From assembly GCF_009469605.1 (NCBI RefSeq), contig NZ_SSXU01000002.1, positions 238,807 through 302,806 of the forward strand: 64,000 nucleotides of DNA. Reading direction: 5' to 3'. Shown here in pieces: positions 1 through 64,000 of the stretch (positions within the stretch are counted from its first letter, which is position 1; each line of letters opens with the position of its first letter). The notes below the pieces were generated by a model, which was not told the origin of the DNA, did not search any database, and saw nothing but the letters and a program-made list of their open reading frames with translations. The DNA is from Zoogloea sp. 1C4 (GTDB taxonomy: Bacteria > Pseudomonadota > Gammaproteobacteria > Burkholderiales > Rhodocyclaceae). Both the position numbers and the translations under genes were made by a program.

Positions 1-10
1 GCGGAGCCTG

Positions 11-83
11 CAGATCGGACTTCAGTCCGACAAACCGGGGCAGACTCCGGGGCGCATCGATGTCGGACTGAAGTCCGGCCTAC
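11..83. repeat. REP doublet (inverted pair)
   Basis: Two copies of an 18-bp palindrome related to GTCGGACTTCAGTCCGAC lie at 11-32 and 61-83 in opposite orientation. The right copy ends in CTAC, so its GTAG end points outward; the left copy has the variant CAG(A) at that place. The arrangement is that of paired REP elements (REPIN-like). The TAG stop codon of ovoA (80-82) is made from the CTAC end of the right copy. The same palindrome recurs at 2510, 3799, 3845, 6550 and 6621. Confidence 0.8.
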
Positions 84-2479
84 TGTTCCCGCTGCCAGAG
101 CATCCCGTGGGTGACGATGAACTGGTACTTGCGGCGGTGTTCGCGGATCACCAGCGGCACTTCCTCCTCGCGGCGCAGCACGAAGCCTTCGTCCCGCAGG
201 AAGGCTTTGAGGGCGTCGGCGCTCTTGATGGCGGCGCCGTTGTTGCTGTAGCCGCCAAGCCAGGCCTCCCGCGGGGTGAATTGCTCCAGCCACGAGTAGG
301 GCGAGAACAGGGCGACGAGACCGCCCACCTTGACCAGCCCGCGCTGGCCGCCGAGCCGGCCGAGGAGCGACTTGGGGCTGGGCAGGCGGCACAGCAGGTT
401 GGCCAGCATCACGGCGTCGAAATCCACCAGCTCGGCGGGCAGCGAACAGGCGTCGGCCTGGCGGAAGCTCACCCGGCTGCGGTCGATGGCGGGGTCGATG
501 CGGGCGGTGACGGTGTCGCCCAGGTCGCCCTCGTCGCGGCGGAAGTAGTCGCGGCTGCCGGTTTTCTGGAGCTGCTCGGCGGCATCGATGAAGGCGCGGG
601 AGAGATCGACGCCCAGCACCGCTTCAAAGCTGCGGGCGAGCTCGAAGCTGGCACCACCCACCGCGCAGCCGATGTCCAGCGCCCGGGCGGTGCCGCTGCC
701 GTAGCGTTCGGCGCCTTCCAGCAGCCAGTGGGCGCAGCGCTGGGGGAAGGCGGTGGAACACTGGGGGCCGCCGGGCCAGGGCATCTGGGTGGCCGGGGCG
801 CCGTGGTGGAGGAGCATGTATTCGTCCACGACGCGGGCGTCTTCATACACCTGCCGGCCGGCGTCGGCGGCGGCGAGCTTCACCACCCCGCCGTCGTGGT
901 CGGCCTGCACCACCCGGAAGCCGGCGTGCTGGAAGAAGTGCGGGCGGAAGTGGAAGCGCGCCCACACGCTGGCCTCGTCGCCGCAGGATACCCACGAGCC
1001 GCCCAGCATCATCTGGTGCTGGCCGTCGTAGCAGGGGGTGGAGAAGTCGTCGTAGTAGGGATGGACCTTGCTGCCGGGCAGCGGGTTGAAGTCGTCGCCG
1101 ATCCACTGCCACAGGTTGCCAAAGACATCGCGCACACCGCTGGCGGCGGGCTTGCCGGCATCCACCGGCCAGGGCGATCCGCAGGCGAGCTGGGTGTTCC
1201 AGCCCGTCTCGCGGCCGAGGGTGGCGCCGTCCGCGCGGGAGGCCGGGTCGGTGTCGGCCCAGGCGGCGTCGCGCATGGCCTGGTGCTCGGCCTCGGTGGG
1301 CAGGCGACAGGGCGCGCCGTCGCGATGGCTGCGCCAGGCGCAGTAGGCCATCGCCTCGTGGGCGTTGACCTCGGCGGGCCAGTTCCAGGGCATCGGGATG
1401 GTCTCGAAGAGCGTGCGCAGGCGGTAGCGGTGCAGGCCGGCGGGGCCTTCGGGCACCCAGAAACACGGCCACTTGCTGTTGCGGAAGCCGCGCCAGGCCC
1501 AGCCGGCTTCGGTCCACCAGCGGGGTTCGAGGTAGCCGCCGGATTGGATGAATTCCAGGAAGGCGCCGTTGCTCACCAGCTGGTCTTCCACCTTGAAGGC
1601 CTGCACGCCCACGCGGCGCTCGCCGTATTCGTTGTCCCAGCCGAAGCTGGGCCAGTCCACCGGCTTGCCCATGCGCACGGCGGTGGTGGCGATATCGACG
1701 AGTCGCGGCGTCGGGTAATCCTGCCCGGCCTTGGGCGGAAAGCCGGTCTCGGTGCCGGCGCCGGCGTGGAGTGCCGGCCAGCCGGCGGGGCGGGCGAGGA
1801 AGGCGACGGGCAGCTCGCGGATCAGCACCGACGAGGTTTCGAGGTGGATGCGCTCGTGGTCGAAGCCCATGAACAACGCCCACAGGGGGTGGTTCATGGT
1901 GATCGGGGCGTGGCCGTCGGCGAGATCCGGGTGGGTCTCGATGAGGTTGCGGACGGTGGTGTAGACCTGCTGGCGATAGGTGTGGGCCTCGGCGAAGCTG
2001 GGCCACAGCATCTCGTTCTTCGACATGTCGTCCCAGCGCATCTCGTCCACGCCGGTTTCAAAAATCCGCTCGAAGTAGGGGTTGAGCGGCGCCGGGATCA
2101 GCCCGGCCACCCGCAGCTTGTTGATGTACAGCGCCGCCGGATGACAGTAGTAGAAGATCATCGGGTGGCGCAGGTGGTGGTAGGGCGGCCGGTAGAAGGC
2201 TTCCTCGCCCTGCAGCGCGGAGAAGAGGGTCTCGGTGAGCGTCCAACCGTTGTCGAAGACGGCCAGCACCTGGTTGCGGGTGCAGGTGGCGAGGTTGGGC
2301 GCGGGCAAGGCCGTGAGGGTGCCGCCGGGCTGGCAGCCGGGGCAGGCGGACGGGGCGAGGCCGGTCCACCACCAGTCGGCGCGCGGGCCGCGCAGCAGGG
2401 CGTCGTGTTCGCCGCGGAGATTCTGGCGCCAGGGCTCGATGGCTGCGGGCAGGGCGGTTTCGAGCGTCGGGTGGGTCAT
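80..2479 (-). CDS. ovoA: 5-histidylcysteine sulfoxide synthase / ovothiol synthase OvoA
   Basis: This 799-residue protein matches the OvoA layout: an N-terminal DinB-like domain (about 30-215), a central formylglycine-generating-enzyme/sulfatase-modifying domain (about 240-530) and a C-terminal SAM methyltransferase (about 560-799, glycine-rich motif ALDIGCAVGG). The likely non-haem iron ligands are visible in HHLRHP (about residue 105) and FDHERIHLE (H208 and H212). OvoA uses O2 to couple the histidine imidazole to cysteine sulfur, and the methyltransferase domain N-methylates the product (5-thiohistidine) to ovothiol A, a cytosolic redox thiol. The ATG at 2479 is preceded by AGGAG six bases upstream. 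It stands alone between REP copies. EgtB, a relative, lacks this combined architecture, so OvoA is preferred. Confidence 0.9.
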   Translation of the reverse strand: MTHPTLETALPAAIEPWRQNLRGEHDALLRGPRADWWWTGLAPSACPGCQPGGTLTALPAPNLATCTRNQVLAVFDNGWTLTETLFSALQGEEAFYRPPYHHLRHPMIFYYCHPAALYINKLRVAGLIPAPLNPYFERIFETGVDEMRWDDMSKNEMLWPSFAEAHTYRQQVYTTVRNLIETHPDLADGHAPITMNHPLWALFMGFDHERIHLETSSVLIRELPVAFLARPAGWPALHAGAGTETGFPPKAGQDYPTPRLVDIATTAVRMGKPVDWPSFGWDNEYGERRVGVQAFKVEDQLVSNGAFLEFIQSGGYLEPRWWTEAGWAWRGFRNSKWPCFWVPEGPAGLHRYRLRTLFETIPMPWNWPAEVNAHEAMAYCAWRSHRDGAPCRLPTEAEHQAMRDAAWADTDPASRADGATLGRETGWNTQLACGSPWPVDAGKPAASGVRDVFGNLWQWIGDDFNPLPGSKVHPYYDDFSTPCYDGQHQMMLGGSWVSCGDEASVWARFHFRPHFFQHAGFRVVQADHDGGVVKLAAADAGRQVYEDARVVDEYMLLHHGAPATQMPWPGGPQCSTAFPQRCAHWLLEGAERYGSGTARALDIGCAVGGASFELARSFEAVLGVDLSRAFIDAAEQLQKTGSRDYFRRDEGDLGDTVTARIDPAIDRSRVSFRQADACSLPAELVDFDAVMLANLLCRLPSPKSLLGRLGGQRGLVKVGGLVALFSPYSWLEQFTPREAWLGGYSNNGAAIKSADALKAFLRDEGFVLRREEEVPLVIREHRRKYQFIVTHGMLWQREQ

Positions 2480-2509
2480 GCCGTACTCCTGAGGTCTTGT
2501 TGTGCTGAA

Positions 2510-2528
2510 GGCCAGACTTTAGTCCGAC
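2510..2528. repeat. Degenerate single REP copy
   Basis: The stretch CCAGACTTTAGTCCGAC is a mismatched copy of the local REP palindrome. It lies in the 110-bp gap between the ovoA start and the dinB stop, and it is unpaired, unlike the other copies. Confidence 0.55.
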
Positions 2529-2589
2529 TTTGGCCGGGGTGGGTGGTGTTGGGGTTTTTCCGGGGGGCGTAAGCCGGCCGGGGCCGTCG

Positions 2590-3741
2590 TCAGTCGAAGA
2601 GTTCGCCCTGGGTGGGCCGCTCGTCGGGGAGGCGCACGGCGTCGCGACGGATCAGGCTGCTCACCTTCACCCCCAGCAGGCGGATGCGCCGATCGAGCGG
2701 CACGCGCTTGAGGCATTCGCCGGCGACCCGGCGGATCGCCGCGGCGTCGCCCACGGGCAGGGGCAGGGTCTGGTCGCGGGTGACGGTGTGGAAGTTGTCG
2801 AAGCGCAGCTTGAGGCCCACCGTCTTGCCCACGTAGCCCTTGCGGGCGAGATCGTCGGCGAGCTGCTCGCACAGGCGGGTGAAGCGGGTGGATAGCTCGG
2901 GCCGGTCGCCCTTGGGGTGGAGGTCGCGCTCGAAGGTGGTCTCGCGGGAGAGGCTCTTGGGCTCGCTCTCGGTGACCACCGGGCGCTCGTCCTCGCCCCG
3001 CGCCGCGCGATGCAGCCACACCCCGTAGCGCTCGCCGAAGTGATCCTGCAGCCAGGCCGGGTCGGCGCCGGCGAGCTCGCCGATGGTGACGATGCCGAGT
3101 TCCTCCAGCCGCGCGGCAGCCTTGGGGCCGATGCCGTTGATGCGCTTGGCGGGCAGCGGCCAGATGCGCGCGGGCAGGTCGTCGGCGGTGACCACGGTGA
3201 TCCCGGCGGGCTTGTCCAGGTCGGAGCACAGCTTGGCGAGCAGCTTGTTGGGGGCGACGCCGAGGGAGCAGGAGAGCCCGGTGGCGTCCCGCACCGCCTG
3301 CTGGAGCTGCAGGGCGATCTGCCGGGCGCCATCGACGCTGCCGTCCGGGTTGAGGGCGGAGAGGTCGATGTAGATCTCGTCGATGCCCCTGTCTTCCACC
3401 TGGGGCGCAAGGTTGCGCACGGCGGCCTTGAAGAGCCGCGAGTAATGCCGGTAGGCGTCGAAGTTGGCCGACAGCAGGATGGCCTCGGGCGCCAGCTGGG
3501 CGGCCTTCATCAGCCCCATGCCCGAATGCACGCCCAGCGCCCGGGCCTCGTAGGTGGCGGTGGTGATGACGCCGCGGCCCACGTAGGTGGCAAGGCGCGG
3601 GAAATCCCCGCCGTCGCCGCCGGCCCGGCGCCCGCCCACCACCACCGCCTGGCCGCGCAGTTGCGGGTAGCGCAGCAACTCCACCGACGCGAAGAAGGCG
3701 TCCATGTCCAGGTGGGCGATGCTGCGGGAAAGGGCGGGCAT
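2590..3741 (-). CDS. dinB: DNA polymerase IV (Y-family translesion polymerase)
   Basis: The product is a Y-family error-prone polymerase of about 383 residues. The first metal-binding motif HLDMDAFFASVE sits close to the N-terminus, and GIDEIYID carries the second acidic pair (the family usually has SIDEAYLD, so this is a mild variant). A helix-hairpin-helix segment (INGIGPKAAARLEELG) and the little-finger domain (RETTFERDL, GLKLRFDNF) follow. It extends DNA past lesions in the cytosol during stress. I chose the ATG at 3741 because it puts the catalytic motif at the usual distance; an in-frame ATG at 3780 would add 13 residues, and neither start has a strong ribosome-binding site. A REP pair lies just upstream. 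Confidence 0.9.
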   Translation of the reverse strand: MPALSRSIAHLDMDAFFASVELLRYPQLRGQAVVVGGRRAGGDGGDFPRLATYVGRGVITTATYEARALGVHSGMGLMKAAQLAPEAILLSANFDAYRHYSRLFKAAVRNLAPQVEDRGIDEIYIDLSALNPDGSVDGARQIALQLQQAVRDATGLSCSLGVAPNKLLAKLCSDLDKPAGITVVTADDLPARIWPLPAKRINGIGPKAAARLEELGIVTIGELAGADPAWLQDHFGERYGVWLHRAARGEDERPVVTESEPKSLSRETTFERDLHPKGDRPELSTRFTRLCEQLADDLARKGYVGKTVGLKLRFDNFHTVTRDQTLPLPVGDAAAIRRVAGECLKRVPLDRRIRLLGVKVSSLIRRDAVRLPDERPTQGELFD

Positions 3742-3798
3742 GAGCAGGCGGCGGGTGTCGGCGGGGCTATTTTGCCCCAAGGCGCGGAGGGCGCCATT

Positions 3799-3867
3799 GT
3801 AGGTCGGACTTCAGTCCGACAGACCTGGCCGGATCGAGCAGTGGTGTCGGACTGAAGTCCGACCTAC
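3799..3867. repeat. REP doublet (inverted pair, GTAG ends outward)
   Basis: Two perfect copies of GTCGGACTTCAGTCCGAC, each with a GTAG tetranucleotide, lie at 3799-3821 (forward) and 3845-3867 (reverse), separated by 23 bp. The GTAG ends face outward. This is the layout of REP sequences mobilised by RAYT (TnpA-REP) transposases. It lies in the 200-bp gap between divergent dinB and the TfoX-like gene. No RAYT gene is in the window. Confidence 0.85.
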
Positions 3868-3945
3868 AAAGGGTGCGTACAGGGCTTGGAATGGGGCGCG
3901 AGTGCGGGCAAGCTGCGCCCGGTGTGATCGAGGAAGAGGCTGCGC

Positions 3946-4284
3946 ATGGCAACCGAGCGGGAATTCATCGAATACGTGGCGGATCAGGCTGCATCGGCGG
4001 GGAGCATGAGCTTTCGCAGGATGTTCGGCGAGTACGCGCTGTACTGCGAGGGCAAGGTGGTGGCGCTGGTGTGCGACAACCAGGTGTTCGTCAAACCCAC
4101 CGCGCCGGGCGCGGCGTGGGTGGGCACGGTGACCGAGGGCTTTCCGTATCCCGGCGCCAAGCCCTGGATGCTGATCGCCGATGAGCTGGACGAGCGGGAC
4201 TGGTTTGCGCGGCTGATCCGCCTGACCGCCGACGCGCTGCCCCTGCCCAAACCCAAGAAGCCGAAGAAGCCCAAGGCGGGCTGA
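3946..4284 (+). CDS. TfoX/Sxy N-terminal domain protein
   Basis: This 112-residue protein consists almost entirely of a TfoX N-terminal domain (MSFRRMFGEYALYCEGKVVA and VKPTAPGA are typical), followed by a lysine/proline tail (LPKPKKPKKPK). Full TfoX/Sxy proteins regulate competence, but the stand-alone N-terminal domain has no established role. It has no TfoX C-terminal domain, so a competence function should not be assumed. It is followed 71 bp downstream by a methyltransferase on the same strand, possibly co-transcribed. Confidence 0.8.
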   Translation: MATEREFIEYVADQAASAGSMSFRRMFGEYALYCEGKVVALVCDNQVFVKPTAPGAAWVGTVTEGFPYPGAKPWMLIADELDERDWFARLIRLTADALPLPKPKKPKKPKAG

Positions 4285-4355
4285 CTTTCCTCCACCGGCC
4301 CGGTCGGGCGACAATCGGCGCTCCCGCGCAGCGCGCACTTGATTGCAGGAAGACC

Positions 4356-4958
4356 ATGTCCAGGGATTACTTTGCCCACAAGGCGGCGAGCTTTGACCAG
4401 AACACCGCCCGCGTCGACAACGTGGCGGCCATCGCCGAGGCGCTGCAGGCGACCCTCCGCCTCGACCGGACGATGCACCTGATGGATTTCGGCTCCGGCA
4501 CCGGCCTGCTGCTGGAGCGCATCGCCCCGCTGGTGGGGAAGATCACCGCGGTGGATGTATCCGAATCCATGAACCGCCAGCTGGCCGAGAAGATCCCGAA
4601 GCTGGGCTGCCCGGTGGACATCCGGCCGGTGGATCTGGTGCGCGAGGCGATCGACGGGCCCTTCGACGGGATCATCTCGTCGATGACCCTGCACCACGTG
4701 GAAGACATCGGCGCGCTCTTTCGGCGCTTCCGGGCGATGCTGAAGGACGGCGGCTTCATCGCCCTGGCCGACCTCGACAGCGAGGACGGCAGCTTCCATT
4801 CTGAAGACACCGGCGTCTTCCACAACGGCTTCGACCGGGCCGAGATCAGCCGGATTGCCGAAGCCGCGGGCTTTGGCGAGGTGGCGGTGGTGTCCGCCAG
4901 CGTGGTGAGGAAGCCCCAGCGGGATTACCCGGTGTTCCTGCTCACCGGGCGCTGCTGA
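4356..4958 (+). CDS. Class I SAM-dependent methyltransferase
   Basis: This 200-residue Rossmann-fold methyltransferase has SAM motif I as MDFGSGTGLLLERI (about residues 46-59), an acidic residue at the end of the second strand (TAVDVSESMN), and the motif IISSMTLHHVEDI typical of ubiE/small-molecule methyltransferases. A phenylalanine/aspartate-rich end (FHNGFDRAEI) resembles the Methyltransf_11/25 families. The substrate cannot be told from sequence. A strong hairpin terminator follows at 4981. Confidence 0.85.
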   Translation: MSRDYFAHKAASFDQNTARVDNVAAIAEALQATLRLDRTMHLMDFGSGTGLLLERIAPLVGKITAVDVSESMNRQLAEKIPKLGCPVDIRPVDLVREAIDGPFDGIISSMTLHHVEDIGALFRRFRAMLKDGGFIALADLDSEDGSFHSEDTGVFHNGFDRAEISRIAEAAGFGEVAVVSASVVRKPQRDYPVFLLTGRC

Positions 4959-4980
4959 GGTTTCGTCCGCCCCATGAAGA

Positions 4981-5010
4981 AGGCCCGCCGGAGCGGGCCT
5001 TTTGCTTTTT
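4981..5010 (+). terminator. Rho-independent terminator
   Basis: The stem AGGCCCGC/GCGGGCCT (4981-4988 and 4993-5000, loop CGGA) is followed by TTTGCTTTTT. It ends transcription of the methyltransferase and lies between convergent genes, 13 bp from the stop codon of the minus-strand PEP-CTERM gene. Confidence 0.85.
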
Positions 5011-5022
5011 GAGGCGGGTGGA

Positions 5023-6441
5023 TCAGCGCTGGCGGCGGCGCAGCACGAGGCCACCGACGCCCAGGGCCGCGAGGGCGAGGGTGGCGGGCTCGGGGATCTG
5101 CTGGGCCTGGAAGCCGGCCACCACGTCGTCGGTGATGCCGAGCACGAAGAACTGGTTGGGGTTGGCGGTGGGGGTGCCCTGCACCGACACGGTATCCAGG
5201 AAGTCGTTGTCGTTCACCACGATCAGGGTGTGCTGGAGCACGCCGTCCACCAGCACGTCGGGGCCGAAGGCGAGACCTTCGATCTTGGCGGGGATCGTAC
5301 GGTCGGTGAAGCCGTTGGCCTTGAGCAGGGTGACCAGATCGACGAACAGGCTCTTGGCGACGGCCTTGGGGGCCAGCGCCGCTTCGCCGGTGAGGGCCGA
5401 GACGTCCGCCGCACCGGCGAGGTCGACGCGATAGAGCTTCTTCTGGACGGCCTTGGAGTCGTCACCCAGGCCCTTGCCGTCGCGCTCGTCGAGGATGAAC
5501 TCGTGGTCGTTGATGGCGACGATCTCGCTGATGCTGCCGTACTTGGGCTTGGCGACGGTGCCGATGTTGTCGAGCTTGTAGGCGTATTCGTGGGTGATCT
5601 GGCCGCTGGCGATGTCGATGGTGACGATGCGCACGGTGCTGGCGTCGGTGCCGCCGTCCTGCTGCAGCGGGCTCTGCATCACGCCCACCAGGGTCTTGCC
5701 GTCGGGGGTGATGGCGAGGCCTTCCATGCCCTTGTTGGCCACGCGGCCGCTGGTGTTGGCGCTGATTTCGGTGGCGCCCTGGGCCGACAGGGTGCTCGCC
5801 GCGAACTTCTCGGGCAGGGTGAACACGTTGATGCGGTTGCCGGTGGTCTTGTCGAACTGATAGACGTAGGGGCCGTATTCGTCAGTGATGAAGACGCTCT
5901 GGCCGTTGGCGGCCACGCGGATGCCTTCGGGGTCGAAGCGGGCGTTGTTGCTGTTGGTGGAGAGGCCGGCGCCAAAGGCATCGGAGCGGCCGGTGAAGTA
6001 GTGCTGGCCGCTGCTGCCGGTGAGCACCGGGGCGCTGCCGTAGTTGAGCGCGCTGGTGCTGGAGAGCAGGGTGGTGGCGGTGAGGCTGGGGCTGAGGGTG
6101 GCGACGGCGCCGGTGGTGAAGCTGGCGCTGGCGAGGCCGAGGCTTACCGTCTGGTAGCGGGGAATCCACGAGGTGGTTTCATCCACCGCGGCGTTCCAGC
6201 TGCTGGCGTTGGGGCCGCGGTCGGGGGTGGCGTAGAAGGTGTCGCCGCCGGCCCAGGCGATGGCCGAGCCCATGCCGCCCAGGATGTTGGCGGCAGCGCC
6301 GTTTTCGAGGGTGCCGCTGAGACCGGACAGATCGGAACCGGCGAGCTGGCCGATGCCGATGAGGGAAACCCCGGCGTGGGCCGCGGGGGTGGCGAGCAGG
6401 GCCGGCACGACGACGGCCAGCAGACGTTTGGCGAACAACAT
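5023..6441 (-). CDS. Exported esterase-like-activity-of-phytase protein with PEP-CTERM sorting signal
   Basis: The product has about 472 residues. It begins with a signal peptide (MLFAKRLLAVVVPALLATPA, cleavage near AHA) and ends with a PEP-CTERM tail (PEPATLALAALGVGGLVLRR: the PEP motif, a hydrophobic stretch, then arginines), a substrate signal for the EpsH exosortase system. The body resembles the 'esterase-like activity of phytase' beta-propeller family (DRGPNASSWN, FDPEGIRV, GMEGLAITPDGKTLVG, VAINDHEFILDERDG). It is therefore expected at the cell surface or in the matrix; the true substrate is unknown. The ATG at 6441 is chosen because AAGGAG lies seven bases upstream; a start at 6486 would spoil the signal peptide. 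The exosortase is not in the window. Confidence 0.85.
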   Translation of the reverse strand: MLFAKRLLAVVVPALLATPAAHAGVSLIGIGQLAGSDLSGLSGTLENGAAANILGGMGSAIAWAGGDTFYATPDRGPNASSWNAAVDETTSWIPRYQTVSLGLASASFTTGAVATLSPSLTATTLLSSTSALNYGSAPVLTGSSGQHYFTGRSDAFGAGLSTNSNNARFDPEGIRVAANGQSVFITDEYGPYVYQFDKTTGNRINVFTLPEKFAASTLSAQGATEISANTSGRVANKGMEGLAITPDGKTLVGVMQSPLQQDGGTDASTVRIVTIDIASGQITHEYAYKLDNIGTVAKPKYGSISEIVAINDHEFILDERDGKGLGDDSKAVQKKLYRVDLAGAADVSALTGEAALAPKAVAKSLFVDLVTLLKANGFTDRTIPAKIEGLAFGPDVLVDGVLQHTLIVVNDNDFLDTVSVQGTPTANPNQFFVLGITDDVVAGFQAQQIPEPATLALAALGVGGLVLRRRQR

Positions 6442-6549
6442 GGGGGCAACTCCTTGCAAGGCGGTGGATGCAAATCCGGGAAACACTACGCAAGGACTGT
6501 TACGGCGGGGTTAAGCCCGGTGATTCTGTTGTCCGGTGGGGATGGGCGG

Positions 6550-6643
6550 TGTCGGACTGAAGTCCGACCTACAGGGCGGTGGTGCTCTTGGTCGTGGGGA
6601 ATGGGGCGGCGGTGCTCCCTGTAGGTCGGACTTCAGTCCGACA
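6550..6643. repeat. REP doublet (inverted pair, GTAG ends inward)
   Basis: Perfect copies of the palindrome lie at 6550-6572 (reverse) and 6621-6643 (forward), with the GTAG ends facing each other across 48 bp. This is the opposite configuration to the pairs at 11-83 and 3799-3867. The doublet lies upstream of the PEP-CTERM gene in a 444-bp intergenic stretch (6442-6885) that holds no convincing gene. Confidence 0.8.
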
Positions 6644-6770
6644 TCCGCCACGCCAGGATGAGGTATCGGGCGGACCCGATGATCCACGGGCGTCGGTAGA
6701 TGACCGATGGGCGTCGTGCCATCGATCATCTGGCGCGCGCCATGATCGATCTCGCCGGCGCCATCGCTGA

Positions 6771-6826
6771 TCCGATAGTCCAAACCATCAATGGGACGCT
6801 TCCCATCGAGGGTGGAGACTATCGGA
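6771..6826. repeat. Nested inverted repeat in intergenic region
   Basis: TCCGATAGTC (6771-6780) is exactly complementary to GACTATCGGA (6817-6826). A second stem ATGGGA/TCCCAT (about 6790-6805) lies inside the loop. The structure lies about 60 bp beyond the stop codon of the minus-strand ABC transporter gene, so it may fold in that gene's 3' end. It has no U-tract of a classical terminator. Confidence 0.45.
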
Positions 6827-6885
6827 TGAAGGATGGAAGGCGCCAGGTGCTTGATCTACGGGCCTCCGCCCTTCATCCGGCGGGC

Positions 6886-8700
6886 TCAGGCTGCGGCTTC
6901 GGCGCCGGCTTCTTCCTGCTGCTGCAGCTGCCACATGCGGGCGTAGGCGCCGCCCCTGGCGAGCAGGTCGGTGTGGTGACCGCGCTCGATGATGTGGCCT
7001 TGATCGAGCACGATGATCTCGTCGGCGTTCATCACGGTGGACAGTCGGTGGGCGATGACCAGCGTGGTGCGGCCCCGGGCGGCGGCGTCGAGCTGGGCCT
7101 GGATGGCCTTCTCGGTTTGCGAATCCAGCGCCGAGGTGGCTTCGTCGAAGATCAGGATGTCGGGGTTCTTGAGCAGGGTGCGGGCGATGGCGACGCGCTG
7201 CTTCTCGCCGCCGGAGAGCTTGAGGCCGCGCTCGCCGACGCGGGTCTCCCAGCCGTCGGGCAGGCGCTCGATGAAGCTCGACAGCTGGGCGGCGCGGGCG
7301 GCGGCTTCCACCTCGTCGCGGCTGGCGTCGGGGCGGCCGTACTGGATGTTGTAGAACAGGGTGTCGTTGAACAGCACGGTATCTTGCGGAACGATGCCGA
7401 TGGCGGCGCGCAGGCTGTCCTGGGTGAGCTGGCGGATGTCCTGGCCGTTGATGCGCACGGCGCCCGTCTGCACGTCGTAGAAGCGGAACAGCAGCCGGGC
7501 GAGGGTGGATTTGCCCGAGCCGGAGTGCCCCACCACCGCCACCGTGTGGCCGGCGGGGATGGCGAAATCCACGTCGTGGAGGATCTTGCGGGCCGGGTCG
7601 TAGGCAAAGCCCACGTGGTCGAAGCGCACGTCGGCGGCACCGCGGGCGAGGGGCTCGGCATCGGGTGCGTCGGCCACTTCGCGGTGAGTGCCCATCAGGC
7701 CGAACATGCGCTCGATGTCGGTGAGGGCCTGGCGGATCTCCCGGTACAGCACGCCCAGGAAGTTGAGGGGGATGTAGAGCTGGATCAGGAAGGCATTGAC
7801 CAGCACCAGGTCGCCGAGGGTCATCCGCCCGTCGGCCACGCCCAGCGCCGCGCGCCACATCATCGCGGTGACGCCGCAGGCGATGATCGCCGCCTGGCCC
7901 ACGTTGAGCAGCGACAGGGACTTCTGGTTCTTGATCTGGGCGGCCGTCCATTTGGCCAGCTCGGTGTCGTAGCGGCGGGTCTCGAAGGCCTCGTTGTTGA
8001 AGTACTTCACCGTCTCGAAGTTGATCAGGCTGTCGATGGCCCGGGCGTTGGCGGCGGAATCCAGCTCGTTGGCCTGGCGGCGCAGGGCGGTGCGCCAGTT
8101 GGTGACCTTGAAGGTGAAGGTGACGTACAGCGTGAGGGTGAACACCGTGATGAGGGCGAAGCTGGGTTCGTACTTCACCAGCAGGATGCCCACCACCAGC
8201 CCGATCTCGACGAAGGTGGGGAGGATCGAATACAGGGTGTAGCTGATCAGCGAGCCGATGGAGCGGGTGCCGCGCTCGATGTCACGGGTCAGGCCGCCGG
8301 TCTGGCGTTCCAGGTGAAAGCGCAGCGACAGGGCGTGCAGGTGGCGGAACACCTGCAGGGATATCTCCCGCACGGCTTCCTGCGTCACCCGCGCGAACAC
8401 CAGCTCGCGCAGCTCGGTGAGGGCCGAGGTGGAGAAGCGCAGCGCCCCGTAGGCCACCAGCAGCGCCGCGGGGACCACGATGAAGGCCTGGTCCCGGGAG
8501 AGGTCGAGGCCATCCACCAGTTGCTTGAAGACCAGCGGCACCGCCACGTTGGCGAACTTGGCGCCGATCAGGCAGCTGAGGGCGAACAGCACCCGCCACT
8601 TGTAGGCCCACAGGTAGGGCAGCAGCTTCTTGATGGTCTGCCAGTCGTGGCGTTCGCCGCTGGCGGGGACGGGAGGGGGGCCGGAAGGGGAGCGACGCAT
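6886..8700 (-). CDS. ABC exporter half-transporter (Atm1/HMT1-like), fused permease and ATPase
   Basis: This 604-residue inner-membrane half-transporter has an N-terminal six-helix exporter domain (about 20-320) and a C-terminal ATPase. The ATPase shows Walker A GHSGSGKST, the Q-loop, the signature LSGGEKQR, Walker B ILIFDEATSALD and the H-loop (IAHRLST). The membrane part (RDIERGTRSIGSLI, FNNEAFETRRYD) matches the Atm1/HMT1/MsbA-like group often linked to glutathione-conjugated or Fe-S-related cargo. The ovothiol enzyme upstream is a possible but unproven thiol link. The start at 8700 lacks a clear ribosome-binding site. Confidence 0.88.
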   Translation of the reverse strand: MRRSPSGPPPVPASGERHDWQTIKKLLPYLWAYKWRVLFALSCLIGAKFANVAVPLVFKQLVDGLDLSRDQAFIVVPAALLVAYGALRFSTSALTELRELVFARVTQEAVREISLQVFRHLHALSLRFHLERQTGGLTRDIERGTRSIGSLISYTLYSILPTFVEIGLVVGILLVKYEPSFALITVFTLTLYVTFTFKVTNWRTALRRQANELDSAANARAIDSLINFETVKYFNNEAFETRRYDTELAKWTAAQIKNQKSLSLLNVGQAAIIACGVTAMMWRAALGVADGRMTLGDLVLVNAFLIQLYIPLNFLGVLYREIRQALTDIERMFGLMGTHREVADAPDAEPLARGAADVRFDHVGFAYDPARKILHDVDFAIPAGHTVAVVGHSGSGKSTLARLLFRFYDVQTGAVRINGQDIRQLTQDSLRAAIGIVPQDTVLFNDTLFYNIQYGRPDASRDEVEAAARAAQLSSFIERLPDGWETRVGERGLKLSGGEKQRVAIARTLLKNPDILIFDEATSALDSQTEKAIQAQLDAAARGRTTLVIAHRLSTVMNADEIIVLDQGHIIERGHHTDLLARGGAYARMWQLQQQEEAGAEAAA

Positions 8701-8708
8701 TTGGGGGC

Positions 8709-8738
8709 AGTGAGGAGTAAGGGGTGAGGAGTGAGGAG
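8709..8738. repeat. Short purine-rich tandem-like repeat
   Basis: The unit GTGAGGAGT and close variants occur about three times within 30 bp between the ABC transporter start and the LysE-family stop. A complementary fragment (ACTCCTCA) lies inside the end of the neighbouring gene near 8833. It looks like low-complexity spacer DNA. Confidence 0.5.
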
Positions 8739-8823
8739 GGCCTTGCTGGTCGAGGGTGCGCTGGCGATGGGGTGTGGGTGGGGCGGAAGGAAGCAGAAGG
8801 GCAGGGTGTGGCCTCGTTGCGTC

Positions 8824-9450
8824 TTACCCTTCACTCCTCATCAACCGCACTGCCAGCCCGATGAACAGCACGCCGCACAGGCGGTCGAGCCAGGGGCCGA
8901 GGCGGGGGCGGCGGGCGAGCAGGCGGCCGATGTGGCCGGCGGCGAAGGCCATCGAGCCAAAGATCACGACGGTCTGGGCGATGAACACGAGGCCGAGGAC
9001 GAGCATCTGCAGCGAGACGCTGCCTCGGGCCGGGTCGGCAAACTGGGGCAGGAAGGCCAGGAAGAACAGCCCGACCTTGGGGTTGAGGGCGTTGGCGACG
9101 AAACCCCGGGCCACGTCGCGCTGCCACGGGCGGGGCGGCGTGCCGGCCGCCGGGGAAAGGGCACCGCCGCTACGCAGGGCCTGGATGCCCAGCCACACCA
9201 GCCACGCCGCGCCGGCCAGCTTGAAGGCCGTGAACAGCCCGGCGGATGCGCGGATCAGCGCCGCCACCCCGAGGGTGGCCCAGGCGATGTGGGTGAGGCA
9301 GCCGGCCGCGCAGCCGAGCCCGAAGGCCAGCCCGGCGCGGCGGCCGCGGGCCAGGCTCTGGCCGATGACCATCAGGTTGTCCGGCCCCGGCGCGAGGGTG
9401 ATCAGGACCGAGATGCCGAGAAAGGCGAGGAGCGTATCGATGGTGGGCAT
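8824..9450 (-). CDS. LysE/RhtB-family amino-acid exporter
   Basis: This 208-residue inner-membrane protein has the LysE/RhtB opening ITLAPGPDNLMVIGQSLARG, with the conserved PGPD motif, a glycine-rich second helix (GLGCAAGCL), and about six hydrophobic segments. Members export amino acids or their derivatives such as lysine, homoserine and threonine; the substrate is not predictable here. It lies 33 bp after the chemoreceptor gene on the same strand. Confidence 0.85.
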   Translation of the reverse strand: MPTIDTLLAFLGISVLITLAPGPDNLMVIGQSLARGRRAGLAFGLGCAAGCLTHIAWATLGVAALIRASAGLFTAFKLAGAAWLVWLGIQALRSGGALSPAAGTPPRPWQRDVARGFVANALNPKVGLFFLAFLPQFADPARGSVSLQMLVLGLVFIAQTVVIFGSMAFAAGHIGRLLARRPRLGPWLDRLCGVLFIGLAVRLMRSEG

Positions 9451-9483
9451 GGCGCCCGATTCTGGGCGGCCATGGCCGGGGCG

Positions 9484-10614
9484 TCAATGTGTGTGCGTGT
9501 GCTCGTTGCAGAGCAGGGACGGATCGCTCGCGGCGGTCTCGCCCATCTTCTGGAGGTTGTCGAGCACCCGCATCGAGGCGCTCTCCATTTCGTCCAGGTG
9601 GCGAAGGAGCGCGTTCTGGTCGCCGGCTGCATGGGCTTCGAGGGCGGCGATGCCGGCGGCGTGCACGCGGACGTGGGGCGGCTCGATCTCCCGGTAGCCG
9701 GGCAGCCGGCTGAAGCAGGCCTGCCCTTCGCCTTCGTAGTACCACTTGCCGAGGCGGCAGCCGGTGTGGCTGGCCACGTCGCCGGCCTTCAGGTCGAGCA
9801 TGCCGAAGATGGCCAGATAGATGCGGAACTTGAAGACGATGTGGTCGATCTTGGCCACCTCGACGAAGCTCTTCATGGCGCTGCCGGCGATCACCCCTTC
9901 CATGGCGCCGGAGAGGGCCATCAGGCGCTGCATGTCGCCGGTGGCCGTCTGGCCGCGGACGCTGAACTCGCTGGCCGTGCGGGCCAGGGTTTCCATGCTG
10001 TCGCGGGCGCAGGTGGAGTCGTCGCGGATGCGCGTGACGAGGGTGGAGATGTCGCGGGTGGCGGTGGAGGTGCGTTCGGCGAGCTTGCGCACTTCATCGG
10101 CCACCACCGCAAAACCGCGGCCGGCTTCGCCCGCGCGGGCGGCCTCGATGGCGGCGTTGAGGGCGAGCAGGTTGGTCTGGTCGGCCACGTCGTGAATCAG
10201 CTTGACGATGGTGCTGATCTCGTCGGCCCGCTGGGCCAGGTTTTCCACCTGATGGGCGGAGACTTCGGATTCGGCCGCCAGGTGGGACAGGCTCTGGGCG
10301 ATCTCGGTGGTGGCCTGGCCGCTGGCGTGGGAGACGTGGGCGGCCTCGATGGCCTTGTCCTTCTCGGCGCGCAGCAGGTTGGCCATTTCGGCCAGGCTGC
10401 CCTGGGCGTTGGTGAGCGAGTCTCCGAAGGCGCTCATGCGCTCGACGACCGCCAGCTGCCCGGCGGCGGCCTGCTGGTGTTCGGTGCTGGATTGCTGCAG
10501 CATGGCAATTTCGTCCCGCAGGGCGGCGACTTCAGCCTTCAGGGCTTCTTCGCGCGCCAGGGCGGTCTGAAGTTCGGTTTCCAGTTGGCGGAGTTTCGTA
10601 CCGTTGAACCACAT
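9484..10614 (-). CDS. Soluble methyl-accepting chemotaxis protein with CZB zinc-binding domain
   Basis: The 376-residue protein has no transmembrane segment. It has an N-terminal coiled coil (about 5-60), a receptor signalling domain whose hairpin tip is [38 protein letters not shown], of which only the family-wide core is quoted by position (about 145-190), and a C-terminal CZB domain (about 255-345: [28 protein letters not shown]) with the His/Cys zinc ligands. Such cytoplasmic receptors sense zinc or oxidants such as HOCl and signal to CheA. The extreme C-terminus HTHTH is an extra histidine cluster. No che genes are nearby. Confidence 0.88.
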
Positions 10615-10716
10615 GATGTCTCGTCTCCGGATCGGGGCTGCAGGTGTCGGGCTGGCAGGCCACCGAGAGTTATTATCAAAAGCGGACTATTAACGGCATG
10701 TCGATTGATTTCTTTT

Positions 10717-10732
10717 GCCCCGGCTGCGGGGC
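10717..10732 (+). other. GC hairpin in the leader of the DUF2238 gene
   Basis: GCCCCG/CGGGGC with loop GCTG is flanked by TTTT before and TTTC after, 22 bp ahead of the ATG at 10754. It could act as a weak terminator or a 5' leader hairpin. There is no supporting evidence beyond the stem. Confidence 0.35.
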
Positions 10733-10753
10733 TTTCATGTATCGGATCGTTCC

Positions 10754-11386
10754 ATGACGACGCCCGCCGGACGGCTGCCCCTCGTGCTTCTGGGGATCGT
10801 GGGTGCGGCGCTGGCGTGGTCGGCGCGCGCGCCTTTCGACCGGGCGACGTGGTGGATGGAGGTGGCGCCGGTGATGATCGCGGCGCCGCTGCTGGTGGCC
10901 ACCCACCGGCGCTTTCCGCTCACGCCGCTGCTGCAGGTGCTGATCGCCGCCCACGCGCTGGTGCTGATCGTTGGCGGCGCCTGGACCTACGCCAAAGTGC
11001 CCTTCGGCTTCTGGCTGCAGGATGTGCTGGCGCTCGATCGCAACCCCTATGACCGCATCGGGCACTTCATGCAGGGCCTGGTGCCGGCGATGGTGGCGCG
11101 GGAGATCCTGCTGCGGCTGCGGGTGGTGCGCGGGCGCGGCTGGCTGTTCTACATCGTCACCAGCCTCTGCCTGGCGATCTCGGCACTCTACGAGCTGATC
11201 GAGTGGGGCGCCGCGGTGGCGCTGGGACAGGGCGCGGACGCCTTCCTGGGCACCCAGGGCGATCCGTGGGACACCCAGAGCGACATGGCGATGGCGCTGG
11301 TCGGCGCCATCGTCGGGCAGGTGCTGCTGGGGCGCTGGCAGGATCGCCTGATCGGCCGGCTGGGCGGGCTGCGCCGGCCGCTGTAA
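10754..11386 (+). CDS. DUF2238 (YjdF-type) inner-membrane protein
   Basis: This protein of about 210 residues has roughly six hydrophobic segments. It carries the DUF2238 signature around YDRIGHFMQGLVPAM and the acidic pair in ALYELIEWGAA and GTQGDPWDTQSDM, which form conserved polar sites within helices. The function is unknown. The ATG at 10754 is preferred because translation from 10715 would begin inside a hairpin. It ends four bases before the convergent apaG stop. Confidence 0.8.
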   Translation: MTTPAGRLPLVLLGIVGAALAWSARAPFDRATWWMEVAPVMIAAPLLVATHRRFPLTPLLQVLIAAHALVLIVGGAWTYAKVPFGFWLQDVLALDRNPYDRIGHFMQGLVPAMVAREILLRLRVVRGRGWLFYIVTSLCLAISALYELIEWGAAVALGQGADAFLGTQGDPWDTQSDMAMALVGAIVGQVLLGRWQDRLIGRLGGLRRPL

Positions 11387-11390
11387 GGCG

Positions 11391-11777
11391 TCAGTGAAGG
11401 GTGCGCGGCATCGCCAGGGTGAATTCGGCGATGGGGGCGTCGAAGCGGGCGCCGTCGCCGGCCACCATCTGGTAGCTGCCCTTCATGGTGCCCACCGGGG
11501 TGTCGATGGTGCAGCCGCTGGTGTATTCGAACTGCTGGCCGGGCTGGAGCACCGGCTGCTCGCCCACCACGCCGGACCCCTGAACCTCCTGCACCTTGCC
11601 TTCGGCGTCGGTGATGATCCAGTGGCGGCTGATGAGCTGGGCCGTCACGCTGCCGGTGTTGCGGATGGTGATGTGGTAGGCGAAGACGTAGCGGTTGGCC
11701 TCCACGTCGGACTGCTCGGGGATGAAGCGGGCTACGGCCGTAACCTGGATGGATTCCCGGTTGGGTGTCGTGGTCAT
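11391..11777 (-). CDS. apaG: ApaG (DUF525) protein
   Basis: This 128-residue protein is a single immunoglobulin-like ApaG domain: FAYHITIRNTGSVTAQLISR, a GEQPVLQPGQ turn and MKGSYQMV are diagnostic. ApaG has been tied to cobalt/magnesium phenotypes in enterobacteria; its biochemical role is unsettled. In many betaproteobacteria apaG lies next to rpe, gph and trpE, as here, where it is divergent from rpe across 146 bp. Confidence 0.93.
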   Translation of the reverse strand: MTTTPNRESIQVTAVARFIPEQSDVEANRYVFAYHITIRNTGSVTAQLISRHWIITDAEGKVQEVQGSGVVGEQPVLQPGQQFEYTSGCTIDTPVGTMKGSYQMVAGDGARFDAPIAEFTLAMPRTLH

Positions 11778-11923
11778 TGTGCGGGGTACGTTTCGGGGTT
11801 GGGGTTATTCATTGAAGCCCAATCGCCGCTGCGCTGCAACCGCCGGCAGCGTTGGCGTGACGGGTTGCGAGCGGTAAACTGCCGGCCTCCCTCCGTCATC
11901 CGACCCGCAAACGGGCCTTTCCC

Positions 11924-12613
11924 ATGAGCTACCGCATCGCCCCCAGCCTGCTTTCCGCCGATTTCGCGAAACTTGGCCAGGAGGTCACCCAGGTGATCGC
12001 CGCCGGTGCCGACTGGATCCACTTCGACGTGATGGACAACCATTACGTGCCCAACCTCACCATCGGCCCGCTGGTCTGCGAGGCGATCCGCCCCCACACC
12101 ACCGCGCCCATCGATGTGCACCTGATGGTCAAGCCCGTGGACCGCATCGTGCCCGACTTCGCCAAGGCCGGCGCCGACATCATCACCTTCCACCCGGAAG
12201 CCTCCGAGCACGTGGATCGCACCCTCGGCCTGATCCGCGACAGCGGCTGCAAGGCCGGCCTGGTGTTCAACCCGGCCACGCCGCTCAACTGGATGGACTA
12301 CGTGATGGACAAGCTCGACGTGGTGCTGCTGATGAGCGTGAACCCGGGCTTCGGCGGCCAGTCCTTCATTCCCGGCACCCTCGACAAGCTGCGCGAGGCC
12401 CGCGCCAAGATCGACGCCTACACCGCCCGCACCGGCCGCCAGATCCTGCTGGAAGTGGACGGCGGCGTGAAGGTGGACAACATCGCCCAGATCGCCGCCG
12501 CCGGCGCCGACACCTTCGTGGCCGGCTCGGCCGTGTTCGGCGCGCCCTGCGACTCCGACCCGAACCGCTACGACACCGTGATGGGCAAGTTCCGCAAGGC
12601 CCTGGCCGGCTGA
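11924..12613 (+). CDS. rpe: Ribulose-phosphate 3-epimerase
   Basis: This 229-residue TIM-barrel enzyme interconverts ribulose 5-phosphate and xylulose 5-phosphate. Visible motifs are [31 protein letters not shown] (metal-binding His and Asp), [19 protein letters not shown] and LEVDGGVK (second catalytic Asp). Its chromosomal product xylulose 5-phosphate would be a substrate for the phosphoketolase-type enzyme on the neighbouring ICE, if that enzyme has the canonical activity. It is separated from gph by a GlxA/MFS pair. Confidence 0.96.
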
Positions 12614-12620
12614 TCCGGCT

Positions 12621-13562
12621 TCATCCTGCGGCGCGCCGTCGGGCCGACGGCGGCACGCCCAGGAGCTTCACGAAAGCCCGGCGCATCCTTTCCGGATCGC
12701 CGAAACCGCAGCGCCGGGCCACCGCCTGCACCGAATCGCCGCCGCTCTCAAGCAGCGCCGCGGCCGCCTCGACCCGCAGCCGTTCCACCGCCCGCGCGGG
12801 CGACACCCCCACCTCCGCCGTGAAGCGCCGCGAAAAGTGGCGCGGGCTCATGCACGCCTTTTGCGCCAGCGCATCCACGTCCAGCCGCGCGTCGAGATGG
12901 CAGCGGATGTGGTCGAGCAGCGCCGCAAAGCGCCCGTCGGCGGGCTGCAGGGCGGCGAGTTCGGAGAACTGCGACTGCCCGCCCGGGCGGCGGTAATACA
13001 CCACCAGCTGGCGCGCCGCGTGGCGGGCGACGGCTTCGCCCAGGTCGTCGGCGATGAGCGCCAGGGCCAGGTCGATGCCGGCGCTGATGCCGGCGGACGT
13101 CCACACCTTGCCGTCGCGGATGAAGATCCGGTCGGCCTCCAGCTTCACCTGCGGAAAGCGCTTGGCAAAGGCCGGCGTGCGCTGCCAGTGGGTGGTGGCG
13201 CGGCGGCCATCCAGCAGGCCCGCCGCGGCGAGCAGAAAGGCCCCGGAACACACGCTCGCCACCCGGCGCAGGCGCGCGCCGCTGCGGGCCACGAAATCCA
13301 CCGTGGCCGCGCAGCCGGTGGCCGGATACACGCCGTCGCCGCCCACCACGATGAGCGTGTCGGGCTCGGCCTCGTCCGCCATCGGCTCGGTGGCGAGGCG
13401 GATGCCGCCGGAGCTGGCCACGAGGCCGCCATCCCGCGATACCAGCTGCAGCGCGTAGGCGCCGGGCACCGCGCCGTTGGCGGCCTCAAAGGCCGACAGG
13501 GGGCCGGCGGCGTCGAGGATCTGGAAATCCGGATAGACCAGAAAGCGGATGGTGCGAGTCAT
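12621..13562 (-). CDS. GlxA-family transcriptional regulator (DJ-1/PfpI plus AraC HTH)
   Basis: The 313-residue protein joins an N-terminal DJ-1/PfpI class I amidotransferase-like domain (about 5-175) to a C-terminal AraC-type DNA-binding domain (about 215-310: ALAQKACMSPRHFSRRFTAE and RRCGFGDPERMRRAF). The nucleophile-elbow segment is VCSGAFLLAAAGLL, so a cysteine is present. These regulators sense small molecules and usually control an adjacent gene; here an MFS transporter is divergently transcribed 83 bp away. It is convergent with rpe, with only seven bases between them. Confidence 0.88.
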   Translation of the reverse strand: MTRTIRFLVYPDFQILDAAGPLSAFEAANGAVPGAYALQLVSRDGGLVASSGGIRLATEPMADEAEPDTLIVVGGDGVYPATGCAATVDFVARSGARLRRVASVCSGAFLLAAAGLLDGRRATTHWQRTPAFAKRFPQVKLEADRIFIRDGKVWTSAGISAGIDLALALIADDLGEAVARHAARQLVVYYRRPGGQSQFSELAALQPADGRFAALLDHIRCHLDARLDVDALAQKACMSPRHFSRRFTAEVGVSPARAVERLRVEAAAALLESGGDSVQAVARRCGFGDPERMRRAFVKLLGVPPSARRRAAG

Positions 13563-13597
13563 GGCATGAAATGAGGTAACTGTGTCATTTACGCCAT
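13561..13597. promoter_or_regulatory. Candidate operator between glxA-like regulator and MFS gene
   Basis: An extended dyad occupies the divergent promoter region: ATGGC (13561-13565) and AAATGA (13569-13574) are mirrored by TCATTT (13585-13590) and GCCAT (13593-13597). It overlaps the regulator's start codon. It could be the binding site for the GlxA-type protein. This is inference from position and symmetry. Confidence 0.45.
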
Positions 13598-13645
13598 CAC
13601 TCTAGCCGGCGACGATGGGCGGGTCAAAACCTTCCGGAGTCCGTC

Positions 13646-14818
13646 ATGAACCGCAACGTCCTGCTGCTTGCCCTGAGCCAGGCGCTGGCGATGACCGTCG
13701 TCAGCCTGATGCTGTCTTCCTCGGCGTTGGTCAGCGTCGATCTCGCCGCCACGCCCGGCTGGGCCACCCTGCCGCTGGCGGCCCAATACCTCGCCACCAT
13801 GCTGGCGCTGCATCCGCTGGCCCGCCTGTCGGCGCGGCTGGGGCGGCGGCCGGTGTTCGTCGGCAGCGCGCTGGTGGGCGCCGCCGGGCTCGCGCTGGCG
13901 ATGGCCGGCATCGCGACCCGCAGCTTCGCGCTCTTCGTGCTGGCCGGGCTGGGCGTGGGTGTGCTGGGGGCGGCCAGCCAGTTCTACCGCTTTGCGGCGG
14001 CCGAGGCCGTGCCCGTCGAGCGGCGAGGCCAGGCGATCTCCCTGACCCTCGCCGGCGGCGTGCTGGCGGCCTTCCTCGGGCCGATCATCGCCCGCCACAC
14101 CCGCGATCTGGCCACGACGCCCTTTGCCGCCAGCTTTGCGGTGCTGGTGGGCGTGGCCCTGCTGGCGGCGCTGCTCGGGTCGCGGCTCACGCTGGCCGTA
14201 CCGCAGCCGGTGGCCGGGGGCAGGGCGCCGCGCCGGCTGGTCGAGATCGCCCGACAGGGGCGCTTCCGGCTGGCGGTGGCGGGCGGCGCCATCGCCTACG
14301 GGGTGATGGGCCTGCTGATGACGGCCACGCCGCTGGCCATGCTGTGCGCGCAGCACGACTTCGGCGCCACCACCGCGGTGATCCAGTGGCATCTGGTGGC
14401 GATGTTCGCGCCGGGCTTCGTCACCGGCGCGCTGGTCCGCCGCTTTGGTGCGCCGGCGGTGATGTTCGGTGGCGGGGCGCTCAATCTGGCGGGCATCGCC
14501 TGGGCGCTGGGCGGCGACGCGATCCGCGACTTCGGCATCGCGCTGGCCCTGGTGGGCGTGGGCTGGAACTTCCTCTACGTGGGCGCCACCACGCTCCTCA
14601 CCGACGCCTGCCGCGACGAGGAGCGCCCCGCGGTGCAGGCCTTCAACGACAGCACGGTGTTCCTCACCGTCACGCTGGCCACGCTGTTCGCCGGGCGGCT
14701 GGTGGATGGTCTCGGCTGGGAGCGGGTCAATCTGCTGGCGGCGCTGCCCGTGGTGCTACTGATGGCGGCGATCGCAATGGGCGGCTGGCGGCGCGGCATG
14801 CTGGCGTCGGCCCGGTGA
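13646..14818 (+). CDS. MFS transporter
   Basis: This 390-residue protein has about twelve hydrophobic helices and the MFS loop motif between helices 2 and 3 (RLSARLGRRPVFVGSAL). A second conserved stretch is GVGWNFLYVGATTLLTDACR, in the second half. It is an inner-membrane secondary transporter; direction and substrate are not evident. Its divergent GlxA-family neighbour probably controls it. It ends 31 bp before gph. It interrupts the rpe-gph adjacency seen in related genomes, which suggests a later insertion of the regulator/transporter pair. Confidence 0.85.
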   Translation: MNRNVLLLALSQALAMTVVSLMLSSSALVSVDLAATPGWATLPLAAQYLATMLALHPLARLSARLGRRPVFVGSALVGAAGLALAMAGIATRSFALFVLAGLGVGVLGAASQFYRFAAAEAVPVERRGQAISLTLAGGVLAAFLGPIIARHTRDLATTPFAASFAVLVGVALLAALLGSRLTLAVPQPVAGGRAPRRLVEIARQGRFRLAVAGGAIAYGVMGLLMTATPLAMLCAQHDFGATTAVIQWHLVAMFAPGFVTGALVRRFGAPAVMFGGGALNLAGIAWALGGDAIRDFGIALALVGVGWNFLYVGATTLLTDACRDEERPAVQAFNDSTVFLTVTLATLFAGRLVDGLGWERVNLLAALPVVLLMAAIAMGGWRRGMLASAR

Positions 14819-14849
14819 AGTCCCGTATCCTGCGCGGCTTCCGTTTCAG

Positions 14850-15542
14850 ATGCCTCGCCCTGCCATGACTGCCCACACCCCTGGCCGCCCGGTGCGCGCC
14901 GTGTTGTTCGACCTGGACGGCACCCTGCTCGATTCCATCCCCGATCTGTCCGAAGCCTGTCACCGGATGATGGTCGAGCTGGGCCGCGCGCCACATTCCA
15001 TCGACACTATCCGCACGTTTGTTGGCAAGGGCATGCTCAACCTCGTGCGTCGCTGCCTGGCCGAGCACGGCACCGCCAGCGACGCCGAGATGGCCGAGGC
15101 GGTGGCGGCCTTCCAGCGCCACTACGCCGAGGTCAATGGCCTCGCCACCACCCTCTACGAGGGCGTGGTGCCGGCGCTGGCGGCGCTGCAGGCGCAGGGC
15201 GTGGCGATGGCCTGCGTCACCAACAAGCCGGCGGCCTTCACCGGGCCGCTGCTGGAGCGGATGGGCATCGCTGGTTACTTTGGCGCCACGGTGAGCGGCG
15301 ACACCCTGCCCGAGAAGAAACCCCATCCGGCGCCGCTCATCCACGCCTGCGAACTGCTGGGAGTGACGGTGGCGGAGTCGCTGATGATCGGCGACTCGGC
15401 CAACGACGCCGAAGCCGCCCGCGCCGCCGGCATGCCGGTGCTGCTCGTCACCTATGGCTACAGCGAAGGCATGCCGGTGGACAGCATCGAATGCGACGGG
15501 CTACTATCGAGCCTCGTCGATGCGCTCCCGCGCATCCGCTGA
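14850..15542 (+). CDS. gph: Phosphoglycolate phosphatase (HAD family)
   Basis: This 230-residue HAD hydrolase has motif I LFDLDGTLLDS (nucleophile Asp), motif II in ACVTNKP, motif III lysine in LPEKKPHPAP and motif IV MIGDSANDAEAARAAG. A helical cap domain follows motif I. It dephosphorylates 2-phosphoglycolate, a DNA-repair and oxygenation by-product. The position directly ahead of trpE is the usual betaproteobacterial arrangement. An in-frame ATG at 14865 is an alternative start. Confidence 0.93.
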   Translation: MPRPAMTAHTPGRPVRAVLFDLDGTLLDSIPDLSEACHRMMVELGRAPHSIDTIRTFVGKGMLNLVRRCLAEHGTASDAEMAEAVAAFQRHYAEVNGLATTLYEGVVPALAALQAQGVAMACVTNKPAAFTGPLLERMGIAGYFGATVSGDTLPEKKPHPAPLIHACELLGVTVAESLMIGDSANDAEAARAAGMPVLLVTYGYSEGMPVDSIECDGLLSSLVDALPRIR

Positions 15543-15582
15543 TTCATCGGACCACCCCGATTCCATCGTGACCCCGAAGCGC

Positions 15583-15663
15583 ATGACTTTCGTACAGGAG
15601 TTCCCTGCCGTTCGTATCCCCACCTCCGGTGGATGCGGCGGCCGGTCATGGCTGGGCTGCTGA
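15583..15663 (+). promoter_or_regulatory. Possible leader peptide upstream of trpE
   Basis: A 26-codon open frame (begins MTFVQEFPAV, ends GGRSWLGC) lies in the 195-bp gap between gph and trpE, ending 74 bp before the trpE start. It has one tryptophan codon near its end and is followed by the hairpin TCACGAG/CTCGTGA (15680-15698). A single Trp codon is weak for classical attenuation, and the hairpin has no U-tract. It may be a regulatory upstream ORF, or chance. Confidence 0.35.
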
Positions 15664-15737
15664 GCCCCGTCTGAACCTGTCACGAGCAGCCCTCGTGATA
15701 CCCTCGCGAAAAAGCATCATGTCCTTCCGGAGTCTCC

Positions 15738-17210
15738 ATGACCGAAGCCGAATTCCAGGCCCTGGCCGACCAGGGCTATAACCGCATTCCGGTTACGCTC
15801 GAAACCTTTGCGGATCTCGATACCCCCCTCTCCGTTTACCTGAAGCTGGCCAACGCGCCCAACACCTACCTGCTCGAATCCGTGCAGGGCGGTGAGCGTT
15901 TCGGCCGCTACTCGATCATCGGCCTCGCCGCGCCGACGCGCATCGAGGTGCACGGCCGCACCGTGCTGCTGCTCACCAACGATCGGCTTGTCGAACGCCG
16001 CGATTACGGCGACCCGCTCTCCTACGTGGGCGAGTTCATGCAGCGCATCAAGGTGCCGCCGCGGGATCACCTGCCGCGCTTTGCCGGTGGCCTCGTCGGC
16101 TGCTTCGGCTACGACACCGTGCGCTACATCGAGCCGCGTCTCGCCAAAACCGAGAAGACCGACGAGCTCGGCACGCCCGACATCCTGCTGCTGCTGTCCG
16201 AAGAGATCGCCATCGTCGACAACCTCTCCGGCAAGCTCACCCTGGTGGTGTACGCCGAGCCCGAGGTGCCCAACGCCTACAAGCGCGCCCAGAAGCGCCT
16301 GAAGGAGCTGCTCGGCAAGCTGCGCGAGCCGGTCAATGTGCCGGCCGATGTGCGCGCCGCGCCCACCGAGGCGGTCTCCAGCTTCGGCGAGGAGGCCTTC
16401 AAGGCTGCCGTGCAGCGGGCCAAGGACTACATTGTCGAGGGCGACATCATGCAGGTGGTGCTCAGCCAGCGCATGAGCAAGCCCTTCGGGGCGTCCCCGA
16501 TGGCCCTGTACCGGGCGATCCGCAGCCTCAACCCGTCGCCCTACATGTTCTATTTCAACTTCGAGGAATTCCAGGTCGTCGGCGCCTCGCCGGAGATCCT
16601 GGTGCGCCTCGAAGACAACAACGTCACCGTGCGCCCCATCGCCGGCACCCGCAAGCGCGGCGCCACCCACGACGAGGATCTCGCCCTCGAAGAAGAACTG
16701 CTGGCCGACGAGAAGGAGCGCGCCGAGCACCTCCAGCTCCTCGACCTGGGCCGCAACGATTGCGGTCGCGTGGCCACCACCGGCAGCGTCAAGGTCACCG
16801 AGCGCTTCACCGTCGAGCGCTACTCCCACGTGATGCACATCGTCTCCAACGTCGAGGGCAAGCTCAAGGACGGGCTCGACGCCCTGGCCGTGCTGCGCGC
16901 CACCTTCCCGGCGGGCACCGTGTCGGGCGCGCCCAAGCTGCGGGCGATGGAGATCATCGACGAGCTCGAACCCACCAAGCGCGGCATCTACGCCGGCTCG
17001 GTCGGCTATCTGGGCTTCCACGGCGACATGGATCTGGCCATCGCCATCCGCACCGCGGTGGTCAAGGACGGCAAGATCCACGTCCAGGCGGGCGCCGGCA
17101 TCGTCGCCGATTCCGATCCCCAGTCCGAGTGGCAGGAAACCCAGAGCAAGGCCCGCGCCATGCTGCGTGCGGCCGAGATCGCCGAAGCCGGCCTCGACAC
17201 CGCGCTGTGA
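15738..17210 (+). CDS. trpE: Anthranilate synthase component I
   Basis: The 490-residue chorismate-binding enzyme converts chorismate to anthranilate using ammonia supplied by TrpG, the first step of tryptophan synthesis. Diagnostic stretches include [18 protein letters not shown] (N-terminal, with the SxxS-type tryptophan feedback site), [42 protein letters not shown] and [13 protein letters not shown]. Its partner gene trpG would normally follow; here only the first nine trpG codons remain at 18,007, beyond an opposing gene, because the ICE has inserted there. Confidence 0.97.
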
Positions 17211-17222
17211 ACACCATGCAAA

Positions 17223-17242
17223 AGGCCGCCCGCAGGCGGCCT
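17223..17242 (-). terminator. Rho-independent terminator of the minus-strand beta-barrel gene
   Basis: AGGCCGCC/GGCGGCCT with loop CGCA is followed, when read on the minus strand, by TTTTGC. It lies between the convergent ends of trpE and the minus-strand gene at 17267 and may also slow readthrough from trpE. Confidence 0.75.
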
Positions 17243-17266
17243 GGTGCAACGCGGTGGGCGAGAGGG

Positions 17267-17821
17267 TCAGAACGCGATGCCGACCTTGGCCTGAACCAGC
17301 CAGTTGTCGGCGCCGTGCTGGCCGGTGGCGATCGTCTTGCCGACGGTGTCCTGCCAGCGCGCGCCAAGGCCCAGGTTGAGCTGGCCCATGCGGTAGTCCA
17401 GATCGGCGCCGGCCTGCCAGGCAAACATGTCCACGGTGCGGTTGCCCGCGTCGGCCTTCACCCAGCCGATGCCGGGGCCGATGCCGAAGGTCACGTCCTT
17501 GGCGACGGGGATCGTCCAGCGCGGGTTGAGTTCGACGGTGGTGAGGTCAAGCCCGCCCTTGTCGAACTTGTTCACCGACAGCTTGGTGCGCACCACGCCG
17601 GTGGGCGTCTGGATCAGGCCGCAGTTCATGGCCAGCTCCAGGCCCCAGGCGTCGCCGCTCTTGGCGTGCTGCGGGTCCATGATGCCGCCGGTCACCGACG
17701 CCACGAAGTTCGGGGCGTAGCCCTTGTCGGCAATCGGCAGGAACTGCCAGTCGCCGGCGAAGGCCGGGGCGGTGAGGGCCGAAAGGGCGGCGGCGATCGT
17801 CAGGATGCGGGTCGTTTTCAT
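17267..17821 (-). CDS. Predicted outer-membrane beta-barrel protein, function unknown
   Basis: The 184-residue product starts with a clear signal peptide (MKTTRILTIAAALSALTAPAFA, with AFA as the cleavage site; position 1-22). The mature part shows alternating amphipathic strands (VELNPRWTIPV, FGIGPGIGWVK, LNLGLGARWQDT) and ends in a strand finishing VKVGIAF, with the terminal phenylalanine recognised by the BAM complex. This fits a small eight-stranded barrel. No enzyme motif was recognised. It lies inside the trp cluster on the opposite strand, between trpE and the trpG start. Confidence 0.7.
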   Translation of the reverse strand: MKTTRILTIAAALSALTAPAFAGDWQFLPIADKGYAPNFVASVTGGIMDPQHAKSGDAWGLELAMNCGLIQTPTGVVRTKLSVNKFDKGGLDLTTVELNPRWTIPVAKDVTFGIGPGIGWVKADAGNRTVDMFAWQAGADLDYRMGQLNLGLGARWQDTVGKTIATGQHGADNWLVQAKVGIAF

Positions 17822-17884
17822 CGTTCTTCCTCGGGTGTTGTTGGAATGTGGTCCGATCTTTCCACACCCGCCGACCGCCTGTCG

Positions 17885-17898
17885 GTAACCAAGGTTAC
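17885..17898. promoter_or_regulatory. Inverted repeat GTAACC-AA-GGTTAC
   Basis: A perfect six-base dyad with a two-base spacer lies 64 bp upstream of the minus-strand barrel gene and 109 bp upstream of the trpG start, in their shared promoter region. It has the shape of a regulator binding site. A GC-rich hairpin follows at about 17,907-17,940. Confidence 0.4.
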
Positions 17899-18006
17899 AA
17901 ACATTTGCCGGGCCCGCGCCGCACTGCGCCGGGCCGGCATCAAGTCAGAACAAGCCAATGCGCCCGCCCGGAGCGGCGCCGGCGCCCAGCGAAAGGATGC
18001 TTCGTC

Positions 18007-18036
18007 ATGCTGCTGATGGTCGATAACTACGATTGA
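18007..18036 (+). pseudogene. trpG: 5' fragment of trpG cut by ICE insertion (attL side)
   Basis: ATG at 18007 begins nine codons reading MLLMVDNYD, followed immediately by TGA. This is the invariant N-terminus of anthranilate synthase component II, which continues SFTYNLV in intact proteins. The remaining trpG sequence is absent and ICE sequence with a tyrosine integrase follows. A purine-rich GAAAGGA stretch precedes the ATG. This marks the left attachment junction, with the core probably including GATAACTACGATT. The rest of trpG should lie at the other ICE end, outside this window. Confidence 0.85.
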
Positions 18037-18122
18037 GGTCTACTGGCGTCTATCAACCTCCATGGAACAACTCTAAGTCTATGTTTTTAAAGGGTTGATC
18101 GTCCATCGAGCGATTCTGAAAG

Positions 18123-18166
18123 CTGGACAAATCCAGTGCTCATGTGTGTAATGGAGTGTGTAACGG
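18123..18166. promoter_or_regulatory. Candidate integrase arm-type sites beside attL
   Basis: GTGTGTAATGG (18144-18154) and GTGTGTAACGG (18156-18166) are direct repeats, 10 of 11 identical, one base apart. A small dyad CTGGA/TCCAG (18123-18136) precedes them. Together they fill the 153-bp space between the trpG junction and the integrase start, where arm-type binding sites and the int promoter are expected. Confidence 0.5.
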
Positions 18167-18189
18167 GCCAAACTGGAGGCGTTATACAC

Positions 18190-19470
18190 ATGGCACTCAC
18201 AGCACTCAATCTTCTCTCGGCGCGCAAAGTGGAAACGGCGCAGCCCAGGCCCAAGGTGTACCAACTCCGGGACGGAGGCAGCCTCTTTTTGCGCGTTCAG
18301 CCCAACGGCTCCAAGCTCTGGTGGTACCGCTACCGGCTGGGCGGCGCTGAACAGGTGTACTCAATCGGGGTGTACCCAAAGGTCACGCTGGAGGCAGCCC
18401 GTGCGGAACGGGACCGGGCAAAGGCGTTGGTCAAGAAGGGCCTCGACCCCATCGTGGAGAAAAAGGCGGCGATCGCCCTCCAGGCCGACACATACGAACG
18501 CACGTTCGAGACCGTTGCTCGGGAGTGGATCGTCAGCAATGCTCACTGGAGCGAGTACTACACCAACCAGGTCACCAGCTACCTTGAGAAGGATGTTTTC
18601 CCCCGGATTGGCAAGTTGCCGATCAGCAGCATCAGGGCTCCACATCTGCGCCCCATCATCAAGGATGTGGCGGCTCGTGGCGCGAAGACTGTGGCGATCC
18701 TCATCCGCCAGTGGTGTGGGCAAATCTTCAGTTATGCGGCTGCCCAAGGTCTCTGCGAATACGATCCTGCCGCCTTGCTCAAGGGACTGGTCAAGCGCCC
18801 TCAGGTCCGCCACAACCCTCCGTTGACATGGGCAGAGATCCCGGACTTTCTCAATCGTGTGGACAACGAAGGGGGTTACCAGACGACAGTCCTCGCCCTC
18901 AAGCTGATGGCTTTGACCTACGTGCGCACCGTAGAACTGCGCAAGGCCTCCTGGGAAGAGTTCGACCTGGACAACGCCATGTGGTCGATTCCGTCCGAGC
19001 GCATGAAGATGCGACGCCCCCATCTGGTTCCCCTGTCACGGCAGGCGGTGGCCGCTCTTAGGGAACTACATGCTCTAACTGGCGGCGGCAAAGTATTGTT
19101 CCCGAGCTACAGAAAGCCGGGACAAGTGATGTCGGCAACGACGCTCAATCAAGCACTCAAGCGCATGGGTTATGGCGGACGGTTTTCGTCCCATGGCTTC
19201 CGCTCGACCGCAACGACGATCCTTGGACTGTTGGGATATCCGGAGAAGCGGGTCGATCTTCAACTCGCTCATTCCAAAAAGAGCAAGGACTCATCGCGCG
19301 CGCCCTACGATCACACGAAGTTTGTGGAGTCCCGCAAGGTAATCATGCAGGACTGGGCTGACATCCTTGACTCATTGCAGGCAGGGAAACCCGTTGAAGG
19401 GGTCACGAAGGCGTTTGGCCCCATGTCGAAGCGTAGAACGGCGCTGCTCCGTGTCATAGAGCGCGAGTGA
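18190..19470 (+). CDS. int: ICE tyrosine integrase (P4 family)
   Basis: This protein of about 426 residues has an N-terminal DUF4102 arm-binding domain (LRDGGSLFLRVQPNGSKLWW), a SAM-like core-binding domain (about 105-205) and a C-terminal catalytic domain with Arg in YVRTVELRKASWEEF, HxxR in SHGFRSTATT and the nucleophile Tyr in SRAPYDHTKF. It catalyses site-specific insertion and excision of the element. The ATG at 18190 has TGGAGG ten bases upstream; an in-frame start at 18136 would overlap the presumed binding sites. Int is transcribed away from the attachment site, as in ICEclc-type elements. Confidence 0.92.
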   Translation: MALTALNLLSARKVETAQPRPKVYQLRDGGSLFLRVQPNGSKLWWYRYRLGGAEQVYSIGVYPKVTLEAARAERDRAKALVKKGLDPIVEKKAAIALQADTYERTFETVAREWIVSNAHWSEYYTNQVTSYLEKDVFPRIGKLPISSIRAPHLRPIIKDVAARGAKTVAILIRQWCGQIFSYAAAQGLCEYDPAALLKGLVKRPQVRHNPPLTWAEIPDFLNRVDNEGGYQTTVLALKLMALTYVRTVELRKASWEEFDLDNAMWSIPSERMKMRRPHLVPLSRQAVAALRELHALTGGGKVLFPSYRKPGQVMSATTLNQALKRMGYGGRFSSHGFRSTATTILGLLGYPEKRVDLQLAHSKKSKDSSRAPYDHTKFVESRKVIMQDWADILDSLQAGKPVEGVTKAFGPMSKRRTALLRVIERE

Positions 19471-19553
19471 TGTCTGCTGCTTGGCGAGTGGAATGCCTAA
19501 TGCACGTGTAGCACCTTGAACTGAAGACGCAGAACGAGGACATTGGCACTCGA

Positions 19554-20213
19554 CTAGGTTGGAGCATTCTTGGCGACCTGCAGTGCTCTGCGCTCGAACC
19601 GCTCTGAAACAACGTCGGCTTGTCCGCAGGGCCGCTGCAGGTGGGTCACGATCTCGTAGGGTCCGTCAGACAGCGGCCGTGTGTGAATGCCCCATCCCTG
19701 CGCATGCTCAATGCGCGATTGCGCGGATACCCCGACGCCGTAGCCGGCAGCGACCCATAGCGCGATCATCTCGAAGGAAGAGACACGCTGAATGTTCTGT
19801 TGACTCACCGCGGGAAGAGAAGGCAGCCGCTGATCCAGCAAAGGGCAATTCTCTGCAGGCCAGCGAAAGACGGAGTAGTCCAACAGTTCGGCGATCGTGA
19901 GCTTCGCCTGGTCAAGTAAGGGAAAGCGCAACGGCATGGCGACGGCCATGTTCTCGGTCCATAGAGGTTGGCTTTTCAGCGACGGATCGCTCGATCCTTC
20001 AAGCGTCATGCCCGCGTCGTAGCGGCCTTCCCGAAGTCCCGCAATCAAATCATCGGCTGTGACCTCATGAAACGAAATGGTGACTTCCGGCTCTTCCGCA
20101 CGCTGCAACGCAAGCAATGCCGAAAGATGCGATGACGGTACGCCAGGCGCTATGGCAAGCCTGAAATTGGAAAAGGAAAACTGGCTGGTGGCGTCGTGCA
20201 TGAGAGCCCCCAC
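19554..20213 (-). CDS. LysR-type effector-binding domain without DNA-binding domain
   Basis: The 219-residue product aligns with only the periplasmic-binding-protein-like half of a LysR regulator: LRLAIAPG-like start (NFRLAIAPGVPSSHL), a VTISFHEV strand, and SSFEMIALWVAAGYGVGV near the end. No helix-turn-helix precedes it; the frame opens only at 20213 (or ATG at 20201). It may be a truncated regulator or a stand-alone ligand sensor that modulates the neighbouring XRE or LysR protein. It is divergent from the XRE gene, with three dyads between them. Confidence 0.75.
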   Translation of the reverse strand: MGALMHDATSQFSFSNFRLAIAPGVPSSHLSALLALQRAEEPEVTISFHEVTADDLIAGLREGRYDAGMTLEGSSDPSLKSQPLWTENMAVAMPLRFPLLDQAKLTIAELLDYSVFRWPAENCPLLDQRLPSLPAVSQQNIQRVSSFEMIALWVAAGYGVGVSAQSRIEHAQGWGIHTRPLSDGPYEIVTHLQRPCGQADVVSERFERRALQVAKNAPT

Positions 20214-20257
20214 AAAGCGATCGGATCAAAAAGGCGAGCCACCATGATAGCCAAAAG

Positions 20258-20297
20258 AGATATCTTTAACGTGGTTAAATTCGGTCGATTGATCGAC
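20258..20297. promoter_or_regulatory. Three adjacent dyads between divergent regulators
   Basis: Within 40 bp lie AGATATCT (20258-20265), TTTAAC-GTG-GTTAAA (20265-20279, perfect) and GTCGAT-TG-ATCGAC (20284-20297, perfect). The XRE gene begins eight bases later. The arrangement suggests a multi-site operator for the XRE protein and/or a LysR-type regulator controlling both divergent genes. Confidence 0.55.
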
Positions 20298-20304
20298 GCT
20301 TCTG

Positions 20305-20601
20305 GTGATGCAGAAGCGCAGCGTTCAACCGGGCCGCCCCCCTGGCACAACCACCTATGAAGCCGAGCCGGCACTGGCCTTCGGCCAAGCGGTGCGTGCT
20401 GCCCGCTTGGCGCAGGGAGTCGCTCAGGATGAATTCGCGTCCATGGCTGGTATAGCTCGCTCGCATATGGGCAAGATCGAGCGTGGGGAGCACATGCCCA
20501 CGCTCGCATTGATACTGAAAATCTCCGCTGCCCTCAGCATAAGTGCGGCAGAGCTGATGAGTGCAACGGAACGCAATCTTCGTGCCGATGCCCAATCTTA
20601 A
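20305..20601 (+). CDS. XRE-family transcriptional regulator
   Basis: This 98-residue protein has a Cro/CI helix-turn-helix at about residues 28-82 (AVRAARLAQGVAQDEFASMA, GIARSHMGKIERGEHMPTL, LILKISAAL). The start is GTG at 20305 or ATG at 20308. It lies between an HTH-less LysR domain and a full LysR gene near the integrase, a common place for ICE maintenance regulators. Its target is unknown, though the dyads directly upstream suggest autoregulation. Confidence 0.85.
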   Translation: MMQKRSVQPGRPPGTTTYEAEPALAFGQAVRAARLAQGVAQDEFASMAGIARSHMGKIERGEHMPTLALILKISAALSISAAELMSATERNLRADAQS

Positions 20602-20619
20602 GTGGTGCGGTCCGTTGCG

Positions 20620-21516
20620 TCAGTCGCTCGAAGGGTCCCGGAGGCGGTCGATAAATCGCACCAGCGAAGCCGATGAGTTGCTGCTTTCGAGTCGAAGCAG
20701 GTAGGTGGTGATCACGGCTGTATCCAGCGCCAATGGACGGATCACCACGTCCGGTCGCTGGCTGACCGGAATCTTGGTCGCCGTCATGAAGCCCACGCCG
20801 TAGCCGGCACCGACCAAGGTGAGCATCATGTCCAGCGAGGAAACCTCCTCAACGACATTCAGTTTGTGTTCCTGGGTCTGCAGGAGGCGCGCCAACTCGC
20901 GGCAGTAGCCTTCGCACACCTGGGGATCGCACAGGACAAGAGGATGCCCCCGGAGTTCATGGAGTGGAACCTCCTTGTGGACGAGCAGTGCGTGCCGGGC
21001 TGGCAAGGCGACCACCAGCGGGTCCTGCCAGATAGGTTCGGCGACGATGCCATCACCGACGTCGGCGGTATGAGCGAATCCGATGCAGAAGTCGCCCGAG
21101 CGCAGGCCGCGCAACTGCTCGGCCAAAGGCACTTCGGACATCCGTATCTCGATCTCGGGTTCTTCGGCACGGCAACGGGCTAGAAACGCCGACAGCCGGG
21201 GATCGAGCGCGCCGTCGGATACGGCGATGCGCAGGGTGCCTCGCAAGCCCGCCGCGACAGCCTTGACGTTCTCGCGGGCCTGCTCCAGGACGGTGAATAG
21301 CCGGCGAGTGTCCTGCAGGAACACGGCACCCGCAGCGGTCAGTCGGGTGCCCCGGCGGTCCCGGTCGAAGAGCACAGCGCCTAACTCGTCCTCAAGCTCC
21401 TTGATGGCGCGGGACAGAGGAGGTTGCTCAATGTGAAGACGCTCAGCCGCCCGTGTGAAATGAAGTTCTTCGGCCAAAACGATAAAGCAACGCAGGTGCC
21501 GCAGTTCCATGAGCAA
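20620..21516 (-). CDS. LysR-family transcriptional regulator
   Basis: A complete 298-residue LysR regulator. The winged helix-turn-helix is N-terminal (MELRHLRCFIVLAEELHFTRAAERLHIEQPPLSRAIKELEDELGA spans about 3-47; core FTRAAERLHIEQPPLSRAIK), followed by the effector domain (LRIAVSDGALDPRLSAFLAR, VVALPARHALL, LTLVGAGYGVGFM). It is of the CatR/BenM-like group by overall look, but the inducer is unknown. It lies 181 bp downstream of the last gene of the long cargo directon, on the same strand, and its promoter probably lies in that gap, where I see no gene. Confidence 0.88.
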   Translation of the reverse strand: MLMELRHLRCFIVLAEELHFTRAAERLHIEQPPLSRAIKELEDELGAVLFDRDRRGTRLTAAGAVFLQDTRRLFTVLEQARENVKAVAAGLRGTLRIAVSDGALDPRLSAFLARCRAEEPEIEIRMSEVPLAEQLRGLRSGDFCIGFAHTADVGDGIVAEPIWQDPLVVALPARHALLVHKEVPLHELRGHPLVLCDPQVCEGYCRELARLLQTQEHKLNVVEEVSSLDMMLTLVGAGYGVGFMTATKIPVSQRPDVVIRPLALDTAVITTYLLRLESSNSSASLVRFIDRLRDPSSD

Positions 21517-21697
21517 TGTTCCTATTCAGGCGCTGACGACCTCCTTCTGTTTGCTCCACGCGATGCAGGTTGAAAACTTCTTTTAAGCGATGTTTTTTCA
21601 TATGTTCTTGAGCATGAGATGTAGGCGTTCAACTTTTCCAAACGAGAGGCCGGGCTGTGTTTGACCGAGCATTCAAGAGCCCTGTTTATCCACGGCG

Positions 21698-23215
21698 CTA
21701 AGGTTCAATCTTTACAATGTCCCCAATGCCTTGTACGTATGCGAGTGCATAGGCCATCTCTCCAGAGGTTTGCGCATGCAAAAACATCAATGGTTGTCCG
21801 CGTGTTATCTCGTCACCTAAGCGCACCTGCAATTGAATCCCTGCGGCTGGACTCTCAGGCGCACCGGCCAATTTGGCTAAACGAGAAAGCTTACGGTTGT
21901 CGATGTGTACTGCTCGGCCTGAAGTGGTTGCCAAAAGCGGTTCGACATAGAGAGCTTGGGGCGGCTCACGAAATCCCCCCTGAGCCGCGCAGATTCTCTG
22001 AAATTTTTCCCACGCGCGGCCACTGCTGATCGTCTCATGAGCCAACCGAAGTCCCTCCCCTTCTTTGGCGACGCCGCCAAGCTCAAGCACCGCGCCCGCC
22101 ACCAACGCCACGCGGTCACATAGGTCTTGCGGCGCATCCGCCTCGTTGCGCAATACGGCCAACACGTCGCGCGCCTCCAACGCCGGGCCGATACCTCTGC
22201 CGACAGGCTGATTCCCGTCTGTAAACAGGCAACGCAATACAAGGCCAAATGACGCGGCGACTTCCGAAAGGTGATGCGCAAGATGCTCGGCAGTTTCCCG
22301 GCTGCGGACTTTTGCGGTTGGCCCAACCGGAATATCGATCACGATGTGGGTCGCCCCTGCTGCAATCTTCTTGGATAACACCGAGGCAATCAGTTGTCCT
22401 TGCGTGTCGATATCCAGTTCACGCTCAATACGCACGAAGATGTCGTCCGCGGGGCTGAGGTGCATCGCGCCGCCCCACGCCACGCATCCACCCTCTTTCT
22501 CCACGACCTTTCTGAGCGTATCCAGGTCCAGGTCTACAGGAGCCAGCGTTTCCATGGTGTCCGCGGTGCCAGCGGGAGAGGTGATGGCGCGTGATGAGGT
22601 CTTGGGCATCACCAATCCATTGGCTGCGGCGATGGCAACCACCAACGGCGTGGTGCGATTTCCCGGTAATCCGCCCACGCAATGCTTGTCCACAACAATC
22701 GGAGCCTGCCATTGCAGGTGATCCCCGACATCGACCATCGCACGGGTGAGATGGATGGTCTCTTGCATATCCAGAGGCAGTACCGCCGTTGCGGTCAGGA
22801 AGGCCGAAAGTGCGACATCGGTATAGCGACCATCGACCACATCACGGACGATCGCCTGCAACTCCGTCGTTTGCAGTCGGTGGCCGTGAATTCGCGCACG
22901 CACGGCCGACAACGATTCGAGCAGCGGAGGATGCCGAACCTGCACAAGATCGCCCTCATGAATGTCCAGGGCATCCCAGGCGGCCTCGGACAGAGCGATC
23001 TGTCCGGTTTTGAGCAGATCGCTGTCGATTTGGTACAGTAGCGCTTGCACAGTGCGGTCGCCGGCAATGATCAGTACCTGTGACCGCGGTGCCAGCCCTT
23101 CGGCACGGCAGACATGGCAATCGGTACGCATCAAGACGACGGGTTGATGCTGGGCATGCAGTCGCATGCGCAATGCTTGCAAGGCGGGTGTCTGGGGCGT
23201 GATGCGGGCACTCAC
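21698..23215 (-). CDS. AMP phosphorylase-like enzyme (archaeal-type thymidine phosphorylase family)
   Basis: This protein of about 505 residues belongs to the long (about 500) thymidine-phosphorylase branch that includes archaeal AMP phosphorylase. It has the extra N-terminal domain (VLMRTDCHVCRAEGL) and the core motif DKHCVGGLPGNRTTPLVV, followed by PKTSSRAITSPAGTADTME. AMP phosphorylases convert NMP plus phosphate to base plus ribose 1,5-bisphosphate. Plain deoA enzymes are shorter (about 440) and lack the N-terminal domain. The GTG start at 23215 overlaps the upstream TGA (GTGA) and has AGGAG seven bases ahead, so it is translationally coupled to the beta-CASP gene. It is the last gene of the directon. 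Confidence 0.82.
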   Translation of the reverse strand: MSARITPQTPALQALRMRLHAQHQPVVLMRTDCHVCRAEGLAPRSQVLIIAGDRTVQALLYQIDSDLLKTGQIALSEAAWDALDIHEGDLVQVRHPPLLESLSAVRARIHGHRLQTTELQAIVRDVVDGRYTDVALSAFLTATAVLPLDMQETIHLTRAMVDVGDHLQWQAPIVVDKHCVGGLPGNRTTPLVVAIAAANGLVMPKTSSRAITSPAGTADTMETLAPVDLDLDTLRKVVEKEGGCVAWGGAMHLSPADDIFVRIERELDIDTQGQLIASVLSKKIAAGATHIVIDIPVGPTAKVRSRETAEHLAHHLSEVAASFGLVLRCLFTDGNQPVGRGIGPALEARDVLAVLRNEADAPQDLCDRVALVAGAVLELGGVAKEGEGLRLAHETISSGRAWEKFQRICAAQGGFREPPQALYVEPLLATTSGRAVHIDNRKLSRLAKLAGAPESPAAGIQLQVRLGDEITRGQPLMFLHAQTSGEMAYALAYVQGIGDIVKIEP

Positions 23216-24570
23216 AGGGCGAACTCCTGGTTTTGCATGGGCACCGATGCGTGCCAATTGAGTTCGCGCTGGATACGTTCGCGCAGCGCCTCAGAGGCAT
23301 CAGATTCACCGTGAACAATGAACACTCTTTCCGGCGCCTTGGTAAAGCCGCGCAGCCATCGCATCAGCTCATCGCTGTCGGCATGAGCCGACAACATCGC
23401 AAGCTCGGCGACCTCTGCCTTGATCGGCATCCAGCGTCCATGGATCTTGACTTCGCGAGCGCCCTCAAGCAGCTTGCGCCCGCGCGTACCTGCTGCTTGG
23501 AATCCAGAGAACAGCAGCGTGTTCTGATGGCTACCGCCAAACGCTTCTATGTGATGCAGCACGCGGCCGCCGGTGGCCATGCCGCTGGCGGAAATAATCA
23601 CCTTGGGGTATCGATTCGCCGATAGCGCCTTGGACTCTTCAACGTCGCGCACGTATGTGACTTCTGAGAATGCCGTCTCGAAATCGTGTTGAGCGAGCTT
23701 GTGGTCGTCGGCATGGCGGTGCAGCAGCGCAGTTGCGCTGGTGGCCATGGGACTGTCCAGATAGACGGGCACGTTGCGGAGCCGACCGCGCTGTCGCAAC
23801 AGCCATAGGTCATAGATCAACGACTGCGCGCGTCCTACGGCAAAAGCGGGAATCACTACGGTGCCTCCGCGGCGAGTCGTACGCTCGATGATGTCGCCTA
23901 GCGCTTCGACGGCATCGGAACGGTCATGATGACGATTGCCATAGGTGGACTCGATGATGATGTAGTCCGCTTCCGTGACGGGTTCAGGATCAGGCATGAC
24001 CGCATCGTCATAGCGGCCCAGGTCGCCGGAGAACACCAAACGCTTGCCGCCGATGTCGATCTGCGCCGTCGCCGCTCCAAGAATGTGGCCGGCCCTGCGT
24101 AGAACCAGGCGTGCACCGCCCGGCAATACCGTCTCCTGATGCAGTGGCACGGGCTTGAACTGCAAGAGCGTGCGTTCGGCATCTCGGACCCGATACAGGG
24201 CAAGGGCTGGCTTGTGCTTGGAAAATCCCTTCCGGTTGGCGAACTCGGCATCCTTCTCCTGCAACCAAGCACTGTCGAGCAGGATGAGTTCGGCGACGTC
24301 CCGTGTGGCTGGCGTCGAGAAAATCTTCCCGCGGAACCCGTTCAGCACCAATCGGGGGAGATATCCACAATGATCCAGGTGCGCGTGCGTCAGTACAACC
24401 GCATCGATGTCCTTGGACTCAACGACAAGATGCTGCCAGTTCAGCTCGCGCAGGTTCTTCAGTCCTTGGAAAAGTCCGCAGTCGATCAGGATGCGGGTAC
24501 TGCCATATGTGATCAGGTGTTTGGAGCCGGTGACGGTACCGGCACCGCCCAGGCTGGTCAGTGAGAGCAT
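23212..24570 (-). CDS. Beta-CASP metallo-beta-lactamase-fold RNase
   Basis: This 452-residue protein has a metallo-beta-lactamase core with the zinc motif LTHAHLDHCGYLPRL (about 58-72), then DLGRY, a beta-CASP insertion (YIIIESTYGNRHH, VVIPAFAVGRAQ, SASGMATGGRVLHH) and the C-terminal RNA-metabolism MBL segment (AMLSAHADSDELMRWL, VFIVHGE). These features mark the YSH1/CPSF-like bacterial RNases. It probably cleaves or degrades RNA in the cytosol. GAGGAG lies seven bases before the ATG. Its coupling to a nucleotide phosphorylase suggests RNA turnover feeding nucleotide breakdown; that link is inferred. Confidence 0.85.
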   Translation of the reverse strand: MLSLTSLGGAGTVTGSKHLITYGSTRILIDCGLFQGLKNLRELNWQHLVVESKDIDAVVLTHAHLDHCGYLPRLVLNGFRGKIFSTPATRDVAELILLDSAWLQEKDAEFANRKGFSKHKPALALYRVRDAERTLLQFKPVPLHQETVLPGGARLVLRRAGHILGAATAQIDIGGKRLVFSGDLGRYDDAVMPDPEPVTEADYIIIESTYGNRHHDRSDAVEALGDIIERTTRRGGTVVIPAFAVGRAQSLIYDLWLLRQRGRLRNVPVYLDSPMATSATALLHRHADDHKLAQHDFETAFSEVTYVRDVEESKALSANRYPKVIISASGMATGGRVLHHIEAFGGSHQNTLLFSGFQAAGTRGRKLLEGAREVKIHGRWMPIKAEVAELAMLSAHADSDELMRWLRGFTKAPERVFIVHGESDASEALRERIQRELNWHASVPMQNQEFAL

Positions 24571-24653
24571 GAAGTTGTCTCCTCGCTTGTTGGTGGGTTG
24601 TGAAATCAGGAGCTGGCGCGGTCACTGCGGACCGTGTCAGAACCACTTGAAAT

Positions 24654-26984
24654 TCACGCGTCGGTCGCGGCAGCAGCAGCCTGCGAACTGTTCCAGCCGG
24701 TCACTTGCGCAGCGGCATAGATGGCATCCACCCAGGTGCATCGATTGGCGATCAGCATTCCAGCCACATCGAGGGTGCCGCCGTGGTTGATGTAGCCCAA
24801 AGCCCGCGTCTTCGAAGGGCCGCTGTCAATGCGGCGAAGCACGCCCAGCATCGGCTCAGGGCGGGTATGGCTTATCAACACGCGCGGCAGGTGAGGCGGG
24901 AAGAGCGCTTGCAGGGATTCGTCACCGAGCACGAAGGCGGCCTCAAGTTCGTCTCGCGGAATGCGTAGACGGCCGGGCTCGACCACCACGGTGATGCACG
25001 ACGCAAGCCCATGGTGCTCCAGGCGGGCATGGGCTTTGAGCGCTTCCTCCAACTGGTAGGCGCCAATCGCTACGAATTGCAGTTGTGCGGTGGACGGATC
25101 GCCGGCTACATGGGCTGCTCCATGCTCGATCAGCGATTGAGCCGCGGCGGCACTGAAGTGATTCGGCGTGTCGCGCTTGGAGACCACCACACAAGCCACT
25201 TGGCCGCGGCTGGCGTAGACCGCTCGCAACGCGGCGCACGCCGTGTTTTCATCCACCGGGAACAACACGCGTGCGGTGTCCGACATCTCCCCCAGCAATG
25301 CTTCGCCAATGGTCGGGTCCTGGTGTGACTGCTCGTTCTTGCTGTTCTCCCAGGTGTGGGATGTGACGATCAGCGGGACGGAGATCCAGCCTGGCGGCTG
25401 GCCCAGCTCCTTCTGCCGACGCGCGAAGATGATCTCCTGGCGCATCAATCCAAGCATCTTGACCGCGAATGCCTCGTAGCTGACGATCAGGTTCAGCCCC
25501 CCTTTGTTGGCGAGGGCGGCGGCCGCAACGGCTTCTTCATTGAGTGCGGTGACCACCGAGCCATCCGTCGATTCCGGGACGCCGGGTTCGGGCACGTTGA
25601 CGCGGTGCTTGAGCAGCGCCAGAGTGGCCCCCATCTTGTTGCTGGCCAGTTCGTCGGGATTGCCGATCCGGATGCGCAACTGTGGATTTGCCTGCACCAG
25701 CTCCACGAACCAACGGTCCAGTGCGGACATGGCGCTGCCCGATACCTCCGTTGGCGCCCAGGCCGGCATCGGCAGATGAGGGCTCGCTGGATGGCGTAGG
25801 GCCATGGGGTGCTCGCTTTCGCGCGAGCGCTGGCTCTGGCCGTGATTCGCAAGGACGGTGAGCGCGTTTTCCAGTTCGCTCTCGGGCACGAACAGCGCCG
25901 CAGCCCCTGCGTTGAAGGCCTCGCGTGCCTGCGCGTGCTCGCGCGGATTGCCGTCCAACGGCAGGTTGTGGGCGGCATTGGTCGCCGCGCCCGGGAAGCC
26001 GAAACCTTTCTCCGTCTCGGCGATCACGTAGGGGAACTTGACGGGATAGCGCCGGTTCGATTGTGCGGCGAAAGCGCTCAGCGTGTCTTCAGATTCGACA
26101 ATGGCCCATGCGATCGCCACTGGATCGCGTCCATCGATGATGACGGGATCAAAGCCGTTGTGGCGCAGATCTTCGGCTAACCAGGCAGCGCCACCTTCCT
26201 GCACGATCTGGGTGCGCTGCTCGATGCGTCGCCCGTTGAGAATCATGATCGGGACGGCGAAGCCGCAGTCCTCGGCGCGCCACCAGCGCGGTGCCCAGTC
26301 CGAGCCACGTTGCTCCTCGAAAGCGCCATCACTGAGGAATGCCACCAGGCTTTCTCCCGGCAACGGCGTGTGCACATACTGCAGCCCGGCGAACCCCAGA
26401 TAGCCGCCTTCGGAGATCGCGCCGGCCGTGTTCGGCCCGGCATGGCTGCCCAGCGGTACCGCGGGCCGCCCCTGCTTATCGATGGCATAGGAGTAGAAAT
26501 CCTCGATCAGGCGTGACAGGCCTGCCTCGCTGCGGTCGTAGCGTCCACGCTGGGCGGCGGACACATCGCCGGTCAGTGCGTTCACCGCTTCGATCGCGGC
26601 CACGCAGTGCCCTTGTCCCATTAGCCAGCCGCGTGTCGTCCCGGTCAGTGCATTGGCCAACAGATAACCCACGAAAGCCGGCACCATGTCGAGCGAACCG
26701 CCGGTGTGGCCTTCGGGCGTTTGTTTGAAATCATCGGAGCCCAGAGGGCGGCCGCTTCGGTCGATGCGCCGGGCATAGGTCATATGCGCCACTACGCTCA
26801 TGGCCATGCAGGCCACCCGGTCGGCTGCGGCCAGCAGCGCATGGGCCGAGGCTTCATCTGCCACACGCCCTTGCGCAACCATGCGGTGCACGAGGGTCTG
26901 CATACGTTCGATGGTTTCGGACTGGTGCGCGATGGGCCCGTAACCGGCACGCCAATCGATTGCGAGGTTAGCCTGAGAGGGCAT
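24654..26984 (-). CDS. Phosphoketolase/transketolase-family TPP enzyme (divergent)
   Basis: This 776-residue protein resembles xylulose-5-phosphate/fructose-6-phosphate phosphoketolases in length and domain order (PP domain, Pyr domain at about 400-600, C-terminal domain). It departs at key points. The TPP/metal motif reads FLSDGAFEEQ where phosphoketolases have GDGEAETG, and EGHTGGSLDMV looks transketolase-like. SHTWENSKNEQSHQDPTI resembles the phosphoketolase TWRQDHNGFSHQDPG-type motif. Homologues are sometimes labelled phosphoketolase or xylulose-5-phosphate 3-epimerase. The likely substrate is a pentose phosphate, but the product (acetyl phosphate or not) is uncertain. AAGGA precedes the ATG. 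It lies between PRPP synthetase and the RNase gene. Confidence 0.75.
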   Translation of the reverse strand: MPSQANLAIDWRAGYGPIAHQSETIERMQTLVHRMVAQGRVADEASAHALLAAADRVACMAMSVVAHMTYARRIDRSGRPLGSDDFKQTPEGHTGGSLDMVPAFVGYLLANALTGTTRGWLMGQGHCVAAIEAVNALTGDVSAAQRGRYDRSEAGLSRLIEDFYSYAIDKQGRPAVPLGSHAGPNTAGAISEGGYLGFAGLQYVHTPLPGESLVAFLSDGAFEEQRGSDWAPRWWRAEDCGFAVPIMILNGRRIEQRTQIVQEGGAAWLAEDLRHNGFDPVIIDGRDPVAIAWAIVESEDTLSAFAAQSNRRYPVKFPYVIAETEKGFGFPGAATNAAHNLPLDGNPREHAQAREAFNAGAAALFVPESELENALTVLANHGQSQRSRESEHPMALRHPASPHLPMPAWAPTEVSGSAMSALDRWFVELVQANPQLRIRIGNPDELASNKMGATLALLKHRVNVPEPGVPESTDGSVVTALNEEAVAAAALANKGGLNLIVSYEAFAVKMLGLMRQEIIFARRQKELGQPPGWISVPLIVTSHTWENSKNEQSHQDPTIGEALLGEMSDTARVLFPVDENTACAALRAVYASRGQVACVVVSKRDTPNHFSAAAAQSLIEHGAAHVAGDPSTAQLQFVAIGAYQLEEALKAHARLEHHGLASCITVVVEPGRLRIPRDELEAAFVLGDESLQALFPPHLPRVLISHTRPEPMLGVLRRIDSGPSKTRALGYINHGGTLDVAGMLIANRCTWVDAIYAAAQVTGWNSSQAAAAATDA

Positions 26985-27020
26985 TTCGGGTTCCTTGAAA
27001 ATAGCGGGATAGGTGGAAGA

Positions 27021-27917
27021 TCAGGCTCGCGGATCGGTCTGGCCGCTGGAAAGCGCGCCGGCAATCAGCGAAGCCAGACCGATCCGGTTGCTCGGATGCG
27101 GCACCGCGTCGGTGGACGTGATCCGAGCGAACAGCGGCGTCAATTGGCTCCAGGCGTCTTCGGCGAATAGGGCATGCACCACTACGCACTCCGGCTTGCG
27201 CATTCCTTGTTCGGCGAGTTTGTGCGCCGCGACAGCGAGCGTGCGGCCCGAGGATGCGATGTCGTCCACCAGCACCGGCGTTCTGTCACGCCAGACCGAC
27301 AGGTCGGGAACATCGATGTCCACGCTGCGATCGCCATGGCGTGTCTTGCGAAGCACGGCGTGCGGCACGCCGATGCGGGAGGCGATGGAGCCGGCCCACT
27401 GCTCGCTTTCCTCATCGGGGCCGACGATCAAGGGCTTTTCGACATGATTGGCGATCCAGTCGGCCAGCAGCGGCGCGGCATGCAAGGTAGTGGTGGGAAT
27501 CGTGTAGAGCGCGGAGAGCGTCGGATAGCGGTGCAGATGTGGATCCACCGTAAGCAGCTTGTCGAACGTCGATGAGACCAGGCGTGCGAAAGTCCGCGAC
27601 GTCACGCTTTCGCCGTCATGGAATCGCTTGTCCTGGCGCATGTAGGCCAGGTAGGGTGCAACCAAGTTCACCTCGAGCGCACCAAGCTCGCGCGCGGCGT
27701 CCGCGGCAAAAACCAGAAGCAGGAATTGCGGATCTGGATGGGTCAGCGTGCAAATCAGATCCACGATCTGGCCAACGGGTTCGCCATGCAATCGGACATA
27801 GCTCTCGCCATCGGGAAATCGGCGTGTTTCGACGCGGCCGACATCGCTGCCATATGCCTGCGCGAGGCGACCGGCGAAATCTTCGTTGCCTGGAAGGGCA
27901 AGTGCGAGTCGTTGCAT
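27021..27917 (-). CDS. Ribose-phosphate pyrophosphokinase (archaeal-like short type)
   Basis: The 298-residue product has the PRPP-synthetase motifs FPDGESYVRL, PYLAYMRQDKRF (flexible loop/ATP site), DPHLHRYPTLSALYTIP, LRKTRHGDRSVDI and the PRPP-binding loop VLVDDIASSGRTLA. It is shorter than housekeeping Prs (about 315) and closer to archaeal forms. It links ribose 5-phosphate plus ATP to PRPP plus AMP and may run either way. AAAGGAGA lies eight bases before the ATG. It is 36 bp ahead of the TPP-enzyme gene and follows a small coupled ORF. Most genomes carry prs elsewhere, so this is a dedicated second copy by inference. Confidence 0.85.
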   Translation of the reverse strand: MQRLALALPGNEDFAGRLAQAYGSDVGRVETRRFPDGESYVRLHGEPVGQIVDLICTLTHPDPQFLLLVFAADAARELGALEVNLVAPYLAYMRQDKRFHDGESVTSRTFARLVSSTFDKLLTVDPHLHRYPTLSALYTIPTTTLHAAPLLADWIANHVEKPLIVGPDEESEQWAGSIASRIGVPHAVLRKTRHGDRSVDIDVPDLSVWRDRTPVLVDDIASSGRTLAVAAHKLAEQGMRKPECVVVHALFAEDAWSQLTPLFARITSTDAVPHPSNRIGLASLIAGALSSGQTDPRA

Positions 27918-27954
27918 GCGGTTGTCTCCTTTCTTATTGGTCGTCCTTGTTTAC

Positions 27955-28068
27955 TTATCGAACTCGGATGCTTGGTTGGTGTCGGTGCTCTACACGAACA
28001 ATCAGTCCCATGCCGACGAACAACGACAGGACGGCCCGTATGGAGTCGAGGAAGGAATCGACCGGCAT
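27955..28068 (-). CDS. 37-residue peptide with hydrophobic centre, coupled to the LpxR-like gene
   Basis: An open frame of 37 codons starts at the ATG of a TGATG overlap with the LpxR-like stop codon (28070-28066) and ends at TAA 27955. The peptide begins MPVDSFLDSIRAV, has a short hydrophobic run (AVLSLFVGMGLIV) and a basic tail (VEHRHQPSIRVR). The overlap and the 37-bp gap to the PRPP synthetase start make translation plausible. No family was recognised. It could be a small membrane peptide or chance; comparison with homologous islands would settle it. Confidence 0.45.
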   Translation of the reverse strand: MPVDSFLDSIRAVLSLFVGMGLIVRVEHRHQPSIRVR

Positions 28069-29138
28069 CAGAATTTCCTTCCTACAGTGATCGTTCCGTA
28101 GACCGGGATTTCTTTTTGTCCCCGGAATTCGCGTGTGCGGTGGTAGCGGGCTATCGCGATGCGCCAGTTGCCTTGGGTAATCGCGACGCCGTAGCCGACA
28201 TCCGCCACGAGTGGCCGCTTATCAACGCTATGGCCGGACTTGAAGGTATTGCCATCCAACGTGATGTCGTGCAGAACCCAGCGAGCGTCTAGCGCCACGA
28301 AGAGGTGGCCGTTCCAGTTGCTGCCAGCGGTCGTGCGCACGGGCGAGGTGTTCTCTCCGGCAGGCCGTAGCGGTGCCGTGCCTAAATCATCAGGCAGGCG
28401 CAGCCCATAGCGCAGTTCTCCACCGACATTCGCGTAGGTGGCGAAGTTGCCGAAGCTGCCACCCCAGTGGCGGGTCAGATCCCAGCCCCAACCGCTGACG
28501 TCTTCTTGCCTGAAGACTCGTGTTCGGCGTTCGTGCAGCAACTGCAGCACAGGCTCGTCGCGCAGTTGGTGTCGCCAGCCATTGAATTTGTCGACGCCGA
28601 TGGTGTCATGCCACCAGTTCTGGGTTTGCCTGGCCAAGGAGGAGGGGCCCACAACACCGACGCGGATTTGTGAGGTACGCAGCGTATCGCCGCGCCGCGC
28701 GTTGTAGCCGAAGCTCAACATCATTGCGCCGGCGAAAGGGCGGTCGTCTTTGATCAGATCGCTGCGCGTTTTGTCGCTGGGGGTGTACATCATCTGTCCG
28801 AAGCCGATGGTCATGTTCTGTTCGTCAAAACCCTCGGGTTGCAGCACCGTGAGAAAACGATTCAGCCCACGGACGAGACGGGGTAGGCAAGGGTCATCGC
28901 GATAGTCCACAAGGTTGGGGGAGACCCAGCTGACGAGAAATCCATTGGAGTAGCCTTGATCTTGTCCAATGCCGCCGAACATGTCGTTGTCGATCCGCAG
29001 ATTGAGCGTTCCCGTTGAGCGCAGCGGGTTGTCCTGGTGGCAGGACTGGGCCTGTGCGGAGGCGCTCAGCAATAGCAGCAGCAAGGAGGCTGCGACTTCC
29101 AGCCTCCATTCAGCGGGGTCGCTGGACTGAACTTTCAT
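28068..29138 (-). CDS. LpxR-family lipid A deacylase-like outer-membrane protein
   Basis: The product has about 356 residues, with a signal peptide (hydrophobic LEVAASLLLLLLSASAQAQ). The segment LNLRIDNDMFGGIGQDQGYSNGF is diagnostic for LpxR (DUF2219), quoted here in part; it holds the conserved Asn-Asp and Gly-rich metal site. The rest is a barrel ending in VYGTITVGRKF. LpxR removes the 3'-acyloxyacyl chain of lipid A at the outer membrane. The ATG at 29138 overlaps the universal-stress-protein stop (TGATG), so the two are coupled; frames extending further upstream lack a signal peptide. It may remodel LPS under stress, in keeping with the efflux genes of the island. Confidence 0.8.
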   Translation of the reverse strand: MKVQSSDPAEWRLEVAASLLLLLLSASAQAQSCHQDNPLRSTGTLNLRIDNDMFGGIGQDQGYSNGFLVSWVSPNLVDYRDDPCLPRLVRGLNRFLTVLQPEGFDEQNMTIGFGQMMYTPSDKTRSDLIKDDRPFAGAMMLSFGYNARRGDTLRTSQIRVGVVGPSSLARQTQNWWHDTIGVDKFNGWRHQLRDEPVLQLLHERRTRVFRQEDVSGWGWDLTRHWGGSFGNFATYANVGGELRYGLRLPDDLGTAPLRPAGENTSPVRTTAGSNWNGHLFVALDARWVLHDITLDGNTFKSGHSVDKRPLVADVGYGVAITQGNWRIAIARYHRTREFRGQKEIPVYGTITVGRKF

Positions 29139-29632
29139 CACGCTGGCGTGCCACCCTGCCCAGGGGTTGCAGTCACAATGACCGATTGGGACTGGCGCAC
29201 CAGCATCACTGGAACTGGTGCGATGCGAGCGAGCTGCTCTGCATCGCTTCCCATCAGCAGCCTGTCCACGCCCCGGCGTCCGTGGGTACCCAACACCACC
29301 AACTCGCATTGAGTAGTCAGTGCCTGCTGAGCGATGAGCACCGAGACGCGCTCGCCGTTGCTTTCCAGAAGGACGGTCTCAACCACCAGGCCTCCCTGCC
29401 TCAGCCGCAGCGCCGCCTCGTCCAGCAGCTTCTGCCCGGCCGCCAGGAAGCCCGGCCTCACTTCTTCAATATAGATCCTCGGCCTCTCGAAGCCGTTGCT
29501 ATGCTTCATCTCCTCGATGACGTGCAGCAAGACGATGGTTGCGCCATTCAGGCGTGCCAGCACCGCAGCGTGGTGGAGCGCCAAATCGGCAGTAGGACTT
29601 CCGTCGAGCGGAACCAGGATTCTTGAGTACAT
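29138..29632 (-). CDS. Universal stress protein UspA family
   Basis: This 164-residue single-domain Usp has the start YSRILVPLDGSPTADLAL and the ATP-binding motif GTHGRRGVDRLLMGSDAEQL (G2xG9xGS type), so it probably binds ATP. Usp proteins accumulate under starvation, low oxygen or membrane stress and are cytosolic. It is 87 bp downstream of phaC and overlaps the LpxR-like gene start. Usp genes often accompany PHA and phosphoketolase clusters; here it suggests expression under energy limitation (inference). Confidence 0.9.
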   Translation of the reverse strand: MYSRILVPLDGSPTADLALHHAAVLARLNGATIVLLHVIEEMKHSNGFERPRIYIEEVRPGFLAAGQKLLDEAALRLRQGGLVVETVLLESNGERVSVLIAQQALTTQCELVVLGTHGRRGVDRLLMGSDAEQLARIAPVPVMLVRQSQSVIVTATPGQGGTPA

Positions 29633-29719
29633 GAATGTCTCCAGTTATCAGAGTAGAACGGGATGACGAACAGATATTGCGTATACCGTGTCGCAATAGC
29701 GGACGCGGGATACGCTTAT

Positions 29720-31471
29720 TCAGTTGCGTACATATTCCCCTGGGGCGTCGCAAACAGTGGGGTATCCACTGGATTCAGCACCTATGAGCGGAGGCGCAAC
29801 AACATCACCGGAACGCTCTCGCAGCCACGCCGACCATGCGGGCCACCAGGAATCCGGATGCGTCTGCATCGTCGCTTGCCACTCATCCGGCGCCATGTAT
29901 CCATCACCGGCCGCGCGGGTATGGATTTGATATTGGCGGTTACCTCGGCCGGGCTCGCTCACGATGCCGCCGTTGTGTCCTCCAGTGGTCAGCACGAAAG
30001 TCAGCTCGGCCGAAGACAGGAGATGCAGCTTGTAAACCGAGCGCCAAGGCGCAATATGATCCGAGGCAGTGCCGACGCAAAACACCGGTACAGCGATGTC
30101 TCCCACTGAAACGGGGCGACCCGTGACGGGATAACGCCCCGCGCTGAGATCGTTATTCAGGTAAAGGCGTCGGAGATACTGCGAATGCATCTTCGCGGGG
30201 AGGCGAGTCCCATCGGCATTCCAAGCCATCAGGTCGGTCATTGCCCGGCGATCGCCCAATAGGTATTCGTCAATCATGCGAGACCATATGAGATCGTAGG
30301 AACGCAGTAGCTGAAAAGCTCCGCTCATCTGGTCGGAGGTCAAATAACCGGTTTGAGCCATGCTGGCTTCCAACAGCGCCACTTGACTCTCGTTGATGAA
30401 AAGACTCAGCTCGCCCGGTTCGCTGAAGTCCGTCTGTGCGGCAAGCAGGCTTACCGACACCAGCCGCGTATCGCCATCACGCGCCATGGCTGAAGCACCA
30501 ATGGCCAGTAGCGTTCCGCCCAGGCAATAACCAGCCGCGTGGACTCCATGCCCGGGGACGACGGAAGTCACAGCGTCCAGCGCTGCATGCAGGCCGAACT
30601 CCAGGTACTCATCCATGCCCAAATCTCGATCCTCAGCATCCGGATTTCTCCAGGAGATGCAAAAAACCGTATGCCCTTGCGCAACCAGATACCGTATCAG
30701 CGAGTTATGCGGTGACAGATCCAGTACGTAGTACTTCATGATCCAGGCAGGAATGATCAGGATCGGTTCGGGATGGACTTTCTCGGTAGTGGGCGTGTAC
30801 TGAATCAGTTCGATCAGTCGATTTCTCAGAACGACTTTTCCTTCCGTGACCGCTACGTCGCGCCCAACGACGAAGTTCTCCGTTCCCGCGGGAGGCTGGC
30901 CGGATAGTTGCCGACGCAAGTCGTCGAGAAAGTTGGACGTCCCCCGCGCTAGATTGGCGCCTTGCTCTGCGATGGTTCTTTTCAGGACAACGGGGTTGAA
31001 AACCGCAGCGTTGGCGGGCGAAAGCATTTCCAGCCACTGTTTGGCGCCAAACGCCAGCAGGCGTTGGTGTTTCGGATCCACTCCCCACACCCCCTGCGTG
31101 GCCTGCTCCCACCATTTGGTCTGATTGACGAATGAACTGCGGAAAAGGTCGTAGGGCCATTGATCCCATGCAGGATCGTTGAAGCGGCGGTCATTGACAG
31201 GTGACCGGTCAGGAGCGGTGGCTCCCCGGTCCGGGTTGGCCGGATTCTTCTTCAATACGGCCATCCATTGCTCGGACAGGGAGGCTGCAAACGCCAAAAG
31301 CTCGGCTTGCTTGCCAGGACTGTTTGCTAAATGGCTCGCCCAGTCCACCCACGCGAGCAACGATGTCTCCGGCGAAATAGACGACCAAGCCTGTGCCCAA
31401 GCGACATGGGCATCCCCATCCAACTTCGGATTGATGGCTGAGTCGATATTGCCGTTCTTTTTATTCGTCAA
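29720..31471 (-). CDS. phaC: Class I poly(3-hydroxyalkanoate) synthase
   Basis: This 583-residue PHA synthase has the N-terminal domain (WWEQATQGVWGVDPKHQRLL region) and an alpha/beta-hydrolase core. The lipase-like box is GYCLGG (nucleophile Cys), with Asp in GTASDHIAPW and His in TTGGHNGGIVSEPG completing the triad. It polymerises (R)-3-hydroxyacyl-CoA on granule surfaces. It lies with phasin, phaB and acetyl-phosphate genes on the same strand. No phaA thiolase is present in the window, so acetoacetyl-CoA must come from elsewhere. Confidence 0.93.
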   Translation of the reverse strand: MTNKKNGNIDSAINPKLDGDAHVAWAQAWSSISPETSLLAWVDWASHLANSPGKQAELLAFAASLSEQWMAVLKKNPANPDRGATAPDRSPVNDRRFNDPAWDQWPYDLFRSSFVNQTKWWEQATQGVWGVDPKHQRLLAFGAKQWLEMLSPANAAVFNPVVLKRTIAEQGANLARGTSNFLDDLRRQLSGQPPAGTENFVVGRDVAVTEGKVVLRNRLIELIQYTPTTEKVHPEPILIIPAWIMKYYVLDLSPHNSLIRYLVAQGHTVFCISWRNPDAEDRDLGMDEYLEFGLHAALDAVTSVVPGHGVHAAGYCLGGTLLAIGASAMARDGDTRLVSVSLLAAQTDFSEPGELSLFINESQVALLEASMAQTGYLTSDQMSGAFQLLRSYDLIWSRMIDEYLLGDRRAMTDLMAWNADGTRLPAKMHSQYLRRLYLNNDLSAGRYPVTGRPVSVGDIAVPVFCVGTASDHIAPWRSVYKLHLLSSAELTFVLTTGGHNGGIVSEPGRGNRQYQIHTRAAGDGYMAPDEWQATMQTHPDSWWPAWSAWLRERSGDVVAPPLIGAESSGYPTVCDAPGEYVRN

Positions 31472-31614
31472 AGCGTATTACCTCTATTTCTGCACAAGTA
31501 GAAAGAGCCCCTTGCTTGAAAACGGGAGTCGATTGCGATTTCCTGGGCGACGACGCCTCGCCAGCGCGTCAGCGATGTATCCATCTGCCAGCTCGCTCCG
31601 CTGTTTCGCTTCGC

Positions 31615-32820
31615 CTAACCGGCCATCAGGCTGATTACCAGTGCGTTCGCAATATCGATGACGAACCCACATACCAAGGGCACCACAATGAACGCCTCGC
31701 GTGCCGCACCATGCTCCCGAGTCACCGCCGTCATGTTGGCGATGGCAGTGGCGGTAGATCCCAGCGCAATACCGCCGAAACCCGCGCACACCACGGCGGC
31801 TTGGTAATCCTTGCCCATTGCCCGAAAAACAATCAGCAAAACGAATGCGATGACCAAGGCAATCTGCACCAGCATCGCCGCCGTGATGAAGGCGAGCACG
31901 GGCTGCAGTTCCCAGAGCCTGAGTCCCATCAGCGCCATGGTCAGAAACAGGCCCAATGACATGTCGGAAACCAGGGCGATGCCTGGCTGCATGCTCGGCC
32001 AGTTCCATAAACGTCCGCGCCCACTTGGCCTCATCCAGTCGGCCGCCATGCGCAGGAGAATTCCGGCCAGCAGGCAGCCCACAAAGGCGGGCAGCGTGAC
32101 GGCGGTACGCGCGACCAAGGCATTGATTCCGTATCCCAACATCAAGGCGAAGTTGAGCCAGAGCAATGCCAGCAGCAGGCCGTAGTAGTCCAGGCGGGCA
32201 TGCTGCTCATCCCTGTGCAGCGTGCCAATTTCCAGGGCGCTGTCCCCAGAGGCTTGAAGCCGATGCCTACGCATGAGCAAGCTTGCGACTGGGCCCCCGA
32301 TGGTGCAGGCCGCGATCAGGCCGATCATGTTCGCTGCCAATCCCAGTTCCTGCGCTTGCGCAATGCCGAGGTTGTGAACGAAGTGATCGGACCAGGCCAA
32401 GGTGGTGCCCACGCCTCCTGTCAGGGAAATCGATCCCACCATCAGCCCGGTGCGCGGATCCAGGCCGAAGGCGCGTGCCATCTCCATCCCGGCCAGGTTC
32501 TGCAGCACCATGAACCCGATGGCCAACCCCGACAGGATCAGCAAGGGCCGTCCACCATGGCGCAGCGTGCGGGCGTCGGTACCCAGGCCAATGGCCGCAA
32601 AGAAGTACAGCAGCAGCGCGTCACGCGCTTCGAGATCGAAACTGATGACGATCCCCGCACCGTAGTACAGGGCGAAGACAACCAGGGCGCAGGCCAAGCC
32701 GCCCACCAGGGATTCCGGGATGCTGTATCGACGCAAGATGCGCCAACGCGCAACCAAGCCCTTGCCCACGAACAACAGCAGGATGGCGAGCGTGAATCCA
32801 TGGAAGGCATCGATCGTCAT
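31615..32820 (-). CDS. gltS: Sodium/glutamate symporter
   Basis: The product has about 401 residues and ten or so hydrophobic helices, with the GltS features FFAAIGLGTDARTLRHGG, GSISLTGGVGTTLAWSDHF (with the GGVGT motif) and, in the second half, VVCAGFGGIALGSTATAIANM. It imports glutamate with Na+ across the inner membrane. The ATG at 32820 overlaps the ackA stop (ATGA), indicating translational coupling. Its place inside an acetate/PHA cluster is unusual; glutamate uptake could serve osmotic or nitrogen balance (speculative). A 143-bp gap to phaC follows. Confidence 0.88.
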   Translation of the reverse strand: MTIDAFHGFTLAILLLFVGKGLVARWRILRRYSIPESLVGGLACALVVFALYYGAGIVISFDLEARDALLLYFFAAIGLGTDARTLRHGGRPLLILSGLAIGFMVLQNLAGMEMARAFGLDPRTGLMVGSISLTGGVGTTLAWSDHFVHNLGIAQAQELGLAANMIGLIAACTIGGPVASLLMRRHRLQASGDSALEIGTLHRDEQHARLDYYGLLLALLWLNFALMLGYGINALVARTAVTLPAFVGCLLAGILLRMAADWMRPSGRGRLWNWPSMQPGIALVSDMSLGLFLTMALMGLRLWELQPVLAFITAAMLVQIALVIAFVLLIVFRAMGKDYQAAVVCAGFGGIALGSTATAIANMTAVTREHGAAREAFIVVPLVCGFVIDIANALVISLMAG

Positions 32821-34055
32821 CGCGCCTTCTCCCTGTCCAGGCAGGACAGCGCATGGCTGGCGGCTATCCACTCTTCGTTGGTGGGCTCGACCGCCACGGT
32901 GACCTGACTGTGATCGCTGGAAATCGTCGCCGCGTGGCTGGCGTTGGCATCGGTATCCAAGGCAATGCCCAAAAAGCCCAGCGCCGCACAGATGCGCTCG
33001 CGAATGAACGCATTGTGTTCACCGACACCCGCCGTGAACACCAGCATGTCCAGGCCACCCAGCACGGCGACCAAGGCCCCGATCTCGCGTACGATGCGGC
33101 GCACGTAAAGGGCCAGTGCCAAGCGCGCTCGCTCCCCCGTTTCGCCTGCATCGTTCTCGTGTCCGACAATGACGCGCGGCTCGGCCGAGATTCCCGAAAC
33201 GCCGAGCAGGCCGGACTCGTGATAGAGGACGCGCCCCACTTGCTCCAGTGAGAGCTTCTCGATTTCCATCAGGTAGAGCACCGCACCCGGATCGAGCGCG
33301 CCGGTGCGGGTGCCCATCATCAGGCCGTCAAGCGCGGAGAAGCCCATGGTGGTGGCCGCGCTTTTGAGTCCACGCATGGCGCACAGACTGGCGCCACTGC
33401 CCAGATGGGCAACGACGGTGCGACCGCGCGCGGCGTCGCCATGGCGTTCGGGCAAGGCCACTGCCATGTACTCATACGACAGGCCGTGAAACCCGTACCG
33501 ACGCAGACCGCGCTCCCATGCGGCATAGGGCAACGGCAGGACCTTCTCGACCTGGGGCAAAGTGTGGTGGAAGGCCGTGTCGAAGCAGGCCATCTGTGGC
33601 AGATCGGGCTGCTCCCGCAGCAGGATCTCCACGGCTTCGAGCGCGAATGGCTGGTGCAGCGGGGCCAGAGGAATGTAGCCCTTGAGGTCGGCCAGGACAT
33701 TCGCGTCCACGCGCACGGGCATGAAGTATTTACTGCCGCCGTGGACGATACGATGGGCGACCGCACCGATCCGGCGGCCGTCGAGCCGCTGGCTGACACG
33801 ATCGCGGATGAGGCGCAGTGCGGCGCGATACGGATGTGCCGTTTCGAGTTCGATCGGGAACGGCGCAACCCCCGTCTCTCCGAAATCCGGGTTGGCGCCA
33901 CCGATTCCCTGCACCTTGCCATTCCACAATGCCTGGCGCGGCAGTGGCGCGGCCGAGGAATCGAACACCGCGAACTTGATACTGGATGAGCCGCAGTTCA
34001 GCACAAGGATCAGTCTGTGTTCGTGGCGCCTAGAGCGGGCCATGGTGACGTCCAT
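32817..34055 (-). CDS. ackA: Acetate kinase (acetate/propionate kinase family)
   Basis: This protein of about 412 residues is a complete ASKHA acetate kinase: LVLNCGSSSIKFAVFD (substrate Asn/Ser/Lys), AHRIVHGG, MACFDTAFHHTLP (catalytic Asp), RYGFHGLS, VVAHLGSGASLCAM (Ser replaces the usual Asn in HLGNGAS), LDGLMMGTRTGALDPG (Arg) and EPTNEEW. It makes ATP and acetate from acetyl phosphate and can run in reverse. The ATG at 34055 has GAGAGGA upstream; the frame extends further but without homology. It lies with a phosphotransacetylase fusion, giving a complete acetyl-CoA/acetyl-P/acetate node. Confidence 0.93.
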   Translation of the reverse strand: MDVTMARSRRHEHRLILVLNCGSSSIKFAVFDSSAAPLPRQALWNGKVQGIGGANPDFGETGVAPFPIELETAHPYRAALRLIRDRVSQRLDGRRIGAVAHRIVHGGSKYFMPVRVDANVLADLKGYIPLAPLHQPFALEAVEILLREQPDLPQMACFDTAFHHTLPQVEKVLPLPYAAWERGLRRYGFHGLSYEYMAVALPERHGDAARGRTVVAHLGSGASLCAMRGLKSAATTMGFSALDGLMMGTRTGALDPGAVLYLMEIEKLSLEQVGRVLYHESGLLGVSGISAEPRVIVGHENDAGETGERARLALALYVRRIVREIGALVAVLGGLDMLVFTAGVGEHNAFIRERICAALGFLGIALDTDANASHAATISSDHSQVTVAVEPTNEEWIAASHALSCLDREKAR

Positions 34056-34134
34056 CAGGTCGTCCTCTCTGCGCGCCGTCCGTGCGACCTCGCCAAGGTG
34101 TGCGCGGTTGTCTGCGGTCTCATCGTCTTCAGAC

Positions 34135-34887
34135 TTAGCGCGCTGTGTAGCCGCCATCGGCGATGAGCTGGGTGCCAGCAAGGAAGCTGCTTCCTTCCGA
34201 TAGCAAAAACGCCACGGCATGGGCGATTTCGTCCGGTGTACCCAGGCGACCGATCGGATGCAGGCCAACGGCCTCTTGGAGGGCCGATTCATCCAGGAAA
34301 TCCAGGATGGGCGTACGTACGTAACCGGGATGGATCGAATTGATCCGGATTCCCTTGGGGGCATAGGCCAGCGCTGCCGACCGGGTCAGCCCGGTAACAG
34401 CATGCTTGGCTGCGACGTACGCGGGGTTCGCTGCGTCGCCCACCACTCCGAGGATGGAGGAGACGTTGACGATGGCGCCGCCTCCAGAGCGCAGGATGGC
34501 GGGAATCTGATGGCGCAGGCCATAGAACACGCCGTTCAGGTTGACATCGATCACCCGGCTCCAGGCGGCAGGGTCCAGTTCCCCCACAGGACTCTGGTCG
34601 CCACTGATACCGGCGTTATTGACGGCAAAATGAAGGTCGCCAAACGCATCGACCGCGCAGGCCACGGCAGCCTGGACCTCATCGATGCGTGCCACGTCGG
34701 CCACATTGGCCACGGCGTGGCCGCCCTCGGCGTTGATGAGACTGGTGACGCGCTGCGCATTGTCGGCGCTGACGTCCGAGACCACGACATTCAGACCGTT
34801 GCTCGCAAGAAGCCGGGCGATGCTCTCGCCAATGCCGGATCCTGCACCGGTGACCAGGGCTACGCGGCCAGAGAATGAATACTGCAT
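34135..34887 (-). CDS. Short-chain dehydrogenase/reductase
   Basis: This 250-residue classical SDR has the cofactor motif TGAGSGIG (about 13-20), NNAG (about 91-94), catalytic Ser in VNVSSILG, and YVAAK (Tyr/Lys). The Asp in VVVSDVS after the second strand suggests NAD(H) preference. It lies between ackA and the phosphotransacetylase fusion, so it may oxidise or reduce a hydroxyacyl intermediate or an alcohol; the substrate is not predictable. PhaB at 38862 is a separate SDR with a closer match to acetoacetyl-CoA reductases. Confidence 0.85.
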   Translation of the reverse strand: MQYSFSGRVALVTGAGSGIGESIARLLASNGLNVVVSDVSADNAQRVTSLINAEGGHAVANVADVARIDEVQAAVACAVDAFGDLHFAVNNAGISGDQSPVGELDPAAWSRVIDVNLNGVFYGLRHQIPAILRSGGGAIVNVSSILGVVGDAANPAYVAAKHAVTGLTRSAALAYAPKGIRINSIHPGYVRTPILDFLDESALQEAVGLHPIGRLGTPDEIAHAVAFLLSEGSSFLAGTQLIADGGYTAR

Positions 34888-34930
34888 GGTGTTTTCTCCA
34901 AAGGGGTGGTTAAGTTGCTAACAAGTCCGC

Positions 34931-36352
34931 TCAAGGGGGCGACAGCCGATAGTGATGGGCCAGCATCAGTGCAATCGCGCATGAGGCGATGCGCGTATCG
35001 CGCGAGTCGGCACGGCTGGTCAGAATGACCGGCACCTTGGCTCCAAGGACGATCCCGGCGCTGGCTGCTCCGCCCAGGAAGATCAACTGCTTGGCAAGCA
35101 TGTTGCCGCTCTCCAGGTCAGGCACGGCGAGGATGTCAGCCTGCCCGGCAACCTCGGAGACGATCCCCTTGGTACGCGCAGCGGCGATGGAGACCGCGTT
35201 GTCGAAGGCGAGCGGCCCGTCGAGCAGGCCGCCAGTGATCTGGCCGCGATCAGCCATCTTGCACAGCGCCGCCGCGTCCAGCGTGGCCGTCATCGTCGGG
35301 CTCACCGTCTCGACCGCGGCCAGGATCGCGACCTTGGGTTCGCGCACGCCGATTACCTGCGCCAGCTCGATGGCGTTGCGGATGATGTCCGCCTTCTGTT
35401 CCAGAGTCGGGGCGATATTGATCGCCGCATCGGTGACGATGAACGGGCGCGGATAGGCCGGTGTCTGTAGCAAAAAGCAATGGCTGACCCGACGCTTGGT
35501 GCGCAACCCTGCCGCAGTCGAAACCAGCGCGGACATCAGCTCGTCGGTGTGCAGGCTCCCTTTCATCAGGGCTTCGACTTCACCTGTGGCCGCCAGGGCG
35601 ACGGCTTGCTGCGCGGCGGCGTGGCTGTGGGGTGCGTCCACAATGGCGACGTCGGCCAGATCCAGCCCGGCCTCCGCGGCGACTGCTTCCAGCCGCACCC
35701 GTGGCCCGACCAGCACCGGCTCGATCAATCCCGCGTGGCGCGCTTCGAGCGCAGCGGACAGGCTGGGAGAATCGCAGGGGTGGACGACAGCCACACGAAT
35801 CGGTTGCAAGTGCGCGACATGCGCCAGCAGGCTTTGCAGGCCTGTACGGCCCTGCGCATTCGGGTGGATTTCCGGCAACACGGTGCGCGTTCGTTCCAAG
35901 CGTTCGGTGGGCGCCACGACCTCTACCTGGCCTTGGAAAACCGCTACCCCCTCCTGGTTGGTGCAGGTGCAGGCCAGCGTGACATGGTGGGTGGCCGTGT
36001 CCTTGCTGGTCACCTGCATCTGCACGGTCAGCCTGTCACCGGGCCGAACCGCTCCGAGGAAGCACAGACTCTGGCTGACATATTGGGTTCCAGGCCCCGG
36101 CAGCCGTGTTCCCAGCACAGCCGAGATCAGGACGTTTGCACAAATGGCCTCCGTGGTGTCCCGAGCGCTTGAGGACGCAGCAGGTTCCGGGTCCACATCG
36201 CCTGATTGCAGCGCGAACATGTGGATGTCTTGCGGCGAAAACGCGCGTTCGAGGCTGGCGCTGTCGCCGATGGCGATCTCGTCGAAGGTGCGGTTGCGCA
36301 GAACCTGCAATGCGTCGGCAGTGGCATCGACCGGTGTGGACGAGGTCGTCAT
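34931..36352 (-). CDS. Fused MaoC-like hydratase and phosphate acetyl/butyryltransferase
   Basis: The 473-residue protein joins an N-terminal MaoC/hot-dog domain (about 15-150: RNRTFDEIAIGDSASL, FLGAVRPGDRLTVQMQV) to a C-terminal Pta/Ptb phosphotransacylase (about 165-470: MKGSLHTDELMSALV, FIVTDAAINIAPTLEQKADI, GPLAFDNAVSIAAA). The second half exchanges phosphate and CoA on acetyl (or butyryl) groups; the first may hydrate enoyl-CoA, though its catalytic Asp/His pair is not clearly complete. It bridges acetyl phosphate to acetyl-CoA for PHA. Its start overlaps the stop of the DUF3141 gene by an ATGA. Confidence 0.88.
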   Translation of the reverse strand: MTTSSTPVDATADALQVLRNRTFDEIAIGDSASLERAFSPQDIHMFALQSGDVDPEPAASSSARDTTEAICANVLISAVLGTRLPGPGTQYVSQSLCFLGAVRPGDRLTVQMQVTSKDTATHHVTLACTCTNQEGVAVFQGQVEVVAPTERLERTRTVLPEIHPNAQGRTGLQSLLAHVAHLQPIRVAVVHPCDSPSLSAALEARHAGLIEPVLVGPRVRLEAVAAEAGLDLADVAIVDAPHSHAAAQQAVALAATGEVEALMKGSLHTDELMSALVSTAAGLRTKRRVSHCFLLQTPAYPRPFIVTDAAINIAPTLEQKADIIRNAIELAQVIGVREPKVAILAAVETVSPTMTATLDAAALCKMADRGQITGGLLDGPLAFDNAVSIAAARTKGIVSEVAGQADILAVPDLESGNMLAKQLIFLGGAASAGIVLGAKVPVILTSRADSRDTRIASCAIALMLAHHYRLSPP

Positions 36353-38778
36353 TTGCCTTTCCCTCGCCGTGTTTGACTTGTCCGCAGCGCGACTGGCGTC
36401 TTGGACACAGTTTTCTTCTGAGGCGCCTTCGGCTTTGGCGAGGATGTTTGGGGTTTCGTGTCCATAACCGCAGCGGAAGTGTCACCGGCAGAGCTTGGCA
36501 TGGCGGGTGCCGAGTTCCCGTCCACGGCTGCAGCGGACGTTTCATTGGCGGGACTTGCCATCGCGAGCGCCGAAGCCGCCTGCGCCTCGCACGCCGCCCG
36601 CTTGAACAGGGTGGAAACCTGCTCCAGTCGGGTTTGCTCGTGTGCGGACAGCACATCACCGCTGCCAATCACCTGCACGATCATTCCCGCTACCTGTCGG
36701 ATGTCCTCAGGCGCTATGCCGTTGAGCAATCCGGGGATGGCGGACACCATGGCGTCCTCATCGAGCCTCATGAGCAAAGCCTGCCGACGCACGAGGTGGC
36801 GGAAAGCCTGCATGTCGAAGTCATTTGTCAAATGAGGGCGCACCAGTTCCTCTGCGTGCCGAAAGTGCCGCCCGTCGGCCTCCCCACGCGCCGCGAGCAC
36901 GAAGAACAGCGCCCGTATGGCGGCTTCGGTTATCCCGCCGTTGTGAATATCCGCTTCGAGCCGTGTCAACTCTTGCGCCAGATACTGGCGATGTTCGGGC
37001 GTCTCGCTAGGATGGGGTCGCGGCGGCGCATCGTCGTGCAGGCTCTGTCCTGTCATGGCCTGAACCAGCGGCAGGCTGTACAGCATGTCAAAGGCCTGTG
37101 CGTAGATTTGGTCGCGGCAATCACGGAATTGATCCAGCATCTGTTCGACGGCGGTGGAAAACTCCGTCTGCAGTTGCAGGAAAGGATTGGCCTCGGAGAC
37201 GGTCTGGCGATGTTCGCGCACCTGTTGCGCCGCTTCTTGTACAGCGGCGGCCAGCGGGTGCCGATCGGACCACAATTCATAACCCATGCGCAGTGGATGC
37301 AGCGGCTCCAGCCACTTCGCCCCCTGATCCGTGACCAGGGCTCGGACCCACGGCTGCACGAAGCTGCGGTAGCAGGCCAAGTTGATCTCGGAGATCCGCG
37401 CAGCGGCGGCAAAACGGCGATCGCTCTCGGGATCGGGGCGAACGATCTCACGGATTTCATCGATGTTGCTGCGGCGAATCCGGGTCAGGTAGGCGTCACT
37501 GGCTGGTTCGCCTTCCTGGGCGTCGTCGTGATGCTCGTCGATCTGCATGTGGTGGATGCCGGCTGGCAGCACGTCGATGATGTCGATGTTGGCTGCGAAC
37601 TCCCGGTGCTCTTTGCGCCCGACGCTCCCGGAGACGAAGATGCCCAGATGCCCGATGCTGTCATGGGTGGCGTAGACGATGGTCTGGTCATGTCCCACCA
37701 CATCCAGGTCGTTGCGGTACAGGTCGGTGATCCAGCCCAGGGCCTGGGGCGGTGGAGTGATGTTGTCCCCATAGGAGCAGAACACCACGATCGGCGAGCG
37801 AATATTGCGCAGGTCAATGCGCACGCCATCGGACGTCACCAGTTGGGCCGTACTCAGCTTGTTGCCGATGAACAGGTTGTCGACGATGTACTGCATCTCC
37901 ACGTCGTTCAGGAAGACGTGGCCGCCCCAGTACTTCTCGAACTGCAGGTGGCGCGGGCCTTCCGTGTCGACCTTGGCGTACAGGTTGTACTGTTTGGTCC
38001 AAAGCGTATTGGCCGGGTCCAGGTTTTCGAAGTTCTGAACCAGCCAGGCACCATCGAACCGACCAGCTCCTAGGTCGCTGGTCAATGCCGTCAACCAACT
38101 ACCGCCAGTGAGGCCGCCTGCGTAGCGCATCGGCATGTCGCCCGCCCAGTACGACAGCGGCGCGCCGGCCACGATGATCGGCCCGAACAGTTCGGGCCAG
38201 ACGGCGGCTGCCATCAGGATCTGCCAGCCTGCCTGGCAATTGCCGATGACTGCCGGCTTGCCGCGGCTGTCGGGGTGCAGCTCGCCGACCTTGCGCACGA
38301 AGGCCGCTTCGGCTCGCATGACGTCCTCGACGGTCTGACCGGGAACGGGATCGGGCAGAAAGCCAACGAAGTAGCAGGGATGCCCTGCCTTGAGGGCTGC
38401 CCCGACCTCGCTGTCGGGTTTGAAGCCGCCGATGCCCGGGCCGTGGCCCGCGCGTGGATCGACCACCACGAACGGTCGCTTGCGGGGATCGCTCGGCGTG
38501 TCGGCTGGCGGCTGGATGCGTACGAGGCCATAGTTGACTGGCCGCGGAAGATCCAGCCCGGACATGACGATCTCGCAAGCGAAGTCCAGTACGTTCGGCA
38601 TACGCTCCTGCAAATGCGCCTGGTACTGGTTGCCGCGTTGGCGGCGAACGTCGGCATACAGAATTAGCCGCTGCCAGGCATCCACTACATACTCGGTTGC
38701 CTTCGCCGGGAGTCGCAATGGATCCCACAGCAACTGCCCCCAATCGGTCGTTGGAGATGTCGTGGTGTCTCGGTTCAT
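36349..38778 (-). CDS. DUF3141 PHA-synthase-like alpha/beta hydrolase
   Basis: This large protein (about 809 residues) belongs to the DUF3141 family. The N-terminal region (DWGQLLWDPLRLPAKATEY, VVDPRAGHGPGIGGFKPDSE) precedes a hydrolase core whose nucleophile elbow is VIGNCQAGWQ, with a Cys as in PhaC. The segment YATHDSIGHLGIF may hold the His. The C-terminal half is helical with an alanine/serine/proline tail ending in basic residues (KPKAPQKKTVSKTP). Its function is unproven; family members cluster with phosphotransacetylase and acetate kinase. The ATG at 38778 (MNRDTTT) is chosen; longer frames show no homology and contain unrelated sequence. Confidence 0.82.
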   Translation of the reverse strand: MNRDTTTSPTTDWGQLLWDPLRLPAKATEYVVDAWQRLILYADVRRQRGNQYQAHLQERMPNVLDFACEIVMSGLDLPRPVNYGLVRIQPPADTPSDPRKRPFVVVDPRAGHGPGIGGFKPDSEVGAALKAGHPCYFVGFLPDPVPGQTVEDVMRAEAAFVRKVGELHPDSRGKPAVIGNCQAGWQILMAAAVWPELFGPIIVAGAPLSYWAGDMPMRYAGGLTGGSWLTALTSDLGAGRFDGAWLVQNFENLDPANTLWTKQYNLYAKVDTEGPRHLQFEKYWGGHVFLNDVEMQYIVDNLFIGNKLSTAQLVTSDGVRIDLRNIRSPIVVFCSYGDNITPPPQALGWITDLYRNDLDVVGHDQTIVYATHDSIGHLGIFVSGSVGRKEHREFAANIDIIDVLPAGIHHMQIDEHHDDAQEGEPASDAYLTRIRRSNIDEIREIVRPDPESDRRFAAAARISEINLACYRSFVQPWVRALVTDQGAKWLEPLHPLRMGYELWSDRHPLAAAVQEAAQQVREHRQTVSEANPFLQLQTEFSTAVEQMLDQFRDCRDQIYAQAFDMLYSLPLVQAMTGQSLHDDAPPRPHPSETPEHRQYLAQELTRLEADIHNGGITEAAIRALFFVLAARGEADGRHFRHAEELVRPHLTNDFDMQAFRHLVRRQALLMRLDEDAMVSAIPGLLNGIAPEDIRQVAGMIVQVIGSGDVLSAHEQTRLEQVSTLFKRAACEAQAASALAMASPANETSAAAVDGNSAPAMPSSAGDTSAAVMDTKPQTSSPKPKAPQKKTVSKTPVALRTSQTRRGKGK

Positions 38779-38861
38779 GGCGATGGGCACTCCCTGTATG
38801 CTGAAAAGGAAAACGAATAGAAAGGAGCCGCCGACACAGCGCCCTGGCGGCCCTGCCGCAG

Positions 38862-39608
38862 TCAGTACATGTGCTGGCCACCATTCATCGAGACGTTGCT
38901 GCCGGTCATGAATCCCGCAGACTCGCTGGCGATGAATGCCACCAGTGCTGCGACTTCCGCAGGCCGCCCTAGGCGGCCTACCGGGATACCGGCGATCACC
39001 TGCTTGACCACGCCCTCGGTCATGTTCGTCACCATCTTCGTGTCCAGATACCCCGGCGAGACGGTGTTGACCGTCACGCCTTTGCGCGCCACTTCCTGTG
39101 CGAGGGCTTTTGTGAAGCCATGCATGCCGGCTTTTGCGGCGGAGTAGTTGGTCTGGCCGAACTGCCCCTTGGAGCCGTTGATGGAGGAGATGTTGATGAT
39201 CCGGCCCCAGCCCCTGTCGAGCATGCCGTCGATGAATGGCCGGGTCACGTTGAATACGGAATCGAGATTGACGCGCAGGACGGCATCCCAATCGGCGTAG
39301 CTCAGCTTGCGGAACGTGGCATCGCGCGTGATGCCCGCGTTGTTGACCAGGATGTCGATGCGATGCCCGTCTGTGTGGATGCGGTCAGCCAGTTCCTGGC
39401 AACGGGCATGGTCGGCCACATCCGCGCCGTAGGCGGCGAAGTCGTAACCTTCGCCGGCTTGGGTTTTCAGCCACGCGCCAATGCTGGCATTGCCCGGCGA
39501 ATGGACGATGAGCACGGTATGGCCCGCATCGTGCAAGGCCCGGGCGATGGCTTCGCCCAGGCCGCCGCTGCCGCCGGTGACCAGTGCAGTGCGTTGCTCA
39601 GCCGGCAT
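38862..39608 (-). CDS. phaB: Acetoacetyl-CoA reductase
   Basis: This protein of about 248 residues is an SDR with TGGSGGLGEAIA (cofactor), NNAGITRDATFRK, ISSINGSKGQFGQTNYSAAKAG (catalytic Ser, Tyr and Lys) and VSPGYLDTKMV, a pattern typical of PhaB enzymes rather than FabG. It reduces acetoacetyl-CoA to (R)-3-hydroxybutyryl-CoA using NADPH, the monomer for PhaC. The ATG at 39608 lies inside the phasin 3' end (11-bp overlap), so the two are coupled. Confidence 0.9.
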   Translation of the reverse strand: MPAEQRTALVTGGSGGLGEAIARALHDAGHTVLIVHSPGNASIGAWLKTQAGEGYDFAAYGADVADHARCQELADRIHTDGHRIDILVNNAGITRDATFRKLSYADWDAVLRVNLDSVFNVTRPFIDGMLDRGWGRIINISSINGSKGQFGQTNYSAAKAGMHGFTKALAQEVARKGVTVNTVSPGYLDTKMVTNMTEGVVKQVIAGIPVGRLGRPAEVAALVAFIASESAGFMTGSNVSMNGGQHMY

Positions 39609-40059
39609 TGCGACCACCTGTCTTGGCTGGTGCGTCCTTGTCCTGTGCCTTGGCCCACACCGCTCCCCATTGCTTGAAAATATCCTGGAACGGCAATATC
39701 GCATCTGCCTGGCCTACGGCCTGCGTGACCGATTTCTGCCAGTCCTGAATGGCTTGCTGCAGGCCTTGGGTGAAGGTGGTCTGATTCTTGATTGCGACTT
39801 GCGTTAGTGCCTGCGCGCCACCCATCTGGTGCTGAAACTGACGCCAGAAGGCCTGCGCGGGCAGCGTGGCCAACTCCTGCCAGTTCTGGGCCTTGAGCAG
39901 GCTTTCGATCTCAGTGCCGGACTCGGCAATGTTTTCGCTGCCCGCGCGCGTGGCGTTCTCCAGCCATTGCTGGCCGTTTTCCTGCATCAGGCGCTGCAGG
40001 CGCAGTTGCAGTTCCAGGTTCGCCTTGAAGAGGTTGAGGGGGATGGTTTCATTGCTCAT
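39598..40059 (-). CDS. Phasin (PHA granule-associated protein)
   Basis: The product has about 153 residues and is amphipathic and helical throughout (LFKANLELQLRLQRLMQENG, ESLLKAQNWQELATLPAQAF, FTQGLQQAIQDWQKSV), with the phasin_2 pattern and a short charged tail. Phasins coat PHA granules and set their size. The ATG at 40059 has AAGGAG eight bases upstream. It begins the PHA section, directly after the ABC-2 permease gene (50-bp gap), so the efflux and PHA sections are probably co-transcribed. Confidence 0.88.
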   Translation of the reverse strand: MSNETIPLNLFKANLELQLRLQRLMQENGQQWLENATRAGSENIAESGTEIESLLKAQNWQELATLPAQAFWRQFQHQMGGAQALTQVAIKNQTTFTQGLQQAIQDWQKSVTQAVGQADAILPFQDIFKQWGAVWAKAQDKDAPAKTGGRNAG

Positions 40060-40108
40060 GGTCAAACTCCTTGCTTGGGTTGAAATGCCCAATCGGGCGG
40101 TCAAACGA

Positions 40109-41239
40109 TCAGGCCATCTGGCCGATCGTTTTGCGAAAGCGTGCCAGCGACAGGAAAAACAGCACCGCGCCGATCAAGGCCAGCGCCAGGAAGGGCTGCC
40201 ACACCGTCTCCAGCCCCGCGCCCCGATAAAGGATGGCCTGGCTCAGTTCCACGAAATGGGTGGTGGGTGCGACCAGCATGATGTTCTGCACGATCTCGGG
40301 CATGCTTTCGCGTGGCGTAGTGCCACCCGACAGCATCTGCAGCGGCAGGATGGTGAGCATCATCAACATGCCAAACTGCGGCATGTTGCGCGCCAGCGTG
40401 GCGATGAAGATGCCCATCGACGTAGTGGCGAACAGACTGAGCGCTGCACCGGCGAAGAACAGCGCGATGGAGCCCTCGATGGGCACGCCCAGGACGCCGC
40501 GCACCATGAGGGTGAGCGACAGGAAGGAGGCGATCAGCACGACCAGGGCCATCGACCAGACCTTGGAGAGCATGATCTGGGCGGGAGTCACGGGCATCAC
40601 CAGCAGGTGTTCGATGGTGCCGTGCTCGCGCTCGCGGATCAGCGCTGCGCCGGTCAGGATGATGGACAGCAGTGTGATGTGGTTGATGATCTGCACCACC
40701 GAGCCGAACCAGGCCTTGTCGAGGGCGGGGTTGAAGCGCGCGCGCAAGGCCAGATCCACGGGTGGCGCGGTGGTGCTGCGATAACGCTTGACGAACTCGT
40801 TGACTTCACCGGTGAAAATTTGTTGAACATGGCCACTGCCGGTGAAGGCCTGGCTCATGCGGGTGGCGTCGACATTGAGCTGCACGGCAGGCGATCGCCC
40901 CGCCAGCACGTCGCGCTGGAAGTTGGGCGGAATGACCAGAGCGAAGGTGTACAGCCCCGCGTCCATGCCCGGGTCCACGTCCCCATAGTCGATCATGGCC
41001 GGTGGCGTGAACTGCGGGGGGTAGAAGGCCGAGGCAACCCGCTGGGACAGCGCCGAATTATCCTCGTCGACGATGGCGATGGGCGCGTTGTGCAGCGTCT
41101 CCGGCATGGACGTGGCCTTGGTGTAGACCGACGCGGTGAACACGTAGACGATGAGCACAAGCATCATCGGATCGCGCCAAAGACTCCACAGCTCCTTGAC
41201 ACCAAGGTCGTAGATGTTGGCCAGGTTTCTTCTGCGCAT
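40109..41239 (-). CDS. ABC-2 type permease (YhhJ-like)
   Basis: This 376-residue inner-membrane protein has an N-terminal helix (PMMLVLIVYVFTASVYTKA), a large periplasmic domain (about 45-175) and five or so C-terminal helices with the ABC-2 motif (EREHGTIEHLLVMPVTPAQIMLSKV, quoted as EREHGTIEHLLVMPV). It is the second permease for the RbbA-like protein. The order HlyD, RbbA, YhhJ matches the E. coli yhiI-rbbA-yhhJ locus. It starts one base after the rbbA-like stop. Confidence 0.88.
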   Translation of the reverse strand: MRRRNLANIYDLGVKELWSLWRDPMMLVLIVYVFTASVYTKATSMPETLHNAPIAIVDEDNSALSQRVASAFYPPQFTPPAMIDYGDVDPGMDAGLYTFALVIPPNFQRDVLAGRSPAVQLNVDATRMSQAFTGSGHVQQIFTGEVNEFVKRYRSTTAPPVDLALRARFNPALDKAWFGSVVQIINHITLLSIILTGAALIREREHGTIEHLLVMPVTPAQIMLSKVWSMALVVLIASFLSLTLMVRGVLGVPIEGSIALFFAGAALSLFATTSMGIFIATLARNMPQFGMLMMLTILPLQMLSGGTTPRESMPEIVQNIMLVAPTTHFVELSQAILYRGAGLETVWQPFLALALIGAVLFFLSLARFRKTIGQMA

Positions 41240-41240
41240 C

Positions 41241-44009
41241 TCAACGCTCCTGCTTCTTGAGTAGCAAAACAGCCACGCCGAGAATGACCGGAACCGAAAT
41301 GAGCATCGACCACAGCGGCCCTGTCAGGTCGGCCAGGCCAAGCGCTTTGCTGAATACGCCACGGCTGATGGAAATCATGTGCGTGGCGGGGTAGATCTCG
41401 CCGATGAACTTGCTGGAGCCTTCGAGCGAGGACACGGGATCGATCAGGCCGGCGAACTGGGTGGCCGGTATGAGGGTGCCGATCATGGCGAAGAACATGG
41501 CCGCGATCTGGCTGCGTGTAACGGCCGAGGCCAGCAGCCCCATGCCTGTCGCGGCGAAGGAGAAGATCAGCGCGGCCAGCGCCAGGGTGAAGAAGCTGCC
41601 CTTGACCGGCACACCGAAGACGGTGACCGCGAGCAGGCTCATCAGCAGGAAGTTCACCATGGCCAGACCGACATAGGGCAGTTGCTTGCCAAGCAGGAAC
41701 TCGATGCGCGTGACCGGCGTCACGTACAGATTGGTGATCGACCCGGTTTCTTTCTCGCGCACCACCGCCAGCGCAGTCAGCATGGCCGGCAGCATGAGCA
41801 GCAGCAGAGGGATCACCGCCGGCACCATGGCTGGCAGACTCTTGACATCGGGGTTGTAGCGAAAGCGCGTCTCGACGCTCGCATTGCCTGCGGCGCTGGC
41901 ACCGCTGCGTTCGCTGGCCTGTACGAGCAGCCAGTGCTGGTGCATGCCCTGAACGTAGCCCTGGACGGTTTCCGCGCGTTGCGGCATGGCGCCGTCGAGC
42001 CACGCACCGATCTGCACGTTCTGGCCTCGCAACACATCGCGAGAGAAGCCAGGGGGGATCTCAATGGCCAGCGACAGTTCGCCGTTGCGCATACGCCGGT
42101 CGAGGTCCTCGTAGTCGATGATCGGCGCGTGCTCGGTGAAGTAGCGCGAGCCGGCCAAGTTCAGCGTGTAGTTCTGGCTGAGCGTGGTCTGGTCGCGATC
42201 GAGCACCGCATAGCTCAGGTCCTCGACGTCCAAGGTGATGCCGAAGCCGATCGCGAACATCAGGAGCAGCGAACCGCCCAGCGCCAGGGTGGCGCGCACC
42301 GGATCGCGCTGCAGTTCCAGTGCTTCGCGCCACAGATAGCTGAGCATGCGGCGCAGGCTGAAGCCTTCAGCGTTGTGCCCGATGTGCTCAGTGTGTGTCG
42401 CTGGCGTCTGAATCGCCGTATTGGCGGCCTCGGTGGGGCCGGCGGGAGCGACCGTGCCGCCCTCCGCCTCGACGAGGTAGCCGATGAAGGCCTCTTCAAG
42501 GGTTTTGGCGCCGCGTTTCTCGACCAGCCTGGCAGGCACATCGCTGTCGAGCACCTTGCCTGCATGCATCATCGACATGCGGTCGCAACGCTCGGCCTCG
42601 TTCATGAAGTGGGTGGAAATGAAGACCGTCACCCGGTCGCGCCGCGACAGCTCGATGAGCAGCCGCCAGAACGCGTCGCGCGCCACCGGATCGACGCCGG
42701 AGGTCGGTTCGTCCAGAATCAGCAGCTCGGGCTTGTGCACCATGGCAACGGCCAGCGACAGGCGCTGGCGTATGCCCAGCGGCAGACTGGCCGGCAGGCT
42801 GTCGATGACGTCCACCAGCCCGAAGCGCTCCACCATCTCGTCCACGCGGCCCGGAATATCGTTCGGGGACACACTGAAGAGCTTGGCGTGCAACTCCAGG
42901 TTCTGGCGTACCGTGATTTCGCTGTAGAGCGAGAACGCTTGGGACATGTAGCCGACGCGGCGGCGGGTGCCCAGATCATGCGGGTTCACTTCATGGCCGA
43001 ACAGCCAGGCCCGACCCTCGCTCGCCGGCAACAGGCCGGTAAGCATCTTCATCGTCGTGGACTTGCCGCACCCGTTGGAGCCGAGGAAGCCGAAGATTTC
43101 ACCGCGCCGGATGCGGAAGGACACGCTATCGACGGCAACGAAGTCGCCAAAGCGCATGGTCAGCCCCTCGGCCTCGATGGCGATATCGTCCGCGCCGTCC
43201 TCAGGCAGAGGCGGAATGACAACCGCTTGGTGTCCGCGCTTTTTCTCTTCCGGGAGCAGGCGGATGAATGCCTCTTCCAGGTTCGGGCTGTTTGTTGTCT
43301 CCAGCAATTCCTTCGGCGTACCGGTGGCGAGGACCTTGCCGTCGTCGATGGCGGCGAGCCAGTCGAAGCGCTGGGCCTCATCCATGTAGGCGGTAGCCAC
43401 GATCACGCTCATGCCGGGGCGGTCGGCGCGGATGCGCTCGATCAGATCCCAGAACTGCGCGCGCGCCAGCGGGTCCACGCCAGTCGTCGGCTCATCGAGA
43501 ATCAGAAAATCCGGGTCATGAATCAGCGCGCAGCACAGGCCGAGTTTTTGCTTCATGCCCCCGGACAGCTTGCCTGCCGGGCGCTCCAGGAATTTGAACA
43601 GGCCAGTGGCCTGAGTCAGTTCGTCGATCCGCTGGCGGCGCTCTGCGGCGCCATGACCGAACAGGCGCGCGAAGAATTGCAGATTCTCCTCGACCGAGAG
43701 CGTCGGATACAGGTTTTTGCCCAGTCCCTGCGGCATGTAGGCGATGCGCGGGCATACCTGCTTGCGATGGGCCTTGCTGGCCATGTCGCCACCCAGCACC
43801 TCGACCGTGCCCTCCTGGATGATGCGCACACCCGCCAGCAATGAGAGCAGACTGGATTTGCCCACGCCGTCGGGGCCGATCAGGCCGACCATCCGTCCGG
43901 CGGGAATGTCCAGATCGATGCCATCCAGGGCGATGACGTCGCCGTAACGCAAGCGCACCTGACGGACGCTTGCAACGGTCGTGGGCTGCGCACTCGCACT
44001 GTGGCTCAT
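41241..44009 (-). CDS. RbbA-like fusion: two ABC ATPase domains plus ABC-2 permease
   Basis: The 922-residue protein contains ATPase domain 1 (about 10-240; [32 protein letters not shown]), ATPase domain 2 (about 285-510; [24 protein letters not shown], with a degenerate signature [11 protein letters not shown]) and an ABC-2 membrane domain (about 555-920; [19 protein letters not shown]). The layout matches RbbA/YhiH of E. coli, described as a ribosome-associated ATPase and putative transporter. Here an adaptor and outer-membrane factor accompany it, so a tripartite exporter is likely. It follows the HlyD gene after three bases. Confidence 0.9.
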
Positions 44010-44012
44010 ACC

Positions 44013-45092
44013 TTACTCCGGCACGCGAACGGAGAGGTTTTGAGGCCACTCGGCATTGGCGTCGAGTTTGATCCAGGCCACGCCGGGCAACCCGGTCTTG
44101 ACCTGATTGAGGTGCTCACGCAGCAACTCCTGCGAAATCTGCGCGCGCACGCGAAACATCAGTTTCTGCCGCTCGCTGGCGGTTTCCACCGTCTTGGGAG
44201 TGAACTGCGCCGCGCTGGCGACGAAGGAAACGGTGGCTGGAATCACATACTCGGGCGCGGCATCCAGAATGATGCGAACCTCCGAGCCCAGCGCAACGCG
44301 GCCGGCCACGGTTTCGGGCAGGAAGAAGGTGATGTACACGTCCGACAGGTCGATAAGATTCAGGACGCGTCCGCCCGATCCCAGCACCTCACCGGGTTGC
44401 GCGACACGCACCTGAACCCGTCCGTCGCGCGGAGACCGCAGTTCGCTGTCGCGTATGTCGGCTTCGATGCGGTTGATGCTGGCCGTGGCAGCGGACACGC
44501 TGGACCTCGCGCCGACGAGCTGCGCCTTGGCGGCCTCGACCGCGGCGCGGGCAGCGGCGGCCTGTGCCTTGCTGGCCGCGAGGGTCGCTTGGGCGCCCCG
44601 TACGCGCGCCCGGTCATCGTCCAGTTCCTGGATCGAGGCGGCTCCCTCACTCGACAGCGTGCTGGAGCGTGTCAGGCGCCGTTGCGCGGCGTCCAGTTCG
44701 GACTCGCGCTGACCAACCAGAGCCAAGGCGGCAGTCACGTCGGCTTCACGCAGCGCCACCTGTGCCTGCGCCGCGGTCACCGAATGCTCAGCCTGCTGAC
44801 GCATGGCCAGGGCCTCGTCGCGCTGCGCTTCCAGCGTTTCCAGCCGCATCTTGGCCAGTGGCTGGCCGGCTGTGACGAAATCGCCTTCACGCACCAGGAT
44901 GTCTTCGATGCGGCCGGGAAGTTTGGTGGCCACGTCGATCTCGGTGGCTTCGATGCGGCCATTGCCGTTGACGAATCCTTCGCCCGGGCCGCTGTCGGTA
45001 AACCTCGTCCAGCTCCACCAGGCCAGCGCGGCAACAACCGCTGCAGCGAAAGCGACCAGGAGTTTTTTCTTGAGAGAGGGGGAGACAGTCAT
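44013..45092 (-). CDS. HlyD-family periplasmic adaptor (membrane fusion protein)
   Basis: This 359-residue adaptor has one N-terminal membrane anchor ([18 protein letters not shown]), a lipoyl/barrel-sandwich half ([22 protein letters not shown]), a long coiled-coil hairpin (about 95-210, alanine/glutamine-rich) and the second lipoyl half ([19 protein letters not shown]) with a beta-barrel domain. It would bridge the RbbA-like/YhhJ-like inner-membrane permeases and the outer-membrane factor encoded just upstream. It corresponds to YhiI in the E. coli locus. Confidence 0.9.
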
Positions 45093-45106
45093 GGGTTCGG
45101 CGTGCC

Positions 45107-46600
45107 TTAACGGGTTGATGGGGTGGAAGCGGGAGTCGAGGCCGCACCCTGTGCCTCGCCGGCTGCGGCGAGGGTGCCGCCGCCGAGCGCGGCATACAGC
45201 GCCACCTGGCTGGACAGCAGCGCGCGGCGCGCCTGTACCAGTTGTTGCTGGGCTCCCAGCAGATCGCGCTGGGCATCCAGCACTTCCAAGAAGGCGGCCG
45301 AGCCGTTGTCGTAGCGCAACTTGGCCAGGCGTGCGCGTTCGCTTTGCGCTTCCAGGTTGGCTCTCTGGATCGTCAACTGCTCAGCCAGCCAGTGCTTTGC
45401 GCTCAGCGCATCGGCCACCTCGCGGAAGGCCGTTTGAATGGTTTTTTCGTATCCGGCGACGGCGATGTCGCGGCGCACTTCGCTCAGCTCCAGATTGGCG
45501 CGGCGGCGCCCGCCATCGAAGATGGGCAGCGACAGGGTGGGCATGAAGGTCCAGGCACGACTGCCGGAATCGAACAAGCCATTCAAGTCGGAGCTGGCCG
45601 TGCCGAAGCTGCCGGTCAGCGCAATGCGCGGCAAAAACGCCGCGCGGGCCGCGCCGATGTGGGCATTGCTGGCACGCAATTGGTGTTCGGCGGAAATGAT
45701 GTCCGGGCGACTGACCAGCAGCTCCGAAGGCAGGCCGGCCCGGAGTTCGGCCAGCACCGTTGTTTCATCGAAGGGTGCCTTGGTGGGCAGCGGGCCAGGA
45801 TCGGCACCTACCAGCAGTGCCAGCGCGTGCAGTTGCGTGGCGCGTGCTTGCTCAAGCTGGGTTAGCAGCGCCTGAGCCTGGTTCAGCAAAGTTTGGACTT
45901 GAGTGAGGTCCAGCTTCGAGGTCGAGCCGACTTCAACGCGGCGCCGGAAAATGCGATAGGACTCCTCGCGGGTCGCGACGGTTTGACGGGCGATAGCCAC
46001 GCGTTCGTCTATCTCGCGCAAGCCAAGATAACCGTCGGCCACCTGGGCGATCAGCGCCAGGTGGACGGCCTGGCGGGCCGCGTCGGAAGCCAGCCAGCTT
46101 TGCAGGGCGGCGTCTTCCAGGTTGCGGACCCGGCCCCACAGATCCAGCTCCCAGGTGCTCAAACCCACCTCGGCCCGATATTCGCCGCCCACCTGCGACC
46201 GGCCCGACATGTTCAGATCGCCAGGGACGCGCGCGCGTCCACCTTGGGCGCCCACGCCCATGGCAGGAAAACGATCCGAGCGCTGAATGCGGAATGTGGC
46301 GCTGGCTTCCTCGACGCGCAGCGCGGCCACGCGCAGGTCGCGGTTGTTTTCCAGCGCAGTCTCGATGAGGCGTTGCAGCAGGGGGTCGGTGAAGTACGCC
46401 TGCCAGGCAAGCTCTCCCGCGTGGGCGCCGTCGGTGCCTGATCCAAGATGCGCGGGCCAGGCTTCGGGCACGGGCAATGGCGGGGTGTCTGGCGCCGGAG
46501 CGAGCGACATGCAGCCGGTCAAGACGACGGCGCTCAGGGCCAACGAGGCAGCGCGCAATCTGAACGCGGGAAACAACGGGGAAGTTGGGAGCATGGTCAC
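45107..46600 (-). CDS. Outer-membrane efflux lipoprotein (OprM/NodT family)
   Basis: This 497-residue outer-membrane factor has a signal peptide ending in the lipobox LTGC (about residue 28-31) and two repeated OEP domains ([52 protein letters not shown], the second quoted in part: [15 protein letters not shown]). It forms the TolC-like channel of the exporter. The start may be GTG at 46600 or ATG at 46594. It is the first gene of the long directon, with a TetR gene divergent from it across 445 bp. Confidence 0.9.
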
Positions 46601-46883
46601 GTTCCGTACAGGTATCGGGCTGAAGAGGGTCTGGTCGCAGAGGAGGGAATGGCTGCCACCCGCGCAATGCGGGGTTCGTGGCTGGTGTCCGCAGGCCCTA
46701 CTTTCTTGCTTGCAAGTGCTGTCAAGCCCACTTCATCTCCTTGTTGATATGTGCATCCCCGTGTTCCCCGGCTGGTTGATAGGGCGCTCTTCCTGTGTCG
46801 TAACCCGATGTGCCAGGTTCACTCGCGCCCTGTGTTGATCTGCATTGTGAAATCTGAAAACAAACAACTGGGCGGTTGCTTTC

Positions 46884-46899
46884 AATTATACGTTACAAT
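46884..46899. promoter_or_regulatory. Overlapping divergent -10 elements in the TetR/efflux intergenic region
   Basis: On the minus strand a perfect TATAAT (46889-46884) faces the efflux directon, with TTGCGG 16 bp upstream as a weak -35. On the plus strand TACAAT (46894-46899) faces tetR, four bases away. One TetR dimer could cover both. This lies in the 445-bp gap 46601-47045, where I see no gene; the rest of the gap holds no clear feature. Confidence 0.5.
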
Positions 46900-47045
46900 C
46901 CAAGAACCGCAATCAGCGGGCTCGTCGGTCATTGCCGCAGGTCAATTCGAGCTGCCGGCTTGGGTTCAAGGAAGGCCCTGATTCTTGGTAGAGCCGGTGA
47001 CAGGCCCATGGGAACACCCCTCAGATCTTTGAACAGAGCCTTTGA

Positions 47046-47684
47046 ATGCCACCCAAGAAAGATGACGCGCCAGACAACAAGCGCCGCTACCTGTCCTCTG
47101 CCGCCAGGAAAGAGGAAATACTCGACGCGGCCCTGGTCGAATTCGCGGATCGGACATACAACGCAGTGTCGATGGAGCGCCTGGCGGAATGCGCGGGCTT
47201 GTCCAAGGCTGGCATCTATGCCCACTTCAAAAGCAAGGAAGAAATTTTTCACGCCTTGCTCGAACGTACGACGAAGCAGATTTGTGATTTCCAGGGCTGG
47301 CTCCCGGATGAGGATCTGACGTTGCCAGAGCTGGTAGATGTCTACCTGGATCGCCTGTACGCGACCTTCAGCTCCCCTGCCACGATGTCGATCTACCGGC
47401 TGCTTCTGGCCGAAAGCGCCCGAACTCCAGAGCTGGTGCAGCGTTGGCACAACGAAGTTGCGCTCGGGCTGAAAGAGCGGGCGCAGACCATCATCCACCG
47501 CAACATACGCCGAGGCGTCATTCGCCCAGGCGTCTTGACCGAACACTTCTTCCCGTTGGCGCTCGCGCCCGCAGTGCTGTGGCTGAGTTCCTCGATGCTG
47601 TCCAAGGGCAGTCCTTCCATCTCGCTGGTGCAGTTACGGGATGCGCACCGGCAACTGTTGCTTGAGCTTTTGCAGCCTCAATGA
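47046..47684 (+). CDS. TetR/AcrR-family transcriptional regulator
   Basis: This 212-residue protein has a TetR helix-turn-helix (about 22-68: KEEILDAALVEFADRTYNAV, MERLAECAGLSKAGIYAHFKSKEEIF) and a C-terminal helical ligand domain resembling TetR_C_7/AefR-like groups. It probably represses the divergent efflux-PHA directon and/or itself in response to a lipophilic compound. Its stop overlaps the next start (ATGA at 47681), so it is coupled to the DUF4105 gene. Confidence 0.9.
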   Translation: MPPKKDDAPDNKRRYLSSAARKEEILDAALVEFADRTYNAVSMERLAECAGLSKAGIYAHFKSKEEIFHALLERTTKQICDFQGWLPDEDLTLPELVDVYLDRLYATFSSPATMSIYRLLLAESARTPELVQRWHNEVALGLKERAQTIIHRNIRRGVIRPGVLTEHFFPLALAPAVLWLSSSMLSKGSPSISLVQLRDAHRQLLLELLQPQ

Positions 47685-48727
47685 GCGGAGTGATGCACAG
47701 AGTCCTGCGCGCCCTTGCAGGCTTGGCGATCGGCTTTGTGGTACTGCTGCTGACTGTGTGGGGTGCGCTGGCTCTGTGGCATCAGATGCCGGGACCTTCG
47801 GTGGTGCGATGGTTCGTCATTGCCATGTGGTCTACGTTGGGTGTGACCGTTGTCTTGTCGCGGGCGGGCTTGCTTGGGCGGCGCAATCGCAACATCGCCG
47901 GATTCGCATTTGTGATCGCAGCCGCCTCCCTGCTCATGTGGTGGGGGACGCTGCAGCCGTCACACCAGCGTGTATGGGCTGACGATGTCGCCCAGTTGCT
48001 GGAGGCCAGGATCGACGGCAACCATGTTCACCTGAATAATGTGCGCAACTTCCAGTGGCGCAGCGAAACCGACTACACCCCGCAGTGGGAGAGCCGCACA
48101 TACGACCTGGATCGTCTGCGCAGCGCCGACTTGGTGCTTTCCTACTGGATGGGGCCGCACATCGCCCACACCCTGGTGTCGTTCGGCTTCGATGGCGGTG
48201 ATCGCGTGGTGTTCTCGCTGGAAATTCGCAAGGAACGCCATGAGTCCTTCTCGGCGGTAGGAGGATTCTTCCGTCAGTTCGAGCAGATCCTGGTAGCCGC
48301 CGATGAGCGAGACATTGTGCGTACGCGCAGCAACGCGCGAGGCGAAGATGTTTATCTCTATCGCTTGCAGATGAATCAGGCGAGTGCCCGCGCGTTGTTT
48401 CTGGAGTTTCTGAACGCGGCCAATGAACTGCGGCAGAAACCGCGCTTTTACAACACGTTAACCAGTAACTGCACGACCATCGTATTCGAGCTGGCCCGGG
48501 TCATTGCGCCCGCATTGCCAATGGACTATCGCCTGCTGCTGTCTGGATATTTTGCGCGGTACGTCTACGACATGCATGGATTGACGCCTGGCTATCGTTA
48601 CGATGAATTGCAGGCACTGGGGCATATCAACGAACGTGCCCTTGCTTCCGATGTGTCAGAGGATGACTTCTCGATGTCGATTCGACAAGGCGTGCCAGGC
48701 ATCCCTGCCAACGAGGTGAATCCATGA
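47681..48727 (+). CDS. DUF4105 membrane protein
   Basis: This 348-residue protein has about three N-terminal hydrophobic segments (GFVVLLLTVWGALALWH; VIAMWSTLGVTVVLSRAG) and then a DUF4105 domain (about 110-290; NNVRNFQWRSETDYTPQWESR, SNCTTIVFELAR with a conserved Cys). DUF4105 resembles a papain-like/NlpC-type fold by proposal; the activity is unproven. It overlaps the TetR gene upstream and the esterase lipoprotein gene downstream (ATGA at 48724), forming a three-gene coupled unit. Confidence 0.8.
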   Translation: MSGVMHRVLRALAGLAIGFVVLLLTVWGALALWHQMPGPSVVRWFVIAMWSTLGVTVVLSRAGLLGRRNRNIAGFAFVIAAASLLMWWGTLQPSHQRVWADDVAQLLEARIDGNHVHLNNVRNFQWRSETDYTPQWESRTYDLDRLRSADLVLSYWMGPHIAHTLVSFGFDGGDRVVFSLEIRKERHESFSAVGGFFRQFEQILVAADERDIVRTRSNARGEDVYLYRLQMNQASARALFLEFLNAANELRQKPRFYNTLTSNCTTIVFELARVIAPALPMDYRLLLSGYFARYVYDMHGLTPGYRYDELQALGHINERALASDVSEDDFSMSIRQGVPGIPANEVNP

Positions 48728-50664
48728 GGTTCCCGCAGGCCTGCCTTCTCATTACATGCGCCGCTCTTGCTCCGCTGCTGCTGGGGGGCTGCTCGATCCT
48801 GCGCGAGTTCGGCCCAGTGGTTGAAGTTCATACGCTACCTACCAGGGAGGCCATCGAACTCAAGCGCGGCGACATCCTGACACGTGGCAAGCTCAGCGAT
48901 GCGACTGTCCAGACCATCAGGGTGGCGGCATTGGATGAGCAGGCATGCGCAAAGCCGATCTCCTCGGAGTGCGCGGAGGCCTTGGCTACCGTGACGGGGG
49001 TTGCCACGGATAGACGCCTGGCTGCACTGTCCGAACTATGGCTGGCGCAGGCTCAGGCCATGAAGCCCGGTTCAGCGCAGCAAGCCGCCTGGCTTGAGAC
49101 GATTCGCTATGCCTATGCTTATCTGTTCCTTGGTGACCATACTCCGGGAGAGCGGGCCTTCGAGGATCGCCAGACCCAAGTGCGGGATTGGTATAACTAT
49201 GCCGTCGAGCATGCGGCCACCGGCATGTTCGAAGTTCGGCAACAAATGCCGACGCAGTTGTCCGACCAGACCAGTTGGAACATTGCAGGCTGGGAACTGA
49301 AGCTGGATATGCGCGGCGCGCGCTTACCGGGCAGTACGGCGGTGCCAGCCGAACTCCTGCCAGCCTCGTCCCTGTCTTTCCGTGGATTGCGTAGCCTCTA
49401 CCGGCGCGACGGCTTTGGCGCCGAGCTTGTGGCGGTCATTCCGGACGAGTCCCTGAGCGCCGCCCCAACTCGGGGTGGTCGCCCAGCGGCAAAACATGAT
49501 CAGCAACCGCTGCCCTGGAGCGAGATGCCCGCGCCGTCCATGACGGTTCTGCTGCATCCCGACGGAGACAACTTGGACAGCGTGCTGCATGCTCGTACAG
49601 CCCGTCTGACGGTGCATGACCCCTATGTGGAATCGGCCATTATGCTGCGCGGCCAACGTGTGCCGCTGGCGGCCAATTTCACGGCCGGCTATGGCGTATG
49701 GCTGGCCCGTGCCAATTTCAACCGCCAGTCGCTGCGCAGCCTGCTCGGGCGCGAGGGTGGCATCGACCGCCCGCACGTCTACTTGATGCAGCCCTACGAT
49801 CCGAACAGGCGGATCATCGTCATGCTGCACGGACTGGCCAGCAGCCCTGAAGCCTGGGTGGAACTCGCCAACGAAATCCTGGGCGATGAGGCCCTGCGCC
49901 AGCATTACCAGATCTGGCAGGTCTACTACCCGACCAACATGCCAGTCGCGTTGAACCACGCCATGATTCGCAGGGCGCTCGGGGATACGCTGACGCATTT
50001 CGACCCATCCGGCCAAGCGCCGGCGTCGTCCGACCTCGTGCTGGTGGGGCATAGCATGGGCGGGGTCATCGCGCGGTTGATGGTGTCGTCAACCGATCAA
50101 TCGCTGGTGCAATTGGCTGCGGATCACAGTCGGTTGACGCCGCAGCAGATCAGGCGCATTGATCCCATGTTGCGCTTCGAGCCCTTCCCGAATGTCAGCA
50201 GTGCCATCTTCATCGCGGCGCCTCATCGGGGCACATCGGTCGCGGGTGGACGCCTGGGGCGCTGGATGGCGGGATTTATCCGCTTTCCCATTACGGTGCT
50301 CGAAGAACTCGCCCATACACTGACACCCAATGCGGCCGCCAGCAGCCGTGAAAGCCTGGCAACCATTCCCAATAGCGTGAACAATCTCGACGAAAACGAT
50401 CCGTTCGTGCGTACGGCGGCGGGCTTTCCCATCTCATCCCAGGTGCGCTATCACTCGATCGTGGCCCAAGCCAATTCCGAAGTGGCCCTCGATGATTCCG
50501 ATGACGGTCTTGTGCCTTATCGCAGCGCACATCTTCCCGGCGCACAGTCCGAGAAAGTCATTATTTCGGGGCACAGCGTGCAACAGAGCGCGGCCGCGAT
50601 ACTGGAGATCCAGCGTATTCTGAGAGAGGACATGGCTCTGCGGGAAGCGCATTTACAGCCATAG
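48724..50664 (+). CDS. Lipoprotein alpha/beta-hydrolase (esterase/lipase)
   Basis: This 646-residue protein starts with a lipoprotein signal peptide (lipobox LLGGCS, about residues 19-24). The C-terminal half carries an alpha/beta-hydrolase: RRIIVMLHGLASSPEAWVEL, the nucleophile elbow LVGHSMGGVIARLM (Ser), the Asp in SDDGLVPYRSAH and His in ISGHSVQQS. The N-terminal half (about 25-330) is unfamiliar. It is probably an envelope esterase anchored on the periplasmic or outer-membrane face. It follows DUF4105 with translational coupling, and an IS66 remnant lies just downstream. Confidence 0.82.
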   Translation: MRFPQACLLITCAALAPLLLGGCSILREFGPVVEVHTLPTREAIELKRGDILTRGKLSDATVQTIRVAALDEQACAKPISSECAEALATVTGVATDRRLAALSELWLAQAQAMKPGSAQQAAWLETIRYAYAYLFLGDHTPGERAFEDRQTQVRDWYNYAVEHAATGMFEVRQQMPTQLSDQTSWNIAGWELKLDMRGARLPGSTAVPAELLPASSLSFRGLRSLYRRDGFGAELVAVIPDESLSAAPTRGGRPAAKHDQQPLPWSEMPAPSMTVLLHPDGDNLDSVLHARTARLTVHDPYVESAIMLRGQRVPLAANFTAGYGVWLARANFNRQSLRSLLGREGGIDRPHVYLMQPYDPNRRIIVMLHGLASSPEAWVELANEILGDEALRQHYQIWQVYYPTNMPVALNHAMIRRALGDTLTHFDPSGQAPASSDLVLVGHSMGGVIARLMVSSTDQSLVQLAADHSRLTPQQIRRIDPMLRFEPFPNVSSAIFIAAPHRGTSVAGGRLGRWMAGFIRFPITVLEELAHTLTPNAAASSRESLATIPNSVNNLDENDPFVRTAAGFPISSQVRYHSIVAQANSEVALDDSDDGLVPYRSAHLPGAQSEKVIISGHSVQQSAAAILEIQRILREDMALREAHLQP

Positions 50665-50710
50665 ACAACTGCCATCTGCTGTGCGCGGCCGAGCTGATTT
50701 CGGATTTCGT

Positions 50711-50926
50711 ATGGGCGTAATGCATTCATCTGAATGCGCAAAGAGCATCAGACTTACTGTTGCCCGCTCGACGCTGGCACAGTGGGTCGGTGCGTGCGGC
50801 GCGCAACTGCAGCCGATGGTAAAGGCGCTGGATGACGAACTGCGTCGCCACGTGGTGCTGCACGCCCACGAGACGCCGATGCTCAAGCCCAAGCATCTTG
50901 GCGACGGCAAGGCGTACCCAACGTGA
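50711..50926 (+). pseudogene. IS66-family transposase (TnpC) remnant
   Basis: The frame shows VARSTLAQWVGACGAQLQPM and HVVLHAHETPMLKP, recognisable as the centre of an IS66 TnpC transposase. The family's catalytic Asp in LHADETPV is His here, and both the N- and C-terminal parts are missing. The element is dead. No terminal inverted repeats or flanking duplication could be seen. Confidence 0.75.
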
Positions 50927-51192
50927 TCCGCCGTCTGGCGGCGACCCAGCCCATGCTCGACAAGATCGTCGGCCACCAACGCCACATCGCTCAGGCCTAC
51001 GGCATATCGATGGAGCATGCGCGCTGGCTGTTGACCACCGTGGCGTTCCACTGCCTTGCCGTGGCCGACACGGTGTACTCGGTCGCCGAACGGGAACCCG
51101 TCGTGGATGCAGACCGTGCGACGGAGGAAGCCGAGATGGAGGCCGAACTCAACAGGGCATGCACGCACTCATTGTTGGCATGCTGGCCTTGA
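50923..51192 (+). CDS. Hypothetical protein, no family recognised
   Basis: An 89-codon frame starts with GTG overlapping the end of the IS66 remnant. It contains MLDKIVGHQRHIAQAYGISM and a glutamate-rich end (ATEEAEMEAELNRA), so it is mostly helical. It may be a real small ICE gene or debris from the deletion scar. The 47 bp to the next frame hold nothing clear. Confidence 0.35.
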   Translation: MIRRLAATQPMLDKIVGHQRHIAQAYGISMEHARWLLTTVAFHCLAVADTVYSVAEREPVVDADRATEEAEMEAELNRACTHSLLACWP

Positions 51193-51251
51193 TGGATGCT
51201 GATGGCCTTTCAGGAGATAGTTGATCGTCGTTCTCGTTTGTGGGGGTTGAA

Positions 51252-51722
51252 TGGAAATCCAGGGATGCCGTAATTGAGGAGCCTGGACGGCGTATCGTTC
51301 AGGAACAAACACGCACGGGCGGCCAGGCCCTGCCGTGGCTCGACATGACGGCCTTCCTGCGCGGGGCCATCGACCTTGCGCTAGACAACCATGCCAATGC
51401 GCCACGCAGCAATACGCAATGGGTGTTCTTCGACCGTGGCCTGATCGACGCGGCGGCAGCACCCCAGGCACTGGACGGCACTACTATTCTGGACACGATT
51501 GCCCAGTCGCATCGCTACCACTCGCGCATCTTTCTGGCCCCGCCGTGGCCTGAAATCTATGTGCAGGACGAAGAACGCCGTCACAGCATGGATGAAGCGC
51601 GGGCTGAATTCGAGCGGCTTCAGCGCACCTATCCAGCGCTGGGCTATGCGGTATCGCGGTTGCCCAAGATCAGAGTGGCGCAACGCGCTGACTTTGTGCT
51701 GGACACCTTGGCTAGCCGCTAA
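51252..51722 (+). pseudogene. 5'-truncated AAA ATPase (NadR/Ttd14-like AAA_28)
   Basis: The 156 or so residues resemble the AAA_28 family from the second conserved block on: AVIEEPGRRIVQEQ, GGQALPWLDMTAF, WVFFDRGLIDAAA. The N-terminal strand and P-loop (GGPGSGKS type) that should precede are missing, about 25-30 residues. Without the P-loop it cannot bind nucleotide normally. The break lies directly after the IS66 remnant region, so insertion and deletion probably removed the 5' end. Confidence 0.7.
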
Positions 51723-51772
51723 CCTACCAAGGCGAACTCTACCGTATCTCACCGCCACGTAGGACTCCATGC

Positions 51773-53635
51773 TCAAATCTCTTGCGTAACTCTGAGATAA
51801 GGATTGTTGGGTGGTACTGCATCGAACAACCAATTCGCATCGATCAGCAAATACCCATGCAGCTTCCGGGACTTGCGCGGCCCGGTGACTTCACAGATCC
51901 AGATGTTCAAGCCGCTGTCGTGCTTTCGATGCAACCCCAGTTTCTCAAAGCGCTTCTGCACCCACTGCCAATCCGGCATCTTGTCCTGCCGTGCCAGCGT
52001 GCCGACATGAGGGTGCTCCTGGACGTAGCGCTGGAACACACCTGGGCTGACCAAGTAGGCCGTGTCATTCACGGAATGCACGAGCGCTTTTGCGTCGTTG
52101 ATGATGAGCCGGCGCGAAGCAATTCCCTGTTTCAGCCACATCATGAAATGTTCGCCTGACGGGGGCGCTGCTGTTAGGGGTGGTTTAGCAGTAGATGGTG
52201 GTGGCGAAGGAAGCACTGCGGCAGTCGCTGGCATAGGAGTGCTGGGGTCTGCGGGGTAGCTTCTCTGTGCAACCGGCTCCACATCCTGCTCGGCACCAGG
52301 CGAGCCGCTCGTGCTCACCATTGCCAGCATGTCCTCCATGACATCGGACACGGGCTGGGCCTTAGGCGGTGAGGCGGTGACGGTACTACTGCCTTCCCAA
52401 GATGGAAGTTTCTGACCGTTCGGGGCTGCCTTCGCCATGGCCGCAGGCGGCATTTTCGGCGCCTCGGCGTCGTTTTCGGCGACTGCCGCGTCGATCGCTA
52501 CCGTGCCTGCAAAAGGCGTCGGTCGCTCGCCAGATTCCCAGATCAGCGCAGGAGCGAGGCGCAACAGGGTGAACGAGTGGGACCAGCCGGTGGAACTGGT
52601 TATGGTCGCGCGCCAAATAGCCTTGCCGTCGGGCGCCGGCTGCAACATGCCGTGATCCTGGAGGACGTTGAACACCGCGGTGTTGTTCGCAGGGATGCCA
52701 TCGACGCCTTGGGACAGCAGGTGCGCACGCAGTTTGTCCGAGACCGTTTTGCTCACCAGCCACAGGGCATCGTCGGTGAGCCAGCCATCGGAGGCTTCCG
52801 GCTGGTTCAGTTTCAACTGTTCCTTGAGCAGGTAGCGCAACCCGTCGAGCAGCTTGCGCTGCAGCGCGTGCTTGGGCGCAGCCATGGCGCGGGCCGGATC
52901 GCCGCCCAGCTCCTGGGCCACCGAGGCCCGGTCTGCCTGCACGACAAGTTCGCCCAGTACGCCGGCGTGCTCGTACTGCCCGGCCAGGACGTAGAGCAGT
53001 GGTGCCCACAGGGACGGATAGCCGCTGAGCCAGTCCAGGGCCTCACGGTCGAGCAGTTGGTGGTAGAGCAAACCTGTCGCGGCGCTGTGCAGGCGGTACT
53101 CGCGATCGTCGCGGTAGCGGAATCGGTATGGCTGGCGCAGCGGGCCGTGCCAAGGGTGCCAGATGCTGCCGTCGGCCAGCTCGACGTGCAGATCGACGGC
53201 GATCTTGCCGATGTCGTGCAGCAGCGCGGCGTAGGCGACGGCGGCGGTCCAGGCTTCGGACTGTGCCGCTTGGTCTTCGGGGCTGGCGCCGATGGGCAGC
53301 AGATGGGACTGCCGCAGTTTCAGACTGTAGGCGACGATTTCGAGGCCGTGGTCGAGCATGCCGCCCAGATAGGCATGGTGATGCGCCTCGGAGGCCGGGA
53401 AGGCCTGGACCAGCTCGGCGTAGCGTTCCAGGGGCGCTCGGTACAGCGTGGCGAATTGCCTGCGCGACAGCGAGGTGCGCTGCCAAATGTGCTCCAGCAG
53501 CTTCTGCCGGCGCGGGGTGGCCAGCAGCGATGCGGCCGACTCGGGCCGCATCAACCCTTTCGGGAGGACGGTGGCGGGTGCTGGCGGTGGCGCGCCGGCG
53601 ACCGGGGGCCGTTTTCGCTGGAACAGGGAGAGCAT
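51773..53635 (-). CDS. traI: MobH-type relaxase (TraI_2/DUF1528)
   Basis: This protein of about 620 residues has an N-terminal TraI_2 domain with an HD-like metal site (HHHAYLGGMLDHGLE, about 83-97, and ALLHDIGKIAVDLH, about 135-148) and a C-terminal DUF1528 segment (GLNIWICEVTGPRKSRKLHG), with a variable proline/alanine linker between them. MobH relaxases nick the ICE at oriT and lead it into the recipient. The ATG at 53635 (MLSLFQRKRP) is chosen because the upstream frame is unlike homologues. Confidence 0.88.
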   Translation of the reverse strand: MLSLFQRKRPPVAGAPPPAPATVLPKGLMRPESAASLLATPRRQKLLEHIWQRTSLSRRQFATLYRAPLERYAELVQAFPASEAHHHAYLGGMLDHGLEIVAYSLKLRQSHLLPIGASPEDQAAQSEAWTAAVAYAALLHDIGKIAVDLHVELADGSIWHPWHGPLRQPYRFRYRDDREYRLHSAATGLLYHQLLDREALDWLSGYPSLWAPLLYVLAGQYEHAGVLGELVVQADRASVAQELGGDPARAMAAPKHALQRKLLDGLRYLLKEQLKLNQPEASDGWLTDDALWLVSKTVSDKLRAHLLSQGVDGIPANNTAVFNVLQDHGMLQPAPDGKAIWRATITSSTGWSHSFTLLRLAPALIWESGERPTPFAGTVAIDAAVAENDAEAPKMPPAAMAKAAPNGQKLPSWEGSSTVTASPPKAQPVSDVMEDMLAMVSTSGSPGAEQDVEPVAQRSYPADPSTPMPATAAVLPSPPPSTAKPPLTAAPPSGEHFMMWLKQGIASRRLIINDAKALVHSVNDTAYLVSPGVFQRYVQEHPHVGTLARQDKMPDWQWVQKRFEKLGLHRKHDSGLNIWICEVTGPRKSRKLHGYLLIDANWLFDAVPPNNPYLRVTQEI

Positions 53636-53639
53636 GCGG

Positions 53640-53760
53640 GTGTCCTGTGGCGGGCCGACCGGGAGGCCTTTTTGCCTTTTCGAGGTAGGGCCTTTCCCCT
53701 TGCACCCCATTCCCTTGCCGTTTCGGCCCTTTGGCCTTTAACCGTTTCGGTATAGCGGGG
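53640..53760. other. Repeat-rich segment upstream of relaxase, possible oriT neighbourhood
   Basis: On the minus strand the motif AAAGG(C/G) recurs several times (for example AAAGGCCAAAGG near 53,740) within about 100 bp directly upstream of the relaxase gene. Direct repeats next to a relaxase are what an oriT would show. No nick-site consensus for MobH elements is recognisable by eye, so this is only a candidate. Confidence 0.25.
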
Positions 53761-53859
53761 CCTGGGTTGCGGTTCCAGCGTCAATGTGGAACCCGCACGA
53801 ATGGATTGCGCGGCGACCAGCCGCTGGCCTCGGCCTATGCTGCGGAGACGCTGTTTTCG

Positions 53860-53941
53860 CCAGGTAGGTTGCTCTCTAGGCGTCAAAGTTGACAAATGCG
53901 ACAAAGGCGACTAGAGTAAGTCCTGTCTCAAACCTACCTGG
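53860..53941 (+). promoter_or_regulatory. Toxin-antitoxin promoter with flanking operators
   Basis: TTGACA (53889-53894) and TAGAGT (53912-53917) are separated by exactly 17 bp, a good sigma-70 promoter for the gene at 53945. CCAGGTAGGTT (53860-53870) and AACCTACCTGG (53931-53941) form a perfect 11-bp inverted repeat on either side. GTCAA-AG-TTGAC (53882-53893) overlaps the -35. These look like operators for autoregulation by the antitoxin. Confidence 0.65.
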
Positions 53942-53950
53942 GAGATGACC

Positions 53951-54577
53951 ATGCCCACCGCCATTGAATTCATTGCCGACCGTCTGCCGCGTGTCACCGT
54001 GGAGGATGTGCGCCGCTTCGCGGATACCGTCGAAATCCGGGATGCGCCGGCTTTCGCGGCCGAGTTGCAGGCGTTCATTCACGAGCGCGTGGAGGCGGTA
54101 AAGCTGCCAGCCAACCTCGAAGGTGAAACGGTGGAGCACGCCTTGAAGCGTAAGACGGCTGCGCTGCGCGCTGAGACGCGCTGGGCGCCGACTGAAACCG
54201 ACGTCCAGCGAGGCCGCGCCGTGCTGCTGGAAACCTTCAACCAGCCGCACAACCTGCCGCCCGCGGAGTACGCCAAGCTGGCGGACAAGTCGCGCCAGCA
54301 GATCTACAAGGACATCCTCGCCCGTCGGCTGCTGGCGCTGAACGTGGGGCCGCGAGGCCAGAAACTGCCCGACTGGCAGCTCGACCCGGTGAAGCAGCAG
54401 TTGACCCAAACCGTGCTTCAGGAGGTCGAGGGCATCGACCCTTGGACGATCTACCGCGCACTGTCCGAACCGCTCGAAGGCTTGGGCGGCCGCTCGCCAG
54501 TGGATGCGGTGACGCATGGCACGATCGACGACGTGGCCGAGGCCGTGTTCAACGTGCTGGGCGTTCAGGTGCATTGA
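53951..54577 (+). CDS. Antitoxin of RES-type toxin-antitoxin pair (Xre/MbcA/ParS-like)
   Basis: This protein of about 208-210 residues precedes a RES-domain toxin. Its middle has a helical DNA-binding stretch (YAKLADKSRQQIYKDILARRLLAL) and its end the MbcA/ParS-like region (PDWQLDPVKQQLTQTVL, PWTIYRALSEPLEGLGGRSPVDAV). The function as antitoxin is inferred from this end, the order antitoxin-toxin and the palindromic promoter. The ATG at 53951 has GGGAGA upstream. Confidence 0.75.
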   Translation: MPTAIEFIADRLPRVTVEDVRRFADTVEIRDAPAFAAELQAFIHERVEAVKLPANLEGETVEHALKRKTAALRAETRWAPTETDVQRGRAVLLETFNQPHNLPPAEYAKLADKSRQQIYKDILARRLLALNVGPRGQKLPDWQLDPVKQQLTQTVLQEVEGIDPWTIYRALSEPLEGLGGRSPVDAVTHGTIDDVAEAVFNVLGVQVH

Positions 54578-54589
54578 AGCGAGATCGCC

Positions 54590-55222
54590 ATGAGCCACGA
54601 GCTGCCTTCGTTCCTGATCGATGCCGGTGAGCTGCTCCAGCATGTGAGCCGCGTCGTCTATCGGGGCAGCCCGCTGTACTATGGCCGCAGCAGCACCAAT
54701 CGCTACGATGACCCGGCCCAGGCCTACGGGGTGCTCTACCTGGGGCGCGACCTGCCCACGGCGCTGATGGAGTCGGTGTTTCATAAGCACCAGTGGCTTG
54801 CGGACACGAAGCGCTCGATCGCGCTGAAAGAAGTCCAGAGCCGGATGGTGCGCGCAGTGGGCGTGATGGACGACGTGCTTCTGGCCGACCTCACGGCGCC
54901 GGGCGTCATGGCGGGCTACTTCGGCCTGAACCTGGAGCAGTTGGCCAGCCGCGACTACACGCACACGCAGCAGGTGTCGGCCCAGGTGCATGCGATGCTT
55001 GGAGATGACGGCCAGGTGCTGTTCGACGGGGTGCTCTATCCGTCGCGCAACAACTATCCCGCCAAGAGCATCGCGCTGTTCGAGCGTGCCAGCGCGAAGG
55101 TCAGTGTCATCGAGGACATCGATCTCGTTGACCATGTGGACTGGCCGCGTTTCGTTGCTACATACCGCATCGGCGTGGAGCCCGACCCTGGCCCGTTGGA
55201 ACCGGATGACGAAGCGTCCTGA
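54590..55222 (+). CDS. RES-domain toxin
   Basis: This 210-residue RES protein shows the three family residues in context: Arg in VVYRGSPLYYGR (about 22-33), Glu in TALMESVFHKH (about 60) and Ser/Arg in VLYPSRNNYPAKS (about 155-165). Characterised RES toxins degrade NAD+ and halt growth. It starts 12 bp after the antitoxin stop, so it is co-expressed. The pair should stabilise the ICE in its host. Confidence 0.85.
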   Translation: MSHELPSFLIDAGELLQHVSRVVYRGSPLYYGRSSTNRYDDPAQAYGVLYLGRDLPTALMESVFHKHQWLADTKRSIALKEVQSRMVRAVGVMDDVLLADLTAPGVMAGYFGLNLEQLASRDYTHTQQVSAQVHAMLGDDGQVLFDGVLYPSRNNYPAKSIALFERASAKVSVIEDIDLVDHVDWPRFVATYRIGVEPDPGPLEPDDEAS

Positions 55223-55306
55223 AGCAGCAAGAGAACACATTGAAGCCCTAAACAGAATGAAATGGACCAAACTGAAATAGGCATCCCTCAGCAGTAGGAG
55301 ACGACC

Positions 55307-55666
55307 ATGAACACCACGACTCGCACCAGCACCGCAGAACGCCTCGGCCGCGCCTTTGGCCGCGGATGGCGTGCCTACGCGCGCTGTGAACGGCGGGCGT
55401 CGAACTGGTTGGTTTCCAAGGGCATGCCGACGGCTGGAGCCACCGCGCTCGTGTGGATGGTTAAGCTGGCTGCGCTCGGGGTGCTGCTGTACACCACCTT
55501 CTGGCTGGCCCTGGTGATGGTGTGCGTCATGGTGGTTGCCTGGATGGCCCGCAACACCGACTTGGGCGAGGAGTTGCCCGAGCCAGAGTGGCGAAACGGA
55601 CCAGCAGGATTCGGCCTATACACCTACGACGGTTTCCGCATTGATCCTCATGTCGAGGACGACTAG
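55307..55666 (+). CDS. DUF3742 family ICE protein
   Basis: This 119-residue protein has one strongly hydrophobic region (LVWMVKLAALGVLLYTTFWLALVMVCVMVVAWMA, about 50-83, probably two short helices) and the DUF3742 features RLGRAFGRGWRAYARCERRAS and GFGLYTYDGFRIDP. The family occurs in MPF-G ICEs beside the TraG-N gene, as here. Its role is unknown. AGGAGAC lies nine bases before the ATG. It is convergent with the TraG-like gene, with six bases between them. Confidence 0.8.
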   Translation: MNTTTRTSTAERLGRAFGRGWRAYARCERRASNWLVSKGMPTAGATALVWMVKLAALGVLLYTTFWLALVMVCVMVVAWMARNTDLGEELPEPEWRNGPAGFGLYTYDGFRIDPHVEDD

Positions 55667-55672
55667 CAGCGA

Positions 55673-57196
55673 TCACTTCTTCGACACTGCATTGATCGCA
55701 ATGCTTCCTCCCCTTCCGCCAGCAGCCTTGGCATCTCCGGTGGCTCCTGCGAGGCCTTGCAACACGTTGCCGGCACGAACGCCCGCCCAAGCCAAGGCCA
55801 TGATCCAGAACGTAGGCAGTACGATGAACATCGTGCCCGTGACAAACATCAGGAGCATGTCTCCGAAGGCGTTGTTCAGCCCCACCAGCGGGTCGAAGTT
55901 GGTGTGCGGCCGATTCCAGCCGAACCCCCAGCCATAGAGCGCATCCAGGATCGTCGAATCGATCCAGCGCGCAAGCTGAAACCAGAAGTCCGTGAAGAAG
56001 AGCGCGAACTGCACGACGCTGACGGTAACGACCGTCTTCAGATCGTAGGTGCCTACGACCAGCACAAGCGGGATGCAGATGACCAGCGCCATCTTGAGCA
56101 AGGCGAGGACCATGGGCAGAGACTGTCTCACGACGTCCATGGCGGGAAACGCGGCAATCGCGCCGACGGCCATCCCAACGTCTCCCGTGGCCCGCGTCAC
56201 GATGTTCGGCAAGGTCTTGTCGATCTGGCCGCCATAGTCCGTATAGACGCTACCCTGGTTCAATTTCTGTTGCCGCGGTGACGCGATGGCGCGGATCACC
56301 GAGTCGTCCACCTCGGCCCTGCTCAGGAACCCGGCCCAGCCTGCCAGGCGATTCAACAGGTTCGGGTCCACCTGTCCCAGCAGGCGTGCCCGCAGGCCAT
56401 TGCCGCCATCGGCCCACCACTGCCTGCAGGTCGGGTAGCCGCCACCGCTGCCCACCTGTGCAAGCCCCGCATCGCGGGTGCTGTCGTAGGGCCAGTCGTC
56501 GCGCGGCGTGCTTGAGCGGTAGGTGTCGTAGTAGCCGCCCGTGCCCGTGAAAAACCTCGACCCTATCCAGGTCACGTCGTGCATCTGCTGCTCATCAAGC
56601 TGAGGGCGCTGCATGAACAATTTGGCCCGCGCAGGCCCATAGCAATCCCGCGAGAAATCCGCTACTTCCTGAGCCAGTACCGGGTCGTCAATGCGGGTCG
56701 CGTCGATCTCCATGCGCATCTGCCGCAGGTCCGTGCCGCATGGGATCGCCGCCACCGAGGCGCTCGTGACGGCGCGCGAGAGCGCGTGCATGAAAGCCCA
56801 CCAGACCGGCACCTTCGCCGACTGGTTGTTGATGGTGCTGAAGGACTGCGACCAGCCGGTATCCGTGGGCTGCGGCACGCTGACCTGGCACTGGGCCGAG
56901 CGCGAGCTGTCGTACTGGATGGTGTTGAGGTCCACGTCGATGAACGGGATGCCAGCGAACATCACCACCACGATGGCGACGAAGACCCGGTTCTCGATGC
57001 GCGCAGCCGAGAGCACGCCCTTGTTGCCTTCGTCGGCACCTTCCGCACGGGCCTTCAACCACTCCTGCACGATGATGGCGACGAACGGCAGCGCGAATAC
57101 TCCGCTCGACACCAGCACCGCCCAGATGCCGTTGTTGACGATCCAGGACACCAGCGTCAGGTAGTACTCCAGGTAGTCGGTCGTAAAAAGCGTCAT
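55673..57196 (-). CDS. Conjugal transfer protein with TraG N-terminal domain
   Basis: The 507-residue membrane protein has hydrophobic segments near the N-terminus (IWAVLVSSGVFALPFVAIIV; VFVAIVVVMFAGIPFI), a large periplasmic part with several cysteines (about 95-330) and four or so C-terminal helices (VLALLKMALVICIPLVLVVG; LLMFVTGTMFIVLPTFWIMA). It matches the TraG-N-type protein conserved in ICEclc/PFGI-1-like transfer regions, thought to assist mating-pair formation. It is the last gene of the minus-strand transfer cluster in this window. Confidence 0.85.
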   Translation of the reverse strand: MTLFTTDYLEYYLTLVSWIVNNGIWAVLVSSGVFALPFVAIIVQEWLKARAEGADEGNKGVLSAARIENRVFVAIVVVMFAGIPFIDVDLNTIQYDSSRSAQCQVSVPQPTDTGWSQSFSTINNQSAKVPVWWAFMHALSRAVTSASVAAIPCGTDLRQMRMEIDATRIDDPVLAQEVADFSRDCYGPARAKLFMQRPQLDEQQMHDVTWIGSRFFTGTGGYYDTYRSSTPRDDWPYDSTRDAGLAQVGSGGGYPTCRQWWADGGNGLRARLLGQVDPNLLNRLAGWAGFLSRAEVDDSVIRAIASPRQQKLNQGSVYTDYGGQIDKTLPNIVTRATGDVGMAVGAIAAFPAMDVVRQSLPMVLALLKMALVICIPLVLVVGTYDLKTVVTVSVVQFALFFTDFWFQLARWIDSTILDALYGWGFGWNRPHTNFDPLVGLNNAFGDMLLMFVTGTMFIVLPTFWIMALAWAGVRAGNVLQGLAGATGDAKAAGGRGGSIAINAVSKK

Positions 57197-57211
57197 GGCG
57201 CGGCTCCCTCT

Positions 57212-57559
57212 TCAGCTCTGCATCAGCAGGCTGGCTTCCAGCGCCACGATGGCGACGACGCCGGCGATCTCGCTGCGCACCAGGCGTCGCCGCGCTTGCG
57301 CGTCTTCCTCGCGGGCCAGCAGCCGGCGGCGCATCCAGACCCAGCCATAGACCGTCGCGCCGTACAGGCACAGCCGCCACACCAGGAAGTAGCCCGCGCT
57401 GGCAGCCAGCCACCGCTCCCAGCCGGCAACGCTGCCGACGAGGTAGATGCCGACGAGATTGGCGCCCACGGCCGCGGCGATGATGACCACCGCCAGGAGC
57501 AGCGCCTTTGCCGCGCGCCGGCTGAAAAGCCAGCGCGGGCGCAGCCAGGCCGCGTTCAT
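57212..57559 (-). CDS. Small conserved ICE membrane protein
   Basis: This 115-residue protein has three or so hydrophobic helices (AKALLLAVVIIAAAVGANLV, AASAGYFLVWRLCLYGATVY, IAGVVAIVALEASLL). It lies at the place of a conserved hypothetical gene in MPF-G ICEs, overlapping the PFL_4711-family stop (ATGA) and followed by the TraG-N gene. The role is not known; coupling suggests a part of the transfer channel. Confidence 0.7.
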   Translation of the reverse strand: MNAAWLRPRWLFSRRAAKALLLAVVIIAAAVGANLVGIYLVGSVAGWERWLAASAGYFLVWRLCLYGATVYGWVWMRRRLLAREEDAQARRRLVRSEIAGVVAIVALEASLLMQS

Positions 57560-58950
57560 GGCGTGCCTCCCGGGTTGCCCCGCTGCAACCGATCGAGGCG
57601 GTCGGGCACCGGGTCGCCTTCGTAGATGCCGCGCGAGCCGGCCGCGCGCGTCCCGTGGCGCTGGATGATGGCCATGGGCGAGTTGTTCGCCAGTTCGCGC
57701 CGCAGTTCAAGTTCGGTCTTGAGGTTGCGGATCTCCTGATCGAGCGTGTCGCTCTCGTGGTTCACGGCCTCGACCGCCAACTGGTTGGCCGCCACGTTGG
57801 GTTCCTTCTTGCCGGTCAGCAGGGTCCGCTGGAGCAGCAATGCCTTCTCCAGCACGGACGACAACGCGACCTCGGACGCGAGACGTCGCGCCAGCAGGTC
57901 TTGGTCTGGCTCGTCGCGCAGCGCCTCGATGACGCCGCGTGTAATGGGCAGCGAGGTGCTGCCGGCTGCATGCAGGTTCTCGAACGTCGTGTTGCGCGTC
58001 CCAGAGACCAGTTCCTGCAAGGCCTCCAGCTTGGTCTCGTACTCCTCCTGGATCAGCGGCGTCAGCCCGACGCCAGGCACGGTCTCGGTCTTGGTGCAGG
58101 AATCACACGTGCGCTGTACCTGTTCCCCGAGAACCCGCGTCGCCCATTCGGTCGCCTGCTGCGGCGACGTCCAGGTCTGGCAGGACAGGCTCGCGCAACT
58201 GGCGGGCGCGATGGAGGACGTGTCAGTCACGCTGCGCCCGTTGACCAGGTTGTAGCCCGCCCGCGTCACGTCACCGACCACCCGGATGGCCGACTGGCCC
58301 GCGCCGCCGGCATTGCTGCCGCCCACCCAGGGCACGCCGTCGTTGCCGCGGCGCGTCTCGGCCTGCTCGATCGCCGATACGGCATCCGTGCTCGACACCG
58401 CATCGCGCAGCGCCATGCCTTCCGCCATCTGGCTCCATCCGAGCTGGCCGCCCGCCGTCTCGGCCATCTTCTCGGCCATCGCGCGACACGTCAGCTTGGA
58501 GCGGTCGAAATCCAGCCTCGCCTGCAGCACACCATTGGTCAGCAGGTTGTACAGCCCCGGATCGGCACGCTGGATGATCAGCGCCGGCAGCGATGCCACG
58601 GCACTGGTCGCGCTCTGGATCACGTTGCTCATGATCTGCTGGAACCCATTCGTGATCCCATTGAGCTGATTGCGCAGCGTGGTCTGGATGCTCATGTCGC
58701 CGCAGATGAGGTTGCTGTTCCAACCCAGGCCGACCCCGATCGAACGCATGCCAGCGGCGCGGCCCATGGACACCGCACTGCCACCGCCGATCGAGTACAT
58801 GACCTCATCGCCGATGACGGGGCCGCTGGTCTGGAAGCCGGCCTGCGCCCACGCGAGGCCACAGACCAGGGCGAGCGCGCCGGCTAGCGCCGTGGGGCGC
58901 AGCGGGCGGCGAACCTTGGCGGATGGGTTCATCAGTTCAGGACGCTTCAT
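57556..58950 (-). CDS. ICE conjugation protein, PFL_4711 family (TIGR03755)
   Basis: This protein of about 464 residues has a signal peptide (about 10-38, ALAGALALVCGLAWAQA) and a periplasmic body with GLGWNSNLICGDMSIQTTLRN, here quoted as NSNLICGDMS, and two Cys pairs (SCASLSC, TCDSC). The C-terminal part (about 380-450) is coiled coil. It is a TraH-like assembly protein of the MPF-G secretion apparatus. The ATG at 58950 is preferred to 59016 because the longer frame overlaps the upstream gene. It follows the PFL_4710 gene after ten bases. Confidence 0.85.
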   Translation of the reverse strand: MKRPELMNPSAKVRRPLRPTALAGALALVCGLAWAQAGFQTSGPVIGDEVMYSIGGGSAVSMGRAAGMRSIGVGLGWNSNLICGDMSIQTTLRNQLNGITNGFQQIMSNVIQSATSAVASLPALIIQRADPGLYNLLTNGVLQARLDFDRSKLTCRAMAEKMAETAGGQLGWSQMAEGMALRDAVSSTDAVSAIEQAETRRGNDGVPWVGGSNAGGAGQSAIRVVGDVTRAGYNLVNGRSVTDTSSIAPASCASLSCQTWTSPQQATEWATRVLGEQVQRTCDSCTKTETVPGVGLTPLIQEEYETKLEALQELVSGTRNTTFENLHAAGSTSLPITRGVIEALRDEPDQDLLARRLASEVALSSVLEKALLLQRTLLTGKKEPNVAANQLAVEAVNHESDTLDQEIRNLKTELELRRELANNSPMAIIQRHGTRAAGSRGIYEGDPVPDRLDRLQRGNPGGTP

Positions 58951-58960
58951 CGCCGTACCC

Positions 58961-59908
58961 TCAATAGAAATCGACGCTGCCGAGGAACACCTGGCCCCGG
59001 CGTTCGCAGCACGCATAGGGCCGCCACAACGCCCAGGCGTAGTCGCCTTGTTGGGCCTGTGTCAGGAAGCCGTTGCGCGGGAAGACCGTGCAGGACGAGG
59101 ACAGGACGGGCGTGAGTTCCTGCCACTTGCCGGTCGAGGCATCGCCCTCCATCAGCGCGCCGGCCGGCCAGTAGCCATCGCGGGAGTTGGCGAGCAGCGG
59201 CTGATAGACGTGGATCTGCCCGCGGCGCGTGACCACATCGCCGGCCCGTTGGGCCACCACGGCACCGGCCTTGTGGTCGTCCGTCTGGTGCAGGAAGCCG
59301 CCGCGCGGATAGACGTTGCCCCAGAGGTTCAGGGTCGAGCGCGCGCCGACCTCGCGCATGCCCGGGATCAATGCCTCCGGGTACACCATCTCCGGTACGT
59401 TGTAGCGCCAGGCCGGCGTGTCCAGCGTACTGAGCAGGTACGGCATGAAGGCCGTGCCTGCGCCCTCGCAGAAATAGCCCGAGGACGAGACGAACTGGTT
59501 GAACACCTCGACGCCGGGGTGGCCGATGACGTCCGCGTTCTTGAACTTCGCGAGATTGTTTTCGTGATCTTCATTGGTGGTGCCGTCCCCGCCGGCCTGG
59601 GCCGAAGGGTTGGGCGTGCTCATGGCGCGCACTTCGACCCAGGGGTTCTCGCCGGTGTTCGAGTAGGACGAAACCACCGCATCGGGGATGTAGTGCCTGA
59701 CCTTGACGGACGTGCGCACCGTGCAGCCGGTCCAGGTGCAGTAGAGCCAGTAGCAGATACCCACCACCCGGTACTCCAGGCAATCGGGCGAAGCCACTGA
59801 ACCCACGATGGTCGCCGTGTTCAGGGCGTAGCTGCCCGTGGCGCTGAGCAGCAGCACGGAGGTGACGGCAGCCCGCATGCGGCGCAGAAGGTCGAATGAG
59901 CGGATCAC
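58961..59908 (-). CDS. ICE conjugation protein, PFL_4710 family (TIGR03756, TraU-like)
   Basis: The 315-residue exported protein has a signal peptide (about 10-29, SVLLLSATGSYA) and a cysteine-rich mature part (CLEYRVVGICYWLYCTWTGC). It contains the family's Trp-rich end (YAWALWRPYACCERRGQVFL). TraU-like proteins assist pilus assembly in the periplasm, and the cysteines fit disulfide bonding by the DsbA-like protein of the cluster. It overlaps the PFL_4709 stop (ATGA). Confidence 0.85.
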   Translation of the reverse strand: MIRSFDLLRRMRAAVTSVLLLSATGSYALNTATIVGSVASPDCLEYRVVGICYWLYCTWTGCTVRTSVKVRHYIPDAVVSSYSNTGENPWVEVRAMSTPNPSAQAGGDGTTNEDHENNLAKFKNADVIGHPGVEVFNQFVSSSGYFCEGAGTAFMPYLLSTLDTPAWRYNVPEMVYPEALIPGMREVGARSTLNLWGNVYPRGGFLHQTDDHKAGAVVAQRAGDVVTRRGQIHVYQPLLANSRDGYWPAGALMEGDASTGKWQELTPVLSSSCTVFPRNGFLTQAQQGDYAWALWRPYACCERRGQVFLGSVDFY

Positions 59909-60351
59909 GGTTCGGCCCTCCGGTGCTGTTCGATGCGCGCGATGGCGCGGGCCACGTCAGGCTCGCCATAGACCACGTAGCGCTGATCCACCACGACAGC
60001 CGGAATGGTGGTGATGCCCAGGCTCCATGCGTCGGCAACGCCCTGGTATGCGGTGGCGATGCGACGCTGGAGGTCAGCGCCCCCCTGGCTCAGCCGGCGC
60101 TTCACGATGGCTGTTGCCTGTCCGGGATCGGCGGGCAGCGCCGCAGAAAGCTCCGCTTCGATCCGGGGCGCTTCATCCAGCTCGATCAGCTGCTCGCCAC
60201 CCATGGTCCTGACCGGGTGACGGCTGTCGGTGATGACCACCACATCGGCGGCGAAGCTGGCCGGGCTGAACACGGCCAGGGAAGCCGGCAGCGCAACGGC
60301 CAGGCCAAGGGTTCGCCAGCCCGATGCGAACCTGGATGAAGATGCTGGCAT
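59905..60351 (-). CDS. ICE conjugation protein, PFL_4709 family (TIGR03757)
   Basis: This protein of about 148 residues has a signal peptide (LGLAVALPASLAVFSPASFA) and a small mature domain (VVVITDSRHPV, GITTIPAVVVDQRYVVYGEPD) with the thioredoxin-like cis-Pro pattern of TrbC-type proteins but without a CxxC pair. It belongs to the periplasmic part of the MPF-G channel. The ATG at 60351 is preferred to a TTG at 60366. Confidence 0.83.
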   Translation of the reverse strand: MPASSSRFASGWRTLGLAVALPASLAVFSPASFAADVVVITDSRHPVRTMGGEQLIELDEAPRIEAELSAALPADPGQATAIVKRRLSQGGADLQRRIATAYQGVADAWSLGITTIPAVVVDQRYVVYGEPDVARAIARIEQHRRAEP

Positions 60352-60464
60352 GTCGAGCGCCCCCAAGAGTTGTCAAGGGCCATAGTCAAACGCCGAACGC
60401 CATGCGGCCCCAACAAACAATGCGCATCGCGGACTGCCCGCATACCTGCTTGTCTTGCGCCAAT

Positions 60465-60489
60465 GAAAAGCGGAGGCCGAAGCCTCCGC
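60465..60489 (-). terminator. Rho-independent terminator of the RadC-like gene
   Basis: Read on the minus strand, the 8-bp stem GCGGAGGC/GCCTCCGC has a TTCG tetraloop and is followed by TTTTC. It ends transcription of the RadC-like gene before the PFL_4709 gene, so that gene must have its own promoter in the 138 bp between 60352 and 60489, or rely on readthrough. Confidence 0.85.
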
Positions 60490-60514
60490 GTGGATCAAGG
60501 AGCCGGTGCCATTG

Positions 60515-61009
60515 CTACAGCAGGCCGGATTCCGCAAAGGAGAACGGGGCACCCTGGCCGACGATGATGTGGTCCAGTACCCGCACATCGATGAGCGCCA
60601 GCGCGGCTTGCAGTTGCTGGGTCAGCATGCGATCCGCGCTGGACGGCTCGGAGACGCCCGAAGGATGCTGGTGGGCGAAGACCACCGCGGCGGCATTCAA
60701 CTCCAGCACACGCTGCACGACGACACGCGGATAGACCGAAGTCGCGTTGATCGTGCCCCTGAACAGCGGCTCGTAGGCCAGCACCTGGTGCAGGCTGTCC
60801 AGGAACACAGCGGCGAATATCTCATTGGGCTCAGCGACCAGTTTCAGACGCAGGTAGTCCCGTACAGCGGCCGGTTGGCTGAGGCACGGTCCAGCTTTGA
60901 AGACCCGTCTCTCCAGCAGCACGATGGCTTGCTGGATGATCCAGTCCTCGTGTTGGGCAGCGATGGCGGAAAGCGACTCCAGGCAGGAGTCATTGACGGC
61001 GAAAGACAT
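60515..61009 (-). CDS. RadC-like JAB/MPN-domain protein
   Basis: The product has about 164 residues and carries the MPN/JAMM metal motif: Glu in AAVFLDSLHQVL context and HQHPSGVSEPSSAD (His-x-His and Asp, about 115-128). RadC-like proteins of mobile elements are common, but their DNA-repair role is doubtful. The ATG at 61009 has GGAGG seven bases upstream; the longer frame to 61087 has no support. It is encoded inside the transfer cluster, between the DsbA-like gene and PFL_4709. Confidence 0.85.
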   Translation of the reverse strand: MSFAVNDSCLESLSAIAAQHEDWIIQQAIVLLERRVFKAGPCLSQPAAVRDYLRLKLVAEPNEIFAAVFLDSLHQVLAYEPLFRGTINATSVYPRVVVQRVLELNAAAVVFAHQHPSGVSEPSSADRMLTQQLQAALALIDVRVLDHIIVGQGAPFSFAESGLL

Positions 61010-61185
61010 GGCGAACCTCCAGACGGTGAGATCGGAGGGCACTCGCCCTGGGAGGGCAAGCCCTCCTGGGGAACGAACAAGGTGCATCCATCACCGCGGC
61101 AGCGGTGATCGTTCGCGGCCAGGATGCGAGGCGAACGGGGTTGTGGTCAGCGCAGCGGACTGCGCCGTAGCCTTGAAGACCGGGG

Positions 61186-61950
61186 CTACCTGGGCATGTC
61201 GCCGACGACGTCGGCAGGCATTTCCGATGTGGGTGTGGCGGCGGGATCGCCGGCCGCGAGCATGTCCATGGCCGACAGCAAGGCATCGCCCTCGATCGGG
61301 CCCTGCAGCAGGATCGCCTTGCCGGTTTCGCGATCGTGCAGCCGCAGCGACGGCGTGGCGGTCACGCCGCTGTTCGTGGCTTCCGCAGTTTGGGTACGAA
61401 TCGCCGCGTCGGGCCGCTCGCTCGCAATGCACTGTTCGATGGCTGGCGTCAGGGCGGGGTGGCGCAGGTCTTCGGGCAAGCCCTGGCCGTCGCTGTGTGT
61501 GTGGACATAGACCCACTCGACAGCCTGCCAGAAGGCGGGATGGCCGCCGGCTTCGCCCGCGCATTCCACCAAGCGCGCTTCGGCGGACGCGGCCGGCTCA
61601 TGCGCGGCCAACGGCAGGTGGTGCCATTGCAAGGCCACGTCCGCATTGCCGGCCACCCAACGCTTGAGGACAGGGAAATAGGACCGGCAGAACGGGCATT
61701 CGAGGTCCGCGTAGAGCGTCAGCGTGAAACGACCTGCCGGGTTGCCCATCTGCCAAGGAGGCCCGGCCACCTGCGTCTCGCTGACAGGCGCCGAGGTTTG
61801 GGGCGTGGACTCGCCTGGCGAACGGGACACGAGCCAGATCAGCAGCAGCGCAACCAGCACTGCGCCTAACGCCCATGGCCAGCGGGCCCGCCAGCGCCGA
61901 CGGCGGAACGCCTGGACCTGCATCGGAATGGATGAGCGTTTCTGTTCCAT
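61186..61950 (-). CDS. DsbA-family thiol:disulfide oxidoreductase of ICE
   Basis: The 254-residue protein has one N-terminal membrane anchor (WPWALGAVLVALLLIWLV, about 24-42) and a periplasmic thioredoxin-fold domain with the active site ECPFC (CPFC, about 88-92), followed by the cis-Pro TATPSLRL. It probably forms disulfides in the cysteine-rich transfer proteins (PFL_4710, PFL_4711). It is 24 bp downstream of nothing else on this strand but 24 bp upstream in position from the ATPase stop, so it is transcribed after the ATPase gene. Confidence 0.87.
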   Translation of the reverse strand: MEQKRSSIPMQVQAFRRRRWRARWPWALGAVLVALLLIWLVSRSPGESTPQTSAPVSETQVAGPPWQMGNPAGRFTLTLYADLECPFCRSYFPVLKRWVAGNADVALQWHHLPLAAHEPAASAEARLVECAGEAGGHPAFWQAVEWVYVHTHSDGQGLPEDLRHPALTPAIEQCIASERPDAAIRTQTAEATNSGVTATPSLRLHDRETGKAILLQGPIEGDALLSAMDMLAAGDPAATPTSEMPADVVGDMPR

Positions 61951-61974
61951 GGCGTTCTCCGGTGCACGGCAGAT

Positions 61975-64000
61975 TCAGGGCAGGGCCAGGGCCGGCGACT
62001 CGATGCCGCGTGCCCGGTCGATCTTCTCGGCCACCTTGAAGGCGGCATCCAACTCGCTGACGCCGTGCTGCTGCATGAGCTGGTAGCGCTCGGCCTTCTC
62101 TTCGGGTTCGGTCTGCGCGAGCGCGAGATACAGGCTCGGCGGCACGGCGCGGAAGAGCACCTCCATGCTCTTGGAGAGGATGACGCCCTCGGTGAACTTG
62201 CCCGCTTCCTTGCGTGCCGAAAGCATCAGCGCCTTCTGCGCCGGCGAGAGTTCGCGGAATCGTGCGATCTTCTCCACCTCGTCCGGCGGCATCGACAGGC
62301 AGATCCACCACTCGATCATGTTGAGCATGGGCTCTGCGGCGCGCGGCAGATCGTCGATGTTTTGCGTCGCCAGCCAGAACCAGGCGCCCAACTTGCGCCA
62401 CATTTTTGTAATTTTCACGACATACGGCGCGAGCAGCGGGTTCTTCGTGATGATGTGGCCTTCGTCGGTCACGTTGATGATCGGGCGGCCGAGATACTGG
62501 TCACGCTCCGCGATGTTGTTCACCGTGCTGATGAGGCTGATGTACGCGATCGAGAGCTGCGCGTTGTAGCCCTCACGGGCATAGGTCGCGAGATCCACCA
62601 GCGTGATGTCGGCCTCGGGCCACGGCGTGCCGTCGCGGTCGAACATCTCGCCGTCCGTGCCTTGGCAGAACATGTCCATCGCGTCCGCCATCTCCAGCAG
62701 CCGCACGCGCCGCATCTCGGGCAACGTCGGGTCCTGGCCGCGGGTGCGCAGCGCATTGCGCACGTCGCGCGTGAGCACCGTGCGCTTCTCGGCCACGCAG
62801 TGCTCGGCGGCGTCGAGGATGCACTGGCGGATCAGCGAGCGGTCGGCGCGCGTCATCCTGGCTTCCTCCTTGTCCTCGCCGCCAGTGATCATCAGCCGCG
62901 CCGTGATCTCCAGTTCGCCCAGCACGTCGCGCTGTTCGTCCGCCTCCATGGCTGAGGCATCGGGTGGCAGGTCTTCGTCCAGCGCATCGGCATCGAGCGT
63001 TTGCACATCGCTGGGCGTTTCGATCAGCCGGCGCGCGTCGGCGAACGGCGCTAGGCTGATGCCCGATCCGGGGGCCAGCTTGACCCGATTCACGGTCAGG
63101 CCCAGGCGCCTGGCGAAGTCGCTGAACAAGCCGAAGCTATTGCCGGCTTCCACGATGAAGAGGCGCGGCCGATAAATGGCCGTGACCTGGTTCAGCAGAT
63201 TGTTGAGCGTGGCCGATTTGCCGGAACCCGTCGGGCCGAACAGGAACAGGTGGGCGTTCATCTGCCGGTCCAGGCGATTGAGCGGATCGAAGGTGATCGG
63301 CCCGCCGCCGCGGTTGAACATCGTGATGCCTGGATGCCCCGTACCCTGGGCACGGCCCCACACCGGCGACAGGTTTGCCGCGTGCTGGGCGAACATCAGT
63401 TGCGTGTACCACCGGCGCCGATCCTTGCCGGGGTTGTAGCAGCACGGCAGCCAGCGCAGGTAGCTGTTGAGCGGCGCCACCTCATCATCCTCTCGCACCG
63501 GCTGCAAACCAGCGTTGAGCATCACGTTCGCCAGGTCCAGGCCGCGCCGATCCAGTTCCGCCTCGTCGCGCCCGCGCAGGTAGAACGCCAGCGTGCCCCG
63601 GTAGAGCTTGTGCGCGCTGCCGATCAGCGAGCGGGCTTCATGCACGTCCTTGAGCGTCTGCTCCGACGCCAGCGTCTCGCCCACGGCCTTCTTCGCCAGG
63701 TGGTTCAGATCCGATTCCAGGACATCCTGGGGCGTGGCAACCATCGTGAGACAAAGCAAGGTGTCTTCCGGCATCTGGTCGAACAGCGTGTTGATCGCAT
63801 CGCCCTTGCGGGTCTCGCCGGTTAGATGTCCCGTGCCGGGCGGCATGCGCAGCCGGTCGGTGATCAGCACACGGTGCGGCATGCCGTCGAAGTACCAGGT
63901 GCCGTGCTCCACGTCGGAGCGTGGCTGGCCGAAGAACAGCCGCTGGCTGAAATCCCGCCCGCTCGCCAGTTCGATCTCGCCGGCCTCAGTCTCGTCCGGG
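61975..64000 (-). CDS. Conjugative transfer ATPase (VirB4/TraC-like, PFL_4706 family), 5' end beyond window
   Basis: At least 675 codons of an open frame continue off the window; the full protein is about 950 residues in relatives. Visible are the Walker A GPTGSGKSATLNNLL, Walker B ITLVD or PIINVTDEGH (Asp-Glu), and WLATQNIDDLP near the end. It powers pilus assembly and DNA transfer of the MPF-G system. The ATG at 63912 is internal, since in-frame coding (LASGRDFSQRLFFGQPRSDV) precedes it. It is the most upstream transfer gene seen. Confidence 0.9.
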   Translation of the reverse strand, partial: PDETEAGEIELASGRDFSQRLFFGQPRSDVEHGTWYFDGMPHRVLITDRLRMPPGTGHLTGETRKGDAINTLFDQMPEDTLLCLTMVATPQDVLESDLNHLAKKAVGETLASEQTLKDVHEARSLIGSAHKLYRGTLAFYLRGRDEAELDRRGLDLANVMLNAGLQPVREDDEVAPLNSYLRWLPCCYNPGKDRRRWYTQLMFAQHAANLSPVWGRAQGTGHPGITMFNRGGGPITFDPLNRLDRQMNAHLFLFGPTGSGKSATLNNLLNQVTAIYRPRLFIVEAGNSFGLFSDFARRLGLTVNRVKLAPGSGISLAPFADARRLIETPSDVQTLDADALDEDLPPDASAMEADEQRDVLGELEITARLMITGGEDKEEARMTRADRSLIRQCILDAAEHCVAEKRTVLTRDVRNALRTRGQDPTLPEMRRVRLLEMADAMDMFCQGTDGEMFDRDGTPWPEADITLVDLATYAREGYNAQLSIAYISLISTVNNIAERDQYLGRPIINVTDEGHIITKNPLLAPYVVKITKMWRKLGAWFWLATQNIDDLPRAAEPMLNMIEWWICLSMPPDEVEKIARFRELSPAQKALMLSARKEAGKFTEGVILSKSMEVLFRAVPPSLYLALAQTEPEEKAERYQLMQQHGVSELDAAFKVAEKIDRARGIESPALALP

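Follow-up and report, generated by a model that had tools for sequence, protein, structure and literature searches.

A mobile four-gene cassette that probably dismantles RNA nucleotides to bases and activated ribose

In a 64,000-nucleotide stretch of the Zoogloea sp. 1C4 genome (NZ_SSXU01000002.1, positions 238,807–302,806; hereafter, the window), an integrative conjugative element carries a cassette of four genes, encoding an AMP-phosphorylase-like nucleotide phosphorylase (AMPP), a beta-CASP metallo-beta-lactamase ribonuclease-like protein (MBL), a divergent phosphoketolase-like TPP enzyme (XFPL) and a PRPP-synthetase paralog with an altered PP loop (PRS-like). This set is a real, conserved mobile module, which probably dismantles RNA nucleotides to bases and activated ribose, with one key step probably catalyzed by a specialized enzyme, and the activated ribose may feed energy production when oxygen is scarce. 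We infer each of the activities, as well as the flux from RNA to ATP, and to our knowledge no activity has been measured for any of the four proteins. That the cassette is a mobile, probably low-oxygen-induced nucleotide-phosphorolysis module acting through the five steps set out in the Discussion is, in our estimate, close to evenly balanced between true and false.

Results

All six genes of the locus were found on the minus strand where a first-pass annotation of this DNA had put them, and matches to family models bore out the identities that it had assigned. In coordinate order, these are AMPP (21698–23215; NF003338, 673 bits against a cut-off of 434), MBL (23212–24570; PF10996, PF07521 and PF00753, all above cut-off), XFPL (24654–26984; PF03894, 144 bits, and PF09364, 43 bits), PRS-like (27021–27917; NF005537, 432 bits against 322), an LpxR-like outer-membrane protein (28068–29138; PF09982, 350 bits) and a universal stress protein, Usp (29138–29632; PF00582, 106 bits). 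The reported coupling of MBL to the phosphorylase is visible at a GTGA junction (23215–23212), at which the MBL stop codon TGA (23214–23212) overlaps the AMPP start codon GTG (23215–23213), and the ATG of the LpxR-like gene overlaps the Usp stop codon (TGATG). Further along the minus strand lie neighboring cargo in the form of a class I PHA synthase-like gene, PhaC (29720–31471; above cut-off for PF07167 and below it for TIGR01838, at 516 against 623 bits), the acetate/propionate kinase AckA (longest ORF 32817–34364, its domain starting at residue ~116; TIGR00016, 337 bits against 293) and a fusion of MaoC with a phosphate acetyl/butyryltransferase (34931–36352; NF006045, 701 bits against 282; PF01575 and PF01515).

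The four-gene cassette is carried on an integrative conjugative element (ICE); the annotation had proposed a mobile element. Third-position GC drops from ~0.9 to ~0.7 near ~17.85 kb, and the cargo is flanked on one side by a plus-strand tyrosine integrase (18136–19470; PF22022, PF13356 and PF00589) and on the other by PFGI-1-class ICE genes (51773 onward), including a minus-strand MobH/TraI relaxase (51773–53710; TIGR03760, 302 bits against 161; NF041494, 370 against 200). This relaxase, TIGR03755, TIGR03757 and the integrase together place the element in the PFGI-1/clc class. AckA, which had been claimed for the energy route, is present on the same island. The cassette genes also occur together on plasmids (116 plasmid records carry the phosphorylase), in neighborhoods with Usp, alcohol dehydrogenase, PHA and P-type ATPase genes.

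A gene-neighborhood check, which the annotation had named as a possible refuter, found the four genes co-conserved. From the best 80 of at least 532 XFPL loci, we retained the 59 with full flanks (the flanks of the other 21 did not extend 7 kb on both sides). AMPP, MBL and PRS-like were all present at 32 of these 59; MBL accompanied XFPL at 45, AckA lay within 5 kb on the same strand as XFPL at 18, and XFPL had neither AMPP nor AckA on its strand at 10. Because the loci are the best 80 of at least 532, these counts are weighted towards close relatives and do not represent independent events. All four genes stood side by side in 39, 6 and 2 runs, representing three complete orders, MBL adjoined AMPP–PRS without XFPL in 14 + 7 runs, AMPP–PRS stood by themselves in 22 runs, and XFPL had none of the other three alongside in 30, some of them at contig ends. 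Recurrence in several orders and many genera, together with the co-occurrence of the genes across genomes, led us to reject a chance string of genes.

Across a sample of 398 Pseudomonadota genomes that included the Zoogloea genome itself, AMPP was found in 45 at E ≤ 1e-120 (44 above the family cut-off), and 39 of the 40 genomes with PRS-like above its cut-off also had AMPP (Fisher test, 1.8e-46, own genome included). PRS-like lay within 400 bp of AMPP on the same strand at 38 of 46 AMPP loci, which came from 43 of the 45 AMPP genomes (leaving out our own, G000, and G293, a contig-end fragment). Two further loci (L168 and L169) had PRS-like in the AMPP cassette, and in four genomes without PRS-like (loci L182–L185) PhnN was fused to AMPP, so that one partner or the other accompanied AMPP at 44 of 46 loci (38 + 2 + 4). 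Co-occurrence of XFPL with AMPP was loose (4 of 13 XFPL genomes; p = 0.048), and a divergent MBL lay beside XFPL in 7 of the 9 XFPL genomes without AMPP. From these patterns we infer that AMPP and PRS-like form a core pair and MBL and XFPL a second pair, which islands and plasmids unite. Because 9 of 13 XFPL genomes have no AMPP, 10 of 59 loci have neither AMPP nor AckA on the XFPL strand and 30 runs have XFPL by itself, its link to nucleotides is weak. Of the 169 listed ORFs that neighbor AMPP–PRS, we scanned 84 (10 one at a time and the other 74 together) and saw no recurring third enzyme: each family was confined to at most 3 of the 74 batch-scanned ORFs, and no phosphatase family came up twice among the 84.

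The phosphorylase itself exceeded the cut-off for TIGR02645 (582 bits against 434.6) as well as that for NF003338, and fell below the TIGR03327 AMP_phos equivalog cut-off (483 against 535 bits). Its closest solved structure is 4ga5, which we take to be the Thermococcus AMP phosphorylase listed as 'putative thymidine phosphorylase'. In an alignment, AMPP and 4ga5 had in common an N-terminal domain and the motifs GG[VL]PGN[KR]T, KTSSRAITS..AGTAD and WGGA..L.PADD, all three of which were missing from the three pyrimidine nucleoside phosphorylases aligned, and the Arg of PGNRT was kept in 99 of 99 AMPP relatives (hits with <70% coverage were excluded for both AMPP and PRS-like). The AMP phosphorylase of Thermococcales converts a nucleoside monophosphate (NMP) and phosphate to a base and ribose 1,5-bisphosphate (R15P), and on these motifs AMPP would probably do the same. 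AMPP thus resembles the enzyme of the Thermococcales pathway (see PMC9700705) in superfamily, motifs and N-terminal domain, whereas here PRS-like or PhnN replaces the R15P isomerase of that pentose bisphosphate pathway and a phosphoketolase is found on the islands. Among the papers listed in a literature search that covered few subscription journals, none dealt with a bacterial AMPP–PRS pair.

The annotation had supposed that R15P is converted to ribose 5-phosphate (R5P), a step for which the Zoogloea genome has no recognized enzyme, leaving a gap in the proposed chain. The sole PhnN match in the host scored 48 bits against a cut-off of 156 and looks by eye like guanylate kinase. The R15P isomerase model TIGR00511 was above cut-off in 0 of 45 AMPP genomes, with weaker matches in 23; the host's own match is an IF-2B protein (PF01008, 208 bits; TIGR00511, 155 against 314) that we took for MtnA. 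RuBisCO is missing from the host and present in 21 of the 45, and with 0 of 45 for the isomerase we rejected a RuBisCO/R15P-isomerase pathway. Downstream of the host IF-2B gene lies an ORF that, read by eye, is aldolase-like.

PRS-like is a candidate for the missing R15P step, because its PP loop is altered and its usual neighbor is the phosphorylase. In the window the loop reads GPDEESEQW, and the pattern PD.E[SA] holds in 92 of 92 relatives, departing from the canonical PD.G[GA]; the 16 readable canonical sequences all had PD.GG (16 of 21 candidate loci, with L246, L249, L254 and L257 dropped for a wrong or missing frame and L261 as PRS-like; the FastTree input for this comparison still held three wrong-frame rows). 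These same features run against the first-pass reading of an ordinary PRPP synthetase, and the host also has a canonical PRS. Scores exceeded the cut-off for TIGR01251 (185 bits against 113) as well as for NF005537. The closest solved structure is 1u9y, presumably the Methanocaldococcus PRPP synthetase, so the label 'archaeal-like' suits the best solved relative, but by sequence comparison the family is a separate bacterial paralog. The parts of PMC5395218, PMC9232217 and PMC4363470 that we consulted hold nothing on the PP loop. The catalytic Lys and Arg are retained in 92 of 92 relatives, and with them the protein could be an ordinary PRPP synthetase.

PhnN is ribose 1,5-bisphosphate phosphokinase, and bifunctional PhnN–phosphorylase fusions have UniProt entries; these contain the same phosphorylase with a partner that acts on R15P and makes PRPP, whereas the cassette partner is a PRS-family paralog and not the guanylate-kinase-like PhnN. 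PhnN was above cut-off in 14 of the 45 AMPP genomes and missing at that level from 31 of the 39 genomes with both AMPP and PRS-like, the other eight (G094, G169, G181, G217, G319, G361, G391 and G419) having a separate PhnN alongside the pair. The fusion of PhnN to AMPP where PRS-like is missing suggests that R15P is the metabolite shared by AMPP and PRS-like, with PRS-like as its user. The fusion also fits both partners making PRPP, R15P not being the substrate of PRS-like. A literature search that covered few subscription journals found no papers on the four-gene cluster or the PhnN fusion.

The assignment of XFPL to the phosphoketolase family of TPP enzymes gained support. XFPL is over the gathering scores of Pfam XFP and XFP_N, and homology to XFP extends across most of the protein. 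In Bifidobacterium numbering, H64, H97, H142, H320, S440, E479, Y501, N549, H553 and K605 are each kept with at most one exception among 92 relatives (one row, L146, is a distant match of 23% identity and probably the sole exception at several columns), and G155 is kept in 40 of 40. Catalytic, dehydration and Pi-site residues are present, except for Q321N, H548K and a variable R442. XFPL is, however, only 21–23% identical to 15 canonical XFP sequences (two of which, L017 and L019, come from one gene, with 40 of the 92 XFPL rows compared) and below the cut-offs of all six matched NCBIfam phosphoketolase models (best, 137 against 962 bits); with Q321N and H548K, its substrate may differ. As for MBL, its closest solved structure is the RNase TTHA0252, and columns that we take to be the named MBL/beta-CASP motifs (HxHxDH, GH, GD, E, H and H) are near-invariant in 91 relatives. 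MBL scored below the equivalog cut-offs for aCPSF1 (274 against 580 bits) and Cas14 (395 against 800).

By analogy with Bradyrhizobium diazoefficiens, the cassette is probably induced at low oxygen. At 0.5% O2, the proteins of bll3117-3116-3115 had log2 fold changes of 2.1, 4.4 and 2.9 and the transcripts fold changes of 5.1, 7.7 and 15.4; in that paper's table, the trio is in the lenient list (log2 fold change ≥1), outside the 62 statistically top proteins, unmarked as FixK2 or NifA targets and not induced in bacteroids (PMC6515984). Matched to the cassette families by names and order alone, it comprises MBL, PRS and phosphorylase consecutively, ordered as at L153, L154, L156 and L157, four loci at which no XFPL lies beside AMPP. 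Of the anaerobic or starvation energy route that the annotation had envisaged, the low-oxygen setting gained support from this trio, and the chain itself has a gap at R15P. The low-oxygen-activated lxa locus of Burkholderia cenocepacia, tied to persistence at low oxygen, is alike by name in its Usps, acetoacetyl-CoA reductase, phosphate acetyl/butyryltransferase and 51-kDa metallo-beta-lactamase protein; phosphorylase, PRS and phosphoketolase are missing from its protein table, which covers changed proteins only (PMC6127331). FNR-type sites with at most two mismatches numbered 16, where a crude block shuffle gave 5.8; judged by this crude background, none upstream of the cassette was convincing.

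Discussion

We propose that the beta-CASP RNase would, as its family suggests, break RNA into smaller pieces or 5′-nucleotides, and that AMPP, given its active-site motifs, would convert NMP and phosphate to base and R15P, thereby releasing ribose doubly phosphorylated without ATP. PRS-like would then, most simply, carry out the PhnN reaction (R15P + ATP → PRPP + ADP), a role suggested by its pairing with AMPP, by the PhnN fusion that takes its place elsewhere and by its changed PP loop; from PRPP, R5P could be regained or bases re-salvaged. XFPL, on its catalytic residues, would split a ketose phosphate into acetyl phosphate and glyceraldehyde 3-phosphate; its substrate is most likely xylulose 5-phosphate, which host isomerase and epimerase would supply from R5P. 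The island AckA would make ATP. A more specific version, which we hold tentatively, is that PRS-like is a previously unrecognized kind of R15P-using enzyme that has replaced PhnN (acting by the above reaction or by phosphoryl transfer from R15P to AMP or ADP). With AMPP it would give bacteria a way from nucleotides to PRPP that needs neither RuBisCO nor R15P isomerase, and integrative elements and plasmids would spread the pair, along with the RNase and phosphoketolase, as a module for RNA recycling and energy at low oxygen.

The tightness of the AMPP and PRS-like pair would also be expected if the cassette served adenylate control. PRS-like would then be a normal PRPP synthetase (R5P + ATP → PRPP + AMP), and AMPP would remove that AMP, or AMP from a fall in ATP, and so pull adenylate kinase towards ATP; the pair would act, under energy stress, as a sink for AMP or a device for base exchange and not as an RNA-to-carbon route. 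The AMP made by PRS is the phosphorylase's substrate, the catalytic Lys and Arg are retained, and low-oxygen induction of the Bradyrhizobium trio (PMC6515984) agrees. We nevertheless consider this explanation unlikely: it leaves R15P without a recognized use in the host, the four PhnN fusions suggest that R15P is used further, all 92 relatives show the changed PP loop, and a canonical PRS is already present in the host.

We give still less credence to the literal route of the first-pass annotation, in which RNA would pass through NMP, R15P, R5P, xylulose 5-phosphate and acetyl phosphate to ATP, with a putative phosphatase or host enzyme converting R15P to R5P and PRS as a side branch. The same genes are present, AckA is near XFPL at 18 of 59 loci (best 80 of at least 532), and Gnd, which adjoins XFPL on a Phenylobacterium plasmid and is near it at L106, fits a pentose-phosphate substrate; but the host has no recognized R15P enzyme, no phosphatase family recurred among the 84 of 169 neighboring ORFs, and XFPL and AMPP co-occur loosely (p = 0.048). 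Equally improbable, in our judgment, is that a hypoxia module (MBL and XFPL) and a salvage module (AMPP and PRS-like) are unrelated stress functions, joined only as low-oxygen islands gather such genes. The pairs do occur apart, MBL accompanies XFPL in 7 of 9 genomes without AMPP, AMPP–PRS stand alone in 22 runs, and the neighborhoods hold other such genes (Usp, alcohol dehydrogenase, PHA and P-type ATPase). Yet the complete set of four stands side by side in three gene orders (39, 6 and 2 runs), and MBL adjoins AMPP–PRS also without XFPL (14 + 7 runs).

If the nucleotide-phosphorolysis reading is true, about one-ninth of the sampled Pseudomonadota genomes (45 of 398) and many plasmids (116 records) carry an R15P-releasing, ATP-free phosphorylase paired with an R15P-using enzyme, tied to oxygen limitation in at least one organism, and part of how aerobes survive anoxia becomes testable with two purified enzymes. 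It would also give a function to a PRS paralog that databases name an ordinary synthetase and to the widespread protein that plasmid records call 'thymidine phosphorylase family protein', and would call into question the label 'xylulose 5-phosphate 3-epimerase', which most plasmid records give to XFPL.

Gene content and carrier of the cassette

All six genes named in the first-pass annotation were recovered on the minus strand where it had placed them: an AMP-phosphorylase-like enzyme (AMPP, 21698–23215), a beta-CASP metallo-beta-lactamase RNase-like protein (MBL, 23212–24570), a divergent phosphoketolase-like TPP enzyme (XFPL, 24654–26984), a PRPP-synthetase paralogue (PRS-like, 27021–27917), LpxR (28068–29138) and Usp (29138–29632). 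The GTGA coupling that it described is also present, with the AMPP start GTG at 23215 overlapping the MBL stop, and the LpxR ATG at 29138 overlaps the Usp stop. Upstream of the cassette on the same strand lie genes for a PHA synthase-like protein, GltS, AckA (acetate/propionate kinase), an SDR, a MaoC–phosphotransacetylase fusion, a DUF3141 protein (36349–39291; 980 residues, 970 bits), a phasin and an RbbA-type ribosome-associated ABC exporter (41241–46600; NF033858, 1573 bits) accompanied by HlyD and outer-membrane efflux partners. Other loci again show RbbA matches near the cassette, and a Sulfitobacter plasmid has another DUF3141 gene ~6 kb from its cassette. A LysR-type ORF at 19554–20213, in which the substrate domain alone was recognised, adjoins a full LysR gene (20620–21516) and is possibly a broken or split regulator.

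An integrative conjugative element carries the cassette: at ~17.85 kb third-position GC falls, a tyrosine integrase gene comes next, and MobH/TIGR03760, TIGR03755, TraU and TIGR03757 genes lie at 51.8–60.4 kb. By eye, the element apparently sits inside the 5′ end of trpG (17990–18040), which reads ATGCTGCTGATGGTCGATAACTACGAT and then TGA, with a trpE-like gene (15738–17210) just upstream of the junction; a search of the genome for a second exact copy of an 18-base pattern at this junction found none. Nearly the same islands, with XFPL 94–97% identical, occur in Thauera propionica, Eoetvoesiella, Achromobacter pulmonis and Brachymonas. A Pigmentiphaga copy (XFPL 94%) has the same upstream genes and lacks MBL and AMPP after XFPL in its locus.

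The cassette comprises two gene pairs

XFPL has at least 532 relatives in one-per-species genomes, of which we retained the best 80, and we counted same-strand neighbours at the 59 of these loci with 7 kb of flank on both sides. MBL lay within 1.5 kb of XFPL at 45/59, AMPP within 3.5 kb at 38/59 and PRS-like within 1.5 kb at 29/59, all three being present at 32/59; AckA lay within 5 kb at 18/59, with 11/59 loci having AckA without AMPP and 10/59 having neither. When XFPL- and AMPP-centred loci were pooled, the four-gene runs were PRS-XFPL-MBL-AMPP (39), XFPL-MBL-AMPP-PRS (6) and MBL-AMPP-PRS-XFPL (2), three complete orders that are circular permutations of each other. Shorter runs included MBL-AMPP-PRS (14), AMPP-PRS-MBL (7), XFPL-MBL-AMPP (7), AMPP-PRS (22), XFPL-MBL (9) and seven further runs of two or three genes, and the genes also stood alone (XFPL 30, MBL 16, AMPP 6, PRS 2).

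An even draw of 398 Pseudomonadota genomes contained AMPP in 45, and 43 of these supplied 46 loci for neighbour counts. PRS-like lay within 400 bp of AMPP on the same strand at 38/46 loci, MBL within 2.5 kb at 19/46 and XFPL within 6 kb at 4/46. PRS-like (NF005537, over cut-off) was found in 40/398 genomes, 39 of which had AMPP (Fisher 1.8e-46), whereas AMPP was found in only 4 of the 13/398 genomes with XFPL (p = 0.048). Because PRS-like and AMPP co-occur and adjoin each other so consistently, in contrast to the loose overlap of XFPL with AMPP, AMPP-PRS is the tight pair. MBL-XFPL is a second pair: among the nine XFPL genomes without AMPP at the search threshold, seven have a divergent MBL (32–40%) adjoining XFPL on the other strand.

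In plasmid records, XFPL matches were 48–68% identical for the 15 listed first of 198, and AMPP matched 116 records. We inspected the surroundings of XFPL on seven plasmids; three carried PRS-XFPL-MBL-AMPP and one MBL-AMPP-PRS-XFPL. An Acidovorax plasmid has XFPL ~8 kb from MBL-AMPP-PRS on the opposite strand, a Phenylobacterium plasmid has XFPL-Gnd and MBL-AMPP-PRS at separate sites, and an Alteromonas plasmid has AckA-XFPL only. ATP synthase subunit genes lie near AMPP in two loci, L238 (plasmid pMSHV) and L159; pMSHV also has a PRS-like match by tblastn that is absent from its (incomplete) gene table.

Sequence features of AMPP and XFPL

AMPP aligns over 452 residues, N-terminal domain included, to 4ga5, which we take to be the Thermococcus AMP phosphorylase, and shares with it three active-site motifs that are missing from three pyrimidine nucleoside phosphorylases compared. 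Because its score against the AMP_phos model (483 bits) falls below the cut-off of 535, we did not assign it to that equivalog.

XFPL is only 21–23% identical to 15 canonical phosphoketolases. The available text of two reports assigns dehydration and phosphate attack in phosphoketolase to His142, Gly155, His64, Tyr501 and Asn549 (PMC6435721) and likewise to His97 (PMC10547157). XFPL retains all six, so phosphoketolase-type catalysis is likely; the family is marked by replacement of Q321 with N in 90/92 relatives and of H548 with K in 91/92. We found no support in this analysis for the record label 'epimerase'.

PhnN fusions suggest ribose 1,5-bisphosphate as a possible shared metabolite

Six AMPP genomes lacked PRS-like over the cut-off. 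In one (G342) a PRS-like match of 299.6 bits adjoins AMPP, and another (G312) shows a partial match that contains an in-frame stop. The other four (G306, G365, G435 and G445) encode AMPP and a PhnN domain (164–186 bits, over cut-off) in a single open frame. PhnN converts ribose 1,5-bisphosphate (R15P) to PRPP, and its NCBIfam family carries the title 1,5-bisphosphokinase, PRPP-forming. Such a fusion is easiest to explain if the phosphorylase produces R15P, in which case PRS-like would fill PhnN's place in the remaining genomes. Altogether, 44/46 AMPP loci had one partner or the other (38 adjacent, 2 in the cassette and 4 fused); the exceptions were L172 and L186, the latter copy having an in-frame stop. 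A simple swap of PhnN for PRS-like is disfavoured because 8/39 genomes with both AMPP and PRS-like keep a stand-alone PhnN, with none over cut-off in 31/39. PhnN was over cut-off in 14/45 AMPP genomes, R15P isomerase in 0/45, and RuBisCO was found in 21/45; a search for RuBisCO in the Zoogloea genome itself found none.

A canonical PRS is encoded separately in the host; it is 27% identical to PRS-like, and its PP loop is SPDVGG. The PP loop, which in PRS binds the diphosphate, reads PD.E[SA] in 92/92 PRS-like relatives versus PD.GG in 16/16 readable canonical PRS, and is followed by Trp in 91/92 relatives; the Glu suggests an altered phosphate site. The catalytic Lys and Arg are kept in 92/92. 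The R5P loop of the Zoogloea protein is DDIASSGRT versus canonical D[TS][AG][GN]T; its Ser is common to 1u9y but its Arg is not, and across relatives the Arg position holds Arg in 56/92, His in 13 and Asn in 7. These features support, but do not prove, R15P as the PRS-like substrate. The available main text of a 2026 preprint that defines new bacterial PRPS classes does not contain the word 'phosphorylase' (PMC13252144).

The relatives form a single clade (FastTree support 0.954) together with a lone member, L261. Its genome, G436 (L235/L261), is the sole one of 40 with PRS-like but without AMPP at the search threshold, and the function of the copy there could reveal PRS-like's own activity.

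Low-oxygen expression of a Bradyrhizobium trio and a proposed route

In Bradyrhizobium diazoefficiens, according to the available portion of PMC6515984, bll3117, bll3116 and bll3115 (phosphorylase, PRS and MBL) are up at 0.5% O2, with protein log2 fold changes of 2.1, 4.4 and 2.9 and transcript fold changes of 5.1, 7.7 and 15.4, as is the phosphoketolase family protein bll2518 (protein log2 4.3, transcript 8.2). That portion places the trio in a lenient list (log2 fold change of at least 1 at both levels), outside the 62 top proteins, with no FixK2 or NifA target mark and no induction in bacteroids (PMC6515984). The trio's gene order is that of L153, L154, L156 and L157, and from names and order we infer that it is orthologous to the cassette genes. 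By name, the Burkholderia cenocepacia lxa locus also has gene types in common with the cassette region in the available text of PMC6127331.

In the route that we propose, AMPP would convert NMP and phosphate to base and R15P, PRS-like would convert R15P to PRPP, and PRPP would yield R5P or be re-salvaged. Host enzymes would take R5P to xylulose 5-phosphate, XFPL would cleave this to acetyl phosphate and glyceraldehyde 3-phosphate (GAP), and AckA would use acetyl phosphate to make ATP. The first-pass annotation had outlined such an RNA-to-ATP scheme; because the gene content and pairing are observed, though we infer every reaction, the outline is plausible. It had skipped the hardest step, the gene for which may already be among those it listed.

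A type II glyceraldehyde-3-phosphate dehydrogenase, a fitting consumer of GAP released by phosphoketolase, recurs near the cassette in L020, L021, L024 and some of L065–L103; among full-flank loci, 9/59 have it no more than 10 kb away on that strand.
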